Source: Halobellus captivus (GTDB lineage Archaea > Halobacteriota > Halobacteria > Halobacteriales > Haloferacaceae). Taken from it: a stretch of 64,000 bases of DNA. Positions within the stretch are counted from its first letter, which is position 1. Each line of letters begins with the position of its first letter. The notes beneath the pieces are model-generated. The model searched no databases. It saw only the letters and a list, made by a program, of their open reading frames with translations, and was not told the origin of the DNA. Below are positions 1-64,000 of the stretch, piece after piece. The DNA is taken from assembly GCF_003697845.1 (NCBI RefSeq), contig NZ_RDQE01000003.1, forward strand, positions 149,174-213,173, in the 5' to 3' direction. A program made the translations under genes and the position numbers.

Positions 1-141
1 ACCGGTCACGTTCTTCATCCCGGGCTGTTTGGCCCGTTCGACCAGCGCGACGTCGAACTCCTCGTCGGCGAGCTTGTACGCGGCCGCGACGCCGGCACGG
101 CCCGCGCCGACGACCACCACGTCGAAGGCGGCGTCGGTCAT
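1..141 (-). CDS. fixC: FixC-type electron transfer flavoprotein-quinone oxidoreductase, N-terminal fragment (cut by window edge)
   Basis: Only the first 47 residues lie in the window. They form the opening beta-alpha-beta FAD-binding fold, with a run of hydrophobic residues, the dinucleotide motif GAGRAG and a following VERA at the end of the second strand. This is the usual start of FixC/ETF-QO and geranylgeranyl-reductase-like flavoproteins. The ATG at 141 overlaps the stop of the ETF alpha gene by four bases (ATGA), so the two are translationally coupled, and that context makes FixC the best reading. FixC-type proteins take electrons from ETF and pass them to the quinone pool at the membrane. 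The rest of the protein is not visible, so the family call rests on the fold and the neighbour. Confidence 0.7.
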   Translation of the reverse strand, partial: MTDAAFDVVVVGAGRAGVAAAYKLADEEFDVALVERAKQPGMKNVTG

Positions 142-1142
142 TCGGCCACCCCCTCGGCCGTCGCCGACTCGTCGTCGGCTCTGGCGCGGCGGACCGCCTC
201 GGCCAGCGCGGGGCCGTACTCGTAGGCGTCGCCGACGATACCGATATCGGCGAAGTTGAAGATCCGCGCGTCGGGATCGGTGTTGATCGGGATCAGGTGG
301 TCGGCGTTCACCGAGCGCATGTGGTACGAGTCACCCGAGATCGCGCAGGGGACGTACAGCTCCACGTCGATCTCCTTGCCCGTCACGCCGATCTGCCGGT
401 CGTAGGGGACCCACCCTTCGTCCGACGGCGGGCGGGAGGCCCCGACGGCGGCACCGAACGCGTCGGCGAGCTCATCGATCAGCTCGAACCCGTCCGCGCC
501 GCCGAGGCCGAACCCGCCGGCGACGATGCGCCGCGCCTTCGAGAGGTCGTCCTCCGGGACTTCGAGCGTCTCGACGTGTCGGAGCCGGTCGTCGTCGGTC
601 ACGTCGACCTCGACCGTTCGGCCCGTGGGATCGCCCTCGGGCGGCTGGTCGGGCGTCCCCAGCGCTTCGGTGTTCAGCGTCACGACGGGTGGCTCCCGCT
701 CGAAGGCGAACTCCGCGTACGCACGGCCGCCGTAGGCGGGTCGCCCCCCGAGCAGTTCGCCATCCCGCACGCGGAGCAGACAGTCGGTGACGCAGACCCC
801 TCGCTGACGGCGCGCCGTCGCCGCCGCGAGGTCGGCGCCATCGGCAGTGTCGGGCAACAGGACGGCACGGGCATCCTCGGTGAGTTCGGCCAGCGCTTGC
901 GACCGTGCGTGGACACCCGCCGCGCCCGAGGCAAACGTGCCGGCCGGCCGGGTCACGTGCAGTACCTCGTCAGGGGACCCTGCCGCCACGTCGTCCGGCG
1001 CGACGATGCCGTCGAAGGCGACGGCGAAGACATCGGGCGGCTCGGAGACCGAGTCCGCGTCACCGAGCGCCTCGGCGAGTCGGTGCGCTTCGTCCAGCAG
1101 TGCGATATCGTCCGCGTCGGGAACCGCAACGATCTGGCTCAT
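138..1142 (-). CDS. etfA: Electron transfer flavoprotein alpha subunit (EtfA/FixB)
   Basis: A 334-residue protein of normal family length. The C-terminal FAD-binding domain starts near residue 243 and shows the family signatures PYDRQIGVTGK, LYVPCAISG and INTDPDARIFNFADIGIVGD. The N-terminal domain (about 1-195) is the weakly conserved alpha/beta half that packs against the beta subunit. ETF is a soluble heterodimer that collects electrons from flavin dehydrogenases and gives them to an ETF-quinone oxidoreductase. It starts 16 bp after the flavin oxidoreductase stop and overlaps FixC by 4 bp, so the three genes form one operon. The beta subunit (FixA/EtfB) is not in the window and must lie further left or elsewhere. 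Confidence 0.93.
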   Translation of the reverse strand: MSQIVAVPDADDIALLDEAHRLAEALGDADSVSEPPDVFAVAFDGIVAPDDVAAGSPDEVLHVTRPAGTFASGAAGVHARSQALAELTEDARAVLLPDTADGADLAAATARRQRGVCVTDCLLRVRDGELLGGRPAYGGRAYAEFAFEREPPVVTLNTEALGTPDQPPEGDPTGRTVEVDVTDDDRLRHVETLEVPEDDLSKARRIVAGGFGLGGADGFELIDELADAFGAAVGASRPPSDEGWVPYDRQIGVTGKEIDVELYVPCAISGDSYHMRSVNADHLIPINTDPDARIFNFADIGIVGDAYEYGPALAEAVRRARADDESATAEGVAE

Positions 1143-1158
1143 AGTTGATCCCTCGAAG

Positions 1159-3096
1159 TCATGTCGATAGCTCCCGGGCGAGCATCTCGCCGTCGTAGAT
1201 CGCCTTGTCGATCAGTCGCGGTGCGACACAGTCGCCGATGCGGTGGACCGAACCGGCCGCGAACCCCTGTTCCTCCAGCGCGCCGGCGAGGCCGGTCCGA
1301 GCCTCCCGGCGCTCGGCTACGACGAGCGAATCGGCGGACACAGTGTCTACGTCCTCGGAGTAGACGTTGAGCAACTGCGCGGTGTTGTCCTCGAAGCCAA
1401 TGACGGTGGCGTGGGTCTCGATGTCGACGTCGTGTTCGTACAACGTCTCCATGAACGGCGGGACGTTCGTGCCCTCCAGTTGGTCGCCCGGGTGGTAGGA
1501 GGTCGTCACGAACGTCACGTCGTGGTCGGCCGCGAGGTACTCTGCGACGCCGACCCCCGCGGCGTGTTTGTTGTTGTCGAAAACGATCACCGAGCCGCCG
1601 ACTGCCTCGCCCTGTAACACGTCCCACGAGCGGTGGACGTCCGGCCCCTGGAGATCCGGCTGGCTCTCACTGGCTCCGATGGCGACGATGACGTCGTCCC
1701 ACGCGTTGGGATCGACGTCCTCCGGGACGACCTCGGTGTCGGTCTCGACGGTTACGTCGCGGTTGCCGAGTTGGTTTTTGAGGTTTCGGACCGCGTCGCC
1801 GAACTCCTGTCTGGAGTCGACCCGTGTCGCGATGTTCGACTGCCCGCCGAGCTCGGTCTCACGCTCACGGATGGTGACCTGATGGCCGAGATCTGCGGCC
1901 GTCACCGCGAACGAGAGCCCTGCCGGCCCTCCACCGACGACGAGTACGTCCCGCGGCGTCGATGCTGGTTCGCGGTCCTCGATGTGGGGGATCCTCGTCT
2001 CCCGGCCGGAGCGCGGCGTCTGAATACAGCCAACGTGGCCGTTGGTGTGGATCCCGCCCAGACAGTTCTGATTGCACGCGATACAGTGTGTCACCTCCTC
2101 GTCCGCGCCACGCCGGACTTTCCGGACCGTGTCGGCGTCGGCGATGAGCTGGCGACACATCCCGACGAAGTCCGCCCGGCCCTCCTCCAGCACGTCGTTG
2201 GCCTTGGTGAGGTCGTTGATCCGGCCGGCGGCGATGACCGGGATGTCGACCTCCTCACGCGCCGCGCCGTAGTACTCGGAGGTGTACCCCAGCGGCGCGT
2301 GCATCGGGGCGTCGGTGATGTGCAGCTTCGAGATGGTGGCGATGTCGGAGTCGATGAAGTCAAGACTCGGATGGAGTCGTCGGATCACCTCGACCGCGTA
2401 GTCGTAGTCGTAGCCACCCTCCTCCATCTCGTCAAGCGTGAGGCGGATCCCGACCGGGAACTCCTCACCGACGCGGTCCCGGATCGCTTCGACCACCTCG
2501 TTGACGAGGCGGACGCGGTTGTCGATCGAGCCGCCGTAGTCATCGTCGCGGGTGTTGTATTTCGGGGAGAGGAACTGTCGAAGGATCCCGTCATGTCCCG
2601 CCTTTAGTTCGAGACCGTCGAGGTTTCCCTGCTTGACGTGTTCAGCGGTCTTGGCGAAACCGAGTTTGACTTCCTCGATATCCTCGCGCTCCATGCGTTT
2701 TGGCATCTCATAGCCGAACTCCGAGGGGACCGCCGACGGCGCCCACGTCTCCCGCATGGCGTGCTCGCCGGTGTCCTCGCCGCCGGTGTGCTGGAGCTGG
2801 GCGAACACCTTCGTCCCGTGCTCGTGGACTGCGTCCGCGATCATTTTCAATCGTGGAATCACGTCCGGATCGTATCCCGAGGCGTACATAGGGTTCGACG
2901 CACTCGGGTGGACGAGCATACTTGACGGCCCGACGATGAGCCCGACGCCGCCACGAGCCCTGGCCGCGTAGTACGCGGCGTCACGCTCGGTCGGCAGGCC
3001 GTCCTCCGCGAACCCCGTCTCGTGGGCGAGGAACACCGTTCGATTCGGGATAGTCACCGATCCGATCCGTCTCGGTGTGAAGAGCATGTCTGGCAT
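1159..3096 (-). CDS. NADH:flavin oxidoreductase, TMADH / 2,4-dienoyl-CoA reductase type
   Basis: A 645-residue protein with the three-part layout of trimethylamine dehydrogenase and bacterial 2,4-dienoyl-CoA reductase. An FMN TIM barrel spans about 1-330, four cysteines at 338, 341, 345 and 357 (C-x2-C-x3-C-x11-C) would bind a 4Fe-4S cluster, and an FAD/NAD Rossmann domain begins with VVGGGPAG near 386. The barrel keeps the family segment RQFLSPKYNTR...DDYGG and AGHDGIL at the active site. TMADH gives its electrons to ETF, and this gene leads an operon with ETF alpha and FixC, so ETF is a plausible acceptor. The start is ATG 3096; an in-frame GTG at 3120 and ATG at 3087 are alternatives. The substrate is not known. 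Confidence 0.85.
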   Translation of the reverse strand: MPDMLFTPRRIGSVTIPNRTVFLAHETGFAEDGLPTERDAAYYAARARGGVGLIVGPSSMLVHPSASNPMYASGYDPDVIPRLKMIADAVHEHGTKVFAQLQHTGGEDTGEHAMRETWAPSAVPSEFGYEMPKRMEREDIEEVKLGFAKTAEHVKQGNLDGLELKAGHDGILRQFLSPKYNTRDDDYGGSIDNRVRLVNEVVEAIRDRVGEEFPVGIRLTLDEMEEGGYDYDYAVEVIRRLHPSLDFIDSDIATISKLHITDAPMHAPLGYTSEYYGAAREEVDIPVIAAGRINDLTKANDVLEEGRADFVGMCRQLIADADTVRKVRRGADEEVTHCIACNQNCLGGIHTNGHVGCIQTPRSGRETRIPHIEDREPASTPRDVLVVGGGPAGLSFAVTAADLGHQVTIRERETELGGQSNIATRVDSRQEFGDAVRNLKNQLGNRDVTVETDTEVVPEDVDPNAWDDVIVAIGASESQPDLQGPDVHRSWDVLQGEAVGGSVIVFDNNKHAAGVGVAEYLAADHDVTFVTTSYHPGDQLEGTNVPPFMETLYEHDVDIETHATVIGFEDNTAQLLNVYSEDVDTVSADSLVVAERREARTGLAGALEEQGFAAGSVHRIGDCVAPRLIDKAIYDGEMLARELST

Positions 3097-3133
3097 AGCT
3101 TGGCAGTGGTTCTCTATCACCTTTTGTCCGGAT

Positions 3134-3182
3134 AGGGATAAAGGTGTACCGCCGATGATAGGCCCGGTACTTGTTTATAACC
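3134..3182. promoter_or_regulatory. Divergent promoter region between the flavin oxidoreductase operon and the chelatase-type genes
   Basis: On the plus strand TTTATAA (3175-3181) lies about 27-30 bp before ATG 3208, which suits a near-leaderless transcript. On the minus strand TTTATCC (about 3136-3142) lies upstream of ATG 3096. A TACTTG hexamer sits at 3168-3173, matching one arm of the dyad at 14037-14054; one hexamer alone is weak evidence for shared control. Confidence 0.5.
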
Positions 3183-3207
3183 TTACAACCCATTGTGGGA
3201 TGCTGGC

Positions 3208-5196
3208 ATGGATATAGTATACCCGTTCGCCGGGATCGTCGACCAGACGGCGATGAAACGGGCGTTGTTAGTCAATGCCGTCAACCCTGACGTGAGCGGT
3301 GTGCTCCTTCGCGGTGAACGCGGAACGGCCAAGTCGACCGCCGTTCGGGCACTGACGGACGTATTGCCGCAGATCGAAGTCGTCGCGGACTGTCCCTACG
3401 GGTGTCAGCCGGACGCCCCTGACCGGATGTGTTCGGACTGCCGGGAGCGACACGAGGCTGACGAGGACCTCTCGACGGAGCGACGACAGATGCGCGTGGT
3501 GGATCTCCCGCTGAACGCCTCGGAGGACCGTGTGGTCGGCAGTATCGACCTCCAGCGGGCCGTCCGATCGGGCGAGTCGACGTTCGAGCCGGGGATCCTC
3601 GCGGAGGCCAACCGCAACATCCTCTACGTCGACGAGGTGAACCTCCTGGACGATCACATCGTCGACGTCCTGCTCGACGCGGCGGCGATGGGCGAAAACA
3701 TCGTCGAACGTGAGGGCGTCTCCTTCCGGCACCCCGCGGAGTTCGTCCTTGTGGGGACCATGAACCCCGAAGAGGGGGGGCTACGACCGCAGCTGCTCGA
3801 TCGGTTCGACATCGTCGTGGACGTCGAGGCTAGCGACGACCCTGCCGAGCGGGTCAAGATCGCCGAACGCCGCGAGGCGTTCGACGCGGACCCGGAAGGG
3901 TTCCACGCCGAGTATGCGGCTGAACAGGACGCACTCCGTGAGCAGGTTCGGGCCGCGAGAGAGCTCGTCGAGCGCGTCGAGATGCCCGAGGAGCGACAGC
4001 GCGACGCGTCCTACGACGCACTCCGAAAGCGCGCCCACGGCATGCGGGCGGACATCGCCGTCTCGCGGATCGCTCGCGCCATCGCTGCGCTCGAGGGCGA
4101 GGCGGAAGTCGCCGACGCTCACGTCTCGGAGGCGCAGTACTTCGCGTTCCCACACCGCGTCGAGGGCGTCCCGGAGATGTCCTTCGGTGAAGCGGCGCTC
4201 TCGACCGGGAACGACGAGGAGGCCGAAGAGGGTGAGGACGACGACGATGAGCCCGAAGGCGACGACTCCGCCGACCAGGAGGGTGGGGGGATCCCCATCG
4301 CCGAGGGTGAGGAGTCCTACACGGTCGACCGGACTGCTATCGACCCGCCGAAAGACCGGACGATGCGGAGCGCACTCGCACGACGGACCCCCTCGCGGGT
4401 CGACGTTCGCAGCGGCCGGTACGTCCGCTCGCGCATCCAGGAGGACGTCGACGACGTGGCCATCGACGCCACGTTGCGTGCGGCAGCGCCGCACCAGCGA
4501 CAGCGGGGGCGGGGGGACGACGATCTCGTGATCGAACCCCGCGATCTCCGGCAGAAGCTCCGCGAGCGGACTGCCCGGGCGCTGGTGGTGTTCGCCGTCG
4601 ACGCTAGCGGGAGCGTGATGAGCGGCCGACAGATGATGGAGACCAAACGCGGCTTGCTCTCGCTGATCGAGGACGCCTACCGCGCCCGGAACCGAGTCGC
4701 CGTCATCGTGTTCCGGGGCGAGGACGCGTTCACGCTGGTCGAACCGACCCGGAACCACCGCCGCGCCCGTGACGCGGTCTCGCGCCTGACCGTCGGCGGC
4801 AACACGCCGCTGGCCCACGGACTCGTCGAGGCGTACCAGCTGGTGCAGCGAGAGAAGCGCCGGGATCAGGACCTCTATCCGCTCGTCGTGGTGCTGTCGG
4901 ACGGCCAGTCGAACGTCGAGTACCGCGAGGACGGCGACGGAAAGGAGGACGCGTTCCGGGCCGCAGCGCTGTTCGACGAGGACGACATCCCCTCGGTGTT
5001 CGTTGACACGGGCCACCAGATCGACACCACGCCCGACGAGATCTGGACCGACCGGAAAGCTAGGCGCATGAAGCGTAAACGCCACGAGCGGAATCGCGAG
5101 TTCGCAGCCACGATGGGTGCGGACTACCTGCCGCTGATCGACCTGCCGCGCGACGTCGATCTCGAAGCGCTCGACTGGGAGGAAGGAACCGCATAG
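3208..5196 (+). CDS. ChlI-ChlD fusion: AAA+ ATPase with VWA domain (magnesium/cobalt chelatase type)
   Basis: A 662-residue AAA+ plus von Willebrand A protein. The ATPase half has Walker [10 protein letters not shown] (36-44), four cysteines (62, 66, 75, 78) that could hold a metal, Walker B with [12 protein letters not shown] (about 138-149), sensor 1 VGTMNPEEG and the LRPQLLDRF arginine region. An acidic linker (about 335-360) joins it to a VWA domain with a complete MIDAS start DASGS (465-469) and a later GGNTPLAHG. This is the ChlI/ChlD layout of magnesium or cobalt chelatase motor subunits, which power metal insertion by a large CobN/ChlH subunit. No such subunit is in the window. ATG 3208 is chosen because a TATA box is correctly spaced for it; an in-frame TTG at 3193 is less likely. 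Confidence 0.85.
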   Translation: MDIVYPFAGIVDQTAMKRALLVNAVNPDVSGVLLRGERGTAKSTAVRALTDVLPQIEVVADCPYGCQPDAPDRMCSDCRERHEADEDLSTERRQMRVVDLPLNASEDRVVGSIDLQRAVRSGESTFEPGILAEANRNILYVDEVNLLDDHIVDVLLDAAAMGENIVEREGVSFRHPAEFVLVGTMNPEEGGLRPQLLDRFDIVVDVEASDDPAERVKIAERREAFDADPEGFHAEYAAEQDALREQVRAARELVERVEMPEERQRDASYDALRKRAHGMRADIAVSRIARAIAALEGEAEVADAHVSEAQYFAFPHRVEGVPEMSFGEAALSTGNDEEAEEGEDDDDEPEGDDSADQEGGGIPIAEGEESYTVDRTAIDPPKDRTMRSALARRTPSRVDVRSGRYVRSRIQEDVDDVAIDATLRAAAPHQRQRGRGDDDLVIEPRDLRQKLRERTARALVVFAVDASGSVMSGRQMMETKRGLLSLIEDAYRARNRVAVIVFRGEDAFTLVEPTRNHRRARDAVSRLTVGGNTPLAHGLVEAYQLVQREKRRDQDLYPLVVVLSDGQSNVEYREDGDGKEDAFRAAALFDEDDIPSVFVDTGHQIDTTPDEIWTDRKARRMKRKRHERNREFAATMGADYLPLIDLPRDVDLEALDWEEGTA

Positions 5197-5234
5197 TCTG
5201 AACTACCGCGACGAAACGGAGTCGACCACGATCG

Positions 5235-6326
5235 ATGACCGACCACGACATCACACACGACACGCCGACGACCGAGGAGGAATCGCAGGCCACGGGAACG
5301 TTCCCGTTCACGGCCATCGTCGACCAGACCGAGATGAAACGCGCCCTGGTGCTGAACGCCATCAACCCCGACGTCGGTGGCGTACTGATCCGGGGCGAGC
5401 GTGGAACGGCCAAATCCACCGCCGTCCGCGCGCTGGTGGAGGTGTTACCCGACGTCACCGTCGTCGCGGACTGTCCCTACGGCTGTCCCCCCGACGACCC
5501 CGACCGAATGTGCGACGACTGCCGCGAGCGCCACGACGCCGGCGAGCGCCTCCCCACGGAGACGCGGGCGATGCGCGTGGTGGACCTGCCGCTGAACGCC
5601 TCGGAGGATCGCGTCGTCGGCAGTATCGACCTCGAACGCGCGGTACAGGCAGGGGAACGGGAGTTCGAGCCGGGAATCCTCGCGGAGGCCAACCGCAACA
5701 TCCTCTACGTCGACGAAGTGAACCTCCTGGACGACCACATCGTCGACGTGCTGCTCGACGCGGCGGCGATGGGCGAGAACATCGTCGAGCGCGAGGGCGT
5801 CTCCTTCCGGCATCCAGCGGAGTTCATTCTGGTCGGGACGATGAACCCCGAAGAGGGGGATCTCCGACCCCAGCTTCTCGACCGGTTCGGCCTCGTCGTC
5901 GACGTCGAGGGGGTCACCGAGGTGGACGACCGAGTCGAGATCAGCCGCCGGCGCGCGGCGTTCGAGGCCGATTCCGAGTCGTTCCGCGCGGAGTACGACG
6001 ACGAGCAGGCGGGGCTCCGGAGCGACATCTCTGCCGCCCGGGAGCGACTCGACGAGGTTACTCTCGGCGACGACGTGGCCAAGCTGATCGCCGGGATGAA
6101 CATCGAACTCGACGTCGACGGTCACCGCGGCGACATCACGCTCAGGCGCGCTGCCCGAACCTTGGCAGCGTTCGAAGGCGACGACGAAGTCACCGTCCGC
6201 ACCGTGCGCCGCGTCGCACGGATGGGCCTCGAACATCGTCTCCAGCGGCTCCCCTTCGAGGAGGAAGAAAAGGACATCATGAGCGTCTTCCACGACGTTC
6301 GACGCGATCTCGGCCTCGAGGACTGA
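5235..6326 (+). CDS. ChlI-type AAA+ ATPase without VWA domain, paralogue of the upstream gene
   Basis: A 363-residue protein closely similar to the ATPase half of the gene 38 bp upstream. It has the same Walker [10 protein letters not shown], the same C-P-Y-G-C...C-x2-C cysteine cluster, the same Walker B and VGTMNPEEG. It has about 20 extra, polar N-terminal residues and ends after the AAA lid, with no VWA domain. Chelatase motors combine I and D subunits, so this could be the separate I subunit that forms rings with the I-D fusion. The tight spacing and shared strand suggest one transcript. A methylotrophy- or protein-assembly-type MoxR function is less likely given the cysteine cluster typical of BchI/ChlI. 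Confidence 0.85.
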
Positions 6327-6508
6327 CTGGCCCGGTCGACCTGTTTCGCTATCCGTCGTCGATCCCGGTAACTGGTCGTTTGATTGTGATTTCTTAGCCC
6401 CCCAGGGAATGATGATTTGAGGTACACTTATTGTGGATGATAGAACATGACGATGTGGGAACGCGTAACGGAGTAGCACACACCAGGAGCGTTCCCGGAA
6501 CCGAAACC
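6327..6508 (+). promoter_or_regulatory. Leader and likely promoter of the SDR array
   Basis: The 182 bp before the first SDR turn AT-rich around 6370-6450. ACTTATTG (6426-6433) is a possible TATA element, which would start transcription near 6455 and leave a leader of about 50 nt before ATG 6509. I see no clear dyad here. Confidence 0.35.
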
Positions 6509-7330
6509 ATGCCAGAGTACGACTTCAGCGGCAAGGTGGCGTTCGTCACCGGTGCCGGTCACGGTCAGGGACGCTCGCACGCACAGCACTACGCGGAACA
6601 CGGCGCCGACGTCGTCGTCACCGACATCTGCGAGAACATCGAGACGAACCCGTATGACATGAGTACACCCGACGAACTCGAGGAGACGGTCGACCTCGTC
6701 GAGGACGAAGGGCAGGAGGCGCTGGCGCTCCAGATGGACGTACGGGAGGAGGACGAAGTCGAAGCCGCCGTCGAGGAGGCGATCGATCACTTCGGCGAGA
6801 TCGATTTCCTCGCCAACAACGCGGGCATCTTCAACGCCGCCGACGCGACGGAGATGAGCGAGCAGCAGTGGGACGAGATGATCGACACGAACCTGAAGGG
6901 CGTCTGGCTCTGCTCGAAGCACGTCGGCCAGCACTTCATCGAGCGCGGCGACGGCGGCAAGATCATCTCGACGGCATCGACGGCCGCGTTCACGGGCTCC
7001 CCCGGGAACGGTCACTACGTTGCGACCAAACACGGAGTACGCGGCCTGACGAAGACGCTGGCGCTGGAACTCGCCGAGTACGACGTCAACGTCAACGCCG
7101 TCGCACCGACCGGGATGGATACGCCGATGATCTCCGGTTACGTCGAAGCCTACGGCGACGAACTCCTCGAGGAGACTATGGCGATGACCGGGCCGGCGAA
7201 CGTGTTCGAGCCCGGGGAGATGCTCCAGCCCAAGGAGATCAGCGAGGCGTACATGTGGCTCTCGAGCGACGCCGCCCAGTACGTCACCGGCACGACGCTG
7301 AAAGTGGACGCTGGCATGACAGCGAAGTGA
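6509..7330 (+). CDS. Short-chain dehydrogenase 1 of the tandem array (mycofactocin-dependent SDR type)
   Basis: A 273-residue classical SDR. It has the NAD-binding motif TGAGHGQG (14-21), NNAG (103-106), the active-site Asn128 and the catalytic set Ser157, Tyr170 and Lys174. The first motif followed by RSHA, the extra segment after strand 2 (NPYDMSTPDELEET, about 47-60) and the ending YVTGTTLKVDAG match the SDR subfamily TIGR03971, in which the nicotinamide cofactor is held tightly and re-oxidised by an outside carrier. Start ATG 6509 aligns with all the paralogues (M-x-x-Y-D-F-S-G-K-V); upstream in-frame codons would add a non-conserved tail. It likely oxidises a secondary alcohol; substrate unknown. 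Confidence 0.88.
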   Translation: MPEYDFSGKVAFVTGAGHGQGRSHAQHYAEHGADVVVTDICENIETNPYDMSTPDELEETVDLVEDEGQEALALQMDVREEDEVEAAVEEAIDHFGEIDFLANNAGIFNAADATEMSEQQWDEMIDTNLKGVWLCSKHVGQHFIERGDGGKIISTASTAAFTGSPGNGHYVATKHGVRGLTKTLALELAEYDVNVNAVAPTGMDTPMISGYVEAYGDELLEETMAMTGPANVFEPGEMLQPKEISEAYMWLSSDAAQYVTGTTLKVDAGMTAK

Positions 7331-7339
7331 TCCAGGACG

Positions 7340-8164
7340 ATGGCCGAATACGACTTCAGCGGCAAGGTGGCGTTCGTCACCGGCGCCGCACATGGACAGG
7401 GCGAATCGCACGCGGTCAACTACGCGAAGAACGGTGCGGATGTCGTCGCCGTCGACCTCAACCGGAACAAGGAGACGGTCCCGTACGACCTCGGTACCGC
7501 GGACGAGCTCGAAGCGACCGCCGAGGCGGTCCGAGAGCACGGACAGGAGGCGCTTACCGTCGAAGCCGACGTCTCCGACGAGGCCCAAGTCGAAGCGGCG
7601 GTCGAAGCGGCGATCGACGAGTTCGGCAAGATCGACATCCTCGCGAACAACGCCGGGATCGAGTCGTTTTCCGAGGCCGTAGAGCTCGACGAGCGGATGT
7701 GGGACGAACTCCTCGACACGAACCTCAAGGGGATCTGGCTGTGCGCCAAACACGTCGGCCAGCACTTCATCGAGCGCGGTGACGGCGGCAAGATCGTCAA
7801 CACCGCGTCGGTGTCGGGGATGACCGGTATCCCGCTCGGCAACGCGCACTACGTCGCCTCCAAGCACGGCGTGATCGGCCTCACGAAAACGCTGGCGCTC
7901 GAGCTGGCCGAGTACGACGTGAACGTCAACGCGGTCGCGCCGGGCGGGATCGACACGCCGATGGTCACCGGACTGATCGAGGCCTACGGCGAGGAGGTAC
8001 TGGGCGAGTCTCAAGAGCTCTCGGGTCCATGGAACATCTTCGACGAGGAGGGGATGCAGGACTCCCAGTCGATCACCGACGCGTATCTCTGGCTCTCGAG
8101 CGACGCCGCCCGCTACGTCACCGGCATCACGATCCCCGTTGACGCCGGCTTCACGGCGAAATGA
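7340..8164 (+). CDS. Short-chain dehydrogenase 2 of the tandem array (mycofactocin-dependent SDR type)
   Basis: A 274-residue paralogue that starts 9 bp after SDR1 stops. It keeps TGAAHGQG, NNAG, the Asn in DTNLKG and the S...HYVASKHG catalytic region, with the subfamily insertion VPYDLGTADELEAT. It differs from its neighbours in the substrate loop, with PGGIDTPMV rather than PTG-DTPMI and PWNIFDEEGMQDSQS near the C-terminus. That divergence in otherwise near-identical proteins points to different substrates rather than simple dosage. The short spacing implies co-transcription with SDR1. Confidence 0.88.
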   Translation: MAEYDFSGKVAFVTGAAHGQGESHAVNYAKNGADVVAVDLNRNKETVPYDLGTADELEATAEAVREHGQEALTVEADVSDEAQVEAAVEAAIDEFGKIDILANNAGIESFSEAVELDERMWDELLDTNLKGIWLCAKHVGQHFIERGDGGKIVNTASVSGMTGIPLGNAHYVASKHGVIGLTKTLALELAEYDVNVNAVAPGGIDTPMVTGLIEAYGEEVLGESQELSGPWNIFDEEGMQDSQSITDAYLWLSSDAARYVTGITIPVDAGFTAK

Positions 8165-8186
8165 ACCACGACAGAACACGAAGACA

Positions 8187-9008
8187 ATGGTAAGCTACGA
8201 CTTCAGCGGCAAGGTGGCGTTCGTCACCGGCGCCGCACACGGGCAGGGGAGATCGCACGCACAGCACTACGCGAGACACGGCGCCGACGTCGTCGTCACT
8301 GACGTCGGGGAGAACCTTGATCACGTCCCCTACGACATGGGGACCACGGACGAACTGGAGGAGACCGCCCGCATAGTTGAGGACGAGGGGCAGGACGTGC
8401 TCGCGATCCAGATGGACGTTCGTGAGGAGGAACGAGTCGAGGCGGCGGTCGATCAAGCCTTGGAGGAGTTCGGTCGGATCGATATCCTCGCGAACAACGC
8501 CGGTATCTGGCCGATGGCGGATCTGGTCGAGATGGACGAGGCGCTCTGGGACGTGGTAATCGACACCGTTCTCAAGGGTGTCTGGCTCTGCTCGAAACAC
8601 GTCGGCCAGCACTTCATCGACCGTGGCGACGGCGGGAAGATCGTCTCCACCTCCTCGACCGCCGGTCTCGTCGGTGCACCCGGGGCTGGCCACTACGTCG
8701 CGGGCAAACACGGCGTCATCGGACTGACGAAGACGCTCGCTTTGGAACTAGCCGAGTACGACGTCAACGTCAACGCAGTCTGTCCGACGGCGCTGGACAG
8801 TCCGGGAATGAACAACTACATCGAGACGTACGGCCCGGAGATGCTCGAGGAGATGGGTGAGATGACCGGGCCGATGAACGTGTTCGAACCGGGCGAGATG
8901 ATCGAGGAGCAGGACATCAGCGAGGCGTACATGTGGCTCTCCAGCGACGCTGCACGCTACGTCACGGGTATCGCATTACCCGTCGATGCGGGAGCGACCG
9001 CAAAATGA
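8187..9008 (+). CDS. Short-chain dehydrogenase 3 of the tandem array (mycofactocin-dependent SDR type)
   Basis: A 273-residue paralogue starting 22 bp after SDR2. It has TGAAHGQG, NNAG, the catalytic S-x12-Y-x3-K around STAGLVGAPGAGHYVAGKHG, and PTALDSPGM in place of the DTPMI motif of its neighbours. One notable change is DTVLKG instead of DTNLKG: the usual active-site Asn of classical SDRs is Val here, so the proton relay may be altered. Its bases 8199-8306 are identical to 9043-9150 of SDR4, a sign of recent duplication or gene conversion. Start ATG 8187 gives the conserved MVSYDFSGKV; an upstream in-frame ATG at 8139 overlaps SDR2. Confidence 0.87.
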   Translation: MVSYDFSGKVAFVTGAAHGQGRSHAQHYARHGADVVVTDVGENLDHVPYDMGTTDELEETARIVEDEGQDVLAIQMDVREEERVEAAVDQALEEFGRIDILANNAGIWPMADLVEMDEALWDVVIDTVLKGVWLCSKHVGQHFIDRGDGGKIVSTSSTAGLVGAPGAGHYVAGKHGVIGLTKTLALELAEYDVNVNAVCPTALDSPGMNNYIETYGPEMLEEMGEMTGPMNVFEPGEMIEEQDISEAYMWLSSDAARYVTGIALPVDAGATAK

Positions 9009-9030
9009 TCACAGTCAAATCACGAGATAG

Positions 9031-9855
9031 ATGGTAACATATGACTTCAGCGGCAAGGTGGCGTTCGTCACCGGCGCCGCACACGGGCAGGGGAGATCGC
9101 ACGCACAGCACTACGCGAGACACGGCGCCGACGTCGTCGTCACTGACGTCTCCGGGGATGTCGAATCCGTCCCCTACGATCTCGGAACGGAGGACGAACT
9201 CAACGAGACCGCCAGCATGGTCGAGGACGAGGGCCAGGAGGCACTCGCGATCGGGATGGACGTTCGCAAGGAGGACGAAGTCAAATCGGCCGTCGAGGAG
9301 GCGGTCGATCACTTCGGCCGGATCGATATCCTCGCCAACAACGCTGGGATCGTCACCATCTCGGACATGACCGAGATGGACGAGGCGATGTGGGACGAGA
9401 TGATCGACACGAACCTCAAGGGCGTGTGGCTCTGCGCGAAACACGTCGGCCAGCACTTCATCGAGCGGGGTGGTGGCGGGAAGATCGTCTCTACCTCATC
9501 GACAAACGGGCTCATCGGTTCACCGGGGAACGGTCACTACGTCGCAGCGAAGCACGGCGTCATCGGCTTGACGAAGACGCTAGCGCTCGAGCTGGCCGAG
9601 TACGACGTCAACGTCAACGCCGTCTGTCCGACTGTCGTAAACACGCCGATGATCACTGGAATGGCAGAGGCCTACGGCGAGGAAGTCCTCGCGGATATCG
9701 GAGAGCTCACGGGTCCGATGAACGTCTTCCAGCCCGAAGATCCGGGTATCGAGTCGTCCGACATCAGCGAGGCATTCCTGTGGCTCTCCAGCGACGCCGC
9801 ACGCTATGTGACTGGGATCGCACTCCCGATAGACGCGGGCACCTCCGCGAAGTAA
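9031..9855 (+). CDS. Short-chain dehydrogenase 4 of the tandem array (mycofactocin-dependent SDR type)
   Basis: A 274-residue paralogue starting 22 bp after SDR3. All SDR landmarks are present: TGAAHGQG, NNAG, DTNLKG and the STNGLIGSPGNGHYVAAKHG catalytic region, with PTVVNTPMI in the substrate loop. The insertion VPYDLGTEDELNET after the second strand is the subfamily mark. It shares an exact 108-bp block with SDR3 at its 5' end, then diverges. The conserved RSHAQHYARHGADVVVTDV stretch is the same as in SDR3. Confidence 0.88.
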   Translation: MVTYDFSGKVAFVTGAAHGQGRSHAQHYARHGADVVVTDVSGDVESVPYDLGTEDELNETASMVEDEGQEALAIGMDVRKEDEVKSAVEEAVDHFGRIDILANNAGIVTISDMTEMDEAMWDEMIDTNLKGVWLCAKHVGQHFIERGGGGKIVSTSSTNGLIGSPGNGHYVAAKHGVIGLTKTLALELAEYDVNVNAVCPTVVNTPMITGMAEAYGEEVLADIGELTGPMNVFQPEDPGIESSDISEAFLWLSSDAARYVTGIALPIDAGTSAK

Positions 9856-9861
9856 TCGACG

Positions 9862-10683
9862 ATGGTAAGCTACGACTTCAGCGGCAAGGTGGCGTTCGTC
9901 ACCGGTGCCGCACATGGACAGGGTGAATCGCACGCACAGCACTACGCGAGACACGGCGCCGACGTCGTCGTCACCGATATCGGTCACAACGTCGATTCAG
10001 TCCCGTACGACCTCGGGACGTCCGACGAACTGGAGGAGACCGCGGGTTTGGTCGAGGACGAGGGCCAAGAGGCCCTGACCATCGAGATGGACGTCCGTAG
10101 CGAAGACGAGGTAGCGTCCGCCGTCGACGAAGCCATCGACCACTTCGGACAAGTCGATATCCTCGCCAACAACGCCGGGATTGGGTCGATGTCGGACGCG
10201 GTCGAAATGGACGAGGCGATGTGGGACGAGATGATCGACACGAACCTCAAGGGCGTGTGGCTCTGCGCGAAACACGTCGGTCAGCACTTCATCGACCGTG
10301 GCGACGGCGGAAAGATCGTCTCGACTGCTTCGACTGCAGGAGCGATCGGAATCCCTTCACAGGGGCACTACGTCGCCGCGAAACACGGCGTCGTCGGCTT
10401 GACGAAGACGCTAGCGCTCGAACTCGCGGAGTACGACGTCAACGTCAACTGTATCGGGCCGACGGGCATCGATACGCCGATGATTTCCGGATTCAACGAA
10501 GCATACGGTGAAGAGGCACTCGGTGAGATGGCGGAATTAACCGGCCCATGGAACGTGTTCGGCGACGGCGGGATGCTCGATTCGAAAGACATCAGTGAAG
10601 CGTACATGTGGCTCTCCAGCGACGCCGCACGCTACGTCACCGGCATCTATCTGCCAGTTGATGCCGGCTTCCTCGCGAAGTAG
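9862..10683 (+). CDS. Short-chain dehydrogenase 5 of the tandem array (mycofactocin-dependent SDR type)
   Basis: A 273-residue paralogue starting only 6 bp after SDR4. Motifs are complete: TGAAHGQG, NNAG, DTNLKG, STAGAIGIPSQGHYVAAKHG and PTGIDTPMI. Its 5' end is a mosaic: the bases around codons 17-24 resemble SDR2 (GQGESHA) while those just after match SDR3 and SDR4 (QHYARHGADVVVTD). The ending YVTGIYLPVDAGFLAK is normal. It closes the uninterrupted five-gene run and is followed by a convergent small membrane protein gene. Confidence 0.88.
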   Translation: MVSYDFSGKVAFVTGAAHGQGESHAQHYARHGADVVVTDIGHNVDSVPYDLGTSDELEETAGLVEDEGQEALTIEMDVRSEDEVASAVDEAIDHFGQVDILANNAGIGSMSDAVEMDEAMWDEMIDTNLKGVWLCAKHVGQHFIDRGDGGKIVSTASTAGAIGIPSQGHYVAAKHGVVGLTKTLALELAEYDVNVNCIGPTGIDTPMISGFNEAYGEEALGEMAELTGPWNVFGDGGMLDSKDISEAYMWLSSDAARYVTGIYLPVDAGFLAK

Positions 10684-10708
10684 CGGCCTCCGTTTTCACT
10701 TTTCCAGC

Positions 10709-10996
10709 TCAGTCCTCCCCACCCCAGTACGACGCCAGTCCCACCGCCATCGCCGTCCCGGCGACGAACGCGATCGCCAGTGTGGCCGGCTCTACGGCAT
10801 CACGGTACACCCACGCCAGCGAGCCGGCGACGAGGACGTTCACGCTTCCCCACACCGCGTTCGCTACCGCGCTCGACTCCGGACCCATCGGCGTCATGTG
10901 GCGCTCGCCGGTGATCCCCTTGACGAAGTGTGGAACCGCGTTCGCGCCGAACAGGCCGATCACGGCGTACACGACGAGTTCGACAACTGTTGGCAT
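10709..10996 (-). CDS. Small integral membrane protein, function unknown
   Basis: A 95-residue protein with three predicted membrane segments: about 3-23 (ELVVYAVIGLFGANAVPHF), about 46-64 (AVWGSVNVLVAGSLAWVY) and about 70-90 (ATLAIAFVAGTAMAVGLAS). A short polar loop with HFVKGITGERHMTPMG follows the first segment. Codon use and hydrophobicity support a real gene. It lies between SDR5 and SDR6 on the opposite strand. I do not recognise a characterised family; the loop composition is reminiscent of small haloarchaeal membrane proteins of unknown role. Confidence 0.7.
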   Translation of the reverse strand: MPTVVELVVYAVIGLFGANAVPHFVKGITGERHMTPMGPESSAVANAVWGSVNVLVAGSLAWVYRDAVEPATLAIAFVAGTAMAVGLASYWGGED

Positions 10997-11081
10997 ACGT
11001 ATCCCTGCGGGTCGCGTCGTAATAGTCCTAAGGCCGACACCACCGCAAGCTAATTCGGCTCGCAGCGCGAACGACCCGACC

Positions 11082-11900
11082 GTGCCTCGCTACGAGTTCG
11101 ACGGACAGGTCGCGTTCGTCACCGGCGCCGGCCGCGGACAGGGGCGCTCCCACGCCCAGCACTACGCGAAACACGGCGCCGACGTGGTCGTACTCGGCGA
11201 GAGCCGCGGTATCGAAACCAGCCCGTATCCGCTCGCGTCGGCGGCCGAGCTCGAGGAGACGGCCAGGCTCGTCGAAGACGAGGAGCAGGAGGCGCTCGTC
11301 GTCCGTGCGGACGTTCGCGACGGGGATCGCGTCGAAGCTGCGGTCTCGACTGCGCTCGACGCGTTCGGACGGATCGACATCCTCGCCAACAACGCCGGGA
11401 TCTGGAACGTCACCGACCTCGTCGAGATGGACGAGCAGCGCTGGGACGAGCTGGTGGACTCGGACCTCAAGGGCGCGTGGCTCTGTGCGAAACACGTCGG
11501 CCAGCACTTCATCGAGCGCGGCGACGGCGGCAAGATCGTCTCGACCGCGTCGACGGCCGGTCTCGTCGGCGCGAAACGATCGGGTCACTACGCGGCCGCC
11601 AAACACGGCGTCGTCGGCCTGACGAAGGCGCTCGCGCTCGAACTGGCGCCCCACGACGTGAACGTCAACGCGGTCGCCCCGACCGGCGTCGCGACGCCGA
11701 TGATCGACGGCATCCTCGAGACCGTTGGCGAGGAAGCGCTCTCGTCGGTGTCCGACGCCAGCGGATCGATGAACGTGCTCGACGAACAACTGATCGAGCC
11801 ACGCGACGTGAGCGAGGCGTACATGTGGCTCTCCAGCGACGCCGCACGCTACGTCACCGGCGTGACTCTCCCCGTCGACGCGGGCATGCTTGCAAAGTAA
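11082..11900 (+). CDS. Short-chain dehydrogenase 6 (mycofactocin-dependent SDR type), separated from the array
   Basis: A 272-residue SDR of the same subfamily but the most divergent copy, with GC-richer codons. It has TGAGRGQG, the insertion SPYPLASAAELEET (closest to the bacterial subfamily pattern), NNAG, STAGLVGAKRSGHYAAAKHG and PTGVATPMI. The residue before LKG in the active-site segment is Asp (SDLKG) where the others have Asn, an unusual change at the SDR Asn site. Start is GTG 11082, which aligns with the paralogue N-termini (V-P-R-Y-E-F-D-G-Q-V); frames upstream are not conserved. It is divergent from the small membrane protein gene. Confidence 0.85.
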   Translation: MPRYEFDGQVAFVTGAGRGQGRSHAQHYAKHGADVVVLGESRGIETSPYPLASAAELEETARLVEDEEQEALVVRADVRDGDRVEAAVSTALDAFGRIDILANNAGIWNVTDLVEMDEQRWDELVDSDLKGAWLCAKHVGQHFIERGDGGKIVSTASTAGLVGAKRSGHYAAAKHGVVGLTKALALELAPHDVNVNAVAPTGVATPMIDGILETVGEEALSSVSDASGSMNVLDEQLIEPRDVSEAYMWLSSDAARYVTGVTLPVDAGMLAK

Positions 11901-11902
11901 CC

Positions 11903-12035
11903 ATGAGTCGAACCACTCTCGTCGTCCTCATCACCGGCTTGTTCGCCCGGGATCGGTCGCGCGACTACACGGCGCTTTCTCGACGCCGGCTAGGAGTTCG
12001 TCACCGACCGTGAGGATCACGCCGGTCGTACCCAT
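11903..12035 (+). pseudogene. Remnant N-terminus of a further short-chain dehydrogenase
   Basis: Directly after SDR6, ATG 11903 opens with MSRTTLVVLITG, the first strand and glycine turn of an SDR. Moving to the next frame there continues as ACSPGIGRATTRRFLDAG, then a TAG stop, then EFVTDREDH. Joined, these give the standard SDR opening TG-x-x-x-GIGRAT...FLDAG, broken by one frameshift and one nonsense codon. Nothing SDR-like follows after about 12035. It belongs to a different SDR subfamily (GIGRAT rather than GQGRSHA) from the array. Confidence 0.7.
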
Positions 12036-12114
12036 TCGTATTCATCGGTATTTCGCCGCCAGTAGTCTAAGTCTATGGCCGCCGGTACGCGATCGAATGC
12101 GCTACCGTCCGGGG

Positions 12115-14025
12115 TTACAGCCGACGAGCGAGCAGTTCGCCATCGTAGTATGCCCGGTCGAGTTTTCGGGGGGAAACGGCGTCGCCGATCCGGTAGACGT
12201 CGTCGCGACGCTCGTCGAGTTCGAGGTAGAGCGACTCGTCGGCCTGTCTGCGCCCGGCGACGACGACCGTCTCCGGCTCACGGCTCTCGGTGTCACCGGT
12301 CAGCGTGTTCCGAAGTATGGCCGTCCCGTCCGCGTCGACCGCATCCACCACGCGGTTCCCAGTGAACGCCGCCCCTTGTGCCTGCAGCGCGGCGACGAAC
12401 CCCGGGAGGTTGGGCTGTTCTGTTCGGAACGCGGGGTAGTGGTCGCTGGAGACCATCTCTACCGATGCCCCACGACCGAGGAGTTCCAGTCCGGTCTGGA
12501 CGGTGATCACCCAGCGGTTCTCGTCGAAGAGCAGCACGTCCTCGCCCACCTCGGCCCCCTCGAGCACGTCGAACGCGTTCACGACGTTGCCCTCGAACCG
12601 TTTCGAGGTGTCGGGCCGGGTTGCCCCGGTGGCGACGACGACAGCATCCCACGATGGATCCACGTCGTCAGCGCTCACTGGTGACTCCAGCTCGACGGTC
12701 ACGCCGGTGTCATGGACGGCGGCTTCGAGATCCTCCGCGGCACGTTCGAACGGTGCAAGTGGTCCCTGTGCTGCGAGCCCGAGTTGCCCGCCGAGACTGT
12801 CGCTCGCCTCGCGCAGGGTCACGTCGTGCCCCCGCCGGGCTGCGACGGCGGCGAAACGGAGGCCGGCAGGTCCACCGCCCACGACGAGGACCTCCTGCGG
12901 GAGCGCCGCATCGTCGATGTCCCCGAGTGCCGGGAGTTCGGACTCGCGACCCGTTCTGGGATTCACAACGCACTCGACGTGGCCGCCATGAGCGTGGCCG
13001 TAGACGGCCTCCAGACACTTCTGGTTACACTGGATACAGCGGTTGTAGTGCTCCCCGTCCGTAGCCTTCGCGAGCGTCTCGGCGTCGGCCAGCAACTGGC
13101 GGGTGAAACCTACGAACTCGGCACCTGCGTCGAACAGCGCGTCGGCGTCGTCGACGGTCGTGAACGGTAAGCGACCGATAACAGGCACATCGATCGCATC
13201 GGCAACTGTGGCGATCGGGTCGATCAGATTTGGCGCTTCTGCCGAGACGCCGGCATGGGTCTGGTTGTAGGTCGCGTGGCTTCCCACTGTACATGAGAGG
13301 TAGTCGAATCCCGAGAGAGCGTCGAGTATTTGGGGCACATCGTCGAACTCGTAACCGCCGTATTCTAATTCCGCGAGCGAAAGATGGAGACCGACCGGGC
13401 CGTCGATCCGGTCGTCGACGGCGTCGATCGCTTCGTTCACGAAGCGCGAGCGAGCGACCCAGTCACCGCCGTACTCGTCGTCCCGGGCGTTGTACCGCGG
13501 TGAGAGGAACTGCCGCAGCACCGAAAACGGGCCTGCAGTCAATTCGACGCCGTCGAAGCTAGCGGCGTCGAGGTTCGCTGCGGCGTCGCCGAATCCTGAC
13601 AATACCGCCTCGATGTCGTCACGGGTCATCGTCTTTGGCATCTCGTAGGCGGCATCTGAGGGTGATGCTGAGGGAGCCAGCTGGGGCTGCATCTCCCAGT
13701 CGCCGCGGGACTCCGCCCCCGTGTGGGTGAGTTGACCGATGATTTTGGCGTCGTGTTCGTGAACCGTATCGACGACGCTCCGTAGTGCCGGTATCGCATC
13801 GTCGTCGTATGCATTGACGAACGCTGATCCGCTGGCCGATGGGTGGACAAGCATCTCTGCAGGGCCGACGACGAGCCCCGCTCCACCGGCTGCGCGGGCA
13901 CCAAGATGGGCAGCGAGTGCCTCAGTCGGCCTACTGTCGTCGACGAATCGGGTACGAACCGGTCGGAAAACGCCACGATTCGGCACCGAAAGAGATCCGA
14001 TCGTTGCTGAACCGAAGAGATCCAT
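12115..14025 (-). CDS. NADH:flavin oxidoreductase, TMADH / dienoyl-CoA reductase type, second copy with altered active site
   Basis: A 636-residue relative of the gene at 1159-3096 with the same order: FMN barrel (about 1-320), cysteines 330, 333, 337 and 352 for a 4Fe-4S cluster, and FAD/NAD domain starting VVGGGPAG near 388. The barrel keeps RQFLSPRYNARDDEYGG. The active-site segment reads TAGPFSVLRQF where the first copy has KAGHDGILRQF, so the histidine is lost and chemistry may differ. Start ATG 14025 is set by a TATA box (AGTATAAC, minus strand, 14046-14053) at leaderless distance; an upstream ATG at 14070 would read through that promoter. It is divergent from the IclR-type regulator gene. 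Confidence 0.83.
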   Translation of the reverse strand: MDLFGSATIGSLSVPNRGVFRPVRTRFVDDSRPTEALAAHLGARAAGGAGLVVGPAEMLVHPSASGSAFVNAYDDDAIPALRSVVDTVHEHDAKIIGQLTHTGAESRGDWEMQPQLAPSASPSDAAYEMPKTMTRDDIEAVLSGFGDAAANLDAASFDGVELTAGPFSVLRQFLSPRYNARDDEYGGDWVARSRFVNEAIDAVDDRIDGPVGLHLSLAELEYGGYEFDDVPQILDALSGFDYLSCTVGSHATYNQTHAGVSAEAPNLIDPIATVADAIDVPVIGRLPFTTVDDADALFDAGAEFVGFTRQLLADAETLAKATDGEHYNRCIQCNQKCLEAVYGHAHGGHVECVVNPRTGRESELPALGDIDDAALPQEVLVVGGGPAGLRFAAVAARRGHDVTLREASDSLGGQLGLAAQGPLAPFERAAEDLEAAVHDTGVTVELESPVSADDVDPSWDAVVVATGATRPDTSKRFEGNVVNAFDVLEGAEVGEDVLLFDENRWVITVQTGLELLGRGASVEMVSSDHYPAFRTEQPNLPGFVAALQAQGAAFTGNRVVDAVDADGTAILRNTLTGDTESREPETVVVAGRRQADESLYLELDERRDDVYRIGDAVSPRKLDRAYYDGELLARRL

Positions 14026-14036
14026 GCTAATAGCTA

Positions 14037-14054
14037 TCAAGTAGTTATACTTGA
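14037..14054. promoter_or_regulatory. Perfect 7-bp inverted repeat over the promoter of the second flavin oxidoreductase (candidate operator)
   Basis: TCAAGTA (14037-14043), spacer GTTA, then TACTTGA (14048-14054). Flanking GCTATC on the left and GATAGC on the right extend the symmetry with a 3-nt length difference. It covers the minus-strand TATA box, so a bound protein would block transcription from 14025. The neighbouring IclR-family gene is the obvious candidate regulator. Confidence 0.6.
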
Positions 14055-14303
14055 AGATAGCGGCGTTCACTCATCTCTTCTTCTAGACTGAACAAACATC
14101 TTTAATTCACGATCTATGTTTAGCACAGCTGAACAATAATAAACGATCAACCATGATGAATAGGGTTGTTTTTGCCCCTTGGAGACAAGAATAGAGACTA
14201 AGTCAGAGAATCATCATAACTATAGAAAACCACGGCCTGATACAGTATAAAGAACGATCATTTATTCTGGTAGAACAGTCATCCATTCCAGCTATACAAC
14301 CAG

Positions 14304-14316
14304 TCAATTTATGTTA
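14304..14316 (+). promoter_or_regulatory. TATA-type promoter of the IclR-family regulator gene
   Basis: AATTTATGTTA is centred about 28 bp before ATG 14339, the spacing of a leaderless haloarchaeal transcript. The 313 bp between the two divergent genes (14026-14338) is AT-rich and holds no further gene that I can see. Confidence 0.5.
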
Positions 14317-14338
14317 ATGGATACTCCATCGACACCTC

Positions 14339-15106
14339 ATGGGAACAAATAATAATAAGGAAGTAAGCGCAATCAGCCGGACGATTCGAATCGTCGAAAC
14401 GCTTCATGATCTTCAAATCGCCGGCGTCACCCAGATCGCCAATTCCGCAGAGTTACCAAAAAGTTCGGTATACAATCATCTCAGAACCCTTGAGAACAGA
14501 GGATACGTTATCAAGAATGATGGTGACTACGAACTAGGTCTACGTTTCCTCCCACTTGGTGAGGCTGCTAGACGGCGACTCGACATATATCGGGCTTCGC
14601 GTACTGAGATCGAACAACTTGGCGACGATACGGGAATCAACGCGTACCTATCTGTTGAGGAACGAGGACGGGCAACAGTGATTTTTCGCCACTTGGAGAA
14701 CGAGATTGACCTCGGCTCGATCGGAACGACAGTACCCTTGACTACATCGTCAATGGGAAAGGCAATTCTAGCACAACTTCCGCAAAAACGCATTGACGAG
14801 ATCATCGAACAACATGGGCTTCCCGAGATGACCGAGTCCAGTATCGTTGACAGGGATGGTCTCGACGAAGAGTTGGAACAGATCCGACAACAGGGCTTCG
14901 CTCTCGACAGGGGAGAACACGTCAAGCGACTTAGAGGCGTTGGTGCCCCTGTTTTGGGGCCTGACGGTGGGGTGTGTGGAGCAGTCAGCGTAGCGGGCCC
15001 GGAACGTGAGTTACAAGACGAGTTCTTCAATGAAGAACTTCCGGATACGGTTCTAGACACGACGAATATTATCGAGTTACGATTGATGGAGAATATGTCT
15101 GTGTAA
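14339..15106 (+). CDS. IclR-family transcriptional regulator
   Basis: A 255-residue protein with an N-terminal winged helix-turn-helix (about 15-80, containing GVTQIANSAELPKSSVYNHLRTL in pieces) and a C-terminal IclR effector domain (about 85-250, with VPLTTSSMGKAILAQLP, a near-invariant family stretch, and GVGAPVLGPDGGVCGAVSVAGP). Haloarchaeal IclR-type proteins often act as regulators of the adjacent catabolic genes. Base composition is clearly lower in GC than the flanking enzymes, with many A/T-ending codons, which suggests a separate origin or recent transfer. It most likely senses a substrate or intermediate of the SDR/flavin oxidoreductase pathway; that is inference from position. Confidence 0.9.
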   Translation: MGTNNNKEVSAISRTIRIVETLHDLQIAGVTQIANSAELPKSSVYNHLRTLENRGYVIKNDGDYELGLRFLPLGEAARRRLDIYRASRTEIEQLGDDTGINAYLSVEERGRATVIFRHLENEIDLGSIGTTVPLTTSSMGKAILAQLPQKRIDEIIEQHGLPEMTESSIVDRDGLDEELEQIRQQGFALDRGEHVKRLRGVGAPVLGPDGGVCGAVSVAGPERELQDEFFNEELPDTVLDTTNIIELRLMENMSV

Positions 15107-15320
15107 GACCGGTCGCCTTCAAGTCACGACACCGGAGTTACACGGCCACGGCAATTTCCTAACACGCTGTAATTACCTGAATTCGAGGACTAAGTACCTC
15201 TCAAGTTTGACGCAAACAACGAGACCAGTTCAAAGATCAGCGATTTGAGCGACCGACAGTCTTCCATCCGTGAACGATGAAACGAACGCGAGCACTGACT
15301 AGGGTAGTACTTTTTTTGAA

Positions 15321-15358
15321 TTATATACTGTAGGGATTACACCACTAGTGATGTAATC
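15321..15358 (+). promoter_or_regulatory. TATA-like element followed by a 24-bp near-perfect palindrome
   Basis: TTATATAC (15321-15328) is followed by a palindrome at 15335-15358 with arms GATTACA and TGTAATC around the core CACTAGTG; only the two positions flanking the core break symmetry. The expected transcription start would fall inside the palindrome. It could be an operator, or in RNA a hairpin. What it controls is unclear since only a pseudogene lies downstream. Confidence 0.4.
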
Positions 15359-15429
15359 TCTTGGTTGAGCAACGACCCAAGAGTGAGATCGTCGAGGCTT
15401 GCCGGGCTGAGAACACTTCCTCCGAGGAC

Positions 15430-15651
15430 ACGCAATTTTTCGAGCTACAGACGTTTTTCTCGTCAAGACCTCCTCGACAGACTACCGCGTTCGCCTGTTC
15501 TATTTGATGTTGGCGGTACTCTTGTACAATACCAGGAGCTCACCTACTTCCTGCTGAAAGCGGACGCGACGGTGAGATGGACTACGCATCCGTGTTGACT
15601 GCGGATGAGTGTGTTGAGTTCGTTGCCTCGTCGTTGATTCTACACGACTGA
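15430..15651 (+). pseudogene. Degraded C-terminus of a haloarchaeal DDE transposase
   Basis: Three frames together recover a transposase tail: FLVKTSSTDYRVRLFYLM and LAVLLYNT in one frame (about 15450-15529), ELTYFLLKADA in the next (about 15537-15570), and DGEMDYASVLTADECVEF in the third, ending at a TGA near 15651. This is the tail of IS4-type haloarchaeal transposases as I remember the family. Two frameshifts and loss of the whole N-terminal and DDE core mean it is dead. No terminal repeats were seen around it. Confidence 0.65.
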
Positions 15652-15965
15652 TCGGCTGAACCTTCGCTGAGTCTGCCGTTCCTGAGTGACAACCCTGCTC
15701 AGCAGCGTCAAAATCAACGCAATTTCGCACGTTCACCTGATAAATACGACCAAGAGAGCCCTAAATCGGTACCTGATCGGTGAGAAGGACCACGAATTGA
15801 AGCCAACTTAATCCAAACTGGCTTATCCTCCGAAACTGTGGGGGTGCGGAGAGAGATAATTGATATAGCGGAATATCGTTTATTTGATCGATGCGAAACG
15901 ACGTTCGACGGCTGATCGCCGCTGGAACGAGGAAGTGCGGGTGTGGACGGATCTCGTTACCGACG

Positions 15966-16997
15966 CTATAACAGCCGATACACGTTGGCCTCGTAGGTCT
16001 CCCGCACCTGGTCCCCCCAGTTGTGGGTGTAGGTGTCGATCACGTCGTCGGCGACGTCTCCGCGGAGGTATTTGACGACGCCACGGTCGCCGGTACGGTC
16101 CCTGAGGTGGGTGGTAAAGAAGTGTCTGAAGTAGTGGGGGGTGACGTTCTCGCCCGCTCCGCCGCCGGTTCGATACCAGCCCGCATCGCGGGCGTATCGC
16201 TCGACGATGTGACGGACCGCCTGGGGGTCGAGTCGCTCGCCCCACCCCTCCGACGTGCCGACGAAAAGCGGTCCGGCCGGAGACGTCGTGTCGGGTCGTA
16301 TCGCGAGCCACCGTTTCAAAACCGTGTGAAGTTCGTCGTCGACCGGTATCACCGTCTCCCGTTTGCGCTTGTTCGAGGCGGTACGGACCGCTCCGTTCAG
16401 CTCCTCTCCGACCGCCGCATCGGGAGTCACGTACAGCGAGTTCGGCCGATCCGTAAGCGCCGGACGCGTACCCAGCGGGTACGTCGTCTCGAGTTCCGGA
16501 TCCGCCACCGAGAGATCGCGAAGATCGAGGTTACAGAGCTCTCCCACCCGCATTCCGGTCTTCAGTAGCGTACAGACGAGCGCCCTATGGAGCGGATGGG
16601 TGATCCCGGCGACGAACGACCGCATTCGTGGGATCGATATGTCCCGTCGAGCGGGGTCCTTGTCTATCGTCTCGTCCATCTCCTCCATCACGAGCGTCAT
16701 CGGGTTTCCGTCGAAGACGCCGACCTCGGTCATGTACCCGTAAAAGCGGTGGAGATACGCCGCGTACGTCGCAACTGTGCTCTCCGCGAGGTCGCCTCGT
16801 AGCGAGTGGACGAACGCCATACAGTCCCGATGCGTCGCCGTCCGCGGAGTGGTCCCGTCGTCGAGAAACGCCTCATATCGCCTGAGAACGCGTTCGTAGG
16901 ACCCTCTCGTTCGATCCGTCTTCCCGTGATACAGTAGGTCCTCGATGAAGTAGCCGACCGGATCCTCGACGTTCTCCGTCGTCTGCGTGCTACTCAT
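15966..16997 (-). CDS. Tyrosine recombinase / integrase (XerC/D-like, phage integrase family)
   Basis: A 343-residue protein. The N-terminal SAM-like DNA-binding domain (about 10-95) contains RTRGSYERVLRRYEAFL. The catalytic domain carries the first arginine in KTGMRVGELCNLDLRDL, HYFRHFFTTHLRD for the H-x-x-R pair, and the nucleophile tyrosine in DTYTHNW near the C-terminus. It catalyses site-specific strand exchange, typically integration or excision of an element. Start ATG 16997 overlaps the upstream small gene by 8 bp; a longer in-frame reading would bury that gene. No tRNA target or att repeat was found nearby, so the element it once served is undefined. Confidence 0.88.
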   Translation of the reverse strand: MSSTQTTENVEDPVGYFIEDLLYHGKTDRTRGSYERVLRRYEAFLDDGTTPRTATHRDCMAFVHSLRGDLAESTVATYAAYLHRFYGYMTEVGVFDGNPMTLVMEEMDETIDKDPARRDISIPRMRSFVAGITHPLHRALVCTLLKTGMRVGELCNLDLRDLSVADPELETTYPLGTRPALTDRPNSLYVTPDAAVGEELNGAVRTASNKRKRETVIPVDDELHTVLKRWLAIRPDTTSPAGPLFVGTSEGWGERLDPQAVRHIVERYARDAGWYRTGGGAGENVTPHYFRHFFTTHLRDRTGDRGVVKYLRGDVADDVIDTYTHNWGDQVRETYEANVYRLL

Positions 16998-17370
16998 CGA
17001 CGAGGGTGTACCCTCCTTCGCGTCCGCTGTATCGGACGCGATCTCGTTTCTGTAGGGATTCCAACGTCTCCTCCAGTCTGTCCTCGAAGTCGTCGAACAC
17101 CGCGTCCACGAGATCGTCCCACGACGAGTGGCCGTCGGCGATCGCCGATTCGATCCGTGTTTCGAGGTCGTGACCCCCGGGGTTTGACCCCTTGGATCGG
17201 GTCTCCTCGGGGGTACTCCCCTCTCCGACCGTGAATCCACGTCTGCCGGCCTGTACCATCGTTCTGACGAACTCGCTCTGGGACATCCCGAGCTCGTCGG
17301 CGTGTCGTTGCCAGCGCGTTTTCTGATCGGCCGGAACGTACGTCTTCACCGATCGGCGGTCATCGCTCAT
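16990..17370 (-). CDS. DUF5805-like haloarchaeal protein paired with the integrase
   Basis: A 126-residue protein. The N-terminal part (about 1-45) reads SVKTYVPADQKTRWQRHADE then a short helix pair with MSQSEFVRTMVQAGRRG, which looks like a ribbon-helix-helix type DNA-binding element. The C-terminal half (about 65-126) is an acidic helical region ending GYTLVDE. This protein type is commonly found just before a tyrosine integrase in haloarchaea; I believe the family is DUF5805. It overlaps the integrase start by 8 bp, so the two are coupled. ATG 17370 is chosen by family alignment; in-frame ATGs at 17412 and 17430 are alternatives. A role in regulating the integrase or as a directionality factor is inference. 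Confidence 0.75.
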   Translation of the reverse strand: MSDDRRSVKTYVPADQKTRWQRHADELGMSQSEFVRTMVQAGRRGFTVGEGSTPEETRSKGSNPGGHDLETRIESAIADGHSSWDDLVDAVFDDFEDRLEETLESLQKRDRVRYSGREGGYTLVDE

Positions 17371-17418
17371 TCGTTTCGTCCCACTCACCGTGTCGACTTG
17401 AATGTATCCCATATTTGC

Positions 17419-17436
17419 GGATAAGGTCACTTATCC
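17419..17436. promoter_or_regulatory. Perfect 7-bp inverted repeat upstream of the integrase operon (candidate autoregulatory operator)
   Basis: GGATAAG (17419-17425), spacer GTCA, CTTATCC (17430-17436). It lies 49-66 bp before ATG 17370, close to where transcription should start if GTAAAAGTA on the minus strand (about 17447-17457) is the TATA element. A further GGATAA occurs at 17484-17489. The putative ribbon-helix-helix protein downstream is a natural candidate to bind it. Confidence 0.5.
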
Positions 17437-17775
17437 TCATTCTCAAACCTACTTTTACGCGGCTTTTTGGTTCGTATTTTCCGGATAACTCTTTTTTAGT
17501 CCCATATCCCCCGATTAATACACCTCCAGATATAGGTTCAGAACCCCGGATTAGTGATGTGGGATCGGATGCGGTGCGTTCGTGACCGATCTCTCGAGCG
17601 GGACGTCGTCATCGTCCATGATGTCGGGCTCCGTCTCGAGGACTTCTCGCGGAACGCTCGTCACTCGTTCGAGGATCACGCGCTCGATCCGTCGATCGAT
17701 CGGCCCTCGTCCGATCCGCCGAACCGGATAGTTCCCAGAGGAGGTCGGTCGCGCCTTTCGGTACGGGTTCGGGTC

Positions 17776-18489
17776 GTGCGGGCCATCGTGTTTAGTTAAG
17801 CGAATTCCACCGGACTGCGAAGGCTTGGAGCCACGTTTCGGCGGTTGATGGATCGACGTGGCTGAAATTGTTACTGAACGAGGAAGTACGTTTTTTATCT
17901 CTCTAAAGATATGTTCGACACTGTTCCGATCTCCATGTCGAACCGGCTGAAATCGGAGCCCAGATCGGCGAAGTACAGCCGCGAGATGTTGCGCGTGATC
18001 GACGAGAAACTCGGCATCTTCGACGTCGTATCTCTCACGAAGTTCGTGAAGAAATCGCTGCGTCAATGCCGTGATTGTCGCCGTAAACTGCCTTAGATGG
18101 AGGAACTCGTTCGTTTTTGGATCGACAGCAGCGTACAGCCAAAACTGCTGGCCATTGATTCGGATCACTGTTTCGTCAAGTGGGATCTGATCCGGGCTCG
18201 CGTCGCTGGCTGGCTGTAGATCGGCTTTCTGTATCCAATCGTGAATAGCTTTTCGTGACCGCTCGACATCAAACTTTTCAAGTTCTGAGACGGTATTCGA
18301 GAGTGATAGTCCAGCTAGATGGAGCCGAATACCGAGCTTCATCAGCTCGCTCGGTGTCCACTCTCGCTCCACAAACTCCAAGTTGAGCCAGTTGCTACAG
18401 CCACTGAGGCGAGCGATTTCTGCCATAGACACTCAGAACATCGCTCCGCCTCACTCTTCATTCCTAACTAAACACGACGGTGCGGGCCA
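17776..18489 (-). mobile_element. IS6-family insertion sequence (haloarchaeal ISH14/ISH15-like), about 0.7 kb
   Basis: The element holds one transposase gene. Its ends are inverted: TCGTGTTTAGTTA on the left (17786-17798) and the same on the opposite strand on the right (18464-18476). GTGCGGGCCA occurs at both edges (17776-17785 and 18480-18489) as a 10-bp direct repeat that contains or overlaps the target duplication; IS6 elements usually make 8 bp. The exact end is uncertain by 2-3 bases. The good repeats suggest a fairly recent insertion. Confidence 0.8.
17792..18426 (-). CDS. IS6-family transposase with a -1 frameshift at A AAA AAC
   Basis: The first frame encodes MAEIARLSGCSNW, a helix-turn-helix, then the DDE core: Asp in LDETVI, Asp in FLVDHA and Glu in NSVEHIFREIK. 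It leaves the expected sequence right after REIK at 17890. In the -1 frame the missing tail follows at once: RTSSFSNNFSHVDPSTAETW, LQAFAVRWNSLN and stop at 17792. The zero-frame otherwise runs out of the element into the flanking ORF. The switch point reads ATA AAA AAC, so the heptamer A AAA AAC (17896-17890) is a classical slippery site. It may be a real programmed frameshift or a one-base loss in a run of A; without it the last 32 residues are lost but all DDE residues remain. Confidence 0.75.
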
Positions 18490-18527
18490 GGCGAACACTC
18501 AAACCACACGATCCAGCAGCGGAACAC

Positions 18528-18995
18528 CGGGTCGACTTCGGGGCGGCCCTCGTATCACCTCGTGATCATCGAGCGGATCCGTTCGAATTCGGTCTTCGGA
18601 GGAGAACACAGTGAGGTTGCACCGTTTTGACGATCCATGCTCTCGAGAGCGGATAGTGTTTCCGCGACCGAGATCCGTATCTCGGCGATGGACGTGCGTT
18701 TGGCTGACGGTCGACACAGGAGTCGAACCTCGCGGAACCGTGGACTTCATACGTCAGCCTGATCCGGGGGCAGTGCGACGATCAGTCAGAACATTCTTGT
18801 CAATTTATGAGAATAAATATCGTCGCGTTTCGATCTGATAAATCATATAGTGCGATATTATCTCGCCGTCCGTCCTGTGCTCGCTCCGGACCCACCTGAC
18901 CGTCCACGGTGGAGGACCTCGTTTCTCGTATCCCGTCCCGGATCCCCTCCGTCCGACTCTCGTCCTGGAACGGCTCCCGTCGAGTACTCCCGTCG
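18528..18995. other. Gene-poor stretch at the boundary between mobile DNA and core genes
   Basis: No convincing gene in 468 bp. Short frames here lack coding bias. 18795-18860 is AT-rich and may hold the end of the convergent or preceding transcript units. I see no tRNA, attachment site or IS end. Confidence 0.5.
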
Positions 18996-19901
18996 CTAGA
19001 CGGTTATTTCCGAGGCGGTCTCCAGTCCATCGAAGAGCGCGAGCGCCCGGTCGAGTTGTGCGTGATCCTCCGCGGTGTTGCGCATCACGACGGTCTCGCT
19101 CGGGAAGAGATGCTCGCCGAGTACGAGTCCGTTCTCTCGCGCGGTCGATCCGGTGACGGTGAGATACACGCCCATCCCTGTGTCGGCGATGGCCGCTTCC
19201 TCGGAGTTCTCCGGGCCGGGATAGACGAACTCGACGTTCTCGAGCGTTTTCGTCCCCAACACGGCAGTGACGAGCCGTTCGTATCGCGGCGAGATACATA
19301 GTGGACCCTCGTAGCCCGCGAGGAACTCCCGATCCAACTCCTCGCCCGGCGCGAGCGCCTCCGGACGGCCCATCAGCGTGTGATACACCGTATCGCCGAG
19401 CCCGCTCACGACCCGGACGTCCGTATCGACCGGGTCGATCCGATCGTTGACGTCCGCGAGCCCCGCGAGTCCGGTCTCCCGGATCCCGACGACCTCCTCC
19501 AACACGAGGTCCGCCGAGTCGAAGCCGAGCGCGAACTCGTGGGTTCGGAGCGCCCGAAACGGCTCCTCGCGTCCGACCAGTTTGAGGTCGACTCCGTCGA
19601 CGGTCATGGTCGCCGCGTCGAAGACGATCCGGCGGGGTTTCCCCTCACGATCGTCGCGGAGCAGAGTGAACTCCGGGTTCCCCGGCTCCGAGGGGTCCGA
19701 ATACTCCGCGAGCCGGTGGTACGGGCCCTCCTCCGCCTCGACGGACCCCTTCGTCACCGCCTTCTCGTACCGGAGCGTGTTGCTCACGCTGTCCGCGAGC
19801 TCGTCGAGTTCGTCGGTTCGCCCGGCGTCGGCGATCCGCTCGAGGACGGCCTCCAGCGGACGACCCTTGCGCGGAACGGCGACCGGGAGCGGGTCGGTCA
19901 T
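18996..19901 (-). CDS. HisG-like (ATP phosphoribosyltransferase-related) protein
   Basis: A 301-residue protein. It opens LPVAVPRKGRPLEAVLERI, close to the first strand and loop of HisG (I-A-x-P-x-K-G-R-L), and later has IADTGMGVYLTVTGSTARENGL, close to the HisG phosphate-binding segment (D-x-V-x-T-G-x-T-L-x-x-N-x-L). The middle, however, is long and unlike HisG, and there are no other histidine genes near it. It is likely a haloarchaeal paralogue of the periplasmic-binding-like fold that HisG uses, with an unknown job, rather than the histidine pathway enzyme. It follows a coiled-coil protein gene by 48 bp on the same strand. Confidence 0.6.
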   Translation of the reverse strand: MTDPLPVAVPRKGRPLEAVLERIADAGRTDELDELADSVSNTLRYEKAVTKGSVEAEEGPYHRLAEYSDPSEPGNPEFTLLRDDREGKPRRIVFDAATMTVDGVDLKLVGREEPFRALRTHEFALGFDSADLVLEEVVGIRETGLAGLADVNDRIDPVDTDVRVVSGLGDTVYHTLMGRPEALAPGEELDREFLAGYEGPLCISPRYERLVTAVLGTKTLENVEFVYPGPENSEEAAIADTGMGVYLTVTGSTARENGLVLGEHLFPSETVVMRNTAEDHAQLDRALALFDGLETASEITV

Positions 19902-19949
19902 TACCCGCTGTGGGTCGCCGCGGCTAAAACGGGTTGCGCTTTCGACCGG

Positions 19950-21473
19950 CTACGGTCCGAACGCCTCGTTGAGCCGGTTCCGGAAGGCTTCGAGCTCCTC
20001 GAGGTGGTCGTCGATCGCCTCGAGCTCGGCCTCGACGTCCTCCAAGTCGTCCCCGAGCCGTCCTTCGATGTCGGTCAGTCGCGAATCGACCTCCGCGAGG
20101 TCGTCCCACAGGTCGTCGAACTCCTCGTCGAAGCGGCCGAACCGCTCCTCCACGTCGTCGATCCGCCCGTCCGCTCGTTCGACGCCCGCCGCGGCGTCGT
20201 CGACCTCCTCGTAGAGCGTCTCGACGTCGTCGTCGAAGTCGTCGAGCGCGTCGTCGAGCCCGGCGAGATCGGCCTCGAGCGAGGTCACGTCCCCGGCGAC
20301 CCCCTCCACGGTCTCCTCGAGCCCGGCCGCGGTCGCTTGAACCGCCGAAACGGTGTCCTCGAACTCGTCGAGCGTCGTCTCGACGCCGTCGACGTCGTCC
20401 CGGAGGCCACTGACGTCGGACTCCATCCCGTCGACCTCGTCGACGAGTTCGCCGTGTGCCCGCTCGCCGGCCTCGACGCGGGTGTCGAGCGCGTCGACGG
20501 TGGACTCGACGTCGTCCACGCGGGCGTCGAGCCCGTCGAGGACCTCCCGTGCGGTGCCCTCCTCGTCGATGAACTCGGCGAGCGCGTCGGCGTACGCTTC
20601 GATGTCCGACACGCTCGACTGGAGTCGACTGATCCGGACGTCGACGCTCCGCGGGACGCCGAGGTCGAGTTCCGAACGCAGGACCTCCATGTCGTCCTCC
20701 TCGACCGCACCGGATCGGATCTCCTCCGCGAGCGCGGCCGCGACGGATACGCCGTCCTCGTCGTGGGCGTCTCCGTCCGTGTCGACGTCGGTCTCCTCGG
20801 TGGCCTCGTCGGCGTCGATCTCCCCGGCGGCCTCGTCGTCTTCGGCGTCCTCACGCGGCGTGACCGCCGCGGTCGTTCCGTCAGCGACCGTCCGAGGTTC
20901 GGGTCCTCCGACTTCCGGTTCGTCCGAATCGGCGTCCTCGTCCGGCTCAGTCGCCTCGCCGTCGGTGTCGGCTTCGGCGGCGGGTTCGTCCTCGGACGGG
21001 GGCTCGTCGAGGGGTTCCTTCTCCATGCCCGGGAGGGTATCGCGGTCGCCCGCGAGCACCTCCCTCACCGCGTCGGTCTCGCCGGACCCGAGCACGTCCC
21101 CGATCTCCTCGCCGACGGGGACGTGTTCGATGACCGGCGTTCCGAGGAACCCGTCCAGATCCGGGTCGTCGTCGCGGATCCCGAAGACCGTCTCGACGGA
21201 CTCGCCGGGTTCGAGAACCCGCTCGAACTCCACCCGATGGTCCTTGTAGGCCGTCCAGTTCTCGCTCTCGTAGTCGGGATGGAACCCGACTCGGTCCATG
21301 GGGAACTCATCGGGGATCCGGTCGACGATCCGGACTCGAACCGCGTCCTCGCGACGGGAGGAGAGGTCAAAGGTCACTGCGGGTACCGGGAACGCGTCGT
21401 CGGTGAAGGACTTCTCGACGCGGACGCCGTCCTCCTCGACGGTGGTCGTTGCTTCCGCCGTCCGTTCGTTCAT
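19950..21473 (-). CDS. Acidic coiled-coil protein, haloarchaeal, function unknown
   Basis: A 507-residue protein in three parts. Residues 1-about 110 form a beta-rich domain (VRVEKSFTDDAFPVPAVTF, later RVEFERVLEPGESVETVFGI) like an immunoglobulin-type or NEW3-like module. Residues about 125-235 are a very acidic, probably unstructured linker rich in E, D, A and T. Residues about 255-505 are a long coiled coil with heptads such as VDDVESTVDALDTRVEAGE and LEADLAGLDDALDDFDDDVE. There is no signal peptide or membrane segment, so it should be cytoplasmic. It may organise other proteins, but I cannot assign a role. The HisG-like gene follows on the same strand. Confidence 0.7.
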   Translation of the reverse strand: MNERTAEATTTVEEDGVRVEKSFTDDAFPVPAVTFDLSSRREDAVRVRIVDRIPDEFPMDRVGFHPDYESENWTAYKDHRVEFERVLEPGESVETVFGIRDDDPDLDGFLGTPVIEHVPVGEEIGDVLGSGETDAVREVLAGDRDTLPGMEKEPLDEPPSEDEPAAEADTDGEATEPDEDADSDEPEVGGPEPRTVADGTTAAVTPREDAEDDEAAGEIDADEATEETDVDTDGDAHDEDGVSVAAALAEEIRSGAVEEDDMEVLRSELDLGVPRSVDVRISRLQSSVSDIEAYADALAEFIDEEGTAREVLDGLDARVDDVESTVDALDTRVEAGERAHGELVDEVDGMESDVSGLRDDVDGVETTLDEFEDTVSAVQATAAGLEETVEGVAGDVTSLEADLAGLDDALDDFDDDVETLYEEVDDAAAGVERADGRIDDVEERFGRFDEEFDDLWDDLAEVDSRLTDIEGRLGDDLEDVEAELEAIDDHLEELEAFRNRLNEAFGP

Positions 21474-21614
21474 ACGCTATCGTCCGCAAGCCAGGGCTTA
21501 AATTCCACGGGCGACCTCTCACGCGTGATAACTGCTCTCGGTACGCGGCGATGGGTGGCGGCGCGCGCCGAGGGTAGCTACGCGCGGCGAGCGGTGGCTA
21601 CGCGCCGGTGACGC

Positions 21615-22448
21615 TCACAGCTCGATCCGGTCGCCGATCTCCACGACCTCCAGCCGCTTCGGGTGCTCGAAGCTGCGGGCGTGCTCGTGGAGCGCCGTCG
21701 GATCGGCCGTCAGTCCCTTCCACATGTCCCAGTGCGTGGGGACGAGCCGGTCGAGCTCCAGCGCGCTCGCGGCCTCGATCGCCTGGTTCTCGTCGCTGTA
21801 CCACTTGGTCCGGACCGGCTCGCCGGTCTCCTTGTCGGGGATCGTTCCCACCGAACCGAACGCGAGGATACCCAGGTCGATGTCGTACTCCGTGGCGAGT
21901 TCGGAGAACGACGGCGAGGGTTTGCTGTCGCCGGCGTGGAACACGGTGCCCGTCGGGTGTTCGATCACGTAGCCGACCGGATGGGTCGCGTCCGGGTCGT
22001 GCGTCTCGACGACGTGGACCGTGAACTCCCCGACCCGGAGCTCGTCGCCCTCGGTCACTTCGGTGAACTGCTCGTCGTCTACGGCCCACTCCTCCGTCCA
22101 CTGCTCCTCGTCGCGGGCGACGGCCAGCGAGTCGTCGGGAGCGACAAAGTCACACCCCGTGTTCGCGAGGATCGGGGCCTGTGAGGGACCGTGGACGTGG
22201 TCCGTGTGTTCGTGGGTCGCGAGCACCGCGTCTGCGTCGGCGACGTCGTCAGGGTCGAACGGAACCGGGACCATCCGCACCGTCCGCGGGGGGTCTCCCG
22301 TGCCCACGTACGGATCGATCCAGAGGACCGTGCCGTCGCGACCCTTGATCGCGAACCCGTTACAGCCGAGGTACCATAGCGACACCGTCTCGGGGTCGGC
22401 CTCCGCGACCGCGCGCGGCAGCCAGTCGCCCCAGTCGGAACTCGTCAT
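21615..22448 (-). CDS. UlaG-like metallo-beta-lactamase-fold hydrolase
   Basis: A 277-residue protein of the metallo-beta-lactamase fold. It has the metal motif THEHTDHVHGP (near 77-87), GYVIEHPTGTVFHAGDSKPS for the following strand and bridging Asp, and VPTHWDMWKG with the later His. Together with SLWYLGCNGFAIKGRDGTVL at the start these are the marks of the UlaG / L-ascorbate-6-phosphate lactonase group. The natural substrate in archaea is not known and no sugar-acid genes are adjacent. Start is ATG 22448. Confidence 0.82.
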   Translation of the reverse strand: MTSSDWGDWLPRAVAEADPETVSLWYLGCNGFAIKGRDGTVLWIDPYVGTGDPPRTVRMVPVPFDPDDVADADAVLATHEHTDHVHGPSQAPILANTGCDFVAPDDSLAVARDEEQWTEEWAVDDEQFTEVTEGDELRVGEFTVHVVETHDPDATHPVGYVIEHPTGTVFHAGDSKPSPSFSELATEYDIDLGILAFGSVGTIPDKETGEPVRTKWYSDENQAIEAASALELDRLVPTHWDMWKGLTADPTALHEHARSFEHPKRLEVVEIGDRIEL

Positions 22449-22691
22449 GCGTGTTCCTGTCTCGGCTCGCCCCCTAACCGTTCCGGAGTCGCCCCGATAT
22501 GTGATAGTCGATGTCGTGATCCGTGTCCGGCCTCCGTCGGATAAACTTCATCATGCGATATCGAATCTTCGTCCGTTCGGGAACGAGCGGGATCGTCGAA
22601 CGGAACCGGGGCTCGAACGGGACCACCCTCGGGTCTTTCGGCTCACCCCACGAGCCACCACCGTTATGGCCGTCACCCACGGATCGACGAT

Positions 22692-24188
22692 ATGATCTCG
22701 AGCGAGCGGATGGCGGCCGTGGACGCGAACGCGGCCGCACTCGGCGTCCCGCGGAAACAGCTGATGGAGTCGTCCGGAAACGCGGTCGCCCGGGAGGTCC
22801 GGGCGGCGAGCGATCCCGGCGACGCGGTCGCGCTCGTGTGCGGCCGCGGGAACAACGGCGGGGACGCGTTCGTCGCGGCCCGCTTCCTCGCCGACCGTGA
22901 CGTGACGGTCCACCTGCTCGGCCGACCGGAATCGATCGGGACGACGATCGCCCGCGAGAACTGGGAGGCGTTGCGTGCGGCCGAGATCCCGACCACGATC
23001 GTCACCGACTCCGCCGGGGTGAACCTCGGAGCCCCGGACGTGGTCGTCGACGCGATGCTCGGCATCGGGATCGCGGGCGGACTGCGCGAGCCGGCACGGA
23101 CGGCGGCGGAAGCGATAACCGAACTGCGGGGAGACGCGGACGACGGATCCGCCGGCACGACCGTGATCGCCGTCGACGTCCCCTCCGGGATAGACGCCGA
23201 CACGGGCGAGCCGACCGGCGGGGAGGCGGCGATCGCCGTCGACGCGGACCGCGTCGTGACCTTCCACGACGCGAAGCCCGGGCTCGTCCGGCTCGAGGCG
23301 AGCGTGACCGTCGCCGACATCGGGATCCCGGCGGCCGCGGAGCGGTACACCGGTCCCGGCGATCTCCACGGGCTCGGCCGGGATCCGGACTCGCACAAGG
23401 GCGAGAACGGGGAGGTCCTCGTCGTCGGCGGCGGTCCCTACACCGGCGCGCCCGCGCTCTCGGCGCGAGCCGCGCTCCGGGCCGGTGCCGACCTCGTCAG
23501 GGTCGCGTGTCCGGCGGGCGTCGCCGACGAGGTCCAGGGGTACTCCGCGGATCTCATCGTTCGGGAGCTGCCGGGGGACGCGCTCGCGCCCGATCACTTC
23601 CGGCGGGTCGCCGATCTCGCCGCGGACCAGGACGTCGTCGTGATCGGGCCGGGGATGGGGGATTCGGAGGGATCGCTCGAACTGGCCCGTCGATTCCTCG
23701 CCGACTTCCACGGCCGGGCGGTGGTCGACGCCGACGCGCTCCGAGTCGTCCCGGAGGTCGAGACGGACGCCGAGCTGATCTGTACGCCACATCAGGGGGA
23801 GCTTCGGAGGATGGGCGGCGAGACCGCCGCCGATCCCGACGAGCGGGCGGAACTCGTCCGGAAGTTCGCCGCGGAGCTCGGCCACACCCTCCTCGTGAAG
23901 GGGCGGTACGACGTGGTCGCCGGACGGACGGCCGATGCCGACGCCGGGGAGACGTGGACGGTTCGGCAGAACCGCACCGGTAACCCGGGGATGACCGTCG
24001 GCGGCACCGGCGACGTGCTCGCGGGGACGGTCGGCGCGCTCGCGGCTCGGACGGCTCCGTTCGAGGCGGCGGCCGCGGGCGCGTACGTCAACGGGCTCGC
24101 GGGAGATTCGGCGGCGGCGGAGAACGGACACGGGCTCGTGGCGACGGACTTAATCGACCGGCTCCCGCACGCGCTGTACGATGAGTGA
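22692..24188 (+). CDS. nnr: Bifunctional NAD(P)HX epimerase / ADP-dependent NAD(P)HX dehydratase
   Basis: A 498-residue fusion that repairs hydrated NAD(P)H. The N-terminal epimerase domain (about 1-215) shows LMESSGNAVAREV, CGRGNNGGDAFVAARFL and VDVPSGIDADTGEP. The C-terminal dehydratase domain (about 220-498) is a ribokinase-fold protein with HKGENGEVLVVGGGPYTGAP, VDADALRVVP, CTPHQGELRRM and NPGMTVGGTGDVLAGTVGAL. Its length matches the usual bifunctional form. The last 8 bp overlap the moaC start, so the two are translationally linked, an arrangement I know from other haloarchaea. Confidence 0.95.
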   Translation: MISSERMAAVDANAAALGVPRKQLMESSGNAVAREVRAASDPGDAVALVCGRGNNGGDAFVAARFLADRDVTVHLLGRPESIGTTIARENWEALRAAEIPTTIVTDSAGVNLGAPDVVVDAMLGIGIAGGLREPARTAAEAITELRGDADDGSAGTTVIAVDVPSGIDADTGEPTGGEAAIAVDADRVVTFHDAKPGLVRLEASVTVADIGIPAAAERYTGPGDLHGLGRDPDSHKGENGEVLVVGGGPYTGAPALSARAALRAGADLVRVACPAGVADEVQGYSADLIVRELPGDALAPDHFRRVADLAADQDVVVIGPGMGDSEGSLELARRFLADFHGRAVVDADALRVVPEVETDAELICTPHQGELRRMGGETAADPDERAELVRKFAAELGHTLLVKGRYDVVAGRTADADAGETWTVRQNRTGNPGMTVGGTGDVLAGTVGALAARTAPFEAAAAGAYVNGLAGDSAAAENGHGLVATDLIDRLPHALYDE

Positions 24189-24714
24189 GGAGACGGACAC
24201 GGACGAGGCCCCCGGTCCAGCCACCGACGACGACTTGACCCACACCACCGCCGACGGCGACGTCCAGATGGTCGACGTGGGCGACAAGCCCGACACGGCC
24301 CGACGGGCGGTCGCCCGCGGAGAGGTCCGGCTCACGCCGTCCACGATCGAGGCGATCCGCGCCGACGGGATCGCGAAGGGCGACGTGCTCGCGACCGCGC
24401 GGATCGGGGCGATCCAGGCCGTCAAACACACCTGGGAGACGATCCCGATGTGTCACCAGATCCCGATCACGAACGTCGACACGGAGTTCGCCGTCGACGA
24501 CGACCGCGTCGAGCTGACCGTCGCCGTCGGGACGACCGGCAAGACCGGCTGCGAGATGGAGGCGCTCGAGGGGGTCACCACCGGACTCAACGTCGTCTGG
24601 GACATGGTGAAGGCGGCCGAGAAGGACGCCGACGGCGGCTATCCGGACACGCGGATCTCGGACGTCGAGGTCGTCTCGAAGGAGAAGCGGGAGGTCGGTC
24701 CCGACGCCGAGTAG
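24181..24714 (+). CDS. moaC: Cyclic pyranopterin monophosphate synthase MoaC
   Basis: A 177-residue protein. MoaC acts with MoaA to turn GTP into cyclic pyranopterin monophosphate, the first step of molybdenum cofactor synthesis. Visible family blocks are MVDVGDKPDTARRAVARGEV, ATARIGAIQAVKHTWETIPM, CHQIPITNVD, TTGKTGCEMEALEGVTTGLN and VWDMVKAAEKDADGGYP, including the active-site Lys and Asp in the last of these. About 25 acidic residues precede the conserved core, typical of halophiles. The nearby formate dehydrogenase needs this cofactor. Confidence 0.96.
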   Translation: MSEETDTDEAPGPATDDDLTHTTADGDVQMVDVGDKPDTARRAVARGEVRLTPSTIEAIRADGIAKGDVLATARIGAIQAVKHTWETIPMCHQIPITNVDTEFAVDDDRVELTVAVGTTGKTGCEMEALEGVTTGLNVVWDMVKAAEKDADGGYPDTRISDVEVVSKEKREVGPDAE

Positions 24715-24725
24715 ACGGACCGGGC

Positions 24726-26438
24726 TCAGAACAGCCCGGAGATGTCACCGTCGGCGTCGATGTCGATCTCCTCGGCGGCCGGCTCCGCGGGCAGTCCCGG
24801 CATCGTCATCACGTCGGCCGTCTTGACCACGAGGAACCCGGCTCCCGCGGAGGGGGTCACCTCCCTGACGGTGAGCGTCCAGTCCTCCGGGACGCCGGTG
24901 AGCGAGGCGTCGTCGGAGAAGGAGTACGGCGTCTTCGAGAGACACACGGGAAGGTCGCCGTGCCCCCACTCCTCGAGACGGTCGACGTCGTCCCGCGCGC
25001 CGTCCACGTACTCCACGTCGTCGGCACCGTACACCTCGCGAGCGACCGTCTCGATCTTGGCTTCGACCGGCTCGTCGACGTCGTACAGCGGCGTGAACTC
25101 TCCCGTCCCCGCGAGGTTCCGGACCCGCTCGGCGAGGTCGGTCGCTCCCTCGCCGCCGTCGCTGTACGCGGTCGAACGCGCGACGGCTATCCCGTCGTCG
25201 ACGAGCGCGTCCTCGAGCGCGGCGAGTTCCGCCTCCGTGTCGTCGGGAAACACGTTGATCCCGACCACTGCCGGAACCCCGAACGACTCGACGATCTCGA
25301 CGTGGCGGCGGACGTTGTCGACGCCGGCCCGTACCGCCTCGGGGTCCGGATCCGCGAGCGCATCGAAGTCGGTCGGCCACATCTCCAACCCGTGGCGCTT
25401 CGCCCCGCGGACCGTCGCCACGACGACCGCGACGTCGGGGACGATCCCCTCGCGGGCGACGATGTGGGCGAACTTCTCCGCGCCGAGGTCCGCGCCGAAC
25501 CCCGCCTCCGTGACGAGGTACTCCGAGAGCGACGCCCCGACTCGGTCGGCGACGAGGGTGTTGGTGCCGTGTGCGATGTTCGCGAACGGCCCGCCGTGGA
25601 CCAGCGCCGGGACGCCTTCAACCGTCTGGACGAGGTTGGGGCGGAACGCGTCACGGAGCAGCGCCGCGACCGCGCCGGTGACGTCGAGATCCGTCGGCGT
25701 CACGGGGTCGCCGTCGGCATCCTCGGCCAGCACGATCCGGCCGATCCGGGACTTGAGGTCCTCGAGATCGGAAGCCAGCCCGAGCACCGCCATCAGCTCC
25801 GACGCCGCGGTGATGACGAACTCGTCCTCGCGAGGGACGCCACGGGCCGGGCCGCCCAGTCCCACGACCGTCTCGCGGAGCGCGCGGTCGTTGACGTCGA
25901 GCGCCCGCGGCCAGTGGATCCGGCGAACGTCGACCTCCTCGTCGTTCCCCTGGTGGAGGTGGTTGTCGAGGGTCGCGGCGAGCAGGTCGTGGGCGGCCGT
26001 CAGCGCGTGGATGTCGCCGGTGAAGTGGAGGTTGATCGCCTCCATCGGCAACACCTGGGAGTAGCCGCCGCCGGCGGCACCGCCCTTGATCCCGAACACC
26101 GGTCCGAGCGAGGGCTCCCGGACCGCGACGGTCGTCGACTCGCCGAGCGCCGCGAGCGCCTGGCCGAGCCCGACCGTAGTCACCGTCTTCCCCTCGCCCT
26201 TCGGCGTCGGCGTCATTCCCGTCACGAGGACGGTCGTTCCGTCGGTGGCGTCCGCGGTCGCCGACCGGACCGCGTCCAGGGTGAGCTTCGCGACCCCCTC
26301 ACCCCGTGGTTCGACGTCGTCGGGCGTCAATCCGAGGTCGGCGGCGACCTCCTCGATGGGGCGCGTGGTCGTCGATCGGACCACGGCGAGGTCGGATTCG
26401 GGCGTTCCGTCGTCGAGGTCGGGATCCGTCGTCACCAT
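24726..26438 (-). CDS. fhs: Formate-tetrahydrofolate ligase
   Basis: A 570-residue enzyme of normal length. It makes 10-formyl-tetrahydrofolate from formate, ATP and tetrahydrofolate. The P-loop region TPTPKGEGKTVTTVGLGQAL (about 77-96) is clear, followed by REPSLGPVFGIKGGAAGGGY, INLHFTGDIHALTAAHDLLA, IVLAEDADGDPVTPTDLDVTG-type segments, and a C-terminal GAGFLVVKTADVMTMPGLP. The gene is convergent with moaC and lies just downstream of formate dehydrogenase (153 bp) on the same strand, so formate can be either oxidised or activated for one-carbon metabolism. Confidence 0.95.
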   Translation of the reverse strand: MVTTDPDLDDGTPESDLAVVRSTTTRPIEEVAADLGLTPDDVEPRGEGVAKLTLDAVRSATADATDGTTVLVTGMTPTPKGEGKTVTTVGLGQALAALGESTTVAVREPSLGPVFGIKGGAAGGGYSQVLPMEAINLHFTGDIHALTAAHDLLAATLDNHLHQGNDEEVDVRRIHWPRALDVNDRALRETVVGLGGPARGVPREDEFVITAASELMAVLGLASDLEDLKSRIGRIVLAEDADGDPVTPTDLDVTGAVAALLRDAFRPNLVQTVEGVPALVHGGPFANIAHGTNTLVADRVGASLSEYLVTEAGFGADLGAEKFAHIVAREGIVPDVAVVVATVRGAKRHGLEMWPTDFDALADPDPEAVRAGVDNVRRHVEIVESFGVPAVVGINVFPDDTEAELAALEDALVDDGIAVARSTAYSDGGEGATDLAERVRNLAGTGEFTPLYDVDEPVEAKIETVAREVYGADDVEYVDGARDDVDRLEEWGHGDLPVCLSKTPYSFSDDASLTGVPEDWTLTVREVTPSAGAGFLVVKTADVMTMPGLPAEPAAEEIDIDADGDISGLF

Positions 26439-26591
26439 ACCGACCCTTCACGGGGGCGGGTCAAGAGCGTTGGAGGTGTTTCCGATCGATCGAGAGAGCG
26501 AACTCCCAGTGGGCTCGAAAGGGGAACACCCGCGAAAACACGGAGGCGATCGGAAAAAGGTGGAGGCGATCCCGAAAACGCCGAGACCGCC

Positions 26592-28751
26592 TCAGTCGTC
26601 CGCGGGTTCGGGGTCGTCTCCGGTCCCGTCGGCCGGTTCGCCGCCGTCCGAAACCGTCACCGCGATGTCGGCGGCGGCGGCCTTGTACTCAGGGATCTTC
26701 GCGCGGTCGTCGAGCACGTCGTTCGTGAGCCGGTTCGCGGAGGCGGCCGCGAAGTGCGGGGTCGTCCAGACGACTCCCTCCTTGATGTCCTCCGTCACCT
26801 GCGCTTTCACCTCGATCTCGCCGCGGCGCGACCTGAGCTGGACCATGTCGCCGTCCTCGATGCCGTACCGCTCCGCGTCGTTCGGGTGGACGTCGACGAA
26901 GTTCTCGGGATGCTGTCGCGAGAGCGTCGGCGAGCGACGGCTCATCGTCCCCGTGTTGTAGTGTTCCTCGAGCCGGGCGGTGGTGAGGATGAGCGGGTAC
27001 TCCTCGTCGGGAACCTCCGCGGGCGGCTGATGGCGGACGCCCTCGATCTGGCCGAGCCCGCTCTCGGTGTCGAAGGAGTCCTCGTAGAGGAACTGGTCCC
27101 CCTCGTCGCCCTCCTCGTAGCACGGCCAGTGGAGTCCCTCCTCGCCGAGCCCGTCGTAGGTCATCCCGTGGTAGATCGGACACACCTCTCGAAGCTCCTC
27201 GAAGACGGCCTCGACGTCATCGAATCGGAACCCGTCCTCGCCGAACAGCCGGCTGCCGACCTCCATCAGGATCTCGAGGTCGTGTTTCGTGTTCTCGTGG
27301 ACCTTCTCGACGCCGCGCATTCGCTGGACGCGACGGTCGGTGTTCGTGACCGTGCCGCCCCGTTCGGCCCACGTCGTCGCCGGGAGCACCACGTCCGCGA
27401 GCTCGGCGGTCTCGGTCATGAAGATGTCCTGTGCCACCATGAACTCGAGCGAGTTCAGCCGCTCCTCGACCCGGTTTCCGTCGGGTTCGCTCATCAGCGG
27501 GTTCTCGCCCATCACGTAGAGCCCGTGAACCGACTTGCCGGCCTCGTGGGAGATCTCGACGTTCGTGAGGCCGGGCTCGTCGGGCACCTCGAATCCCCAC
27601 ACCTCCTCGACGGACTCGCGGACCTCGTCGTCGTCGACGAGCTGGTAGCCGGGCAGGACGTTCGGCATCGCGCCCACGTCGCTCGTCCCCTGGACGTTGT
27701 TCTGGCCGCGGAGCGGGTTGACGCCGGTGCCGGGCTTGCCGAGGTTGCCCGTGATCAACGCGAGGTTGATCTCGTTCTGGACGTTGTCGACGCCGCAGGT
27801 GTGCTGGCTCATCCCCATCCCGGTGAAGATCGCGGCGTTGTTCGCCATCGCGTACTTCTCGGCGGCGAGCTCGATGTCCTCGAGCGGGACCCCCGCCTCC
27901 TCGGCGGCCGCCTCCTCGTCGAAGTCCGCGAGCGTCTCCTTGAGATGCTCGAAGCCCTCGGTTCGCTCCGCGATGAACTCCTCGTCGATCCAGCCCGCGT
28001 CGGGCTCCTCCTCGTGGCGTTCGAGGATCGTCTTGAGCACGACGTTGAGGAGCGGGATGTCCGCGCCGGGGTTCACCTGGAGGTGCATGTGGCGGTCCGT
28101 CTCCCCGATGTCGAACGACCGCGTGGTCTTGTTCGCGTGGGGGTCGACCTGGATGACGGTCGCACCCTCCAGGACCGCCTGCCGGAAGTACTGGCTGTTG
28201 GCGATCGGGTGCTGCTCGCCGGGGTTCGCTCCCTGGATCCAGAAGACGTCAGCGGCCTCCTCCAAGTCCTCCATGCTGTTCGTCATCGCGCCCGCGCCGA
28301 GGCTGGTCCTGAGCGCCCAGACGGTCGAGGCGTGACACATCCGGGTACAGTTGTCGACGTTGTTGGTGCCGTAGCGGCGGGCGAGCTTCTGGAGGAGGTA
28401 GTTCTCCTCGTTCATCGTCTTCGAGGAGCCGTAAAAGCCCATCCCGTCGGGGCCGTGCTCCTCTCGGATCCGCTCCATCTCCGAGACGATCCGGTCGTAC
28501 GCCTCCTCCCACGTCGCCTCGCGGAACTCCCCGTCCTCCTTGATCAGCGGCTCCGTGAGTCGGTCCTCGTGGTCGATCACCTGCGTCGCCGCGCCGCCCT
28601 TGATACAGATGCGACCCTCGTTGACCGGGGCGTCGCCCCACGGTCGGAAGTTCACGTCGCCGCGGTCCTCGCCCTGCTGGATCTGGATACCGCAGCCCAC
28701 CCCGCAGTACGGGCAGATCGTCTTGACCGCGTCGTCACCCTCACTGGACAT
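26592..28751 (-). CDS. Formate dehydrogenase catalytic subunit (molybdopterin oxidoreductase, cysteine type)
   Basis: A 719-residue bis-MGD enzyme. The N-terminus holds a 4Fe-4S site in CPYCGVGCGI with the fourth Cys in GRICIKGG. The catalytic segment NCTRMCHASTV has Cys where E. coli FdhF has selenocysteine. Later blocks include WIQGANPGEQHPI, GMGMSQHTCGVDN, GNLGKPGTGVNPLRGQNNVQG and the C-terminal MGD-binding region starting ILTTARLEEHYNTGTMSRR. There is no Tat signal, so the enzyme is cytoplasmic. Start ATG 28751 is preferred over an in-frame GTG at 28760. No separate beta or diaphorase subunit is adjacent; the electron acceptor is unknown. Confidence 0.92.
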   Translation of the reverse strand: MSSEGDDAVKTICPYCGVGCGIQIQQGEDRGDVNFRPWGDAPVNEGRICIKGGAATQVIDHEDRLTEPLIKEDGEFREATWEEAYDRIVSEMERIREEHGPDGMGFYGSSKTMNEENYLLQKLARRYGTNNVDNCTRMCHASTVWALRTSLGAGAMTNSMEDLEEAADVFWIQGANPGEQHPIANSQYFRQAVLEGATVIQVDPHANKTTRSFDIGETDRHMHLQVNPGADIPLLNVVLKTILERHEEEPDAGWIDEEFIAERTEGFEHLKETLADFDEEAAAEEAGVPLEDIELAAEKYAMANNAAIFTGMGMSQHTCGVDNVQNEINLALITGNLGKPGTGVNPLRGQNNVQGTSDVGAMPNVLPGYQLVDDDEVRESVEEVWGFEVPDEPGLTNVEISHEAGKSVHGLYVMGENPLMSEPDGNRVEERLNSLEFMVAQDIFMTETAELADVVLPATTWAERGGTVTNTDRRVQRMRGVEKVHENTKHDLEILMEVGSRLFGEDGFRFDDVEAVFEELREVCPIYHGMTYDGLGEEGLHWPCYEEGDEGDQFLYEDSFDTESGLGQIEGVRHQPPAEVPDEEYPLILTTARLEEHYNTGTMSRRSPTLSRQHPENFVDVHPNDAERYGIEDGDMVQLRSRRGEIEVKAQVTEDIKEGVVWTTPHFAAASANRLTNDVLDDRAKIPEYKAAAADIAVTVSDGGEPADGTGDDPEPADD

Positions 28752-28880
28752 GCCGATCACCCGCTCGGAACGCGTTCATGTGTCACGATCTATGCCGCTA
28801 GTTCCATGAGTGTGTCGGTGGTTCGCCCGGATCGTCCGCCCGCGCGGAAGCGTTAGGTGCGCGGCGACCGATCGCGAGGT

Positions 28881-29504
28881 ATGGATCTCTCTCGGGACGA
28901 CGTGGAGGCCGCGATCGAGGCGTACCGTGAGTCGGAGCCCCTGTACGCCGTCGAGTCCGAGGCCGTCGAGACTCTGCCGGACGCGTTCCGAAGCGGCGAG
29001 TACGGTCGGCGGGACGCCCAGTGGGTGGTCCGGTGGTACGGCCGCCGCTACCTCGGCGACGAGCCGCCGGGAGCGGACCGGAACCGACGAGAGGAGGCGT
29101 TCGAGGGGGCCGACTTCGAGGCGGTTCGTGACGCCATCGCGACCGCGGTCGAGGCGGAGCGGAGAGGATCGAAACGAGAGAGGACGGAGCGGGAGGAAGC
29201 GGAACGAACGGGCTACTCGGGGGCGGTCGACGCGCTGACCGCGCTGCCGGGCGTCGACCTCCCCGTCGCCTCCGCGTTCCTCGCGTTCGTCCACCCGGAC
29301 CGGTTCGTCGTCGTCGGCCCCGACGAGTGGCGGATCGTATGCGACCTGACGGGTCTCGAGGGACGGTATCCGGATCCGCCCTCGGTCGACGAGTACGACG
29401 ACTATCTCGCGGCGTGTGACGAACTCGCGGAGCGGTACGGGATCGACCCGTGGGAGCTGTACATGGTCGTCTGGCGACGACGCGGGGAACGCGCCGAGAC
29501 GTGA
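28881..29504 (+). CDS. Conserved hypothetical protein with helix-hairpin-helix-like core
   Basis: A 207-residue acidic protein. The middle has a charged segment (about 88-118, ERRGSKRERTEREEAERTG) followed by ALTALPGVDLPVASAFLAFV, which resembles the hairpin of HhH-GPD DNA glycosylases. A further HPDRFVVVGPDEWRIVCDL and the C-terminal YGIDPWELYMVVWRRRGE support a folded globular domain. The catalytic Lys/Asp of that glycosylase family are not obvious, so the resemblance may be only to the DNA-contact hairpin. Start ATG 28881 follows the first coding signal; the gene is divergent from formate dehydrogenase. Confidence 0.6.
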   Translation: MDLSRDDVEAAIEAYRESEPLYAVESEAVETLPDAFRSGEYGRRDAQWVVRWYGRRYLGDEPPGADRNRREEAFEGADFEAVRDAIATAVEAERRGSKRERTEREEAERTGYSGAVDALTALPGVDLPVASAFLAFVHPDRFVVVGPDEWRIVCDLTGLEGRYPDPPSVDEYDDYLAACDELAERYGIDPWELYMVVWRRRGERAET

Positions 29505-29567
29505 CCCGGTCTCGGCACACGAACCGGCCTCGGCACACGAACCGGTCTCACGCGGCGGAACGCGCCT

Positions 29568-29735
29568 TCACGCTCTGAGCCAGGCTTTCGGGTGCTCCGC
29601 TTTGAGGTGTCGCTGGTAGGCGCCGATCAGTTCCGGATACGAGTCGGCGACGACGTGCCACTCGCAGTGGTCACAGCCGCGCTCTACCGCGTCGTCGCCG
29701 CCCTGGACGTACCCCCCGCGTCGATAGGTCACCAT
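29568..29735 (-). CDS. Small C2H2-type zinc-finger-like protein
   Basis: A 55-residue protein with CDHCEWHVVADS followed by a helix ending in HLKAEH, i.e. C-x2-C-x18-H-x4-H, the spacing of a small zinc finger. Such short finger proteins are common and mostly uncharacterised in haloarchaea. Start ATG 29735 begins MVTYRRGGYV; a GTG at 29774 is an alternative. It is convergent with the gene ending at 29504. Confidence 0.6.
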   Translation of the reverse strand: MVTYRRGGYVQGGDDAVERGCDHCEWHVVADSYPELIGAYQRHLKAEHPKAWLRA

Positions 29736-29856
29736 GGGAATCCCGCGCTCCGAATGGGTGTCATTCGTTCGCACGGAGGTTCTCGAAGGATTTGAACCCC
29801 TCGGCGGGAGCGGTCGCGTCGCGGCCGTCTCTCATCGAAGTAGTGTTGCTATCGAT

Positions 29857-29868
29857 CGTTATAAATTT
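29857..29868 (+). promoter_or_regulatory. Likely TATA box of the formaldehyde-dehydrogenase-like gene
   Basis: CGTTATAAATTT is the strongest TATA match before the GTG at 29935 and would give a leader of about 45 nt. The 29840-29930 stretch is AT-rich for this genome. Confidence 0.45.
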
Positions 29869-29934
29869 GTTAATGGTAATTGACCTGTAAATAGACTTAC
29901 GTCAAATGATGCCCTTCGTTCTCATGGATCACTT

Positions 29935-31104
29935 GTGAAAGCAGTAGTGTATCAGGGACCGTACGAGGTCGCTGTCGAGGACGTGGAGGAACCGGAGATC
30001 GAGCACCCGAACGACGTGGTCGTAGACATCACGACGTCGTGTATCTGCGGGTCGGACCTTCACATGTACGAGGGCCGAACCGCAGCCGAGGAGGGGATCG
30101 TCTTCGGCCACGAGAACATGGGGATCGTCAGCGAGGTCGGCGAGGCCGTCTCCACGCTGGAGGAGGGAGACCGCGTGGTGATGCCGTTCAACGTCTCCTG
30201 TGGGTTCTGTCAGAACTGTGAGGAGGGATACACCGGCTTCTGTACCAACGTCAATCCCGGATTCGCGGGCGGCGCGTACGGCTACGTCGCCATGGGACCG
30301 TACCCGGGCGGACAGGCCGAGAAGCTCCGCGTCCCGTACGCGGACCACAACGCGCTGAAACTGCCGGAGGGGCGCGAACACGAGGACGCGTTCTCGCTTC
30401 TCGCCGACATCTTCCCGACCGGCTGGCACGGCACCGAGCTGGCCGACCTCCAGCCCGGCGAGTCGGTCGCGATCTTCGGAGCCGGCCCGGTCGGGCTGAT
30501 GGCCGCCTACAGCGCCAAGATCAAGGGCGCGGCGGAGATCTACGTCGTGGACCAGGTACCGAGCCGGCTCGAGCTGGCCGAGGAGCACTGTGACGCCCAC
30601 GCGATCGACTTCTCGGAGGGCGACCCGGTCGACCAGATCCTCGAGGAACACGGCGGGATGGTCGACAAGGGCGTCGACGCGGTCGGGTACCAGGCGACGG
30701 ACCCCGAAGACGTCGACACCGACACGGAGGACTACTCCTACCAGCCGGCCAAGGAGAACCCGGCGGTCGTGATCAACAACCTGATCCGGGTCGTCCGGCC
30801 GACGGGACAGCTCGGTATTCCGGGGCTGTACGTCCCCGAGGACCCCGGCGCGCCCGACGACATGGCCGCACAGGGGCGGCTCGGCATCGACTTCGGGAAG
30901 TTCTTCGAGAAGGGCCTCAAGTGCGGGACCGGCCAGTGTAACGTGAAGTCGTACAACCGGTACCTGCGCGACATGATCATCGAGGGCCGCGCGGACCCGA
31001 GCTGGGTCGTCTCCCACCGCGTCGACCTCGAGGAGGCGCCCGAGATGTACGAGGCGTTCGACGCCCGCGAGGAGGGCGTCACGAAGGTCCTCCTCGAGCC
31101 CTGA
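29935..31104 (+). CDS. Zinc-dependent dehydrogenase, glutathione-independent formaldehyde dehydrogenase type
   Basis: A 389-residue medium-chain dehydrogenase. The catalytic zinc site is indicated by Cys in TTSCICGSDLHMYEG and GHENMG, the structural zinc by four cysteines in CGFCQNCEEGYTGFC, and the NAD fold by AIFGAGPVGLMAAY (about 178-191). GGAYGYVAMGPYPGGQAEKL and the length match the FdhA / formaldehyde dismutase group. It would oxidise formaldehyde to formate with NAD. A GTG start at 29935 is used because the upstream ATG at 29924 meets a stop after four codons. Neighbouring formate dehydrogenase and formate-THF ligase support a one-carbon role, though other aldehydes or alcohols remain possible. 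Confidence 0.87.
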   Translation: MKAVVYQGPYEVAVEDVEEPEIEHPNDVVVDITTSCICGSDLHMYEGRTAAEEGIVFGHENMGIVSEVGEAVSTLEEGDRVVMPFNVSCGFCQNCEEGYTGFCTNVNPGFAGGAYGYVAMGPYPGGQAEKLRVPYADHNALKLPEGREHEDAFSLLADIFPTGWHGTELADLQPGESVAIFGAGPVGLMAAYSAKIKGAAEIYVVDQVPSRLELAEEHCDAHAIDFSEGDPVDQILEEHGGMVDKGVDAVGYQATDPEDVDTDTEDYSYQPAKENPAVVINNLIRVVRPTGQLGIPGLYVPEDPGAPDDMAAQGRLGIDFGKFFEKGLKCGTGQCNVKSYNRYLRDMIIEGRADPSWVVSHRVDLEEAPEMYEAFDAREEGVTKVLLEP

Positions 31105-31194
31105 GTCGGCCGACCCGTCCGATCGACGACGGCTCCGTTCTCGCGTTTTTTGACGCAGCCAACGCTTATGGCGCACCGACGCGTTCGCCGATAC

Positions 31195-31347
31195 ATGTGC
31201 CAATACTGTAACTGGGCGTTCCACGACGGGTGGGGCGAACTGCTCCAGTACGACGAGGTGTACCAGTCGGCCGTCGGCGCCGAGACCGAGTCCACCCACG
31301 GCTTCCACGAGGACTGGGACGACCTCCAGGCGGAACTCGGGATCTGA
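31195..31347 (+). CDS. Very small CxxC protein, function unknown
   Basis: A 50-residue acidic protein starting MCQYCNWAFHDGW with one C-x2-C pair and nearby His residues (HDGW, HGFHEDW) that could bind a metal. ATG 31195 is chosen because GCTTATGG (31163-31170) is a TATA-like element at leaderless distance; in-frame ATGs at 31150 and 31168 are alternatives. No family recognised. Confidence 0.5.
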   Translation: MCQYCNWAFHDGWGELLQYDEVYQSAVGAETESTHGFHEDWDDLQAELGI

Positions 31348-31468
31348 GCGGACTCGGAGAGCGAAACGGGCCCGTGATCGGGACGACGACGCGACCGGTA
31401 CGTCCCGGTACGGAGCCCTCGGGAGACCTCATAGCAGGCCCTATACGCGGAACGCGACACGACGACCC

Positions 31469-32521
31469 ATGACTCGATCCGACGATCCGGCTCGGTCCGG
31501 CGGTGGAGACCGGTCCGACGATCCCGGCCTGTCGACGACTGACGCGACCGAGACGACCGTCTCCCGTCGTCGAGCCCTCCTGGCGGGGACCGCGGGGATC
31601 GCGACCGTGGGGGCGGTCGGGTTGGCGTACACGGACGGTGGGACGCGCGAGGAGGGGACCGAGCCGGCACCGCTCGAGTCGTTCGGTCCGGAGACCCGAT
31701 CCGACCTCGCGCTCATCGCCCATCGCGGATTCGCCGGCGAGAACCCGGAGAACACGGTCGCGGCGGTGGAGGCGGCCGCGGGTCGCGACGTCCCCGACGC
31801 CCGACGGGCCGACCTCGTCGAGGTCGACGTCGTCGCGACCGCCGACGGCGACGTGGTGGCCTTTCACGACGATCGACTCGCGGGACCCGCCGGCGGTGCC
31901 CTCGGGCTCACCGACGCCGAGGGCCTCGTCCGCGAGACGGACACGGAGACCGTCACGAGCGCGGAGGTGCTCGGAAGCGGCGAGACGGTGCCGCTGCTTC
32001 GGGACGTGCTCGAGGCGCTACCCGCGGACGTGGGCGTGAACGTCGAGTTGAAGAATCCCGGTCGCGGGGACCTTCGACCCGCCGGAAAGCTCCCGGACGA
32101 CGAGTTGGCCGAGCGCACGGCGGCGTGGCGCCCGTTCGTCGAGCGCGTGTGTTCGGCCCTCGACGACCACGACAACGAGGTGCTCCTCTCGTCCTTTCAC
32201 GAGGCCGCGCTGGCGGCGAGTCGCGAGGTCTCGTCGTATCCCGTCGCGCCGATTCTCTCCGAGTCGGTCGAGGACGGTCTCGCGTTCGCGAACGCGTACG
32301 ACGCCGAGGCGATCCATCCGCCGATCGGAATGATTCGGGGAACGCCCTTCTCCGAGATCGGCGAAAACGCGGGCGTCGATCTCGTGGAGGCCGCCCACGC
32401 CGCGGGCCGCGAGGTGAACGTCTGGACGGTCGAGACGTGGTATCAGGCCCGGTGGCTCGCCGCGGTCGGCGTTGACGGGATCATCGCCGACTACGCGGGG
32501 CTTCTCGGCGGATCGTCGTGA
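31469..32521 (+). CDS. ugpQ: Glycerophosphodiester phosphodiesterase with Tat signal
   Basis: A 350-residue exported GDPD. A Tat signal SRRRALLAGTAGIATVGAVG (about 33-52) follows a polar lead, so the enzyme works outside the membrane. The TIM-barrel active site is complete: AHRGFAGENPENT (His, Arg, Glu-Asn), then EVDVVATADGDVVAFHDD (Glu, Asp and second His). It cleaves glycerophosphodiesters to sn-glycerol-3-phosphate and an alcohol. CTATACGC (31443-31450) sits at leaderless distance from ATG 31469. It lies 155 bp before a UgpB-type importer on the same strand, which would take up the product. Confidence 0.88.
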   Translation: MTRSDDPARSGGGDRSDDPGLSTTDATETTVSRRRALLAGTAGIATVGAVGLAYTDGGTREEGTEPAPLESFGPETRSDLALIAHRGFAGENPENTVAAVEAAAGRDVPDARRADLVEVDVVATADGDVVAFHDDRLAGPAGGALGLTDAEGLVRETDTETVTSAEVLGSGETVPLLRDVLEALPADVGVNVELKNPGRGDLRPAGKLPDDELAERTAAWRPFVERVCSALDDHDNEVLLSSFHEAALAASREVSSYPVAPILSESVEDGLAFANAYDAEAIHPPIGMIRGTPFSEIGENAGVDLVEAAHAAGREVNVWTVETWYQARWLAAVGVDGIIADYAGLLGGSS

Positions 32522-32676
32522 ACGGACGGGCAGTCGGAGCGGACGGATGTCGGAGCGGACGGGCGGTCATGATATCGAACCGGGGAGGGTGCGATATATA
32601 GCGGTCCGTACGGCTCGGATCGGTCCGTAGAACTCTTAGCAGAGGCTTTTAGGCCGCTTTCGTCACCTTCGGTCGC
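32522..32676 (+). promoter_or_regulatory. Promoter region of the ugp-type operon with two pairs of direct repeats
   Basis: GATATATAG (32593-32601) and CTTTTAGG (32646-32653) are two TATA candidates, the second at leaderless distance from ATG 32677. CGGTCCGTA occurs twice (32602-32610 and 32621-32629), 19 bp apart, just after the first TATA. GTCGGAGCGGACGG occurs twice around 32533-32560. Either pair could be a regulator site. Confidence 0.45.
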
Positions 32677-34032
32677 ATGACGTCGAACAACGACTCGACG
32701 CGCGGTATCTCACGCCGAAACACGCTCGCCACGACCGGGGCGGCGCTGGGTGCAATGACCGGGCTGGCGGGATGTATGGGTGGAAGCGGGGGGAACGAGG
32801 CGCAGTTTTCCCCGATCGCCGACGAACTGACCGTCTGGCACGCCATGGGCGGCACTAACGGCGAGACGCTCGACGGGATCGCCGCCGGCTTCGAGGAGGA
32901 ACACGGCATCGAGGCGAACATGGAGTTTCAGGACTCCTACGAGAACGTCCTGACGAACACGCTCGCGGCGTTCGACTCCGGAAACGTCTCCGACATGCTC
33001 CAGGTCGACAGCCTGTTCGCCCAACAGGTGTTGGACACGGAGCAGGTTCGGCCTGTCGCGGAGATCCTTCCCGACGACTTCGACACGGACGTCTTCCTCG
33101 ACAACGTCGCGGAGTTCTTCACCGTCGACGGCGAGCTCGCCTCGCTCCCGTTCAACAACTCGAACGCGATCATGTACATCAACCGCGACGCGTTCGAGGA
33201 GGCGGGACTCGACCCGGACGACCCGCCGAGCACGCTCGCGGAGGTCCGGTCCGCCTCGGAGACGCTCGTCGATCAGGGCGTCACCCAGTACGGGATCACC
33301 TGGCCGAACCACGTCTGGTTCGTGGAGACGTGGTACGGCTTCGAGGGCGAGCTCATGACCGACGCCGAGAACGGCCACGCCGGCGACCCCTCGGAGTTCT
33401 ACACGCCCGACGCCGTCCACGACCTTTACGAGTGGTGGAAGGGGATGGCCGACGACGGCCTCTACACCAACCCGGGGATCGAGGCGTGGGGCGAGGCGAC
33501 CTCGCTCTTCATCGAGGAGGAGGCCGCGATGGTCCTCACGAGCACCGCGTCGGTCGCGGGACTGATCGCCGACTCCGAGGGATTCACCGTCGACGCGGCC
33601 CCGTATCCGTCCATCAGCGACACGCGAGTGGGGCCGGTCATCGGCGGCGCGTCCTTCTACGTCCCCGACGGACTCCCCGAGGACCGGTACGAGGAGATCG
33701 GGCAGCTGCTCCAGTACATGGCGCAACCCGAGGTCCAGACGGAGTGGCACAAGGGGTCGGGATACTACCCGATCACGCAACCCTCGGTCGACTCCCTGCG
33801 CGAGGAGGGGTGGTTCGAGGAGAACCCGATGTACAACGTCGCGCTCAAGCAGCTCCAGAACGGCGACGCCTCCGACCCCGCCACGAAGCGGGCGCTCCTC
33901 GGTCCGGCCCGAAACGTCCAGACGGTGATCCAGGACAAGTCGGTCGACGTCGTCAACGCCGACGACGTCGGATCGGAGATCGAGACGATGAAGTCGGAGG
34001 TCGAGTCCGTGCTGACCGACTACTACGAGTGA
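32677..34032 (+). CDS. ugpB: ABC transporter substrate-binding lipoprotein, glycerol-3-phosphate type (UgpB-like)
   Basis: A 451-residue solute-binding protein. A Tat motif SRRNTLATTG is followed by the lipobox LAGC (Cys32), so it is exported folded and anchored by lipid. Family resemblance to UgpB is visible in LTVWHAMGG, SLPFNNSNAIMYINRDAF and EEAGLDPDDPP, VIGGASFYVPDG, TEWHKGSGYYPIT and GWFEENPMYN, in the same order as in the enterobacterial protein. It would bind sn-glycerol-3-phosphate or glycerophosphodiesters outside the cell. It heads an operon with two permeases and an ATPase. Confidence 0.85.
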   Translation: MTSNNDSTRGISRRNTLATTGAALGAMTGLAGCMGGSGGNEAQFSPIADELTVWHAMGGTNGETLDGIAAGFEEEHGIEANMEFQDSYENVLTNTLAAFDSGNVSDMLQVDSLFAQQVLDTEQVRPVAEILPDDFDTDVFLDNVAEFFTVDGELASLPFNNSNAIMYINRDAFEEAGLDPDDPPSTLAEVRSASETLVDQGVTQYGITWPNHVWFVETWYGFEGELMTDAENGHAGDPSEFYTPDAVHDLYEWWKGMADDGLYTNPGIEAWGEATSLFIEEEAAMVLTSTASVAGLIADSEGFTVDAAPYPSISDTRVGPVIGGASFYVPDGLPEDRYEEIGQLLQYMAQPEVQTEWHKGSGYYPITQPSVDSLREEGWFEENPMYNVALKQLQNGDASDPATKRALLGPARNVQTVIQDKSVDVVNADDVGSEIETMKSEVESVLTDYYE

Positions 34033-34050
34033 TCGAGGTCGACGGGTCAG

Positions 34051-34935
34051 ATGTCCACACGAGAGATATTCGACGGACGACTGGAGGCGGCCCTGCTTTT
34101 AGCGCCGACGCTCCTCGTCTCGGTCGTCTTCCTCTACTATCCGACCGCACTCGCGTTCCGGACCAGCCTCTTCGATGCCGGCTTCGGCCGGGCCGAGGAG
34201 TTCGTCGGCCTCGAGAACTACCTGACGCTTCTGGAAAGCTCGGCGTATCACCGGAGCGTCGCGATCTCCGTCCTCTTCGCGGCGCTCGTGGTCGTCGGAA
34301 CGATCACGGTCTCGCTGTACCTGACGTTCCTCATCCACGAGGTCGACGACGGACAGGGATGGTACCTGATCTCCGTGATCTGGCCGTACGCCCTCCCGCC
34401 GGCGGTCGCCGCGCTCGTGTTCCTCTTCATCCTCCACCCGACGCTCGGCGTTCTCACGGGGCCGATCGAGGCGGTAGGGTTCGACGTCGACTGGTTCAAC
34501 GACGGCCCGCAGGCGTTCCTCGTCGTCCTTCTCGTGGCGATCTGGAAACAGATCGGGTACAACGTGATCTTCATGATCGCGGCGATGAAGGACGTCCCGG
34601 ACGCGCTCACGGAGACCGCCGAACTCGACGGGGTCGGTCGGTTGCGTCGACTCGTCTCGGTGTACGTCCCGATCATGACCCCGACGCTGTTCTTCCTCGT
34701 GATCATCAACACGATCTACGCGTTCTTCGGCACGTTCGCGTTCGTCGACCTGCTGACGAGCGGCGGTCCCGCGAACGCGACGAACGTCCTGATCTTCGAC
34801 CTCTACCGCGAGGGGTTCTCCTTCTTCAACTTCGGGGTCGCCTCGACGAAGTCCGTTGTGTTGTTCCTCGTCGTCGCGGTCCTGATGGTGATACAGTTCA
34901 GACTGACCGAGGAGTACTCCTACTACGGAGCGTGA
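34051..34935 (+). CDS. ugpA: ABC transporter permease, UgpA/MalF type
   Basis: A 294-residue inner-membrane permease with six hydrophobic segments, the first at about 14-36 (LLLAPTLLVSVVFLYYPTAL). The EAA loop that contacts the ATPase is visible in DVPDALTETAELDGVGRLRR. It begins 18 bp after the binding protein gene. Together with the next gene it forms the translocation channel. Confidence 0.88.
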   Translation: MSTREIFDGRLEAALLLAPTLLVSVVFLYYPTALAFRTSLFDAGFGRAEEFVGLENYLTLLESSAYHRSVAISVLFAALVVVGTITVSLYLTFLIHEVDDGQGWYLISVIWPYALPPAVAALVFLFILHPTLGVLTGPIEAVGFDVDWFNDGPQAFLVVLLVAIWKQIGYNVIFMIAAMKDVPDALTETAELDGVGRLRRLVSVYVPIMTPTLFFLVIINTIYAFFGTFAFVDLLTSGGPANATNVLIFDLYREGFSFFNFGVASTKSVVLFLVVAVLMVIQFRLTEEYSYYGA

Positions 34936-34936
34936 G

Positions 34937-35845
34937 ATGACGAACGCGATCCAGTACACGAAACGACGGTTCGAGGCGTTGAAGGGGGCGATAGCTGCTG
35001 GTGACGAGGACGAACCGCTGGCGGTGACCGGGCTCGGGGAGGGCGTCGGCGTCCACCTCCAGCTCTGGCTCCTGGTCGGGATGGTGGTGTTCCCGATCCT
35101 CGTCGCGGTCGTCGTGAGCACCAAACAGCAGGGGATCGTGACGAGCCTTCCCGACCTGATCCCCGGGACGTACGCGGTCGAGAACTACCGGGAGGCGATC
35201 GTCGACTACGGGTTCGGCCGGTTCATGTGGAACTCGCTCCTGATGTCGGTGGTCGTCGTCGTCGGGAAGCTCGTGATCTCCGTACTCGCCGCGATGGCGA
35301 TCGTCTACTACCGGGTCCCGTACAAGGACCTCGTCTTCCTGTTCGTGCTGTTCACGCTGTTGTTGCCGGTCCCGGTTCGGTTCATCCCGCTGTTCCAGCT
35401 GATCAACGACCTCGGCTGGGGCAACAGCCTGCTCGCGATCACGGTCCCGTATCTCGCGAGCGCGACGACCGTCTTCATCCTGCGACAGCACTTCCTCTCG
35501 ATCCCGAACTCGATCGTCGAAACCGCCAAACTCGACGGTGTCGGACCGGTGAAATTCACGCTCCAGGTGTTGATCCCGATGTCGAGAGGCGTCCTCGTCG
35601 GCGTCTCGATCATCATGTTCGTCTACGCCTGGAACCAGTACCTCTGGCCGCTGGTCATCATCGACTCCGAGGCGAACCAGGTCGCACAGGTCGGCTTACA
35701 GCTGCTTCAGGGCGACGTCCAGGGCGGACAGCTCTCCTGGTCGCTCGTGATGGCCGGCTCGGTGTTGACGCTTCTCCCCCCGCTGGCGCTCATGGTCCTC
35801 TTCCGGGAACCGCTTCTGGAGACGTTCGCGATCCAACAGAAGTGA
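34937..35845 (+). CDS. ugpE: ABC transporter permease, UgpE/MalG type
   Basis: A 302-residue permease that starts one base after the stop of its partner, so they are translationally coupled. It has a longer polar N-terminus (about 1-45) and six membrane segments, and the EAA motif in IPNSIVETAKLDGVGPVKF. The later MFVYAWNQYLWPLVII is a typical MalG-group segment. Confidence 0.88.
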   Translation: MTNAIQYTKRRFEALKGAIAAGDEDEPLAVTGLGEGVGVHLQLWLLVGMVVFPILVAVVVSTKQQGIVTSLPDLIPGTYAVENYREAIVDYGFGRFMWNSLLMSVVVVVGKLVISVLAAMAIVYYRVPYKDLVFLFVLFTLLLPVPVRFIPLFQLINDLGWGNSLLAITVPYLASATTVFILRQHFLSIPNSIVETAKLDGVGPVKFTLQVLIPMSRGVLVGVSIIMFVYAWNQYLWPLVIIDSEANQVAQVGLQLLQGDVQGGQLSWSLVMAGSVLTLLPPLALMVLFREPLLETFAIQQK

Positions 35846-35878
35846 CGTGACCACGATGACGCTACGAAACCGAATGAC

Positions 35879-37066
<1,188 letters not shown>

Positions 37067-37075
37067 GTCACCGCC

Positions 37076-38227
37076 TCAGATCGGGAAGACGTCCTCGGCG
37101 GTCCGGTCGTCGTCCTCGCCCGATCCGTTCTTCACCGTCAGTTCGTCGAGTTCCGCGCGCAGTCGGGACTCGTCCATGTCCTCGCCGATGAGCACGAGCC
37201 GCGTCCGGCGGTCGTCGTCGGGGTCCCACTCGCCGATGGGTCCGGCCTGGACCGACGGGCCGGCCTGGCTCACGCCGATCACCTCGTCGGTGCCCGCGAC
37301 GGCGACGAACCCCTTCGCGCGGATCACGGAACCGTCCCAGTCGTCGAGCCAGTCCGCGAACGCCCCCGGCGCGAAGGGGTCGTCGGCGCGGTAGACGAAC
37401 GAGTCGACGCCGTGGGCCGCAGCCGCTCCCTCGGCGTGGTCGTGGGTGTGGTCCCGCCCGTCCTCGGCGTGGTCGTGACTCGGATCGTCTCCCTCGCTTT
37501 CGGCGATCGCACGCTTCCAGCCGGCCGAGCGCTTCGCCTGCTCGAAGTCGAACAGGCCCGTGTCGAGCACCCGATCGGGGTCGACCGACGAGTAGGTCGT
37601 TCGGATCCGCTCGGCTCGCGGGCCGAGCCGTTCGGCGACCGACTCGATCCGCTCTATCACGTCGTCGGGGACCATGTCGGTCTTGTTCAACAGCAGGACG
37701 TCACAGAACTCGATCCCCTCGACGAGCACGTCCGCGAGGGGGCGATCCGCGCCCGCGTCGGCGTTCGCGCCGCCCGGTAGGTCCTCGCCCGCGTCGAACT
37801 CCTTCCAGAAGCCGTACGTGTCGAGGACGGTCACCATCGTGTCCAGCCTGAACCGCTCCGTGGGGTCGATATCCGCGCCCTCGGTCCCCTCGAGGAACGC
37901 CCGCGCTATCGGGACGGGCTCGGAGATCCCCGAGGACTCGACGAGGAGGTAGTCGAAGTCGCGGGAGTCCGCGAGCGCGGTCGCCTCGGTCAACAGGTCG
38001 TCCTGGAGCCGACAGCAGATACAGCCGTTCGAGAGGTCGATCACGCCCTCCTCGTCGTTCTCACGTGCGATCAGCTCCGCGTCGACGTTCACCTCGCCCA
38101 TGTCGTTGAGGATCACCGCGATCCGCCGGTCGCCCGGGTTCTCCAACAGGTGGTTCACCAACGTCGTCTTCCCGGCGCCGAGGTATCCGCTGAGGACCGT
38201 GACGGGGATCCGATCGTCGCGTGTCAT
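37076..38227 (-). CDS. CobW/COG0523-family GTPase metallochaperone with histidine-rich loop
   Basis: A 383-residue G3E GTPase. Walker A GYLGAGKTT (14-22), the metal motif GCICCRL with Cys69, Cys71 and Cys72, SSGISEPVP and the guanine-recognition NKTD are all clear. A loop near 235-265 is rich in His and Asp (SHDHAEDGRDHTHDHAEG) and could hold or store zinc. The C-terminal CobW domain has RAKGFVAVAG and WDPDDDRRTRLVLIGEDMDE. It would deliver zinc or cobalt to client enzymes, probably under metal shortage. No client is adjacent; the two chelatase-type ATPases near 3-6 kb are far away. Convergent with the ABC operon. Confidence 0.9.
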   Translation of the reverse strand: MTRDDRIPVTVLSGYLGAGKTTLVNHLLENPGDRRIAVILNDMGEVNVDAELIARENDEEGVIDLSNGCICCRLQDDLLTEATALADSRDFDYLLVESSGISEPVPIARAFLEGTEGADIDPTERFRLDTMVTVLDTYGFWKEFDAGEDLPGGANADAGADRPLADVLVEGIEFCDVLLLNKTDMVPDDVIERIESVAERLGPRAERIRTTYSSVDPDRVLDTGLFDFEQAKRSAGWKRAIAESEGDDPSHDHAEDGRDHTHDHAEGAAAAHGVDSFVYRADDPFAPGAFADWLDDWDGSVIRAKGFVAVAGTDEVIGVSQAGPSVQAGPIGEWDPDDDRRTRLVLIGEDMDESRLRAELDELTVKNGSGEDDDRTAEDVFPI

Positions 38228-38342
38228 GCGTACTCATACGCAACCGTGCCGGCGGTATGAAACGATCGATCGGCCGGATCCTCTCCGACAGCTCTCCGGA
38301 AAAACCCCTCCCGATACCGGCGGCGAGCGGCGGTTGTGAGAC

Positions 38343-38350
38343 GTTTATGT
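38343..38350 (+). promoter_or_regulatory. TATA box of the DnaJ-ferredoxin gene
   Basis: GTTTATGT sits about 28-35 bp before ATG 38378, the spacing of a near-leaderless transcript. Confidence 0.45.
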
Positions 38351-38377
38351 GTCTCTATCGGCTAGGTCACACACCGA

Positions 38378-39034
38378 ATGGTCTCCCCGTTCGACGTGTT
38401 GGGTCTCGACGAGGACGCGGACGACGCCGACGTCGAACGGGCCTACCGCGATCGGGTGAAGGAGGCACACCCGGACACGGGCGGATCGATCGAGGAGTTC
38501 CAACTCGTCAGGCGAGCCTACCGTGAACTCTCCGAGCGCGACCTGAACGGCACGGGATCGAACGGAGCCGGCGACCCCGCGGACATCGACCTCACGGAGG
38601 GAACCGGAACCGGATCGATCCGCGTGGAGTTCCTCGATTACGAGGCGATCGCCGACCGCGGATGGGACCTCGAGGACGACCGCCTCTTCGCGAAGGCGGC
38701 CGACGCCGACCTCGCCCCGGCCGATCACGGTCGTCTCCTCGTCGAACCCGACGAGAGCCTGCTCGAGGCCGCCGAGAACCGCGGGTTCTCCTGGCCCTTC
38801 TCGTGTCGCGGCGGCGCGTGCGCGAACTGCGCCGTCTACCTCGTCGAGGGCGAGCTCTCCCAGCCCGCGAACCACATCCTCTCGGAGGAACACGCCGAGC
38901 GCGGCTTCCGGCTCTCGTGTAACGGCTACCCCCTCTCCGACGAGCTGAAGGTCGTCTTCAACGTCAAGCACCTGCCCGAACTCGACGAGCTGCGACTGCC
39001 GCCCGGGCCGTTCCGGCGGGTGACCTCGGAGTGA
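38378..39034 (+). CDS. Haloarchaeal 2Fe-2S ferredoxin fused to an N-terminal J domain
   Basis: A 218-residue fusion. Residues 1-about 55 are a short DnaJ domain with DVLGLDEDADDADVERAYR, the HPD tripeptide at 31-33 and FQLVRRAYREL. Residues about 80-205 are a plant-type ferredoxin with cysteines 143, 148, 151 and 181 (C-x4-C-x2-C...C) and the acidic insertion that haloarchaeal ferredoxins carry. It moves single electrons in the cytoplasm. The J domain could recruit DnaK (Hsp70) to the cluster, for example for assembly or repair; that link is inference. A linker with NGTGSNGAG joins the two parts. Confidence 0.9.
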   Translation: MVSPFDVLGLDEDADDADVERAYRDRVKEAHPDTGGSIEEFQLVRRAYRELSERDLNGTGSNGAGDPADIDLTEGTGTGSIRVEFLDYEAIADRGWDLEDDRLFAKAADADLAPADHGRLLVEPDESLLEAAENRGFSWPFSCRGGACANCAVYLVEGELSQPANHILSEEHAERGFRLSCNGYPLSDELKVVFNVKHLPELDELRLPPGPFRRVTSE

Positions 39035-39104
39035 GAGGGTATCAGTGTGGCGACGACGACGGGATGGTGACGACGAGAAGACGACGGAGCGACGACGATC
39101 GGAT

Positions 39105-41318
39105 CTAGAACTGTTCGGCGATGGCGGCGACGACGGCGTCCTCGACGGCGTCGCGCTCGCCCGAGAGGAAGTCGATCTTCCCCTCGCGGAGCCCGGCGGT
39201 CGCGACGTCCGCGGCCGGCGCGATCTCGTCCGCCCGAGCGGCTATCTCCCTGACCGACAGGTCCGCGGTCGACCGGACGTACAGCTCGTCGGTGCCGATG
39301 CCGACCGTGGCGAACGGGTCGCCGTTCGCGTGCCGGCGGTGGAGGTCGTCGAGCAGCAGCGGCGTCGGCGGGAAGTCGAACCGGTGGGTGTACTCGTCGG
39401 TGTCGAGCAGCGCGAACTCGACCCCGTCGACGGACTCGCTGACGACGTTGGCGCTCGCGGTCTCGATCTCGGTCTCGAGCTTCTCGCGGAACTGCTCGGA
39501 GACGTGTGCGGCGAGGTCACCGCCGTCCTCGAACAGCAGGTCGGCGATGAGCTCGCGCTTGTCCTGGTACGACTGGTAGTACGCCTCGAGCGCGACCGCC
39601 TCACGGAGTTCCGCGATCCGCTCGCGATCGTAGCCGGCGTCGCGGGCGAGGTCGACGTACCGGTCCGGCGTGTCGCTCCAGTAGCTCACGGCGGGCAGGT
39701 GGACGAGATCCGACCGAACCTCGTCGTTGACCGCCGACGCGAGCGACGCGACGAGCGCGCCCGTCGAGAGGTCGTCGTCGACCTCGGCGAGCTCCGGCGA
39801 CACGAGCGTGTCGACCCGCTCTCGCGTCTCGGGGTCCGCGACCGCGGCGTCGACGACGACGGCCTCCACGCCGTAGACGGAGAGCAGGTCGAGTCCGTCC
39901 TCGGACTCGACGGTCGATCCGGTGCCGACGAGGAGGAACAGCGGGAGCTTCTCGTCGTGCCGGTCGCGGTCCTGAAGCATGCGGGTGACGTCGTTCGTCG
40001 CCGCGTCCATGTCGTAGACCGGCTCCTCGGTCGGTCGACGGGTGAAGTAGTGGTACTCCGCGTCGCTCTTCGCGTGCTCGTCGCGGATGAGCGGGAGCAC
40101 GGCGCGTTCCACCGCGGCACCGGCGACGTAGCCGTCGGCGGTCGCGGGGTGACGCACCACGATGGGGCGCGACTCGAGGACCGCACGGCGGACGGCCTCC
40201 GCGGCGTCAAGCAGCCCCTCGCCGAGCTCGGCGACCGCCCCGTCGCCGGCGAGCGGCTGAAGTCCCTCGGGGCGGGCCTTCGCGGCCAGCGCCTCGGCGA
40301 GCCGGCGACGGACCGTCTCGGCGTCCTCGCCGTCGAGCACCGCGAGCGCCTCCGTCTCCACCTGGATGTCGCCGCGGCGGCGCTCGACCTCGCCGTCGAT
40401 CCGGATCGCGTCGCCGACCTCGACCTCGGGATACGCCCGGACGCCGGGCTCGACGAACGCGGCCGCGTCGACGACGCCGGTCGCGTCGCGAAGCTCGAAG
40501 ATGGTCGGTCCGCCCGTCTGGTGCGTGCTCACGACCTCGCCCTCCAGTCGGACCGTCTCGCCGACGCGGTCCGGGAGCGTCTCGACGTCGACACGCTCGT
40601 ACTCCGCGTCCGACTCCGACTCGGTGTCCACCTCGCCCTCGTCTTCCTCGCTATCGCCGCTCCGATCGTCGACCCGGTCGACGACCGTGTCTTCGGTGGG
40701 CGTCTCGTCCGCTGCCGCTTCGGCTTCGACCGTCCCGTCGGCGTCCGCCTCCGATCGTCCGCTCGACCGGTCCGGGTCGTCCGCGGTCTCCGTCCCGTCG
40801 GACGCCCCGGAGCGCTCATTTCCCGCGGCGTCCTCGGTCGTGCCCGACTCCGCCGCGTTCGCGTCTTCGACCTCTGTGCCGTCCGGGTCCGCGCTCTCGG
40901 CTTCCGCGCCGTCCGCCTCGTCCTCCGCGTCCTCGTCGGGCACGTACTCGGTCTCGCCGTCCTGGACGAGCGCCCCGCGGAACTCGCGGTCGGCCTGGCG
41001 GATCGACCACGCGAGGTCGATGTTCCCGTTGTCCCGGACGCCTTTCACCTGGACGAACACGTCGTCGCCCGGCTCCCACTCGAGGCTGTCGAGTCGTCTG
41101 TCGAGCTCCGAGCGGTGGAGCAGTCCCGTGACGCCGGGCGCGAGGTCGATGAACACGCCGAACTCGGCGTAGCCGTCGACGACGCCGCGGTAGAAGCGGT
41201 TCGCGACGAGCCCATCGGGGCTGTCGCCGCGGAAGTCGAAGACCACGTCCTCCTGGTGTGAGCGGCAGATACGACCGCCGCCGTCGACGTCGACGCCACA
41301 GATGATACAGGATCCCAT
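39105..41318 (-). CDS. RecJ/DHH-family protein with zinc finger, S1 and OB-fold domains
   Basis: A 737-residue multidomain nucleic-acid protein. The first 25 residues have a CIICG...CRSH zinc finger. An S1 domain follows (about 35-105, with RGVVDGYAEFGVFIDLAPGV and LLHRSEL). A long acidic linker (about 125-245) leads to an OB fold (VRLEGEVVSTHQTGGPTIF) and then a DHH-type core (about 365-735). The usual DHH aspartates are degenerate here (RHPATADGYVAGAAVERAV in place of D-x-D-G), so nuclease activity is uncertain. Haloarchaea carry several RecJ-like proteins, some linked to the replisome; which one this matches I cannot say. Confidence 0.8.
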   Translation of the reverse strand: MGSCIICGVDVDGGGRICRSHQEDVVFDFRGDSPDGLVANRFYRGVVDGYAEFGVFIDLAPGVTGLLHRSELDRRLDSLEWEPGDDVFVQVKGVRDNGNIDLAWSIRQADREFRGALVQDGETEYVPDEDAEDEADGAEAESADPDGTEVEDANAAESGTTEDAAGNERSGASDGTETADDPDRSSGRSEADADGTVEAEAAADETPTEDTVVDRVDDRSGDSEEDEGEVDTESESDAEYERVDVETLPDRVGETVRLEGEVVSTHQTGGPTIFELRDATGVVDAAAFVEPGVRAYPEVEVGDAIRIDGEVERRRGDIQVETEALAVLDGEDAETVRRRLAEALAAKARPEGLQPLAGDGAVAELGEGLLDAAEAVRRAVLESRPIVVRHPATADGYVAGAAVERAVLPLIRDEHAKSDAEYHYFTRRPTEEPVYDMDAATNDVTRMLQDRDRHDEKLPLFLLVGTGSTVESEDGLDLLSVYGVEAVVVDAAVADPETRERVDTLVSPELAEVDDDLSTGALVASLASAVNDEVRSDLVHLPAVSYWSDTPDRYVDLARDAGYDRERIAELREAVALEAYYQSYQDKRELIADLLFEDGGDLAAHVSEQFREKLETEIETASANVVSESVDGVEFALLDTDEYTHRFDFPPTPLLLDDLHRRHANGDPFATVGIGTDELYVRSTADLSVREIAARADEIAPAADVATAGLREGKIDFLSGERDAVEDAVVAAIAEQF

Positions 41319-41414
41319 TTGAGTCTCTCGAGTGGCTCACGCCTAAAACGGTTGTCGAAAGTCGTCCGGGGGGCGATCGGTGGCATCCGCCACGGGGACG
41401 GGTCAGCCCTCAGA

Positions 41415-42032
41415 TCAGCCGGCGAAGAGCGCCCGCACCGCGGCCACGACGCGGTAGCCGATCCCGTATCCGAACGTCGCCGCCGGGATCCCGGCGAGAA
41501 CCGTCCGGAACGGCGTCGTTCCGTGGACGGCCCGGAACCCGATCAACAACAGCAGCGTCGCGTACCCGCCGCAGAGGACTCGAAGCGCCGGGACCGCCGG
41601 TCCCGCGAGCGCCATCGGCGCGCTCGCGTACGCGACCACCTGCACCGTCTCGCTCACGCCGCCGCGGTCACGAAACGAGACCCCGCCGTCGAACTCCAGA
41701 CTGGCGATCACGAGCGACACCGTCGCCAGCGCGGCGGTCAGATGGAGCCCGACGGGAGCCGCGAGCGCCGTGACGAGCAGGACCACGACGGCCGCAGAGA
41801 GGACGAAACTCCCGGCGATCGACGGCACCACGGTCGGCTCGGTCGCGACCCAGCCGAGGACGAAGACGGCGGCGACGGCCGCGGCGAACGTCAGTCCCGG
41901 GGCCTGATCGCCCGGAGCGACGCCGTTCACGAAGAAGCGCCGCGGCCGGATCAGCACCTCGATCCAGGCGCGAGCGAGCCCCCGAAGGCCGCGGTCCCGT
42001 CCGCCCTCCGGGTTCTCGATCCACGAGTTCAC
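41415..42032 (-). CDS. Yip1-domain membrane protein
   Basis: A 205-residue protein with five hydrophobic segments, roughly 50-65, 70-90, 95-115, 135-155 and 180-200. The start, with LARAWIEVLIRPRRFFVNGV and APGDQAPGLTFAAAVAAVF, is typical of haloarchaeal Yip1-family proteins. Function in archaea is unknown; it should sit in the cell membrane. Confidence 0.78.
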   Translation of the reverse strand: MNSWIENPEGGRDRGLRGLARAWIEVLIRPRRFFVNGVAPGDQAPGLTFAAAVAAVFVLGWVATEPTVVPSIAGSFVLSAAVVVLLVTALAAPVGLHLTAALATVSLVIASLEFDGGVSFRDRGGVSETVQVVAYASAPMALAGPAVPALRVLCGGYATLLLLIGFRAVHGTTPFRTVLAGIPAATFGYGIGYRVVAAVRALFAG

Positions 42033-42128
42033 GCCCGACGGTACGGGGCCCTCGAATAACCTGGTTCCGGTTCGAGACGGGACGCCCGCGTGAATTCGCG
42101 TTATCCGGACTGATAGTCGGCGGAAAAA

Positions 42129-42138
42129 CCCTTATATC
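42129..42138 (+). promoter_or_regulatory. TATA box of the pilin-like gene
   Basis: ACCCTTATATCG with the TATA core near 42132-42138 lies about 27 bp before ATG 42162, giving a leaderless transcript. Confidence 0.5.
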
Positions 42139-42161
42139 GCTCGCGGCGGAGCGGGAGACGA

Positions 42162-42626
42162 ATGAGCGGGTATCGAGACGACGAACGGGGGTTCGCGCCG
42201 ATGGCGGGGACCGGCGTGCTCGTCGGCGTCGTGGTGTTGGTCCTGGCGGTCGTCGGGGCCGCGGTCTTCGGGCTCATCGACGGGGTCGCCCCGCCGGACG
42301 CGGAGTTCGAGGTCGAACGGGAGGCCGACGGTCTCGTCGTGGTCGCGGCCGGCCCGGAGCCGGTCCCGGCCGAGGAGCTGTACGTCCGCGGGGAGGACCC
42401 CGACGACTCGGTGACGTTCGGGGCGTGGCCCGGCGAGGGCGTCGTCCGTCCGGGCGATCGGGTGACGGTGCCCAACGCCACCGGCGACGAGACGATGGAG
42501 GTCGTCTGGAAGCCGGTGGCGTTCGACCGCAGCGAGACGCTCGGCAGCTACGAACCCGACGAGGAATCGGAGATCGACGAGTGGGCCGAGGAGAACGGGC
42601 CGGCGGCGGCCCCGGTCGCGGCGTAG
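42162..42626 (+). CDS. Type IV pilin N-terminal domain protein
   Basis: A 154-residue protein. The N-terminus has a short charged lead MSGYRDDER, then GFAPMAGTGVLVGVVVLVLAV, a hydrophobic pilin-type segment; cleavage by prepilin peptidase would fall near the Gly-Phe (about 10-11). The rest (about 40-154) is an acidic secreted beta-domain. It may be a minor pilin or a pilin-anchored surface protein. No pilus assembly genes are nearby. Confidence 0.8.
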   Translation: MSGYRDDERGFAPMAGTGVLVGVVVLVLAVVGAAVFGLIDGVAPPDAEFEVEREADGLVVVAAGPEPVPAEELYVRGEDPDDSVTFGAWPGEGVVRPGDRVTVPNATGDETMEVVWKPVAFDRSETLGSYEPDEESEIDEWAEENGPAAAPVAA

Positions 42627-42662
42627 GGAGACGGGGGTCCGTGAGTTGGCAGCCTCCACCGA

Positions 42663-42760
42663 TCAGAGCTCCACCCACTCGCCACACTCGTCGGACCGTT
42701 CGATCGTGTCGAGGACCCGCTGGACCTGGTACCCCCGTCTTCGAACGACGGCTCCGCCCT
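42663..42760 (-). pseudogene. 3' remnant of a Gfo/Idh/MocA oxidoreductase gene
   Basis: On the minus strand, YQVQRVLDTIERSDECGEWV and a stop at 42663 match the last residues of the intact gene at 44246-45376 (YEVQRTLDAIERSDERGERV). Just upstream, PSFEDG continues the match in another frame, so there is a frameshift in a run of G near 42744. The nucleotide match to the intact gene is only partial, so this is an old paralogue or duplication. The rest of the gene is missing. Confidence 0.7.
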
Positions 42761-42823
42761 CGCTCGGCGTAGCTCAATCGCTTCCGATGACTCGTCAGGA
42801 CGGAACTGAATATCCGGATCGAG

Positions 42824-44008
42824 TTAGGTCTCTTCAACCGAGACCGAACAGAGATCTTCGACGGCGCGACAGAGGACGTCGACACTGTCATGTAGGAGAT
42901 CGACCCGTGCCCACTCGTCAGTCGTGTGCGATTGGGCCGAGGTACCTGGACCCCAGATGATCGCCGGAATGCCGGCGTCGTTGACGAAATTTCGTTGATC
43001 GGTGGCCGCGTTTTTGCCGGCAGGGGCGGTGTCGACACCGGCGACGTCGTTTGCGTGTTTCCTGAAAACCGTCGCGACGTGCTCGTCGGGGTCGATCTCA
43101 GCCGCCTCATACGTCCGAACCCGGTTGATCGATACGTCGAATCCTTCCTCGCGGAGCGGATCGAACACACCGTCGATCTCTTCGTCGAGATCGTCGACGT
43201 CCTCCGATGGCAGAAACCGACGATCCATTCGGAGTTCCGCAGACTCCGGGATCACGTTCTCCTTGGTCCCCGCGGAAACCATCGTCGGTGTACACAGCGA
43301 CTCGCCGATGAGCGGGTGAGTCCGTTCGGCGATCCGATGACGATAGGCGGAGAGTCGAGCTTCATTCCCGAAAAGCGCGTCGAGTGCGTTTTTTCCGAGT
43401 TCCGGCTTGCTTGCGTGGCTTGACTTCCCTCCGATCTCGACAGCGTACCACGCGAGTCCCTTCGCGACCGTGTGTACGTGTAGTTCTGTCGGTTCCAGAA
43501 CCACTCCATAATCGGCATCGATGCCTTCCAACAACGTTTTCGTACCGGGCTCAGCGGTCTCCTCGCCCATCACGAACGTAAGGATAAGCTTTCCATCGAC
43601 AGCACCGGAGGACTCCGCAGCTCGCCCCGCAAGCATCGCGGCAGCGAGACCGGCTTTCATGTCGCTGGTACCGCGACCGTACACCCTCCCGTCGGCGACG
43701 ACGCCGTTAAACGGATCGACAGACCAGCGATCGCGGTCCCCCGGTGGTACAACGTCCATATGGCCGTTGAGAACCAGCTTTCCCGCGTCCGGATCGCCGG
43801 CGCCTATCTCCGCGACGACTTGCGGACGATCGGGGTCGGGACGGTCGACAATTTCCGCGTCGATCTCCCGACTTTCCAGCCACTCGTAGATGAATTCGGC
43901 TAGAGGTTTCTCCCGACCCGGTGGGTTCCGGGTGTCGATCGAAACGAGTTTGGCAAGGAGATCGGCTGCTTCCTCTTTGGACGTCTCAGGAGGGACTTCT
44001 CCGGTCAT
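42824..44008 (-). CDS. M20-family metallopeptidase (ArgE/DapE type)
   Basis: A 394-residue di-metal hydrolase. The ligand motifs are LNGHMDVVPPGD, YGRGTSDMKAG, the catalytic pair in MGEETAEPG and a C-terminal SQSHTTDEW with the last His. A dimerisation lid lies near 180-290. These enzymes cleave N-acyl amino acids or dipeptides; the substrate is not predictable. Codons are less GC-biased than in flanking genes, and it sits between a gene remnant and an IS-type end, so transfer is likely. A TATA box (TATTTATA, minus strand, 44026-44033) is at leaderless distance from ATG 44008. Confidence 0.9.
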   Translation of the reverse strand: MTGEVPPETSKEEAADLLAKLVSIDTRNPPGREKPLAEFIYEWLESREIDAEIVDRPDPDRPQVVAEIGAGDPDAGKLVLNGHMDVVPPGDRDRWSVDPFNGVVADGRVYGRGTSDMKAGLAAAMLAGRAAESSGAVDGKLILTFVMGEETAEPGTKTLLEGIDADYGVVLEPTELHVHTVAKGLAWYAVEIGGKSSHASKPELGKNALDALFGNEARLSAYRHRIAERTHPLIGESLCTPTMVSAGTKENVIPESAELRMDRRFLPSEDVDDLDEEIDGVFDPLREEGFDVSINRVRTYEAAEIDPDEHVATVFRKHANDVAGVDTAPAGKNAATDQRNFVNDAGIPAIIWGPGTSAQSHTTDEWARVDLLHDSVDVLCRAVEDLCSVSVEET

Positions 44009-44186
44009 ATCGGTACCGCAATGAGAATGAATATAAATACCGCGGTTGTGCGGGACGTGAGTTCCTGTGATCTCGTCGGATCAACGGTACTGCGTTCACC
44101 TCCGGTACTGATTCATTCTGATAGAGGAGACATCATCGGAATTCATCTCTCCTGTCGGTGGCTCATATCTGAAAATTAGGATCGGC

Positions 44187-44230
44187 CGGGCTTCCTCCCC
44201 GCGCTGAAGCGCGAGGAGTCCTCCGTGGAT
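44187..44230. mobile_element. Solo IS200/IS605-type (TnpB element) end with hairpin
   Basis: GGGCTTCCTCC, then CGCGC-TGAA-GCGCG as a perfect 5-bp hairpin (44199-44212), then AGGAGTCC. CCTCC and GGAG extend the pairing. This looks like the right end of haloarchaeal IS1341/TnpB-type elements, which ends in such hairpins. No tnpA or tnpB is near, so it would be a leftover end. A simple transcription terminator of the Gfo/Idh gene is the alternative. Confidence 0.55.
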
Positions 44231-44245
44231 ACTCCAGTCAGTCCG

Positions 44246-45376
44246 TTATAAGTCAACCCGTTCACCACGCTCGTCGGACCGCTCGATCGCGTCGAGGGTA
44301 CGCTGGACCTCGTATCCTTCCGCGAACGACGGCGAGAACTCGCCGCCCTCCGCGACCGCCGAGAGGAACTCGTAGTTCTCGTGGACGAAGGTGTGCTCCC
44401 AGCCGAGCACGTGCCCCGGCGGCCACCAGTGGTCGACGTAGGGGTCGGACTCGTCGGTGACGAGCACCGTCTCGTAGCCGCGGTCGCCCTCGCGGAGCAC
44501 CTCGAGCTCGTTCAGCCGCTCGAGCGAGAACCGCAGGCTTCCCTTCGATCCGTGGACCTCGACCGTGTGGTCGTTCTTGTGGCCGGTCGCGAACCGCGAC
44601 GCCTCGAAGGTTCCCATCGCGCCGGACTCGTAGGCGACCTGCGCCGAGAACGCGTCGTCGACCGTCACGTCGCGGTACTCCTCGACCTCGCCATCGTCGT
44701 CGAGGACGGGTCGCTCCTCGACGAACGTCTCGAGGTGTCCGGAGACGCGGTCGACCCCGCCGACCGCGTCGCCGAGGAGGAACCCCGCGAGGTCGATCGA
44801 GTGCGCGCCCAGATCGCCGAGCGCTCCGGAGCCGGCGAGGTCGGCGTCCATCCGCCACGCCCAGGGAGCGTCGGGGTCGACGAGCCAGTCCTGGAGGTAC
44901 CGTCCGCGAACGTGTCGGATCTCGCCGAGTTCGCCGTCGGCGATCAGGTTCCGCGCGTGCTGGATCGCCGGAACGAACCGGTAGTTGAACGCGCAGCCGG
45001 CGGGAACGTCGGCGTCGGCGGCCGCGTCGCGCATGCGTTCCGCCCCCTCGAGGGTGGGCGCGAGCGGCTTCTCACAGAGGACGGGAACGCCCGCCTCCAG
45101 CGCGGCGACCGAGGGGTCGACGTGGACGTGGTTCGGTCCGAGGTTGTAGAAGACGTCGACCGCCTCGATGGCGTCGGCCCAGTCGGTCTCGGTGTGCGCG
45201 AAGCCGAACCGGTCGGCCGCCTCCGCGAGCGCCTCCTCGTCGCGCCCGACGAGCGTGTGTCGCTCGACGTCGGGCGCGTCGGGGAAGAACATCGGAAGCC
45301 GCGCCATCGCGTTCGCGTGCGCGTTGCCCATGAATCGATACCCCAGAACGCCGATCTTCAGTGGTTCGTCGGTCAT
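44246..45376 (-). CDS. Gfo/Idh/MocA-family NAD(P)-dependent oxidoreductase
   Basis: A 376-residue sugar or inositol dehydrogenase-type protein. The Rossmann domain begins LKIGVLGYRFMGNAHANAM, with G-x-x-x-x-G variation, and contains the catalytic EKP in VPVLCEKPLA. The C-terminal domain has GDLGAHSIDLAGFLLG with the His-Asp pair and VEVHGSKGSLRFSLERLNEL. It oxidises a hydroxyl of a sugar or cyclitol with NAD(P). The upstream isomerase, 32 bp away on the same strand, suggests a shared sugar pathway. Start ATG 45376. Confidence 0.9.
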   Translation of the reverse strand: MTDEPLKIGVLGYRFMGNAHANAMARLPMFFPDAPDVERHTLVGRDEEALAEAADRFGFAHTETDWADAIEAVDVFYNLGPNHVHVDPSVAALEAGVPVLCEKPLAPTLEGAERMRDAAADADVPAGCAFNYRFVPAIQHARNLIADGELGEIRHVRGRYLQDWLVDPDAPWAWRMDADLAGSGALGDLGAHSIDLAGFLLGDAVGGVDRVSGHLETFVEERPVLDDDGEVEEYRDVTVDDAFSAQVAYESGAMGTFEASRFATGHKNDHTVEVHGSKGSLRFSLERLNELEVLREGDRGYETVLVTDESDPYVDHWWPPGHVLGWEHTFVHENYEFLSAVAEGGEFSPSFAEGYEVQRTLDAIERSDERGERVDL

Positions 45377-45408
45377 CGTTGTGCGTCGTTGTGATCCCGG
45401 TCTCCCGA

Positions 45409-46380
45409 TTACTCCGCCCAGTACACGTCGCCCGGCCGCGTCTCGAAGACCGCCCGCGAGAGCACGTCGACGGCCTTCTCCAGTCCCTCCCGCGAGGAGG
45501 TGAGCGAGTCCTCGTGTTCGATGGAGAGCGCGCCCTCGTAGCCGACCATCCGGAGCGTCGAGACGAAGTCCTTCCAGTGGGCCTCGTCGTGGCCGTACCC
45601 GATCGAGCGGAACAGCCACGAGCGGTCGGCCTCCTCGGTGTAGTCCGTCGTGTCGAGGACGCCCTTCACGCGGGCGTTCGACTCGTACACCCTCGTGTCC
45701 TTGGCGTGGACGTGGTGGATCGCGTCGTGCTCGCCCAGAAAGCGGATCGCCTCCGTCACGTCGATCCCCTGCCAGTAGAGGTGCGAGGGGTCGAGGTTCG
45801 CGCCGACGCGCTCGTTGGTCGCCTCGCGGAGCGCGAGCATCCCGGTCGGCTCGTAGACGAGCATGTTCGGGTGCATCTCGATCGCGAGATCGACGCCGTG
45901 GGCGTCGGCGTGTTCGGCCAGGTCGCTCCAGTACGGGATCGCGACCTCGTCCCACTGGTACTCGTGTGCCTCCGCGTGTTCGGTCGGCCACGGAGCGGTG
46001 ATCCAGTTGGGCGTCGAATCGCCGGGCGCGCCCGCGGGCAACCCGGAGAAGCAGGTGACCGTGTCGACGCCGAGCTCGGCGGCCAGCTCGATCGCCTCGC
46101 GCAGCTCCCGGTCGGCCCGCTCGGCCCGTTCCTCGTCGGGATGGAGCGGGTTGTTGTGGGTCGCCAGCGCGGAGACGCGCAGGCCGTGCTCGTCGAGCAG
46201 GTCGGCGAGCTCCGCCTGCGCCGCGTCGTTTCCGAGGCACTCCTCGCGGTCGAGGTGGTCCTCGCCGGGAAAGCCGCCGACGCCGATCTCGACCGCGTCG
46301 ACGTCGAGCCCGGCGAGGTACGCGAACGCGTCCTCGATCGATTCGTCACCGAGCGGAACGGTCAGTACGCCGATGTCCAT
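45409..46380 (-). CDS. Sugar phosphate isomerase/epimerase (xylose isomerase-like TIM barrel)
   Basis: A 323-residue AP-endonuclease-2-type TIM barrel. Metal ligands are suggested by IEMHPNMLVYEP (Glu, His), NLDPSHLYWQGID (Asp, His), HHVHAKDTRV (His) and LSIEHEDS (Glu). Such proteins isomerise or epimerise sugars, often inositol or keto-sugar intermediates, and commonly pair with Gfo/Idh dehydrogenases, as here. ATG 46380 is set by a TATA box (GTTTATTC, minus strand, about 46405-46412) at leaderless distance. Confidence 0.88.
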   Translation of the reverse strand: MDIGVLTVPLGDESIEDAFAYLAGLDVDAVEIGVGGFPGEDHLDREECLGNDAAQAELADLLDEHGLRVSALATHNNPLHPDEERAERADRELREAIELAAELGVDTVTCFSGLPAGAPGDSTPNWITAPWPTEHAEAHEYQWDEVAIPYWSDLAEHADAHGVDLAIEMHPNMLVYEPTGMLALREATNERVGANLDPSHLYWQGIDVTEAIRFLGEHDAIHHVHAKDTRVYESNARVKGVLDTTDYTEEADRSWLFRSIGYGHDEAHWKDFVSTLRMVGYEGALSIEHEDSLTSSREGLEKAVDVLSRAVFETRPGDVYWAE

Positions 46381-46508
46381 GCGTAGGAATCTAACTACGT
46401 CCCGAATAAACCTTTAGGATACGGTCAGGTGGTCGCCGGTTCGATCCGCAAGGGCTCGAACCACGCACGAGCGAACCACGTACGACGTGAGACCGGACGC
46501 GAACCACA

Positions 46509-46518
46509 TGAGGTTTTA
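46509..46518 (+). promoter_or_regulatory. TATA box of the PspA-like gene
   Basis: AGGTTTTAAC lies about 25-34 bp before ATG 46543, suiting a leaderless or 2-nt-leader transcript and favouring 46543 over the in-frame ATG at 46534. Confidence 0.45.
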
Positions 46519-46542
46519 ACGGATGGAGCGTGTATGACGCCC

Positions 46543-47424
46543 ATGGGAATCCTCTCGCGCGCCTCCTACGTCATCCGCTCCAAGGTGAACGCCCTCCTGA
46601 ACCGGGCCGAGGACCCGACCGAGTCGCTCGACTACTCCTACGAGCAGATGCGCGACGAGCTCCAGGACGTCAAACAGGGTATCGCGGACCTCACGACCCA
46701 GAAGAAGCGTTTGGAGATACAAAAGCGCAAGCTCGAGGAGAACGTCGAGAAGCACAACCGGCAGGCGAGGGAGGCGGTCCAACAGGACCGCGACGACCTC
46801 GCCCGGAAAGCCCTCGAGAAGAAGAAGTCGAAGATGACGCAGATCGAGGAGCTGGAGGGGCAGATCGCGAAGCTGAACGACACCCAAGACCAACTCGTCG
46901 AGAAGAAGAACAAGCTCCAGAACCGCATCGAGGAGTTCCGCACGAGAAAGGAGACGATGAAGGCCCGCTACGAGGCCGCGGAGGCGTCCTCGCGCGTCTC
47001 GGAGGCGATGACCGGCGTCGGCGACGAGATGGAGGACGTGAGCCGGTCGATCGAGCGGGCGGAGGAGCGGACCGAGGAGATGGAGGCGCGCGCGGAGGCG
47101 ATGGACGAGCTCGAGGAGACCGGCGCGTTCGAGGACGCGCTCTCGGACAAGGACAGCATCGACCGCGAGCTGGAGGGGCTCTCGACGAACAGCGAGGTCG
47201 ACGCCGAACTGGAGACGCTGAAAGGCGAGCTCGGGAAGGCGGACGCCCCGAGCGAGGACGCGAACGGCGCGAGCGAGAGCACGGACGAGGAGATCGACGC
47301 CGAACTCGACGACCTCCAGGCCGAGGTCGACGGCGCGGACCTGGAGGCGGACCTCGATGAGGACCTCGAAACCGACGTGGAACTCGAGGAGTCCGAAGTC
47401 GACGCGGACGAACCGAAGAACTAA
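46543..47424 (+). CDS. pspA: PspA/IM30 (ESCRT-III-like) family protein
   Basis: A 293-residue protein. The start MGILSRASYVIRSKVNALLN is the amphipathic membrane-contact helix of PspA/Vipp1 proteins, followed by AEDPTESLDYSYEQMRDEL. Residues about 30-215 form the long coiled-coil hairpin of the ESCRT-III-like fold (RLEIQKRKLEENVEKHNRQA). The last 75 residues are an acidic halophilic tail. It would protect or remodel the cell membrane under stress. The gene is divergent from the isomerase. Confidence 0.92.
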   Translation: MGILSRASYVIRSKVNALLNRAEDPTESLDYSYEQMRDELQDVKQGIADLTTQKKRLEIQKRKLEENVEKHNRQAREAVQQDRDDLARKALEKKKSKMTQIEELEGQIAKLNDTQDQLVEKKNKLQNRIEEFRTRKETMKARYEAAEASSRVSEAMTGVGDEMEDVSRSIERAEERTEEMEARAEAMDELEETGAFEDALSDKDSIDRELEGLSTNSEVDAELETLKGELGKADAPSEDANGASESTDEEIDAELDDLQAEVDGADLEADLDEDLETDVELEESEVDADEPKN

Positions 47425-47429
47425 GCGGT

Positions 47430-48380
47430 TCAGCCGTGGGTGTACCCGCGGTCCGGAAGCGGGTCGCCGTCGGCGGCGACCCCCTCGTCCGCCTCGACGA
47501 CCGTCCCGACCCGAACGAGGCCGGCCGGACACTCCTCCCGAAGCCGGTCGACGTCCGCGTCCGGCACCGTACACACCAACTCGAAGTCCTCGCCGAAGTG
47601 TGCGGCGAGCTCGAAGCGTTCCTCGTCGCCGTCGCGGTCGGCGTCGTCGACGCTGCCACCCTCCCCGTCCCCGATCACGTCGTCGACGGCGGGGTGAACC
47701 GGAACCGCGTCGCGCTCGAGCGCGAACCCGACCCCGCTCGACTCCGCCAGCTGGTGGAGCGACCGCGCGAGTCCGTCGGAGGAGTCCATCATGGCGGTCG
47801 CGCTCCCTGCCAGCGCCCGCCCGTCGGCGACCCGAGGCGTAAAGCGGAAGAGGTCGTTCGCGCGCTCCACCGCGTCGTCGGTCCCGCGCTCGAAGAGCCG
47901 GAGCGCGGCCGCCGACCGACCCCACTCGCCGGTCACACAGAGCGCGTCGCCCGGCTCGGCCCCGCCGCGGGTGACGCCGCCGGAGCCGGCGGACGCGTCA
48001 TCCTCGTCGACGGTGCCGATGGCGGTCGTCGCGGTCGTGAACTCCACGTGCTCGTCGAGGTCGCCGCCGACGTACTCCGCGCCGACGGCCTCACAGACGT
48101 CGACCGCGCCGGCGACGAACCGGTCGAGCTCGTCCGGGTCGAACGTCTCGTCGGCGTAGACGGCGACGGCCGCGGTCGCCGCTCCCCCCATCGCCGCGAC
48201 GTCGGACAGCGAGGCTCCCACCGCGCGCCACCCGGCGGTGTACCGGGTCGTTCCCGGCGGGAAGTCGGTCCGATCGTGGAGCATGTCCGTGGTGATGACG
48301 GTACCGTCCACGACGGCCGCGTCGTCGCCGGCGCGGGGGAGGTCGGACGCGAGTCTCCGGAGGGCGTCGCGCTCGTTCAC
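47430..48380 (-). CDS. thiL: Thiamine-monophosphate kinase
   Basis: A 316-residue ThiL of the PurM/AIRS fold. It phosphorylates thiamine monophosphate to the active diphosphate. Marks are GDDAAVVDG, TTDMLHDRTDFPPGTT, AVGASLSDVAAMGG, VGGDL, VTGEWGRSAAALRLFERG and MMDSSDGLARSLHQLA, in order. It begins with GTG at 48380; further upstream sequence in frame lacks conservation and overlaps the promoter of the divergent gene. A short acidic insertion (about 240-255) is present. Confidence 0.93.
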   Translation of the reverse strand: MNERDALRRLASDLPRAGDDAAVVDGTVITTDMLHDRTDFPPGTTRYTAGWRAVGASLSDVAAMGGAATAAVAVYADETFDPDELDRFVAGAVDVCEAVGAEYVGGDLDEHVEFTTATTAIGTVDEDDASAGSGGVTRGGAEPGDALCVTGEWGRSAAALRLFERGTDDAVERANDLFRFTPRVADGRALAGSATAMMDSSDGLARSLHQLAESSGVGFALERDAVPVHPAVDDVIGDGEGGSVDDADRDGDEERFELAAHFGEDFELVCTVPDADVDRLREECPAGLVRVGTVVEADEGVAADGDPLPDRGYTHG

Positions 48381-48498
48381 GCTCCCCGAACGGGCCGGCG
48401 ACGGGTTAGGTGGTTCGGTCGGCGACCGACCGCTCTCGTTCTCGGCGGTCACCGTCGCGGAGCGGCGGAGTTTTCCCGCTGCCGCCCGGCCTGCGGGT

Positions 48499-49773
48499 AT
48501 GGACGACGACCTCATCGACGAGACCGGGACCCCGCTGTCCCGATACACCAAACTCCCCGGGACGGGCTTTTTTTACCCCGATTCGCTCGACGACGAACGC
48601 GCGGAGCGGCGCGCCCGCGAGACGATCCAAGGCAGCGAGGCGGTCGTGATCGCCGACGGCGACGCCGACGGGCTCGCCTGCGCGGCGATGGTCCGCGAGG
48701 CGCACGACGCCGCCCTCGACGTAGCCGACTTCGAGTCCGTCATCGCGGATCGGATCGCCGACGAGGAGACGGGAGAGAAAGAAGAAACGGAAGACGAGGC
48801 GGCGACCGTCGATGACGGCGACGACGGTGACGACGGCGACGATCCGACTGCGAACGCCCACGCGGAGTCGCCGGTCGGGCTGATATCGACCGGGCCGTAC
48901 TCGCTCGACACCGCCCTCGAGCGCGTCGTCGCGTACGCGGACGACGGGATCGACCTCTACGTCTGTGACCTCTGTCCCGACGAGTTCGAGCCGATCGAGG
49001 AGGCGCTGGACGCGCTCTCCGAGTCGTGCGCGTCGATCCGGTGGTTCGACCACCACCAGTGGGACGACGGGGTCGCGACCGCGGTCCGGGAGCGCGGCGT
49101 CGACCTCGTCGTCGGCGAGTCGGACGAGGAGTGTACCGCGGACGTGACGCTCCGCTCGCTCGACCACGACTTCGACGAGCGCTGGACCGACCTCGCGGCG
49201 GTGACCCGCGACCACGACCTCTGGATCAAGGAGGATCCGCGGTCCGACGACCTCGCGGACTACTCCTACTGGTCCGGCGGCGAGGAGTACGCGACCGTGA
49301 TCGGCGCGTACGGCGCGGACCTCCCCGAGATCGTCCGCGAGTACGTCGAGACCCGCCGGGTCGAGAAGGCCGCTCGGATCGACGCCGCCGTCGACCGCGC
49401 GGCCACCCACGAGGTCGGCGACTGGCGCGTCGCGGTGACGTACGGACGGTGTTCACAGAACGAGGTGGCCGAGGCGCTTCGTGAACGCGGGGCCGACGCA
49501 GCCGTGATAGTCAAGCCCGCGGGGTCGGCGTCGATCCGGGGCTCCGAGGACTTCCGGCACGCTCACGAGGTCGCAGGGAAGGTGAACGGCGGCGGCCATC
49601 CGCAGGCTGCGGGGTGTAAACCCGACATCTACGACGACATGCTCGATTACGCCCACCACTGGACGACCGAGGGACAGGCGTGTAAACGCGTGATTCTCGC
49701 CGCCTTCGAGGCCGTCGCGGAGGCGGTCGAGGCGGGCGAAGTCGCCGAGGCCGTCGCTGACGACGATCAGTAG
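48499..49773 (+). CDS. DHH/DHHA1-family phosphoesterase (RecJ-like)
   Basis: A 424-residue protein. The DHH domain shows IADGDADGLACAAM (D-x-D motif), DLCPDE and WFDHHQWDDG (the DHH motif), and the C-terminal DHHA1 domain has GGGHPQAAGCKPDIYDD. A short acidic insertion follows the first motif (about 85-115). These are the catalytic parts of RecJ-type exonucleases and nanoRNases, all intact here, unlike the larger RecJ-type protein at 39105. The substrate, single-stranded DNA or short RNA, cannot be told. Confidence 0.88.
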   Translation: MDDDLIDETGTPLSRYTKLPGTGFFYPDSLDDERAERRARETIQGSEAVVIADGDADGLACAAMVREAHDAALDVADFESVIADRIADEETGEKEETEDEAATVDDGDDGDDGDDPTANAHAESPVGLISTGPYSLDTALERVVAYADDGIDLYVCDLCPDEFEPIEEALDALSESCASIRWFDHHQWDDGVATAVRERGVDLVVGESDEECTADVTLRSLDHDFDERWTDLAAVTRDHDLWIKEDPRSDDLADYSYWSGGEEYATVIGAYGADLPEIVREYVETRRVEKAARIDAAVDRAATHEVGDWRVAVTYGRCSQNEVAEALRERGADAAVIVKPAGSASIRGSEDFRHAHEVAGKVNGGGHPQAAGCKPDIYDDMLDYAHHWTTEGQACKRVILAAFEAVAEAVEAGEVAEAVADDDQ

Positions 49774-49833
49774 ACGAGAGAAAACGACGGCAGGAACCAG
49801 CTCCGTTTCGGATCGGCTCCGACGACGCGCCGC

Positions 49834-50748
49834 CTACGACGAGGACGGCGACATCGAGATGTTCAGACTCTTCTGGACCAGCTGGGTGAACGCCATCGAA
49901 CAGAGGAAGTACCAAACGATCCACATCTGGATGGGGCCGACGAGTCCGGCGTCCCAGGTGACCGTGCCCGCGAGCGGGACGACGAGCTCCTGGGCGGCGA
50001 TCGCCGGATACGCGGCGTTGGACCCGCGATAGCCGATGACCCAGAACATCCAGAGGAACGCCGGAATGGTCAGGAACATGATCCACACCATCGGGCGGAA
50101 CTGTTCTTTGAACATCCCGAGCTGGTCGCCCATCGCGTCCATCTGCTCCTGTTGGATCGCGTCGAGCGCCTCCTGGTCGTCCCGCTCTTTGGCGTCCTTT
50201 CGGCGCTCCTGGATCTCCTTCATGCGGTCCTGGTACTGGCTCATCTTCTCCATGTCCATCAGTCCCGCGCGCAACAGCGTGGAGTAGAGGCCGGTCCCCA
50301 ACGCGATCACCATGATGATGACGTAGAATGGGACGATCTCGAGGAGCGGACCCAACACCAGGTCGATCGCGCCGGCGATGACGTTTCGAACCGGCGGGAC
50401 CGCGTATCCGACGAACGCGCCGACCGTCGCCAGCGCCGCAAGCTTGTCCCACTTCGTCCACGAGGTGGTCTCCGGGGTTTCGGTGTCGCCGCCGCCACCG
50501 CTCCCGTCGTCGTCGTCGGTCAATCCGGCCTCGATCGCCTCGCGGTCGGCGAGCGCGAATCCGGTCTCGCCGTCGACGAGGACCTCCTTCTCGATGAGCC
50601 GTCCCCACTGTCCGCTGGTGATCTCGTCGCGGACCTCGACCCACTGGACCTCGCCGTCGGTGGCGTGATCCAGGACGGTTTCGATCGCGTCCCGCATCTC
50701 GCCGTCCTCCGAGACGAGCGAGCGGACGCGCCGTTCGACCTTACTCAT
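49834..50748 (-). CDS. EMC3/TMCO1-type (DUF106) membrane protein insertase, YidC/Oxa1 superfamily
   Basis: A 304-residue membrane protein. A soluble acidic N-terminal part (about 1-90) is followed by membrane segments near 103-125, 135-160, 222-245 and 270-295, with a cytosolic coiled coil between (KMSQYQDRMKEIQERRKDAK). This is the layout of archaeal YidC-like DUF106 proteins that insert membrane proteins with the Sec channel. Its place just after adenylate kinase is a conserved archaeal arrangement linked to the secY region. Confidence 0.88.
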   Translation of the reverse strand: MSKVERRVRSLVSEDGEMRDAIETVLDHATDGEVQWVEVRDEITSGQWGRLIEKEVLVDGETGFALADREAIEAGLTDDDDGSGGGGDTETPETTSWTKWDKLAALATVGAFVGYAVPPVRNVIAGAIDLVLGPLLEIVPFYVIIMVIALGTGLYSTLLRAGLMDMEKMSQYQDRMKEIQERRKDAKERDDQEALDAIQQEQMDAMGDQLGMFKEQFRPMVWIMFLTIPAFLWMFWVIGYRGSNAAYPAIAAQELVVPLAGTVTWDAGLVGPIQMWIVWYFLCSMAFTQLVQKSLNISMSPSSS

Positions 50749-50824
50749 TATCGAGCGGTTAGCGGTCGACGGTTAAGAACCTTGTAGGATCGTCGCCGCG
50801 AGACGGTCGCGACGACGGGACCGA

Positions 50825-51448
50825 TCACGCCTCGACGACGTCTCTGATCCGATCGAAGACCCGATCCGGGGTCGCCTCGCCGTCGACCTCCTCGAGGACG
50901 CCCTCCTCGCGGAAGTGCTCGATCACGGGCTCCGTGTTCTCCTCGAACACCTCGAGCCGTTCGCGCGCGGTCTCCTCCGTGTCGTCCTCGCGCTGGACCA
51001 GTTCGCCGCCGCACTCGTCACAGACGCCGGCCTCCTCGGGCGGCTGGAAGTCGACGTGGTAGTTCGCGCCGCACTCATCACAGACGCGTCGACCGGTGAG
51101 CCGGTCGACGAGCACCTCGTGGTCGACCTCGAGGAGGACCACGGCGTCGAGGTCGGTGATCTCCGAGAGGTACTCCGCCTGATCGAGGTTCCGCGGGTAG
51201 CCGTCGAGCACGAAGCCGTCGGCGTTCTCCAGGGCCGTCTTCACGATCTCGTTGACGACCGGGTCGGGGACGAGATCGCCGGCCTCCATGAACGAGCGAG
51301 GCGTCCCGTACTCCGTCTCCATGTCCTTGTTCGCGCGGAGCGCGTCGCCGGTGGTGACGTGCTCGATCCCGTACTCGTCGGCGAGTTTCGCGCTCTGTGT
51401 CCCCTTGCCGGCGCCCGGCGCGCCCAAAAGCAGGATACGGTGGCTCAT
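50825..51448 (-). CDS. adk: Adenylate kinase with zinc-type lid
   Basis: A 207-residue enzyme that interconverts 2 ADP with ATP and AMP. P-loop GAPGAGKGT (9-17), the AMP site TGDALRANK and [11 protein letters not shown] are clear. The lid holds four cysteines (123, 126, 143, 146) that bind a structural zinc. ATG 51448 is the correct start, since it begins MSHRILLLG; a longer reading has no conserved residues. The insertase gene follows after 76 bp. Confidence 0.96.
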
Positions 51449-51611
51449 ACCGGAGCGGTCATTCCGCGCACGTAAAGCCTTGAAGATCCGAATCGGCGGA
51501 AGACTCGGATCGACGTTGCGGATCGCGGTGATCCGCGTCGTGGCCGCCCCACGACGCGCCACCGACGGCGACGCTACCGGGCCACGATCGGTCGTGGACG
51601 GGTCCGACCGA

Positions 51612-52454
51612 TCAGTCGTTCTCCCCGAGTCGGCGTTTCACCCGGTCCGCGTGCGCGTCCGCGAGTCGAGTCGGCTCCGGAAGCTTGTAGCCGGCACAAA
51701 GCGCGGCGACGAGGTCGACGGTCGTCCCCGCGGACACGCGGTGGCCCGGGCTCACGTACAGCGGATTCACGCGACGGCTGTTCGGGTACTGTCGCGACTG
51801 GTAGGCGTGACCGATGACGGTCCCCGGTTCGGCGGTGGTCACCGAGTCGGCGGCGCGGATCGGGGTTCGCCATCCCTCGGGTCGCTTCTCCACCGGCTCG
51901 TCCGGCTCGCCACACAGGAGGCTCTTCGCGACGCCGACGCTCGGCAGGTCACGGATCACGCCGACGTGGGTCGCGAGCCCGGCCTGCCGGTAGTGGATCC
52001 GACCGGACCCGTCACAGACGAGCAGGTCGGGAGTCACGGAGAGGTTCGCGAGCGCGGCGAGCATCGGCTCCCCCTCACGGAAGGCCAGGAGCCCCGGAAC
52101 GTACGGGATCGAGAGCGGCGTGACCGCGTGCGCGTACTCGACCACCGTCCCGTCGCGGATCGCGACCGCGGCCGACACCGCCTCGTCGCGTTCGGATCGG
52201 AACGCCTGGTCGATCCCTACGACGACCGGCGCGTCGGGGTCGGCGGACGAGGCAGCAGCAGTTTCGTCCGCCGCGGGCGGCAGTCCCTCCGAGAGGTCGG
52301 CGGCCTCGTCGATCGCGACGTCGTCGGGAGCGAACCCGAGCTCGTCCGCGAACGTCGCTTCCGCCGCCAACTCGCGCTGGAGCGACTCCATCTCCTCGCG
52401 CGAGCGGTCCGGGTCGGGGAGGAACTCCGGGTGCGCGAGCGAGTTCGGCGGCAT
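51612..52454 (-). CDS. nfi: Endonuclease V
   Basis: A 280-residue DNA repair nuclease that nicks near deaminated bases such as hypoxanthine. Visible marks are [15 protein letters not shown] (first Asp), [17 protein letters not shown] with the Glu, [22 protein letters not shown] with the second Asp, and [11 protein letters not shown]. About 65 halophile-type residues precede the core. ATG 52454 directly abuts the stop of the rhomboid gene (TGA-ATG), so the two are coupled. Confidence 0.93.
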
Positions 52455-53408
52455 TCAGAACCGTCCGCCCGGGCCGCCGGGTCCGCCCGGACCGCCCGGT
52501 CCACGGACGCGACCGCCGCCCATCGAGACTCCGCCCGGGCCGCCCGCACGACCCGCGAGGTCGCGGTTCCGCGTGCCGAACGCGAGGCCGATCGCGAACC
52601 CGATCAGGTGGGCCACGTGGGCGATCCCGCCGACGCCGCCCGCACCCGTCGAGACGACGAGGAGCGCGGAGATCAGCGCCACACCCCACGTGAGGTACTT
52701 GAGCTTCATCGGGATCACGAAGAACAACAGGATCTCGAGGTTCGGCCGCCAGACCGTCAACACGCCGAGGATCGCGAACGTCGCGCCGCTGGCTCCGAGC
52801 ACGCCCACGAGTCCGCCGGTCGCGAGCACGAACAGCACGTGGCCGAGCCCGGCGAGGATCCCCGCGAGGAGGAAGAAGCCGAGGAACTTCCGCGACCCCA
52901 CCGCCCGTTCGACGAGCGGGCCGAAGAAGAACAGCACGATGCTGTTGCCGAGGATGTGGAACAGTCCGCCCCGCGAGTGCGAGAAGACGGAGGTGACCCA
53001 CGTCCAGACGTTGCCGATCGCGTCCGACCGCAACACGAACATCTGGCTGTGGGCCGCCTCGCCGAGGGTGAGCGTCACCGCCCACTGTGCCACGAAGGTG
53101 AGCCACATGGCCGCGAGCAACACGTAGGTGGCGTTTCCGCGGAAGTAGCCGAGCAGGCCGCCGGTTCCGGCCTCGCGCTCGATCCGCCGTTTCACTCGGC
53201 CCGTGACGCCGGCGTCGTCGGCGCCGTTCCCGCCCTCGACGCCGTCGTCGAAGCCGCTGTCGAAGACGCCGCCGGGGTCGTTCCACTCCGCGAGTCCCGG
53301 ACAGTCGTGGTTCTCCGGCAGACGGTGGTCGGCACAGAACGTCCGCCCACACCGTCGACACTGGTACGGGAGGTTCTCGTACTCCCCGCACTCGTCGCAC
53401 GTCGCCAT
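52455..53408 (-). CDS. Rhomboid-family intramembrane serine protease with N-terminal zinc finger
   Basis: A 317-residue protein. Residues 1-40 are an AN1-like zinc finger (CDECGEYENLPYQCRRCG, then FCADHRLPENHDC). The six-helix rhomboid core starts near 90. HILGNSIVLFFFG carries the H-x3-N oxyanion residues, GASGATFAILG the nucleophile Ser, and IAHVAHLIGFAIGLAFG the catalytic His. The tail is a glycine-proline repeat (GGPGGPGGPGG). It would cut membrane-anchored proteins within the membrane; the finger may choose substrates or partners. Confidence 0.9.
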   Translation of the reverse strand: MATCDECGEYENLPYQCRRCGRTFCADHRLPENHDCPGLAEWNDPGGVFDSGFDDGVEGGNGADDAGVTGRVKRRIEREAGTGGLLGYFRGNATYVLLAAMWLTFVAQWAVTLTLGEAAHSQMFVLRSDAIGNVWTWVTSVFSHSRGGLFHILGNSIVLFFFGPLVERAVGSRKFLGFFLLAGILAGLGHVLFVLATGGLVGVLGASGATFAILGVLTVWRPNLEILLFFVIPMKLKYLTWGVALISALLVVSTGAGGVGGIAHVAHLIGFAIGLAFGTRNRDLAGRAGGPGGVSMGGGRVRGPGGPGGPGGPGGRF

Positions 53409-53486
53409 TACCGCCCCTTACGGCGGCGGTCCTAAAGCGGTTTGGCTCTCGGATCGAGTCGGACTCCGTCGTCGCGAACGTCCCTC

Positions 53487-54023
53487 TTACTCCGCGACCT
53501 TCGCCTCGAACTTCTCGCGGACCTTCTCGACCTTCGGTTGCGCGTGGAACGTACAGTAGGCGTCGTCCGGGTTCTTCGCGAAGTAGTCCTGGTGTTTCTC
53601 CTCGGCGCGGTGGAACGTCTCCAGCGGCTCGATCTCGGTCACGACCTCGTCGTCGTACTCCTCGTCGAGCGCCTCGACGTACGCCGCGGCCCGCTCGCGC
53701 TGCTCCTCGTCGTGCGCCAGAACGATCGACCGGTACTGGCTCCCCACGTCGGGTCCCTGCCGGTTCAGCTGTGTCGGGTCGTGGATCGTGAAGAACGCCT
53801 CCAGCAGGTCGTCGTAGGCGATGACCTCGGAGTCGTACTCGACCTGGACGACCTCCGCGTGGCCGGTCTCGCCCGAGCAGACCTCCCGATACGTCGGGTT
53901 CTCCGTGTGGCCCCCGGCGTACCCGGAGGTCACCGACTCCACGCCCGAGAGCTCCTCGAGCGCCGCCTCGACACACCAGAAGCAGCCGCCGCCGAACGTC
54001 GCCGTTTCGAGGTGTTCCGTCAT
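53487..54023 (-). CDS. msrA: Peptide methionine sulfoxide reductase MsrA
   Basis: A 178-residue repair enzyme for S-methionine sulfoxide. The catalytic Cys14 sits in GGGCFWCVEA, and SGYAGGHTENPTYREVCSGETG and LEAFFTIHDPTQLNRQGPDVG follow in family order. Resolving cysteines typical of some MsrA tails are not evident at the end, where there is only YCTFHAQPK. Start ATG 54023. Confidence 0.95.
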   Translation of the reverse strand: MTEHLETATFGGGCFWCVEAALEELSGVESVTSGYAGGHTENPTYREVCSGETGHAEVVQVEYDSEVIAYDDLLEAFFTIHDPTQLNRQGPDVGSQYRSIVLAHDEEQRERAAAYVEALDEEYDDEVVTEIEPLETFHRAEEKHQDYFAKNPDDAYCTFHAQPKVEKVREKFEAKVAE

Positions 54024-54136
54024 GCGCCCACCTAGGGGCGCGAGCCTCTTAAACACCGTCCGAGGGAGCCCGTCAGAGCGTGCCGGTCCTCGTCGCCGAA
54101 CGGTAGACCTTTGCCGTCCCCCCTCCGAGCCGTGGT

Positions 54137-54541
54137 ATGGTCTCGCTGGGACTGGTGGTGGCGCGGTTCAACGGCTCCGTGACGGAGCCGATGGCCGAGG
54201 CCGCCCGGGAGGCGGCGGCCGAGCGCGACGCGGTCGTCGTCGACGAAGTGAGCGTGCCGGGCGCGTACGACAGCCCGCTCGCGGCCGATCGGCTGGCGCG
54301 GCGAGAGGACGTCGACGCGGTCGCCGTCGTCGGCGCGATCGTCACCGGCGACACCGACCACGACCGCGTCATCGCGAACGCGACCGCGGAGAAGCTCACG
54401 GAGGTGAGCCTCGACCGCGACACCCCCGTCACGTTCGGCGTGAGCGGTCCGGGGATGTCCGGGGCGGAGGCTCGCGAGCGGATAGACAAGGGCGCGGAGG
54501 CCGCTCGCGCCGCCATCGACCTCACGGAGGAGCTCGACTGA
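54137..54541 (+). CDS. ribH: 6,7-dimethyl-8-ribityllumazine synthase
   Basis: A 134-residue lumazine synthase, the penultimate step of riboflavin synthesis. It has LGLVVARFNGSVTEPM at the N-terminus, SVPGAYDSPLAADRL, VVGAIVTGDTDHDRVIANAT (with the catalytic His) and TPVTFGVSGPGMSGAEARER. The length suits a core subunit of the family. Flavin supply matches the many flavoproteins in this window, but there is no direct link. Confidence 0.94.
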   Translation: MVSLGLVVARFNGSVTEPMAEAAREAAAERDAVVVDEVSVPGAYDSPLAADRLARREDVDAVAVVGAIVTGDTDHDRVIANATAEKLTEVSLDRDTPVTFGVSGPGMSGAEARERIDKGAEAARAAIDLTEELD

Positions 54542-54615
54542 CGAACTCCCACGGGTGACGGATCCCCACGATCGACGAAGCTCACGACCGAACGACACAC
54601 GACCAACGGAACACA

Positions 54616-55770
54616 ATGACCGACGCATACGACTACTCCGACCGGATCGGACGCGTAGAGCCCAGCGCGACGCTGGCGATATCGAACCTGGCCGCCGAGA
54701 AGGAGGCCGAAGGGGCGGACATCGTCGACCTCTCGGTGGGCGAACCCGACTTCGACACGCCCGAGAACGTCGTCGAGGCCGGCAAGGCGGCCCTCGACGC
54801 GGGGCATACGGGCTACACCTCCTCGAACGGGATCCCGCCGCTCCGCGAGGCGATCGCGGCGAAGCTCCGCGGCGACGGGATCGACGCGACCGCCGACGAG
54901 GTGGTCGTCACTCCCGGCGGCAAACAGGCGCTCTACGAGACGTTCCAGACGCTGATCGACGACGGGGACGAGGTGGTCCTGCTGGACCCCGCGTGGGTCT
55001 CCTACGAGGCGATGGCGAAGCTCGCCGGCGGCGACCTCTCCCGCGTCGACCTGGCTCCGCACGGTTTCCAGCTGGAGCCCGCCCTCGACGACCTCGCCGA
55101 GGCGGTCTCGGACGACACCGAACTCCTCGTCGTCAATTCCCCGTCGAACCCGACCGGCGCGGTGTTCTCGGAGGCCGCGCTCGAGGGCGTCCGCGACCTC
55201 GCGGTCGAACACGACCTCGCCGTGATCTCCGACGAGATCTACGAGCGGATCGTCTACGACGCGGACCACGTCTCGCTCGCGAGCCTCGACGGGATGGCCG
55301 ACCGCACGGTGACGGTCAACGGCTTCTCGAAGGCGTACTCGATGACCGGCTGGCGGCTCGGCTACCTCCACGCGACCGAGGCGTTCGTCGGCCAGGCGGG
55401 CAAGCTCCACTCGCACTCCGTCTCGTGTGCGACCAACTTCGTCCAGCGTGCGGGCGTCGAGGCGCTCGAGAACACCGACGAGTCGGTCGAGGAGATGCGC
55501 GAGGCGTTCGCCGACCGCCGAGACCTGCTCGTCGACCTGTTCGACGAGCACGGCGTCGACGTCGACGTCGGCGACGGCGCGTTCTACATGATGATCCCGG
55601 TGGACGAGGACGACGCCGACTGGTGTGAGCGGGCCATCGAGCAGGCCTCAGTCGCGTGTGTTCCGGGTGGCGCGTTCAACGCGCCCGGATTCGCGCGGAT
55701 CTCCTACGCCGCGAGCGAGGAGCGTCTGCGCGAAGCGGTCGACCGGCTCGTCGAGAACGACCTGCTCTGA
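54616..55770 (+). CDS. Class I/II aminotransferase (aspartate aminotransferase type)
   Basis: A 384-residue PLP enzyme. Landmarks are VDLSVGEPDFDTPENVVEAG, GHTGYTSSNGIPPLREAIA, NSPSNPTGAVF, ISDEIYERIVYD and the PLP lysine in NGFSKAYSMTGWRLGY, with the Arg that binds the substrate carboxylate in FARISYA. It likely moves amino groups between aspartate or aromatic amino acids and 2-oxoglutarate. It starts 74 bp after ribH on the same strand. Confidence 0.93.
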   Translation: MTDAYDYSDRIGRVEPSATLAISNLAAEKEAEGADIVDLSVGEPDFDTPENVVEAGKAALDAGHTGYTSSNGIPPLREAIAAKLRGDGIDATADEVVVTPGGKQALYETFQTLIDDGDEVVLLDPAWVSYEAMAKLAGGDLSRVDLAPHGFQLEPALDDLAEAVSDDTELLVVNSPSNPTGAVFSEAALEGVRDLAVEHDLAVISDEIYERIVYDADHVSLASLDGMADRTVTVNGFSKAYSMTGWRLGYLHATEAFVGQAGKLHSHSVSCATNFVQRAGVEALENTDESVEEMREAFADRRDLLVDLFDEHGVDVDVGDGAFYMMIPVDEDDADWCERAIEQASVACVPGGAFNAPGFARISYAASEERLREAVDRLVENDLL

Positions 55771-55840
55771 GCGATCGGCTCCGACGGCCGGGTGGGCTCC
55801 ATTCGGTCGGTCCCCGTTCACTTCGCTCCCGCCGGTGGGA

Positions 55841-55849
55841 TTTTATATA
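55841..55849 (+). promoter_or_regulatory. TATA box of the universal stress protein gene
   Basis: TTTTATATAC (55842-55851) is a strong TATA match about 30 bp before ATG 55879, giving a very short or absent leader. Confidence 0.55.
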
Positions 55850-55878
55850 CCCGTGCGGATGGTTCCCCTGGTGACGAC

Positions 55879-56358
55879 ATGTACAAGCACATACTGTATC
55901 CCACGGACGGGAGTGCCGGCTCCGAGGCCGCGATAGCACACGTACGGGAGATCGCCGAGGCGTTCGACGCGACGGTTCACGTGTTACACGTCGTCGACAC
56001 GCGCCAGTTCTCCCTCGGGATGAGCGGTAACTACATGTCCGGCCCGAAAGGGTACGGGAGGGATCGACCGTCGGAGGACGAACGGAAACGTGAACTCGAG
56101 GAACGCGCCACGCCGTTCGTCGAGGAGCTCGCGGGCGAGTTCGAGGGGATCGAAACGATACCCGCGGTTCGTGGAGGGAATCCCCATAAGGTCATCCTCG
56201 AGTACATCGACGAGAACGACATCGACCTCGTCGTGATGGGCACGGAGGGGCGCACCGGCGTCGAGCGCTACCTCCTCGGGAGCGTCTCCGAGAAGGTCGT
56301 CCGGCTGGCCGACCCGCCGGTGGTCACGGTTCGCGCCGACGCGGCCGACGACGAGTAA
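55879..56358 (+). CDS. Universal stress protein (UspA family)
   Basis: A 159-residue UspA-fold protein. It begins MYKHILYPTDGSAGSEAA and ends with the ATP-binding pattern GTEGRTGVERYLLGSVSEKV (G-x2-G-x9-GS) and PPVVTVRADA, so it should bind ATP. ATG 55879 is preferred by both the TATA spacing and the family start; the upstream frame lacks conservation. Probable stress-response role in the cytoplasm. Confidence 0.93.
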   Translation: MYKHILYPTDGSAGSEAAIAHVREIAEAFDATVHVLHVVDTRQFSLGMSGNYMSGPKGYGRDRPSEDERKRELEERATPFVEELAGEFEGIETIPAVRGGNPHKVILEYIDENDIDLVVMGTEGRTGVERYLLGSVSEKVVRLADPPVVTVRADAADDE

Positions 56359-56480
56359 CGGCCGGCGGCGGGTCGCTCGGTTCCGACGGGCGGGTCGTTC
56401 GAACCGACCTGCTCGACCGTTCGATCCCGGCCGGTCGGCCGTTCCGAAACCCTTACTCCCGGTCCGTCGTACCTCCCGGT

Positions 56481-56792
56481 ATGACAGACACGTCGGATCC
56501 GGACGGCTCGGGCGGGGACGACCCCGCCGTCGACGTCGCCGAAGTGGAGCACGTCGCGGAGCTGGCCCGCGTCCGCCTTGCGGAGGGTGAAACGGCGGCG
56601 TTCGCCGACCAGTTCGCGGAGATCCTCGAGTACTTCGAGGCGCTCGACGAGGTGCCCGACCTCGACCGTGAGGAGGACCTCGTCAACGTGATGCGCGAAG
56701 ACGAGATCGAGGAGGGACTCACACAGGAGGAGGCGCTCTCGAACGCCGCGGAGACGGAGGACGGCTTCTTCAAGGGGCCGAAGGTGTCGTAG
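56481..56792 (+). CDS. gatC: Asp/Glu-tRNA amidotransferase subunit C
   Basis: A 103-residue GatC with VDVAEVEHVAELARVRLAEGE, FAEILEYFEALDEV and a C-terminal LSNAAETEDGFFKGPKVS, all typical. An acidic lead of about 20 residues precedes the core. It wraps and stabilises GatA in the GatCAB complex that makes Gln-tRNA or Asn-tRNA. The stop directly abuts the gatA start. gatB is not in the window. Confidence 0.95.
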   Translation: MTDTSDPDGSGGDDPAVDVAEVEHVAELARVRLAEGETAAFADQFAEILEYFEALDEVPDLDREEDLVNVMREDEIEEGLTQEEALSNAAETEDGFFKGPKVS

Positions 56793-58103
56793 ATGGCGGC
56801 CGACTACAACCTGTTCATCACCGAGGAGACGATCGAGGGCGATCCCGACACCTCGGGGCCGCTCGCGGGCGCGACCGTCGCGGTCAAGGACAACATCTCC
56901 ACCGCGGGCGTCCGGACGACCTGCGGCTCGGAGATGCTCGCCGACTACGTCCCGCCGTACTCCGCGACCGTCGTCGAGCGGCTGACCGACGCGGGCGCGA
57001 CGGTCGTCGGGAAGACCAACATGGACGAGTTCGGGATGGGAACCACCACGGAGACCTCCGCGTTCGGTCCGACGCGGAACCCCGTCGACCCCGAACGCGT
57101 ACCGGGAGGCTCGTCGGGCGGGTCCGCGGCAGCGGTCGCCGCGGGCGAGGCCGACGTGGCGCTCGGATCGGACACGGGCGGCTCCGTGCGTTGCCCGGCC
57201 GCGTTCTGTGGCGTCGTCGGGATCAAGCCCACCTACGGGCTCGTCTCGCGGTACGGTCTCGTCGCGTACGCCAACTCGCTCGAGCAGATCGGCCCGATCG
57301 CGGGCACCGTCGAGAGGGCCGCCGAGGCGCTCGACGTCATCGCCGGCCCCGACCCGAACGACGGGACGACCCGCGATCCGCGCGAGGTCGAGGGTGTGAA
57401 CCCGGGCGTTCCCGAGGGCGGATACGCCGCGGCCGCCGACGGCGACGTGGACGGACTGACCGTGGGCGTGCCGACGGAGCTGTTCGACGGGGCCGACGAG
57501 CGCGTGGTCGAGACGGTCGAGGCCGCGATCGCCGACCTCGAGGCGCAGGGCGCGGAGACGACCGAGATCTCCCTCCCCTCCGTCGAGCACGCGGTCCAGG
57601 CGTACTACGTGATCGCCACGAGCGAGGCCTCCTCGAACCTCGCGCGGTTCGACGGGGTGCGGTACGGCCACCGCGCCGACTCCGAGGGCAACTGGAACGA
57701 GTCGTTCGCCGAGACCCGCGAGGCGTTCGGCGCGGAGGTCAAACGGCGGATCCTGCTCGGGACCTACGCGCTCTCGGCGGGATACCACGACAAGTACTAT
57801 CGGAAGGCCCAGGACGCCCGCGAGTGGGTTCGACGGGACTTCGACGACGCCTTCGCCGACGTGGACGTGATCGCGTCGCCGACGATGCCCGTGCTCCCCT
57901 TCGAGCTGGGCGAGAGCCTCGACGACCCGCTCCGGATGTACCTCGCGGACGCGAACACGACGCCCGTCAACCTCGCGAACCTGCCGGCGATCTCGGTGCC
58001 CGCGGGCGAGGCCGACGGGCTCCCGGTCGGCCTCCAACTCGTCGGCCCGAAGTTCGACGAGGCGACCGTGATCCGCGCGGCGAGCGCGGTCGAGGACCGA
58101 TGA
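56793..58103 (+). CDS. gatA: Asp/Glu-tRNA amidotransferase subunit A
   Basis: A 436-residue amidase-signature enzyme that releases ammonia from glutamine for the amidotransferase. The Ser-cisSer-Lys triad is visible: Lys32 in AVKDNIST, the cis-Ser in VPGGSSGGSAA (about 105-113) and the nucleophile Ser131 in GSDTGGSVRCPA. The length is slightly short of the bacterial norm, as in other haloarchaea. The start touches the gatC stop and its own stop overlaps the next start by four bases (ATGA). Confidence 0.95.
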   Translation: MAADYNLFITEETIEGDPDTSGPLAGATVAVKDNISTAGVRTTCGSEMLADYVPPYSATVVERLTDAGATVVGKTNMDEFGMGTTTETSAFGPTRNPVDPERVPGGSSGGSAAAVAAGEADVALGSDTGGSVRCPAAFCGVVGIKPTYGLVSRYGLVAYANSLEQIGPIAGTVERAAEALDVIAGPDPNDGTTRDPREVEGVNPGVPEGGYAAAADGDVDGLTVGVPTELFDGADERVVETVEAAIADLEAQGAETTEISLPSVEHAVQAYYVIATSEASSNLARFDGVRYGHRADSEGNWNESFAETREAFGAEVKRRILLGTYALSAGYHDKYYRKAQDAREWVRRDFDDAFADVDVIASPTMPVLPFELGESLDDPLRMYLADANTTPVNLANLPAISVPAGEADGLPVGLQLVGPKFDEATVIRAASAVEDR

Positions 58104-58606
58104 GCCTGACCGACGAGGAACTGGACCGCCTCGCGGACGTGGTGCGGCTCCAGCCGACGAAGAACTCCGAGCTGGAGGAGGCCTGGGGCGTCGACGGCGG
58201 CAGCGAGGTCCACCGCTACCTCGAGAACCACCTCAAGGACTACTACTACCGCGACGACGACAGCCTGATCCGGGCGACCGCGGAGGCGAACGACCTCGTC
58301 GACGTCGAGCCCGGCATCGAGGCGGACGCGGTCGCGAAGGGAGCCGCCCCCGACACGATCCGCGTCCCCGAGCTCGAAGCCCGTGTGTTCGCGGTCGTCG
58401 CCGGCCCGGACGAGCGCTCGCAGTCGGTCGTGAGCGTCCTCGAGGAACTCCGGGAGACCTACGACATCGACCCCGACGTGGGGGAGGTCCGTCGTGCGCT
58501 CCGGAGCCTGGAGCGGAAGAACGTCGTCGAGGTGGTCTACCGGACGGTGCCGACGTTCCGGCTCGCGGTCGAGCGGGACGCGGTCACGGTGGAAGTCACC
58601 GAGTAG
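58100..58606 (+). CDS. DUF5797-type haloarchaeal protein
   Basis: A 168-residue protein with EELDRLADVVRLQPTKNSEL and AWGVDGGSEVHRYLENHLKD at the N-terminus, a helical DNA-binding-like region, and a second winged-helix-like half (VSVLEELRETYDIDPDVGEV, then RRALRSLERKNVVEVVYRTV). I believe the family is DUF5797, of unknown function. It overlaps gatA by 4 bp (ATGA), so it is made with the amidotransferase subunits. A regulatory role is possible but not shown. Confidence 0.8.
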   Translation: MSLTDEELDRLADVVRLQPTKNSELEEAWGVDGGSEVHRYLENHLKDYYYRDDDSLIRATAEANDLVDVEPGIEADAVAKGAAPDTIRVPELEARVFAVVAGPDERSQSVVSVLEELRETYDIDPDVGEVRRALRSLERKNVVEVVYRTVPTFRLAVERDAVTVEVTE

Positions 58607-58641
58607 CGCCCCCGAGCGGCGGTCACTCCGCCGGATCCGGC

Positions 58642-59646
58642 TCAGTCCTCCGCCGATCCGCCGGCCGTGGCGTCCATCCCTCCCGTGACCGCGCCGGACT
58701 CCTCAACTACGTCCCGCCGCGACTGGAGTTTCCCGGCCAACACCATGCCGACGTAGACCGCGACGGCGACGAGGACGATCGTGCCGCCGGCGGTCGCCTC
58801 GTACCGGTACGACAGCGTGATACCGACTATCACGGCGATCTCCGCGAGAACCACGGACGCGAGGAGCGCCTCGCGGAAGCCGCGGGCGACCTGGGCGGCC
58901 GCGGCGACGGGCACGACGAGCATCGCGGCGACCAGAATCACGCCCATGATCTGCATCGCACCGACGACGACCATCGCGGTCAGGGTCGTCATGAGGCGGT
59001 TGTACCAGGGGACGTTCAGGCCGGCGACGCGGGCCGCGGTCTCGTCGAAGGTGACGTACAACAGCTGCTTGTAGGTGACCGTCACCACGATCGAGACGAC
59101 GAGAAAGAGCACGACGAGAAGCGCCGCGTTCTCCCGTGAGACCGTCGCGAGGTTGCCGAACAGGTACTGGTTGATCCCGACGGCGAGCCCGCCGGTGTTC
59201 AGACTGATGAGGACCGCCCCGAGCGCGAACCCCGTCGAGAGCACGATCGCCATCGAGACGTCGTTGTACGCGTCTGTGATCTCCGAGATCAGCTCGATGG
59301 CGAGCGCGGCGAGCATCGCGACGACGACCGCCGTGACGTACGGGGATATCCCCGTGCCGAGAAGCGAGTTGACGAACAGCCCGACCGCGACGCCCGCGAA
59401 GGCGGTGTGTGCCAGCGCGTCGCCGATGAGCGCCATCTGTCGGTGGACGAGGAACGTCCCCACGAGCGGAGCCATGACCGCGATCAGCCCCCCGACGAGG
59501 AACGCGTGGTGCATGAAGACGTAGTCGAGCATTCCGATCCCGAACGCGTCGCCGACCGCGGCCAGGGCGTCGCTCCACAGCCCGATCAGCCACGCGAGGA
59601 GGTCGTACGGAGCCCGGACCGCGTCGCCGATGAGGGGGGCGGTCAT
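58642..59646 (-). CDS. znuB: Metal ABC transporter permease (ZnuB/TroC family)
   Basis: A 334-residue membrane protein with about nine hydrophobic segments. It begins with a cytosolic lead and HAFLVGGLIAVMAPLVGTFL, then GDALAHTAFAGVAVG, a well-kept ABC-3 family segment with the His that lines the metal path. VGAMQIMGVILVAAMLVVPV is also typical. It forms the channel for zinc or manganese. It overlaps the ATPase gene by 4 bp. Confidence 0.92.
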   Translation of the reverse strand: MTAPLIGDAVRAPYDLLAWLIGLWSDALAAVGDAFGIGMLDYVFMHHAFLVGGLIAVMAPLVGTFLVHRQMALIGDALAHTAFAGVAVGLFVNSLLGTGISPYVTAVVVAMLAALAIELISEITDAYNDVSMAIVLSTGFALGAVLISLNTGGLAVGINQYLFGNLATVSRENAALLVVLFLVVSIVVTVTYKQLLYVTFDETAARVAGLNVPWYNRLMTTLTAMVVVGAMQIMGVILVAAMLVVPVAAAAQVARGFREALLASVVLAEIAVIVGITLSYRYEATAGGTIVLVAVAVYVGMVLAGKLQSRRDVVEESGAVTGGMDATAGGSAED

Positions 59647-60524
59647 CTCCCGTCACCTCCGTTTCTCCCATCGAGATCTCCCTTCCTCCCGTCGGGGTCT
59701 CCCTTCCTCCCGTCGGGGTCTCCCTTCCTCCCGCCGAGGTTCGTCCCGTACGCCCGGTCGAGGGCGTCGCTCTCGGCGAAGGCCGTCGGCGATCCGTCGA
59801 AGTACACCTCGCGGTTGAGACAGATCACTCGCGAGGCGTGCTCGAGGACGGCACCGATGTCGTGTTCGACGAGGAGTATCGTCATCCCCTCATCGTTGAG
59901 GTCGGAGAGCAGCTCGAAGAAGGCGTCCACCGACTCGGCGTCGACGCCGACCGTCGGCTCGTCCAAGACGAGGAGTTCGGCCTCGCCGGCGAGCGCCCGC
60001 GCGATGTACGCCCGCTGGCGCTGTCCCCCGGAGAGGGCCGTTATCTTCCGATCGGCGAGTCTCTCCATCCCCACCGTCCGGAGCGCCTCGCGGACGCGTT
60101 CGCGGTCCGACTGGGTCACCCGGCCGAACCCGGCGTGGGGGAACCGTCCCATCAACACGACCTCCGCGACCGTGATGGGCATCCGCTTCGTGTTCTCGGT
60201 CACGTCCTGTGCGACGTAGCCGACGCGTTCGCGCTCCGCGAACGCGAGCGAGGGGTGACCGAGCAGCCGGCAGCTCCCGGCGTCGGGCTCGTGGAGGCCT
60301 AAGGCGAGCCGCAACAGCGTGCTCTTGCCGGAGCCGTTCGGACCGATGACCCCGACGTAGTCGCCGCGGTCGACGCCGAACGAGACGTCCTCGACCACGG
60401 GTGCCGCGGCGTATCCGAACGTGAGATCGACGACGTCGACGACGCGGTCGGCCTCCCCGTTCTCGCCCGACCGGTTCGTTTCGACCGCGTCGACGCCGAT
60501 CGATGGGATCCCTTCGAACGACAT
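59643..60524 (-). CDS. znuC: Metal ABC transporter ATP-binding protein (ZnuC/TroB family)
   Basis: A 293-residue ATPase. Walker A GPNGSGKST, Q-loop YVAQDVTENTKRMPIT, signature LSGGQRQRAYIARAL, Walker B LLVLDEPTVGVDAES and the switch His in LLVEHDIG are all present. After the core, the C-terminus holds a tandem repeat of the heptapeptide GRKGDPD (about three copies), encoded by a 21-bp DNA repeat. This tail is not part of the family and is probably disordered. Confidence 0.92.
   Translation of the reverse strand: MSFEGIPSIGVDAVETNRSGENGEADRVVDVVDLTFGYAAAPVVEDVSFGVDRGDYVGVIGPNGSGKSTLLRLALGLHEPDAGSCRLLGHPSLAFAERERVGYVAQDVTENTKRMPITVAEVVLMGRFPHAGFGRVTQSDRERVREALRTVGMERLADRKITALSGGQRQRAYIARALAGEAELLVLDEPTVGVDAESVDAFFELLSDLNDEGMTILLVEHDIGAVLEHASRVICLNREVYFDGSPTAFAESDALDRAYGTNLGGRKGDPDGRKGDPDGRKGDLDGRNGGDGR
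59667..59735. repeat. 21-bp tandem repeat, about three copies, inside the znuC C-terminus
   Basis: The unit CTCCCTTCCTCCCGTCGGGGT repeats in phase with codons and encodes a GDPDGRK-type heptad. Two copies are almost identical and the edges are degenerate. The copy number could vary between strains without breaking the frame. Confidence 0.85.
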
Positions 60525-60528
60525 GGTA

Positions 60529-61596
60529 TCAGGGCTCGAAGTTCCGGCCGTAGTCGACGAAGCTCACGTCCTCGGGCGAGTCGACGCCGAGGAGGATCCG
60601 GAACGTCCGCGCGTTGACCTCGCGGGCGATGTCGAAGTATCCCCAGCCGCGCTCGGCCCACGACTCCGCGGTCCCGGCGTACGGGGTCACGGGGTAGTAC
60701 GCCTCCACGTCGGTCTGTTCGAGCAACTGCCTCGCCGAGCGGATCGGCTCGAAGACCGCCGCCCCGATGTGTCGGATGTCGTTCTCGGCGATCGTCTCCT
60801 GGGCCCGGCGCATGTCCGCGGGGCGAACGTCGCCGTTGGCCGCGAGGTTCACCACGAGCGGCTCGATGGTGGTCGCATACCGGTCGGAGAGGTAGCCGAA
60901 CGCGTTGTGCGCGGCGAGGAAGACCACGTCGCGCTCCGCCTCCGCGAACAGCGTCTCCCAGTCCGCGTCGACCCCGTCGAGTTCGGCCTCGAGGGCCGCC
61001 GCGTTCTCACGGATCACCTCCTCGGCGTCCGGAGCGACGTCCGTCAGCCCGCTCGCGAGGTTCTCGACCGAGCGTTTCGCGCGCTGTGGGTCGAGCCAGA
61101 AGTGCGGATCCTTCGCGCCCTCGACCGCCTCGTCCTCGGTGAGCCCCTCGCCGAGATCGATCAGGTCGATCCCCTCCCGGCTGTTTATCAGGACCGTCTC
61201 GGTCGACTCGGACGCGAGCGCGTCGATCGCGCGGTCGGCCCACGGCTGGAAGTCGGGGCCGACGTGGATGAAGGCGTCCGCGTCGGTGATCCGCCGCTGT
61301 ATCGACGGGTCCGGCTCCCACCCGTGGCCGTGGAGGCCCGTCGGGACCAGGTTCTCGACGGTCACGCCCGTTCCCTCCGCCAGCCGCCGTCCGAAGTCGT
61401 AGAACGTGAAGAACGACGCGACGACCGTGGGTCCGTCGTCGTTCCCGTCGTCACCGTTCCCGTCGGCACCCGGTGTCGCCGATCCTCCCAGACAGCCGGC
61501 GACCCCGCCCGCGAGGCTCCCGGCACCGAGGGCGAGGACTCGACGCCGCGAGACCCCCGTGTCGTTTCGTTCCGTCCCGTCTCCATCGACGCTCAT
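60529..61596 (-). CDS. znuA: Metal ABC transporter substrate-binding lipoprotein (ZnuA/TroA family)
   Basis: A 355-residue cluster A-I binding protein. A Tat motif VSRRRVLALG leads to the lipobox GVAGCLGG, so it is exported folded and lipid-anchored. Metal ligands are suggested by His in VPTGLHGHGWEPD, DPHFWLDPQ and LAAHNAFGYLSDRY, plus a late Asp in LLGVDSPED. There is no His-rich loop such as zinc-specific ZnuA often has, so manganese is as likely as zinc. The gene starts the operon znuA-znuC-znuB. Confidence 0.9.
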   Translation of the reverse strand: MSVDGDGTERNDTGVSRRRVLALGAGSLAGGVAGCLGGSATPGADGNGDDGNDDGPTVVASFFTFYDFGRRLAEGTGVTVENLVPTGLHGHGWEPDPSIQRRITDADAFIHVGPDFQPWADRAIDALASESTETVLINSREGIDLIDLGEGLTEDEAVEGAKDPHFWLDPQRAKRSVENLASGLTDVAPDAEEVIRENAAALEAELDGVDADWETLFAEAERDVVFLAAHNAFGYLSDRYATTIEPLVVNLAANGDVRPADMRRAQETIAENDIRHIGAAVFEPIRSARQLLEQTDVEAYYPVTPYAGTAESWAERGWGYFDIAREVNARTFRILLGVDSPEDVSFVDYGRNFEP

Positions 61597-61636
61597 TGGC
61601 TTCCCGTCCGCCCGGGAGACGCATAGTCTTTGCGTA

Positions 61637-61664
61637 TCTAATGAAAAGATTAGACACGTCTAAT
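61637..61664. promoter_or_regulatory. Candidate DtxR-family operator upstream of the metal ABC operon
   Basis: TCTAAT (61637-61642), ATTAGAC (61649-61655) and GTCTAAT (61658-61664) give two overlapping dyads; the tighter is TTAG-ACACGT-CTAA (61650-61663). Its size and TTAG...CTAA ends match the style of DtxR-type iron or manganese regulator sites. It overlaps the minus-strand AT-rich promoter, so a metal-loaded repressor would shut the operon. Confidence 0.65.
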
Positions 61665-61764
61665 TATGGTGGGCCGGCGGGAGCACTGGAGAGAGCGCCG
61701 GCCCGTGAAGACCCCGGCGGGCGCGAACCTCAAGCTTCAATGCGGGCGAGCGAGTGAATCGGGT

Positions 61765-62010
61765 ATGACCGACCAACAGCTCCGCAAGGAGGCACACGAC
61801 CTCGACGTCACCGTCTGGGTCGGGAAGAGCGGTGTCGAGGCCGTCGTCGACGAGCTGTCCGACCAGCTCGACGACCGGAAACTGGTGAAAGCGAAGTTCC
61901 TCCGGGCCGCCCGCGGCGGGACCTCGACCGAGGAGCTCGCCGACGAACTCGCGGAGACGGTCGGGGCCGACCTGATCGAGACGCGCGGGAACACGGCGGT
62001 GTTCCACTGA
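61765..62010 (+). CDS. YhbY/CRM-domain RNA-binding protein
   Basis: An 81-residue CRM-domain protein. It begins MTDQQLRKEAHDLDVTVWVG and has the GKSGVEAVVDEL, KLVKAKFLR and LIETRGNTAVF pieces of the family, which binds ribosomal precursor or 50S RNA. ATG 61765 aligns with the family start; an in-frame ATG at 61666 would add an unrelated basic tail. The stop overlaps the next start. Confidence 0.9.
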   Translation: MTDQQLRKEAHDLDVTVWVGKSGVEAVVDELSDQLDDRKLVKAKFLRAARGGTSTEELADELAETVGADLIETRGNTAVFH

Positions 62011-62918
62011 TGACGGCGGTCGCGACGGCGACGGGCACCGATCCTGCCCCGACGGCACCCGTCAGCGACCTTCTGGAACCGTATCTCGGCCCGTTCGCCG
62101 GCGTCGTCGTCTCCGCGGCGATATTCCTCGTCGTTCTCGCGGGCGTGTACGTGCTCAACAAGGCAGTGTTCTCCCCGCTCGTCGGACGGCTGTTCGACCG
62201 GCAGGGACTCGACGAGCACGCGCGCCGGCCGCTCCAGAAGATCGCGACCTTCCTCGTGCTCTTCGCGGGCGTCACGGTCGCGTTCGGCGCGGCCGGCTAC
62301 CAGGGCTTCCTCCGGTCGCTGGCGACGATCGCCGCCGCTGCCACGCTCGCGGTCGGGTTCGCGCTCCAGGACGTGATCAAGAACTTCGTCGCGGGCGTGT
62401 TCATCTACACGGACAAGCCGTTCCGCATCGGCGACTGGATCGAGTGGAAGGACAACTCGGGGGTCGTCGAGGACATCTCGTTCCGGGTCACCCGTGTGCG
62501 AACCTTCGACAACGAGCTGCTCACGGTGCCGAACCACGCCCTGACCAGCGACGTGGTCAAGAACCCCGTCGCGAAGAAGACGCTGCGGCTGAAGTTCGTC
62601 TTCGGGATCGACTACGGCGACGACGTCGACCGCGCGACGGAGATCATCGTCGAGGAGGCCGAGCGCAGCGAGGCGATCCTCGACGACCCCGCCCCCTCGG
62701 TGCGGCTGACGGAGCTCGCCGACTCGTACGTCGGGCTCCAGGCGCGGATCTGGATCGACGACCCCTCGCGGGCGGACTTCGTGAAGGCCCGCGCCGACTA
62801 CGTGAAGGCGGTCAAAGCGCGGTTCGACGAGGAGGACATCACGATCCCGTTCCCCCAGCGGACCGTCTCCGGGCGCGACGCGTGGTCGGAACCGACGGCG
62901 TTCGCCGGGGAGTCGTAG
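62010..62918 (+). CDS. MscS-family mechanosensitive ion channel
   Basis: A 302-residue channel. Three hydrophobic segments (about 28-50, 70-92 and 100-125) precede the pore region ATLAVGFALQDVIKNFVAGV (TM3 of MscS) and the soluble beta domain with DWIEWKDNSGVVEDISFRVT, and TVPNHALTSDVVKN. It would open on membrane tension to release solutes on osmotic downshift. It shares one base with the YhbY stop (TGATG). Confidence 0.93.
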   Translation: MTAVATATGTDPAPTAPVSDLLEPYLGPFAGVVVSAAIFLVVLAGVYVLNKAVFSPLVGRLFDRQGLDEHARRPLQKIATFLVLFAGVTVAFGAAGYQGFLRSLATIAAAATLAVGFALQDVIKNFVAGVFIYTDKPFRIGDWIEWKDNSGVVEDISFRVTRVRTFDNELLTVPNHALTSDVVKNPVAKKTLRLKFVFGIDYGDDVDRATEIIVEEAERSEAILDDPAPSVRLTELADSYVGLQARIWIDDPSRADFVKARADYVKAVKARFDEEDITIPFPQRTVSGRDAWSEPTAFAGES

Positions 62919-62989
62919 CCGGCGTCGACCGGGCACGGCCCCCACCCGCGATGGAAATCCACTTGTAACTCCGCCGAATGGGTGCGTCC

Positions 62990-64000
62990 ATGCACGTGGT
63001 CATCGTCGGTGCCGGCGAGGTCGGCACGAGCATCGCCGCGAGCCTCGCGCCGGACCACGAGGTCGTCGTCGTCGACGTCGACCCCGACCGCGCCGAACAG
63101 CTCAAGTACGAACTCGACGTGCTCACGATCGCCGGCGACGGGACCACGTCCGGGATACAGACGGCCGCGGAGGTCGAGCGCGCGGACATGGTCATCGCCT
63201 GTACCGACGACGACCGGACCAACCTCGTGACCTGTGGGACCGCGAAGACGCTCGGCGACGGCTTCACCATCGCCCGCGTGAAGAGCACCGAGTACCTCCG
63301 GACGTGGGAGGGCAACGAGGGCGCGTTCGGCGTCGACTTCATGGTGTGTACGGACCTGTTGACCGCCGAGAACATCGTCCGAGTCATCGGACTCCCCGCG
63401 GCGATCGACGTCGACCCGTTCGCGAGCGGGCTCGTCCAGATGGCGGAGTTCGAGATCGCCGCCGAGAGCCCGGTGGCCGGACAGACGGTGTCCGAGGCCG
63501 ACCGGTTCGAGTCGCTGACGTTCGTCGGGATCTTCCGTAACGGCGAGATGATCATCCCGCGCGGTGACACCGACATCGGAGCCGGCGACCGCGCCGTGGT
63601 GATCGGCAGCCCCGAGAGCGTCCAGTCGTTCGCCAACGACGTCGCGCCGGACGCCACGCCCGGCCGCGCCGACGAGATAGTGATCGTCGGGGGCAGCGAG
63701 ATCGGCTACCAGACCGCCCGGCTGCTCGAGGAGCGCGACTTCAAGCCGCGACTGATAGAGCGGGACTCGGAACGCGCTCGGACGCTCGCGGAGGACCTCC
63801 CGAACACCGTCGTGATGGAACACGACGCGACCGACACCTCCTTTCTCTCGCGGGAGCACGTCGACGAGGCCGACATCGTCGTCACCGCGCTCCGGTCGGA
63901 CGAGAAGAACCTCCTCGTCTCCGTGCTCGCCAAGCGGCTCGGCGTCGACCGCGTGATCGCGGTCGTCGACAGCGCCGACTACGTGACCGTCTTCGAGGAG
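62990..64000 (+). CDS. TrkA-type NAD-binding regulatory protein (3' end outside the window)
   Basis: At least 337 residues with two TrkA-N Rossmann domains. The first starts MHVVIVGAGEVGTSIAASLA (GxGxxG at 7-12) and is followed by a TrkA-C domain (about 135-215, with EFEIAAESPVAGQTVSEADR). The second starts EIVIVGGSEIGYQTARLLEE. This is the TrkA potassium-uptake regulator layout. ATG 62990 gives the family start; an in-frame ATG at 62978 is an alternative. The gene runs off the right edge. Confidence 0.88.
   Translation, partial: MHVVIVGAGEVGTSIAASLAPDHEVVVVDVDPDRAEQLKYELDVLTIAGDGTTSGIQTAAEVERADMVIACTDDDRTNLVTCGTAKTLGDGFTIARVKSTEYLRTWEGNEGAFGVDFMVCTDLLTAENIVRVIGLPAAIDVDPFASGLVQMAEFEIAAESPVAGQTVSEADRFESLTFVGIFRNGEMIIPRGDTDIGAGDRAVVIGSPESVQSFANDVAPDATPGRADEIVIVGGSEIGYQTARLLEERDFKPRLIERDSERARTLAEDLPNTVVMEHDATDTSFLSREHVDEADIVVTALRSDEKNLLVSVLAKRLGVDRVIAVVDSADYVTVFEE

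Follow-up and report, generated by a model that had tools for sequence, protein, structure and literature searches.

Haloarchaeal mycofactocin systems with several SDRs have been known since 2011, when Haloterrigena turkmenica was listed with five members of the SDR family TIGR03971 (Haft 2011); the accessible part of that account contains no discussion of its ETF/FixCX or OYE genes. In mycobacteria, the system consists of MftA-F and MftG together with TIGR03971 SDRs, among whose relatives the carveol dehydrogenases belong to a set shown to hold NAD non-exchangeably, with a described insertion at the NAD site (PMC5264612). Bacterial clusters devoid of MftD were recorded in a 2024 study, which gave no explanation for them; they include the clusters of Saccharopolyspora, which possess TIGR03997, and S. 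erythraea produces methylated mycofactocin (PMC11162802). Similarly, a study of 2025 asked what replaces MftG in the approximately 25% of MftC genomes without it and left the question open (eLife 2025, PMC11778925).

Here we describe a mycofactocin island of Halobellus captivus, which extends from C23:139258 to about 164279 (C23 being the contig; window -9915 to 15106) and lies partly in the window, i.e. the whole stretch of 64,000 nucleotides that was analysed. Its features in and near the window are as follows:

C23:144214-145041 and 145064-145885, 3-5 kb beyond the window's left edge: two further TIGR03971 SDRs
1..141, minus strand: 5' end of a FixC-like ETF:quinone oxidoreductase (FixC/PRK10015 family, 266 bits; whole gene C23:148001-149314)
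138..1142, minus strand: EtfA/FixB-like protein (best NCBIfam match mft_etfA, 128 bits, below the cut-off of 240)
1159..3120, minus strand: OYE1, FadH/OYE flavoenzyme with FMN, 4Fe-4S and FAD domains (TIGR03997 mycofact_OYE_2, 622 bits; likely start Met 3096)
3193..5196, plus strand: ChlD/CobT-like AAA+ plus VWA protein (8 of 11 islands)
5235..6326, plus strand: ChlI-like AAA+ ATPase (8 of 11 islands)
6509..7330, plus strand: SDR A, mycofactocin-coupled by family (TIGR03971, 326.9 bits; ortholog group of 4 genomes)
7340..8164, plus strand: SDR B (304.4 bits; 6 genomes)
8187..9008, plus strand: SDR C (320.4 bits; 7 rows)
9031..9855, plus strand: SDR D (328.8 bits; 6 genomes)
9862..10683, plus strand: SDR E (314.8 bits; 5 genomes)
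10709..10996, minus strand: convergent hydrophobic protein of 95 aa, separating SDR E from SDR F (matches no NCBIfam family)
11082..11900, plus strand: SDR F, GTG start (319.9 bits; 8 genomes)
12115..14070, minus strand: OYE2, second FadH/OYE flavoenzyme (TIGR03997, 441 bits; 11 of 11 islands)
14339..15106, plus strand: IclR-family regulator at the right edge of the island (same position in several islands)

An earlier sequence-only reading had noticed six SDR paralogues, five of them head to tail with gaps of 6-22 bp and the sixth behind a small convergent gene. The open reading frames match this layout (gaps from A to E of 9, 22, 22 and 6 bp, with the 95-aa frame preceding F), and the six substrate-loop strings it had given are all exact. 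Its copy number holds for the window, but the genome possesses eight copies, as two more lie left of the window edge, and all TIGR03971 members over the cut-off fall within this one cluster. Likewise, the VDAG ending regarded as common to all six occurs in five, while SDR D has IDAG. The proposed membership in TIGR03971 was confirmed by HMM search, with the six SDRs scoring 304.4-328.8 bits against a curated cut-off of 300 bits and finding their best family in each case here, whereas the next best, non-mycofactocin SDR families reach about 190-210 bits. Pairwise identity among the eight copies is 61-80%, and the catalytic Ser and the Tyr-x-x-x-Lys motif are kept in all of them. The solved structures most similar to them are carveol dehydrogenases of mycobacteria; the alignment passes through the NAD-site insertion free of gaps against 3oec and with one short gap against 3uve. 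The idea of a substrate panel holds. Each SDR of the window falls into a separate ortholog group with several genera. Because the copies sort into groups common to several genera, a recent tandem duplication can be rejected, and the panel is, judging from these orthologies, old. The 95-aa hydrophobic protein occurs in seven of 11 haloarchaeal islands and is missing from those of genomes G056, G012, G039 and G354.

The same reading had found no maturase gene in view. In fact, mftA, mftB2, mftC, mftF and an MftE-like gene sit on the same contig, 5-10 kb to the left of the window; the apparent absence of the maturase is therefore a window-edge effect, and its absence from the genome is ruled out. 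The whole-genome search recovered both the precursor and MftC over their cut-offs: MftA ends in IDGICGVY (expected IDGxCGVY) and scores 33.1 bits (cut-off 25), and MftC scores 302 against 265. MftB2 (NF043018) reaches 131 bits (cut-off 62), while MftF (274.9 bits, cut-off 280) and MftE (164.9 bits, cut-off 172) lie just below threshold, each with this as its best family. By contrast with mycobacteria, which use MftD and MftG, H. captivus has neither: the genome's best matches are 27 bits for MftD (cut-off 470.85) and 34.8 bits for MftG (cut-off 387.45), and no protein exceeds either cut-off in any of the 11 haloarchaea with MftC. The auxiliary-cluster-II cysteines of MftC are gone in 11/11 haloarchaeal proteins and present in 52/52 bacterial ones; the archaeal enzyme being altered, its product may differ, a point against the explanation favoured below.

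In the place of MftD and MftG stand the ETF, FixCX and two OYE genes, which the sequence-only reading overlooked and which belong to the mycofactocin system of the SDRs. A FixABCX/ETF set is present (EtfA FAD domain, EtfB, FixC, FixX). EtfA exceeds the cut-off of the Pfam family ETF_alpha with 88.5 bits; mft_etfB (84 bits), FixC-type (266) and FixX (32) are best or near-best families at scores below the NCBIfam cut-offs. OYE1 and OYE2 have TIGR03997 as best family, though both score below its cut-off of 793, and they are by this measure relatives, not strict members. That the archaeal OYE, EtfA and EtfB do not reach the thresholds curated for the mycofactocin families of bacteria likewise weighs against that explanation.

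Among solved structures, OYE1 comes closest to 2,4-dienoyl-CoA reductase, and the OYE proteins are also related to amine dehydrogenases, one of which, trimethylamine dehydrogenase, passes electrons to ETF. At the positions aligned with the active-site residues Tyr166 and His252 of FadH, OYE1 has Gly and Ile, and OYE2 has Ser/Ala and mixed residues; a His in some OYE2 proteins is the sole one of these residues retained. The four 4Fe-4S cysteines are present in the OYE proteins and the FMN-holding cysteine of histamine dehydrogenase is absent from them. They are homologous to trimethylamine/histamine dehydrogenase without being members of that group, and with this cysteine and nearly all FadH residues missing, their chemistry cannot be read off their relatives.

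In a sample of 392 haloarchaeal genomes (11 with MftC, 381 without), all 11 islands combine mftA, mftB2, mftC and mftF with EtfB, FixX, FixC, EtfA, OYE1 and OYE2, while the number of SDRs varies from two to nine. The order in H. turkmenica (plasmid pHTUR01) is the same: mftE-A-B2-C-F, EtfB, FixX, FixC, EtfA, OYE, VWA, AAA, SDR array, SDR, OYE; unlike it, H. captivus has eight TIGR03971 members, and its ETF operon contains an additional SDR. On plasmid pCBA1230-01 of Halolamina sp. CBA1230, the island follows the gene order of the window and of the region to its left almost throughout, with the IclR gene and the SDR of the ETF operon both present; it differs in having six TIGR03971 SDRs and an MftF without methyltransferase fusion. 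Outside the archaea, the MftD-less clusters of Saccharopolyspora and Streptomyces similarly contain two OYE, EtfA-FixC-FixX-EtfB, SDR, MftF and MftE and no mftD; they differ in having MftB instead of MftB2, a full SPASM domain in MftC and no annotated ChlI/ChlD genes, and the one Streptomyces cluster examined has a single SDR. With mycobacteria the island shares the MftA core, MftC, MftF and the TIGR03971 SDRs.

As an earlier comparison of MftD and OYE restricted to gene neighbourhoods had left many loci unresolved, 50 bacterial MftC genomes were searched genome-wide for MftD, TIGR03997 and MftG; several of these are MAGs and may be incomplete. MftD is found in 32 and TIGR03997 over the cut-off in 15 (17 including near-misses), with an overlap of zero (Fisher p = 3.6e-10, kinship ignored). 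On the MftC tree the two states were exchanged at least 11 times, seven of these exchanges being forced by well-supported branches, and six of seven independent pairs change MftD and OYE in opposite ways, none in the same way (p = 0.031). Indeed, 17 of the 18 genomes without MftD have an OYE, the two near-misses included; G396, with neither, is a counter-example. Where the flanks of OYE-type loci could be read, ETF/FixC mostly adjoins OYE, also at loci away from mftC.

From observed gene content, family membership, conserved linkage, the absence of MftD and MftG and the mutual exclusion of MftD and OYE, we infer catalytic steps and electron flow as follows, with a probability of about 0.62: the island would join a panel of eight SDRs to neighbouring mycofactocin genes and to an OYE/ETF/FixCX module in place of MftD and probably of MftG. 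Each SDR would oxidise its own alcohol, leaving the hydride on buried NAD, and hand it to mycofactocin produced next door by MftA/B2/C/F and the MftE-like peptidase. The two OYE/FadH-type iron-sulphur flavoenzymes with EtfAB and FixCX would perform the MftD step, an oxidative deamination yielding the redox-active keto-amide, and probably re-oxidise reduced mycofactocin as well (the MftG role), with electrons passing through ETF and FixC/FixX to the quinone pool.

Alternatively, the module might only re-oxidise mycofactocin as a substitute for MftG, the MftD step being performed by another enzyme or skipped, in which case the archaeal cofactor would stay at the amine stage or be made differently. 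Electrons classically reach quinone by way of ETF and FixC/FixX, MftG is seen only alongside MftD and is absent from 18/18 bacteria without MftD as well as from 11/11 haloarchaea with MftC, and the 2025 study raised the question of a replacement in the MftG-less quarter of MftC genomes. However, OYE presence tracks the loss of MftD rather than that of MftG, for no OYE over the cut-off occurs in any of the 21 MftD-bearing genomes without MftG over the cut-off; moreover, S. erythraea, from a genus with MftD-less clusters, produces methylated mycofactocin, and the two OYE paralogues of each haloarchaeal island could serve two functions. We regard this alternative as unlikely. The flavoenzymes might also be catabolic, acting as ene-reductases or desaturases on SDR products (e.g. 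terpenoids, steroids) with ETF/FixCX as partner, so that the mycofactocin link would reflect a shared pathway and not cofactor chemistry. The structural likeness of OYE1 to 2,4-dienoyl-CoA reductase and the carveol dehydrogenases among the SDR relatives would agree with this, but it is rendered rather improbable by the loss of the proton-donor Tyr and active-site His of FadH, by the constancy of OYE in all 11 islands whatever their SDR number, and by its failure to predict mutual exclusion with MftD across repeated switches. Finally, that the SDRs are ordinary NAD-exchanging dehydrogenases, tandem duplicates merely resembling TIGR03971, can draw on the 16 of 381 haloarchaea without MftC that carry exactly one TIGR03971 member (the family is therefore not exclusive to mycofactocin genomes in this class, and alone no proof of mycofactocin dependence), but is very hard to uphold when all eight copies exceed the cut-off and have the insertion in common with the buried-NAD structures (PMC5264612), and when at least two members occur in 11/11 haloarchaea with MftC and never more than one in the 381 without.

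What is new in the system preferred here, with the module in place of MftD, is its shape: no MftD or MftG, and instead a constant set of OYE, EtfAB and FixCX. Tentatively, and at somewhat less than even odds, there may be two routes to active mycofactocin that differ in their biochemistry, one with deamination by MftD and re-oxidation by MftG or others, the other with OYE-ETF-FixCX deamination feeding quinone; the latter would operate in haloarchaea and many actinobacteria, in haloarchaea after an MftC without auxiliary cluster II. For both gaps in the literature, the missing MftG and the MftD-less clusters, a concrete candidate emerges from the recurrent swap between MftD and OYE/ETF. Besides, the role of auxiliary cluster II in SPASM radical enzymes has been described as unclear (PMC9012708), and the haloarchaeal MftC without it offers a natural test of that role. 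The conserved SDR panel, with its two to nine members, provides matched enzymes for the mapping of substrate range.

The mycofactocin precursor and MftC, which the sequence-only reading had proposed to seek across the genome, are both present in the 3.6 Mb haloarchaeal genome of Halobellus captivus and lie beyond the window's left edge, whereas neither MftD (pre-mycofactocin synthase) nor MftG (mycofactocin dehydrogenase) was found in this genome at the curated cut-offs. The island comprises the following features (contig NZ_RDQE01000003.1 unless marked as window, the window covering 149174-213173 of the contig; L031 is a stretch covering the left flank):

139258-140043, minus strand: MftE-like gene
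140281-140421: MftA, C-terminus IDGICGVY
between MftA and MftC in gene order: MftB2
140652-141629 (L031:10653-11630): MftC
141633-143993 (L031:11634-13994): MftF carrying a fused FkbM-family methyltransferase domain
144214-145885, after MftF: two SDRs (TIGR03971)
after these SDRs, minus strand: EtfB, ordinary SDR, FixX, FixC and EtfA, in this order, the series ending with OYE1 in the window
window 3193-6326: ChlD/ChlI-like pair, followed within the window by the panel of six SDRs, then OYE2 and an IclR-family regulator

The FkbM-family domain, which may methylate the sugar chain, is fused to MftF in four of 11 islands (G000, the present genome, and G231, G352 and G240). The ordinary SDR of the ETF operon (L031:16845-17624, between EtfB and FixX) matches PRK07231 best, over its cut-off; seven haloarchaeal islands have such a gene within this operon, Haloterrigena being without one. 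The ChlD/CobT-like VWA protein and ChlI-like AAA+ protein occur as a pair in 8 of 11 islands, and a chelatase large subunit was not seen beside them within the island; metal insertion and enzyme activation are candidate roles. IS6-family transposases with 49% mutual identity flank the island (contig 137282-137917 and window 17551-18432), with a tyrosine recombinase encoded at window 15966-17240 and G+C falling to 50-58% at the island edges.

Five SDRs lie head to tail with a sixth beyond a small convergent gene, as originally described, and their proposed placement in TIGR03971, the mycofactocin-coupled SDR family, is borne out by a profile search: all six reach 304-329 bits (cut-off 300), far above their scores to NAD-exchanging SDR families. 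The count of six holds for the window but not for the genome, which has eight such genes owing to the additional pair at 144214-145885, every one inside this single cluster. The nearest solved structures are mycobacterial carveol dehydrogenases, which belong to a set shown to bury NAD (PMC5264612). Haloarchaeal islands carry 2 to 9 TIGR03971 SDRs, as counted from island gene content and the SDR tree, separate genome scoring having covered six candidates per genome. A tree built from 62 SDRs places each window gene of the panel in a different supported group, six groups in all, each common to at least four genomes; the panel is thus ancient, with members maintained as distinct. Some islands (L048:37593-38414; G056, G240 and G213) have a divergent SDR, with about 30% identity to the panel, after the sixth gene. 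Sixteen haloarchaeal genomes without MftC (e.g. G102, G035) contain exactly one TIGR03971-type SDR each, mostly over cut-off, and the subfamily is therefore not limited to mycofactocin genomes.

Among 392 sampled genomes of the order, MftC occurs in 11, from seven genera and four families, of which the close-relative pairs G012/G039 and G183/G213 carry less weight. All 11 islands possess mftA, B2, C and F together with EtfB, FixX, FixC, EtfA, OYE1 and OYE2 (the archaeal OYE/ETF proteins scoring under bacterial family cut-offs), and none of the 11 genomes has MftD or MftG over cut-off. Two islands reside on named plasmids (pHTUR01 of Haloterrigena turkmenica and pCBA1230-01 of Halolamina), which fits horizontal spread. 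In an alignment of 63 MftC proteins, the 12 common cysteines are all present in the 52 bacterial sequences, while in all 11 haloarchaeal sequences the CxxCx5C triplet is missing, as is the last cysteine, and the fourth cysteine of CxxCx5Cx3C is kept; under the usual SPASM ligand assignment, these losses remove auxiliary cluster II and leave the cysteines expected for cluster I. Threonine also replaces the first of the 12, a position outside the CxxxCxxC motif.

Mycofactocin clusters are of two kinds. A Streptomyces plasmid cluster shares two OYEs, EtfA, FixC, FixX, EtfB, SDR, MftF and MftE with the haloarchaeal island and has no mftD or mftG within the region read, whereas the Thermomicrobium roseum mycofactocin locus contains mftD but neither OYE nor ETF. 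In a set of 80 bacterial MftC loci, MftD and OYE were never seen together at distances of up to about 10 kb from mftC. Genome-wide, in 50 of these bacteria (picked by MftC similarity, many being MAGs), 32 have MftD over cut-off and 15 have TIGR03997, the mycofactocin OYE 2 family, with no overlap; the remaining three comprise two TIGR03997 near-misses, one of which is truncated at the end of its contig, and a genome with neither. EtfA/FixC accompany most OYE-type loci with readable flanks, also where these lie away from mftC; one 10-kb contig is without them. MftG is over cut-off in 11 of the 50, all with MftD, and since the 21 MftD genomes without MftG over cut-off have no OYE over cut-off, OYE presence tracks MftD, not MftG. 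The MftC tree requires at least 11 changes of MftD/OYE state, seven of them forced by well-supported branches, and of seven independent pairs six changed in opposite directions and none in the same direction. This pattern points to one function repeatedly taken over by a different enzyme.

Haloarchaeal mycofactocin with several SDRs has been on record since 2011 (PMC3023750), and mycofactocin-associated ETF and OYE families are already named in NCBIfam. Our literature search, largely confined to journals outside subscription, found no paper linking mycofactocin with ETF, and nothing on haloarchaeal MftC, the MftD/OYE exclusion or the SDR ortholog panel. MftD converts AHDP, its substrate, to a redox-active keto-amide by oxidative deamination, and MftD-less mutants are without mycofactocin (PMC7491314); MftG re-oxidises mycofactocin and connects it with respiration, but is missing from a quarter of MftC genomes, for which that study raises the question of a substitute (PMC11778925). 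Saccharopolyspora clusters were reported in 2024 to be without mftD and to have TIGR03997 (PMC11162802). Because S. erythraea, a member of this genus, produces methylated mycofactocin according to the same report, the MftD step must be done by another enzyme in OYE-type systems. The OYE proteins combine FMN-barrel and FAD-type domains with four iron-sulphur cysteines and are homologous to FadH and also to amine dehydrogenases. FadH Tyr166 is missing and His252 mostly so, which speaks against a simple dienoyl-CoA reductase; also absent is the cysteine that holds FMN in histamine dehydrogenase. Given these domains, homologies and residue losses, and the need for another enzyme, we infer that OYE, ETF and FixCX would perform the deamination, with quinone as the putative electron sink, and would probably also re-oxidise mycofactocin.
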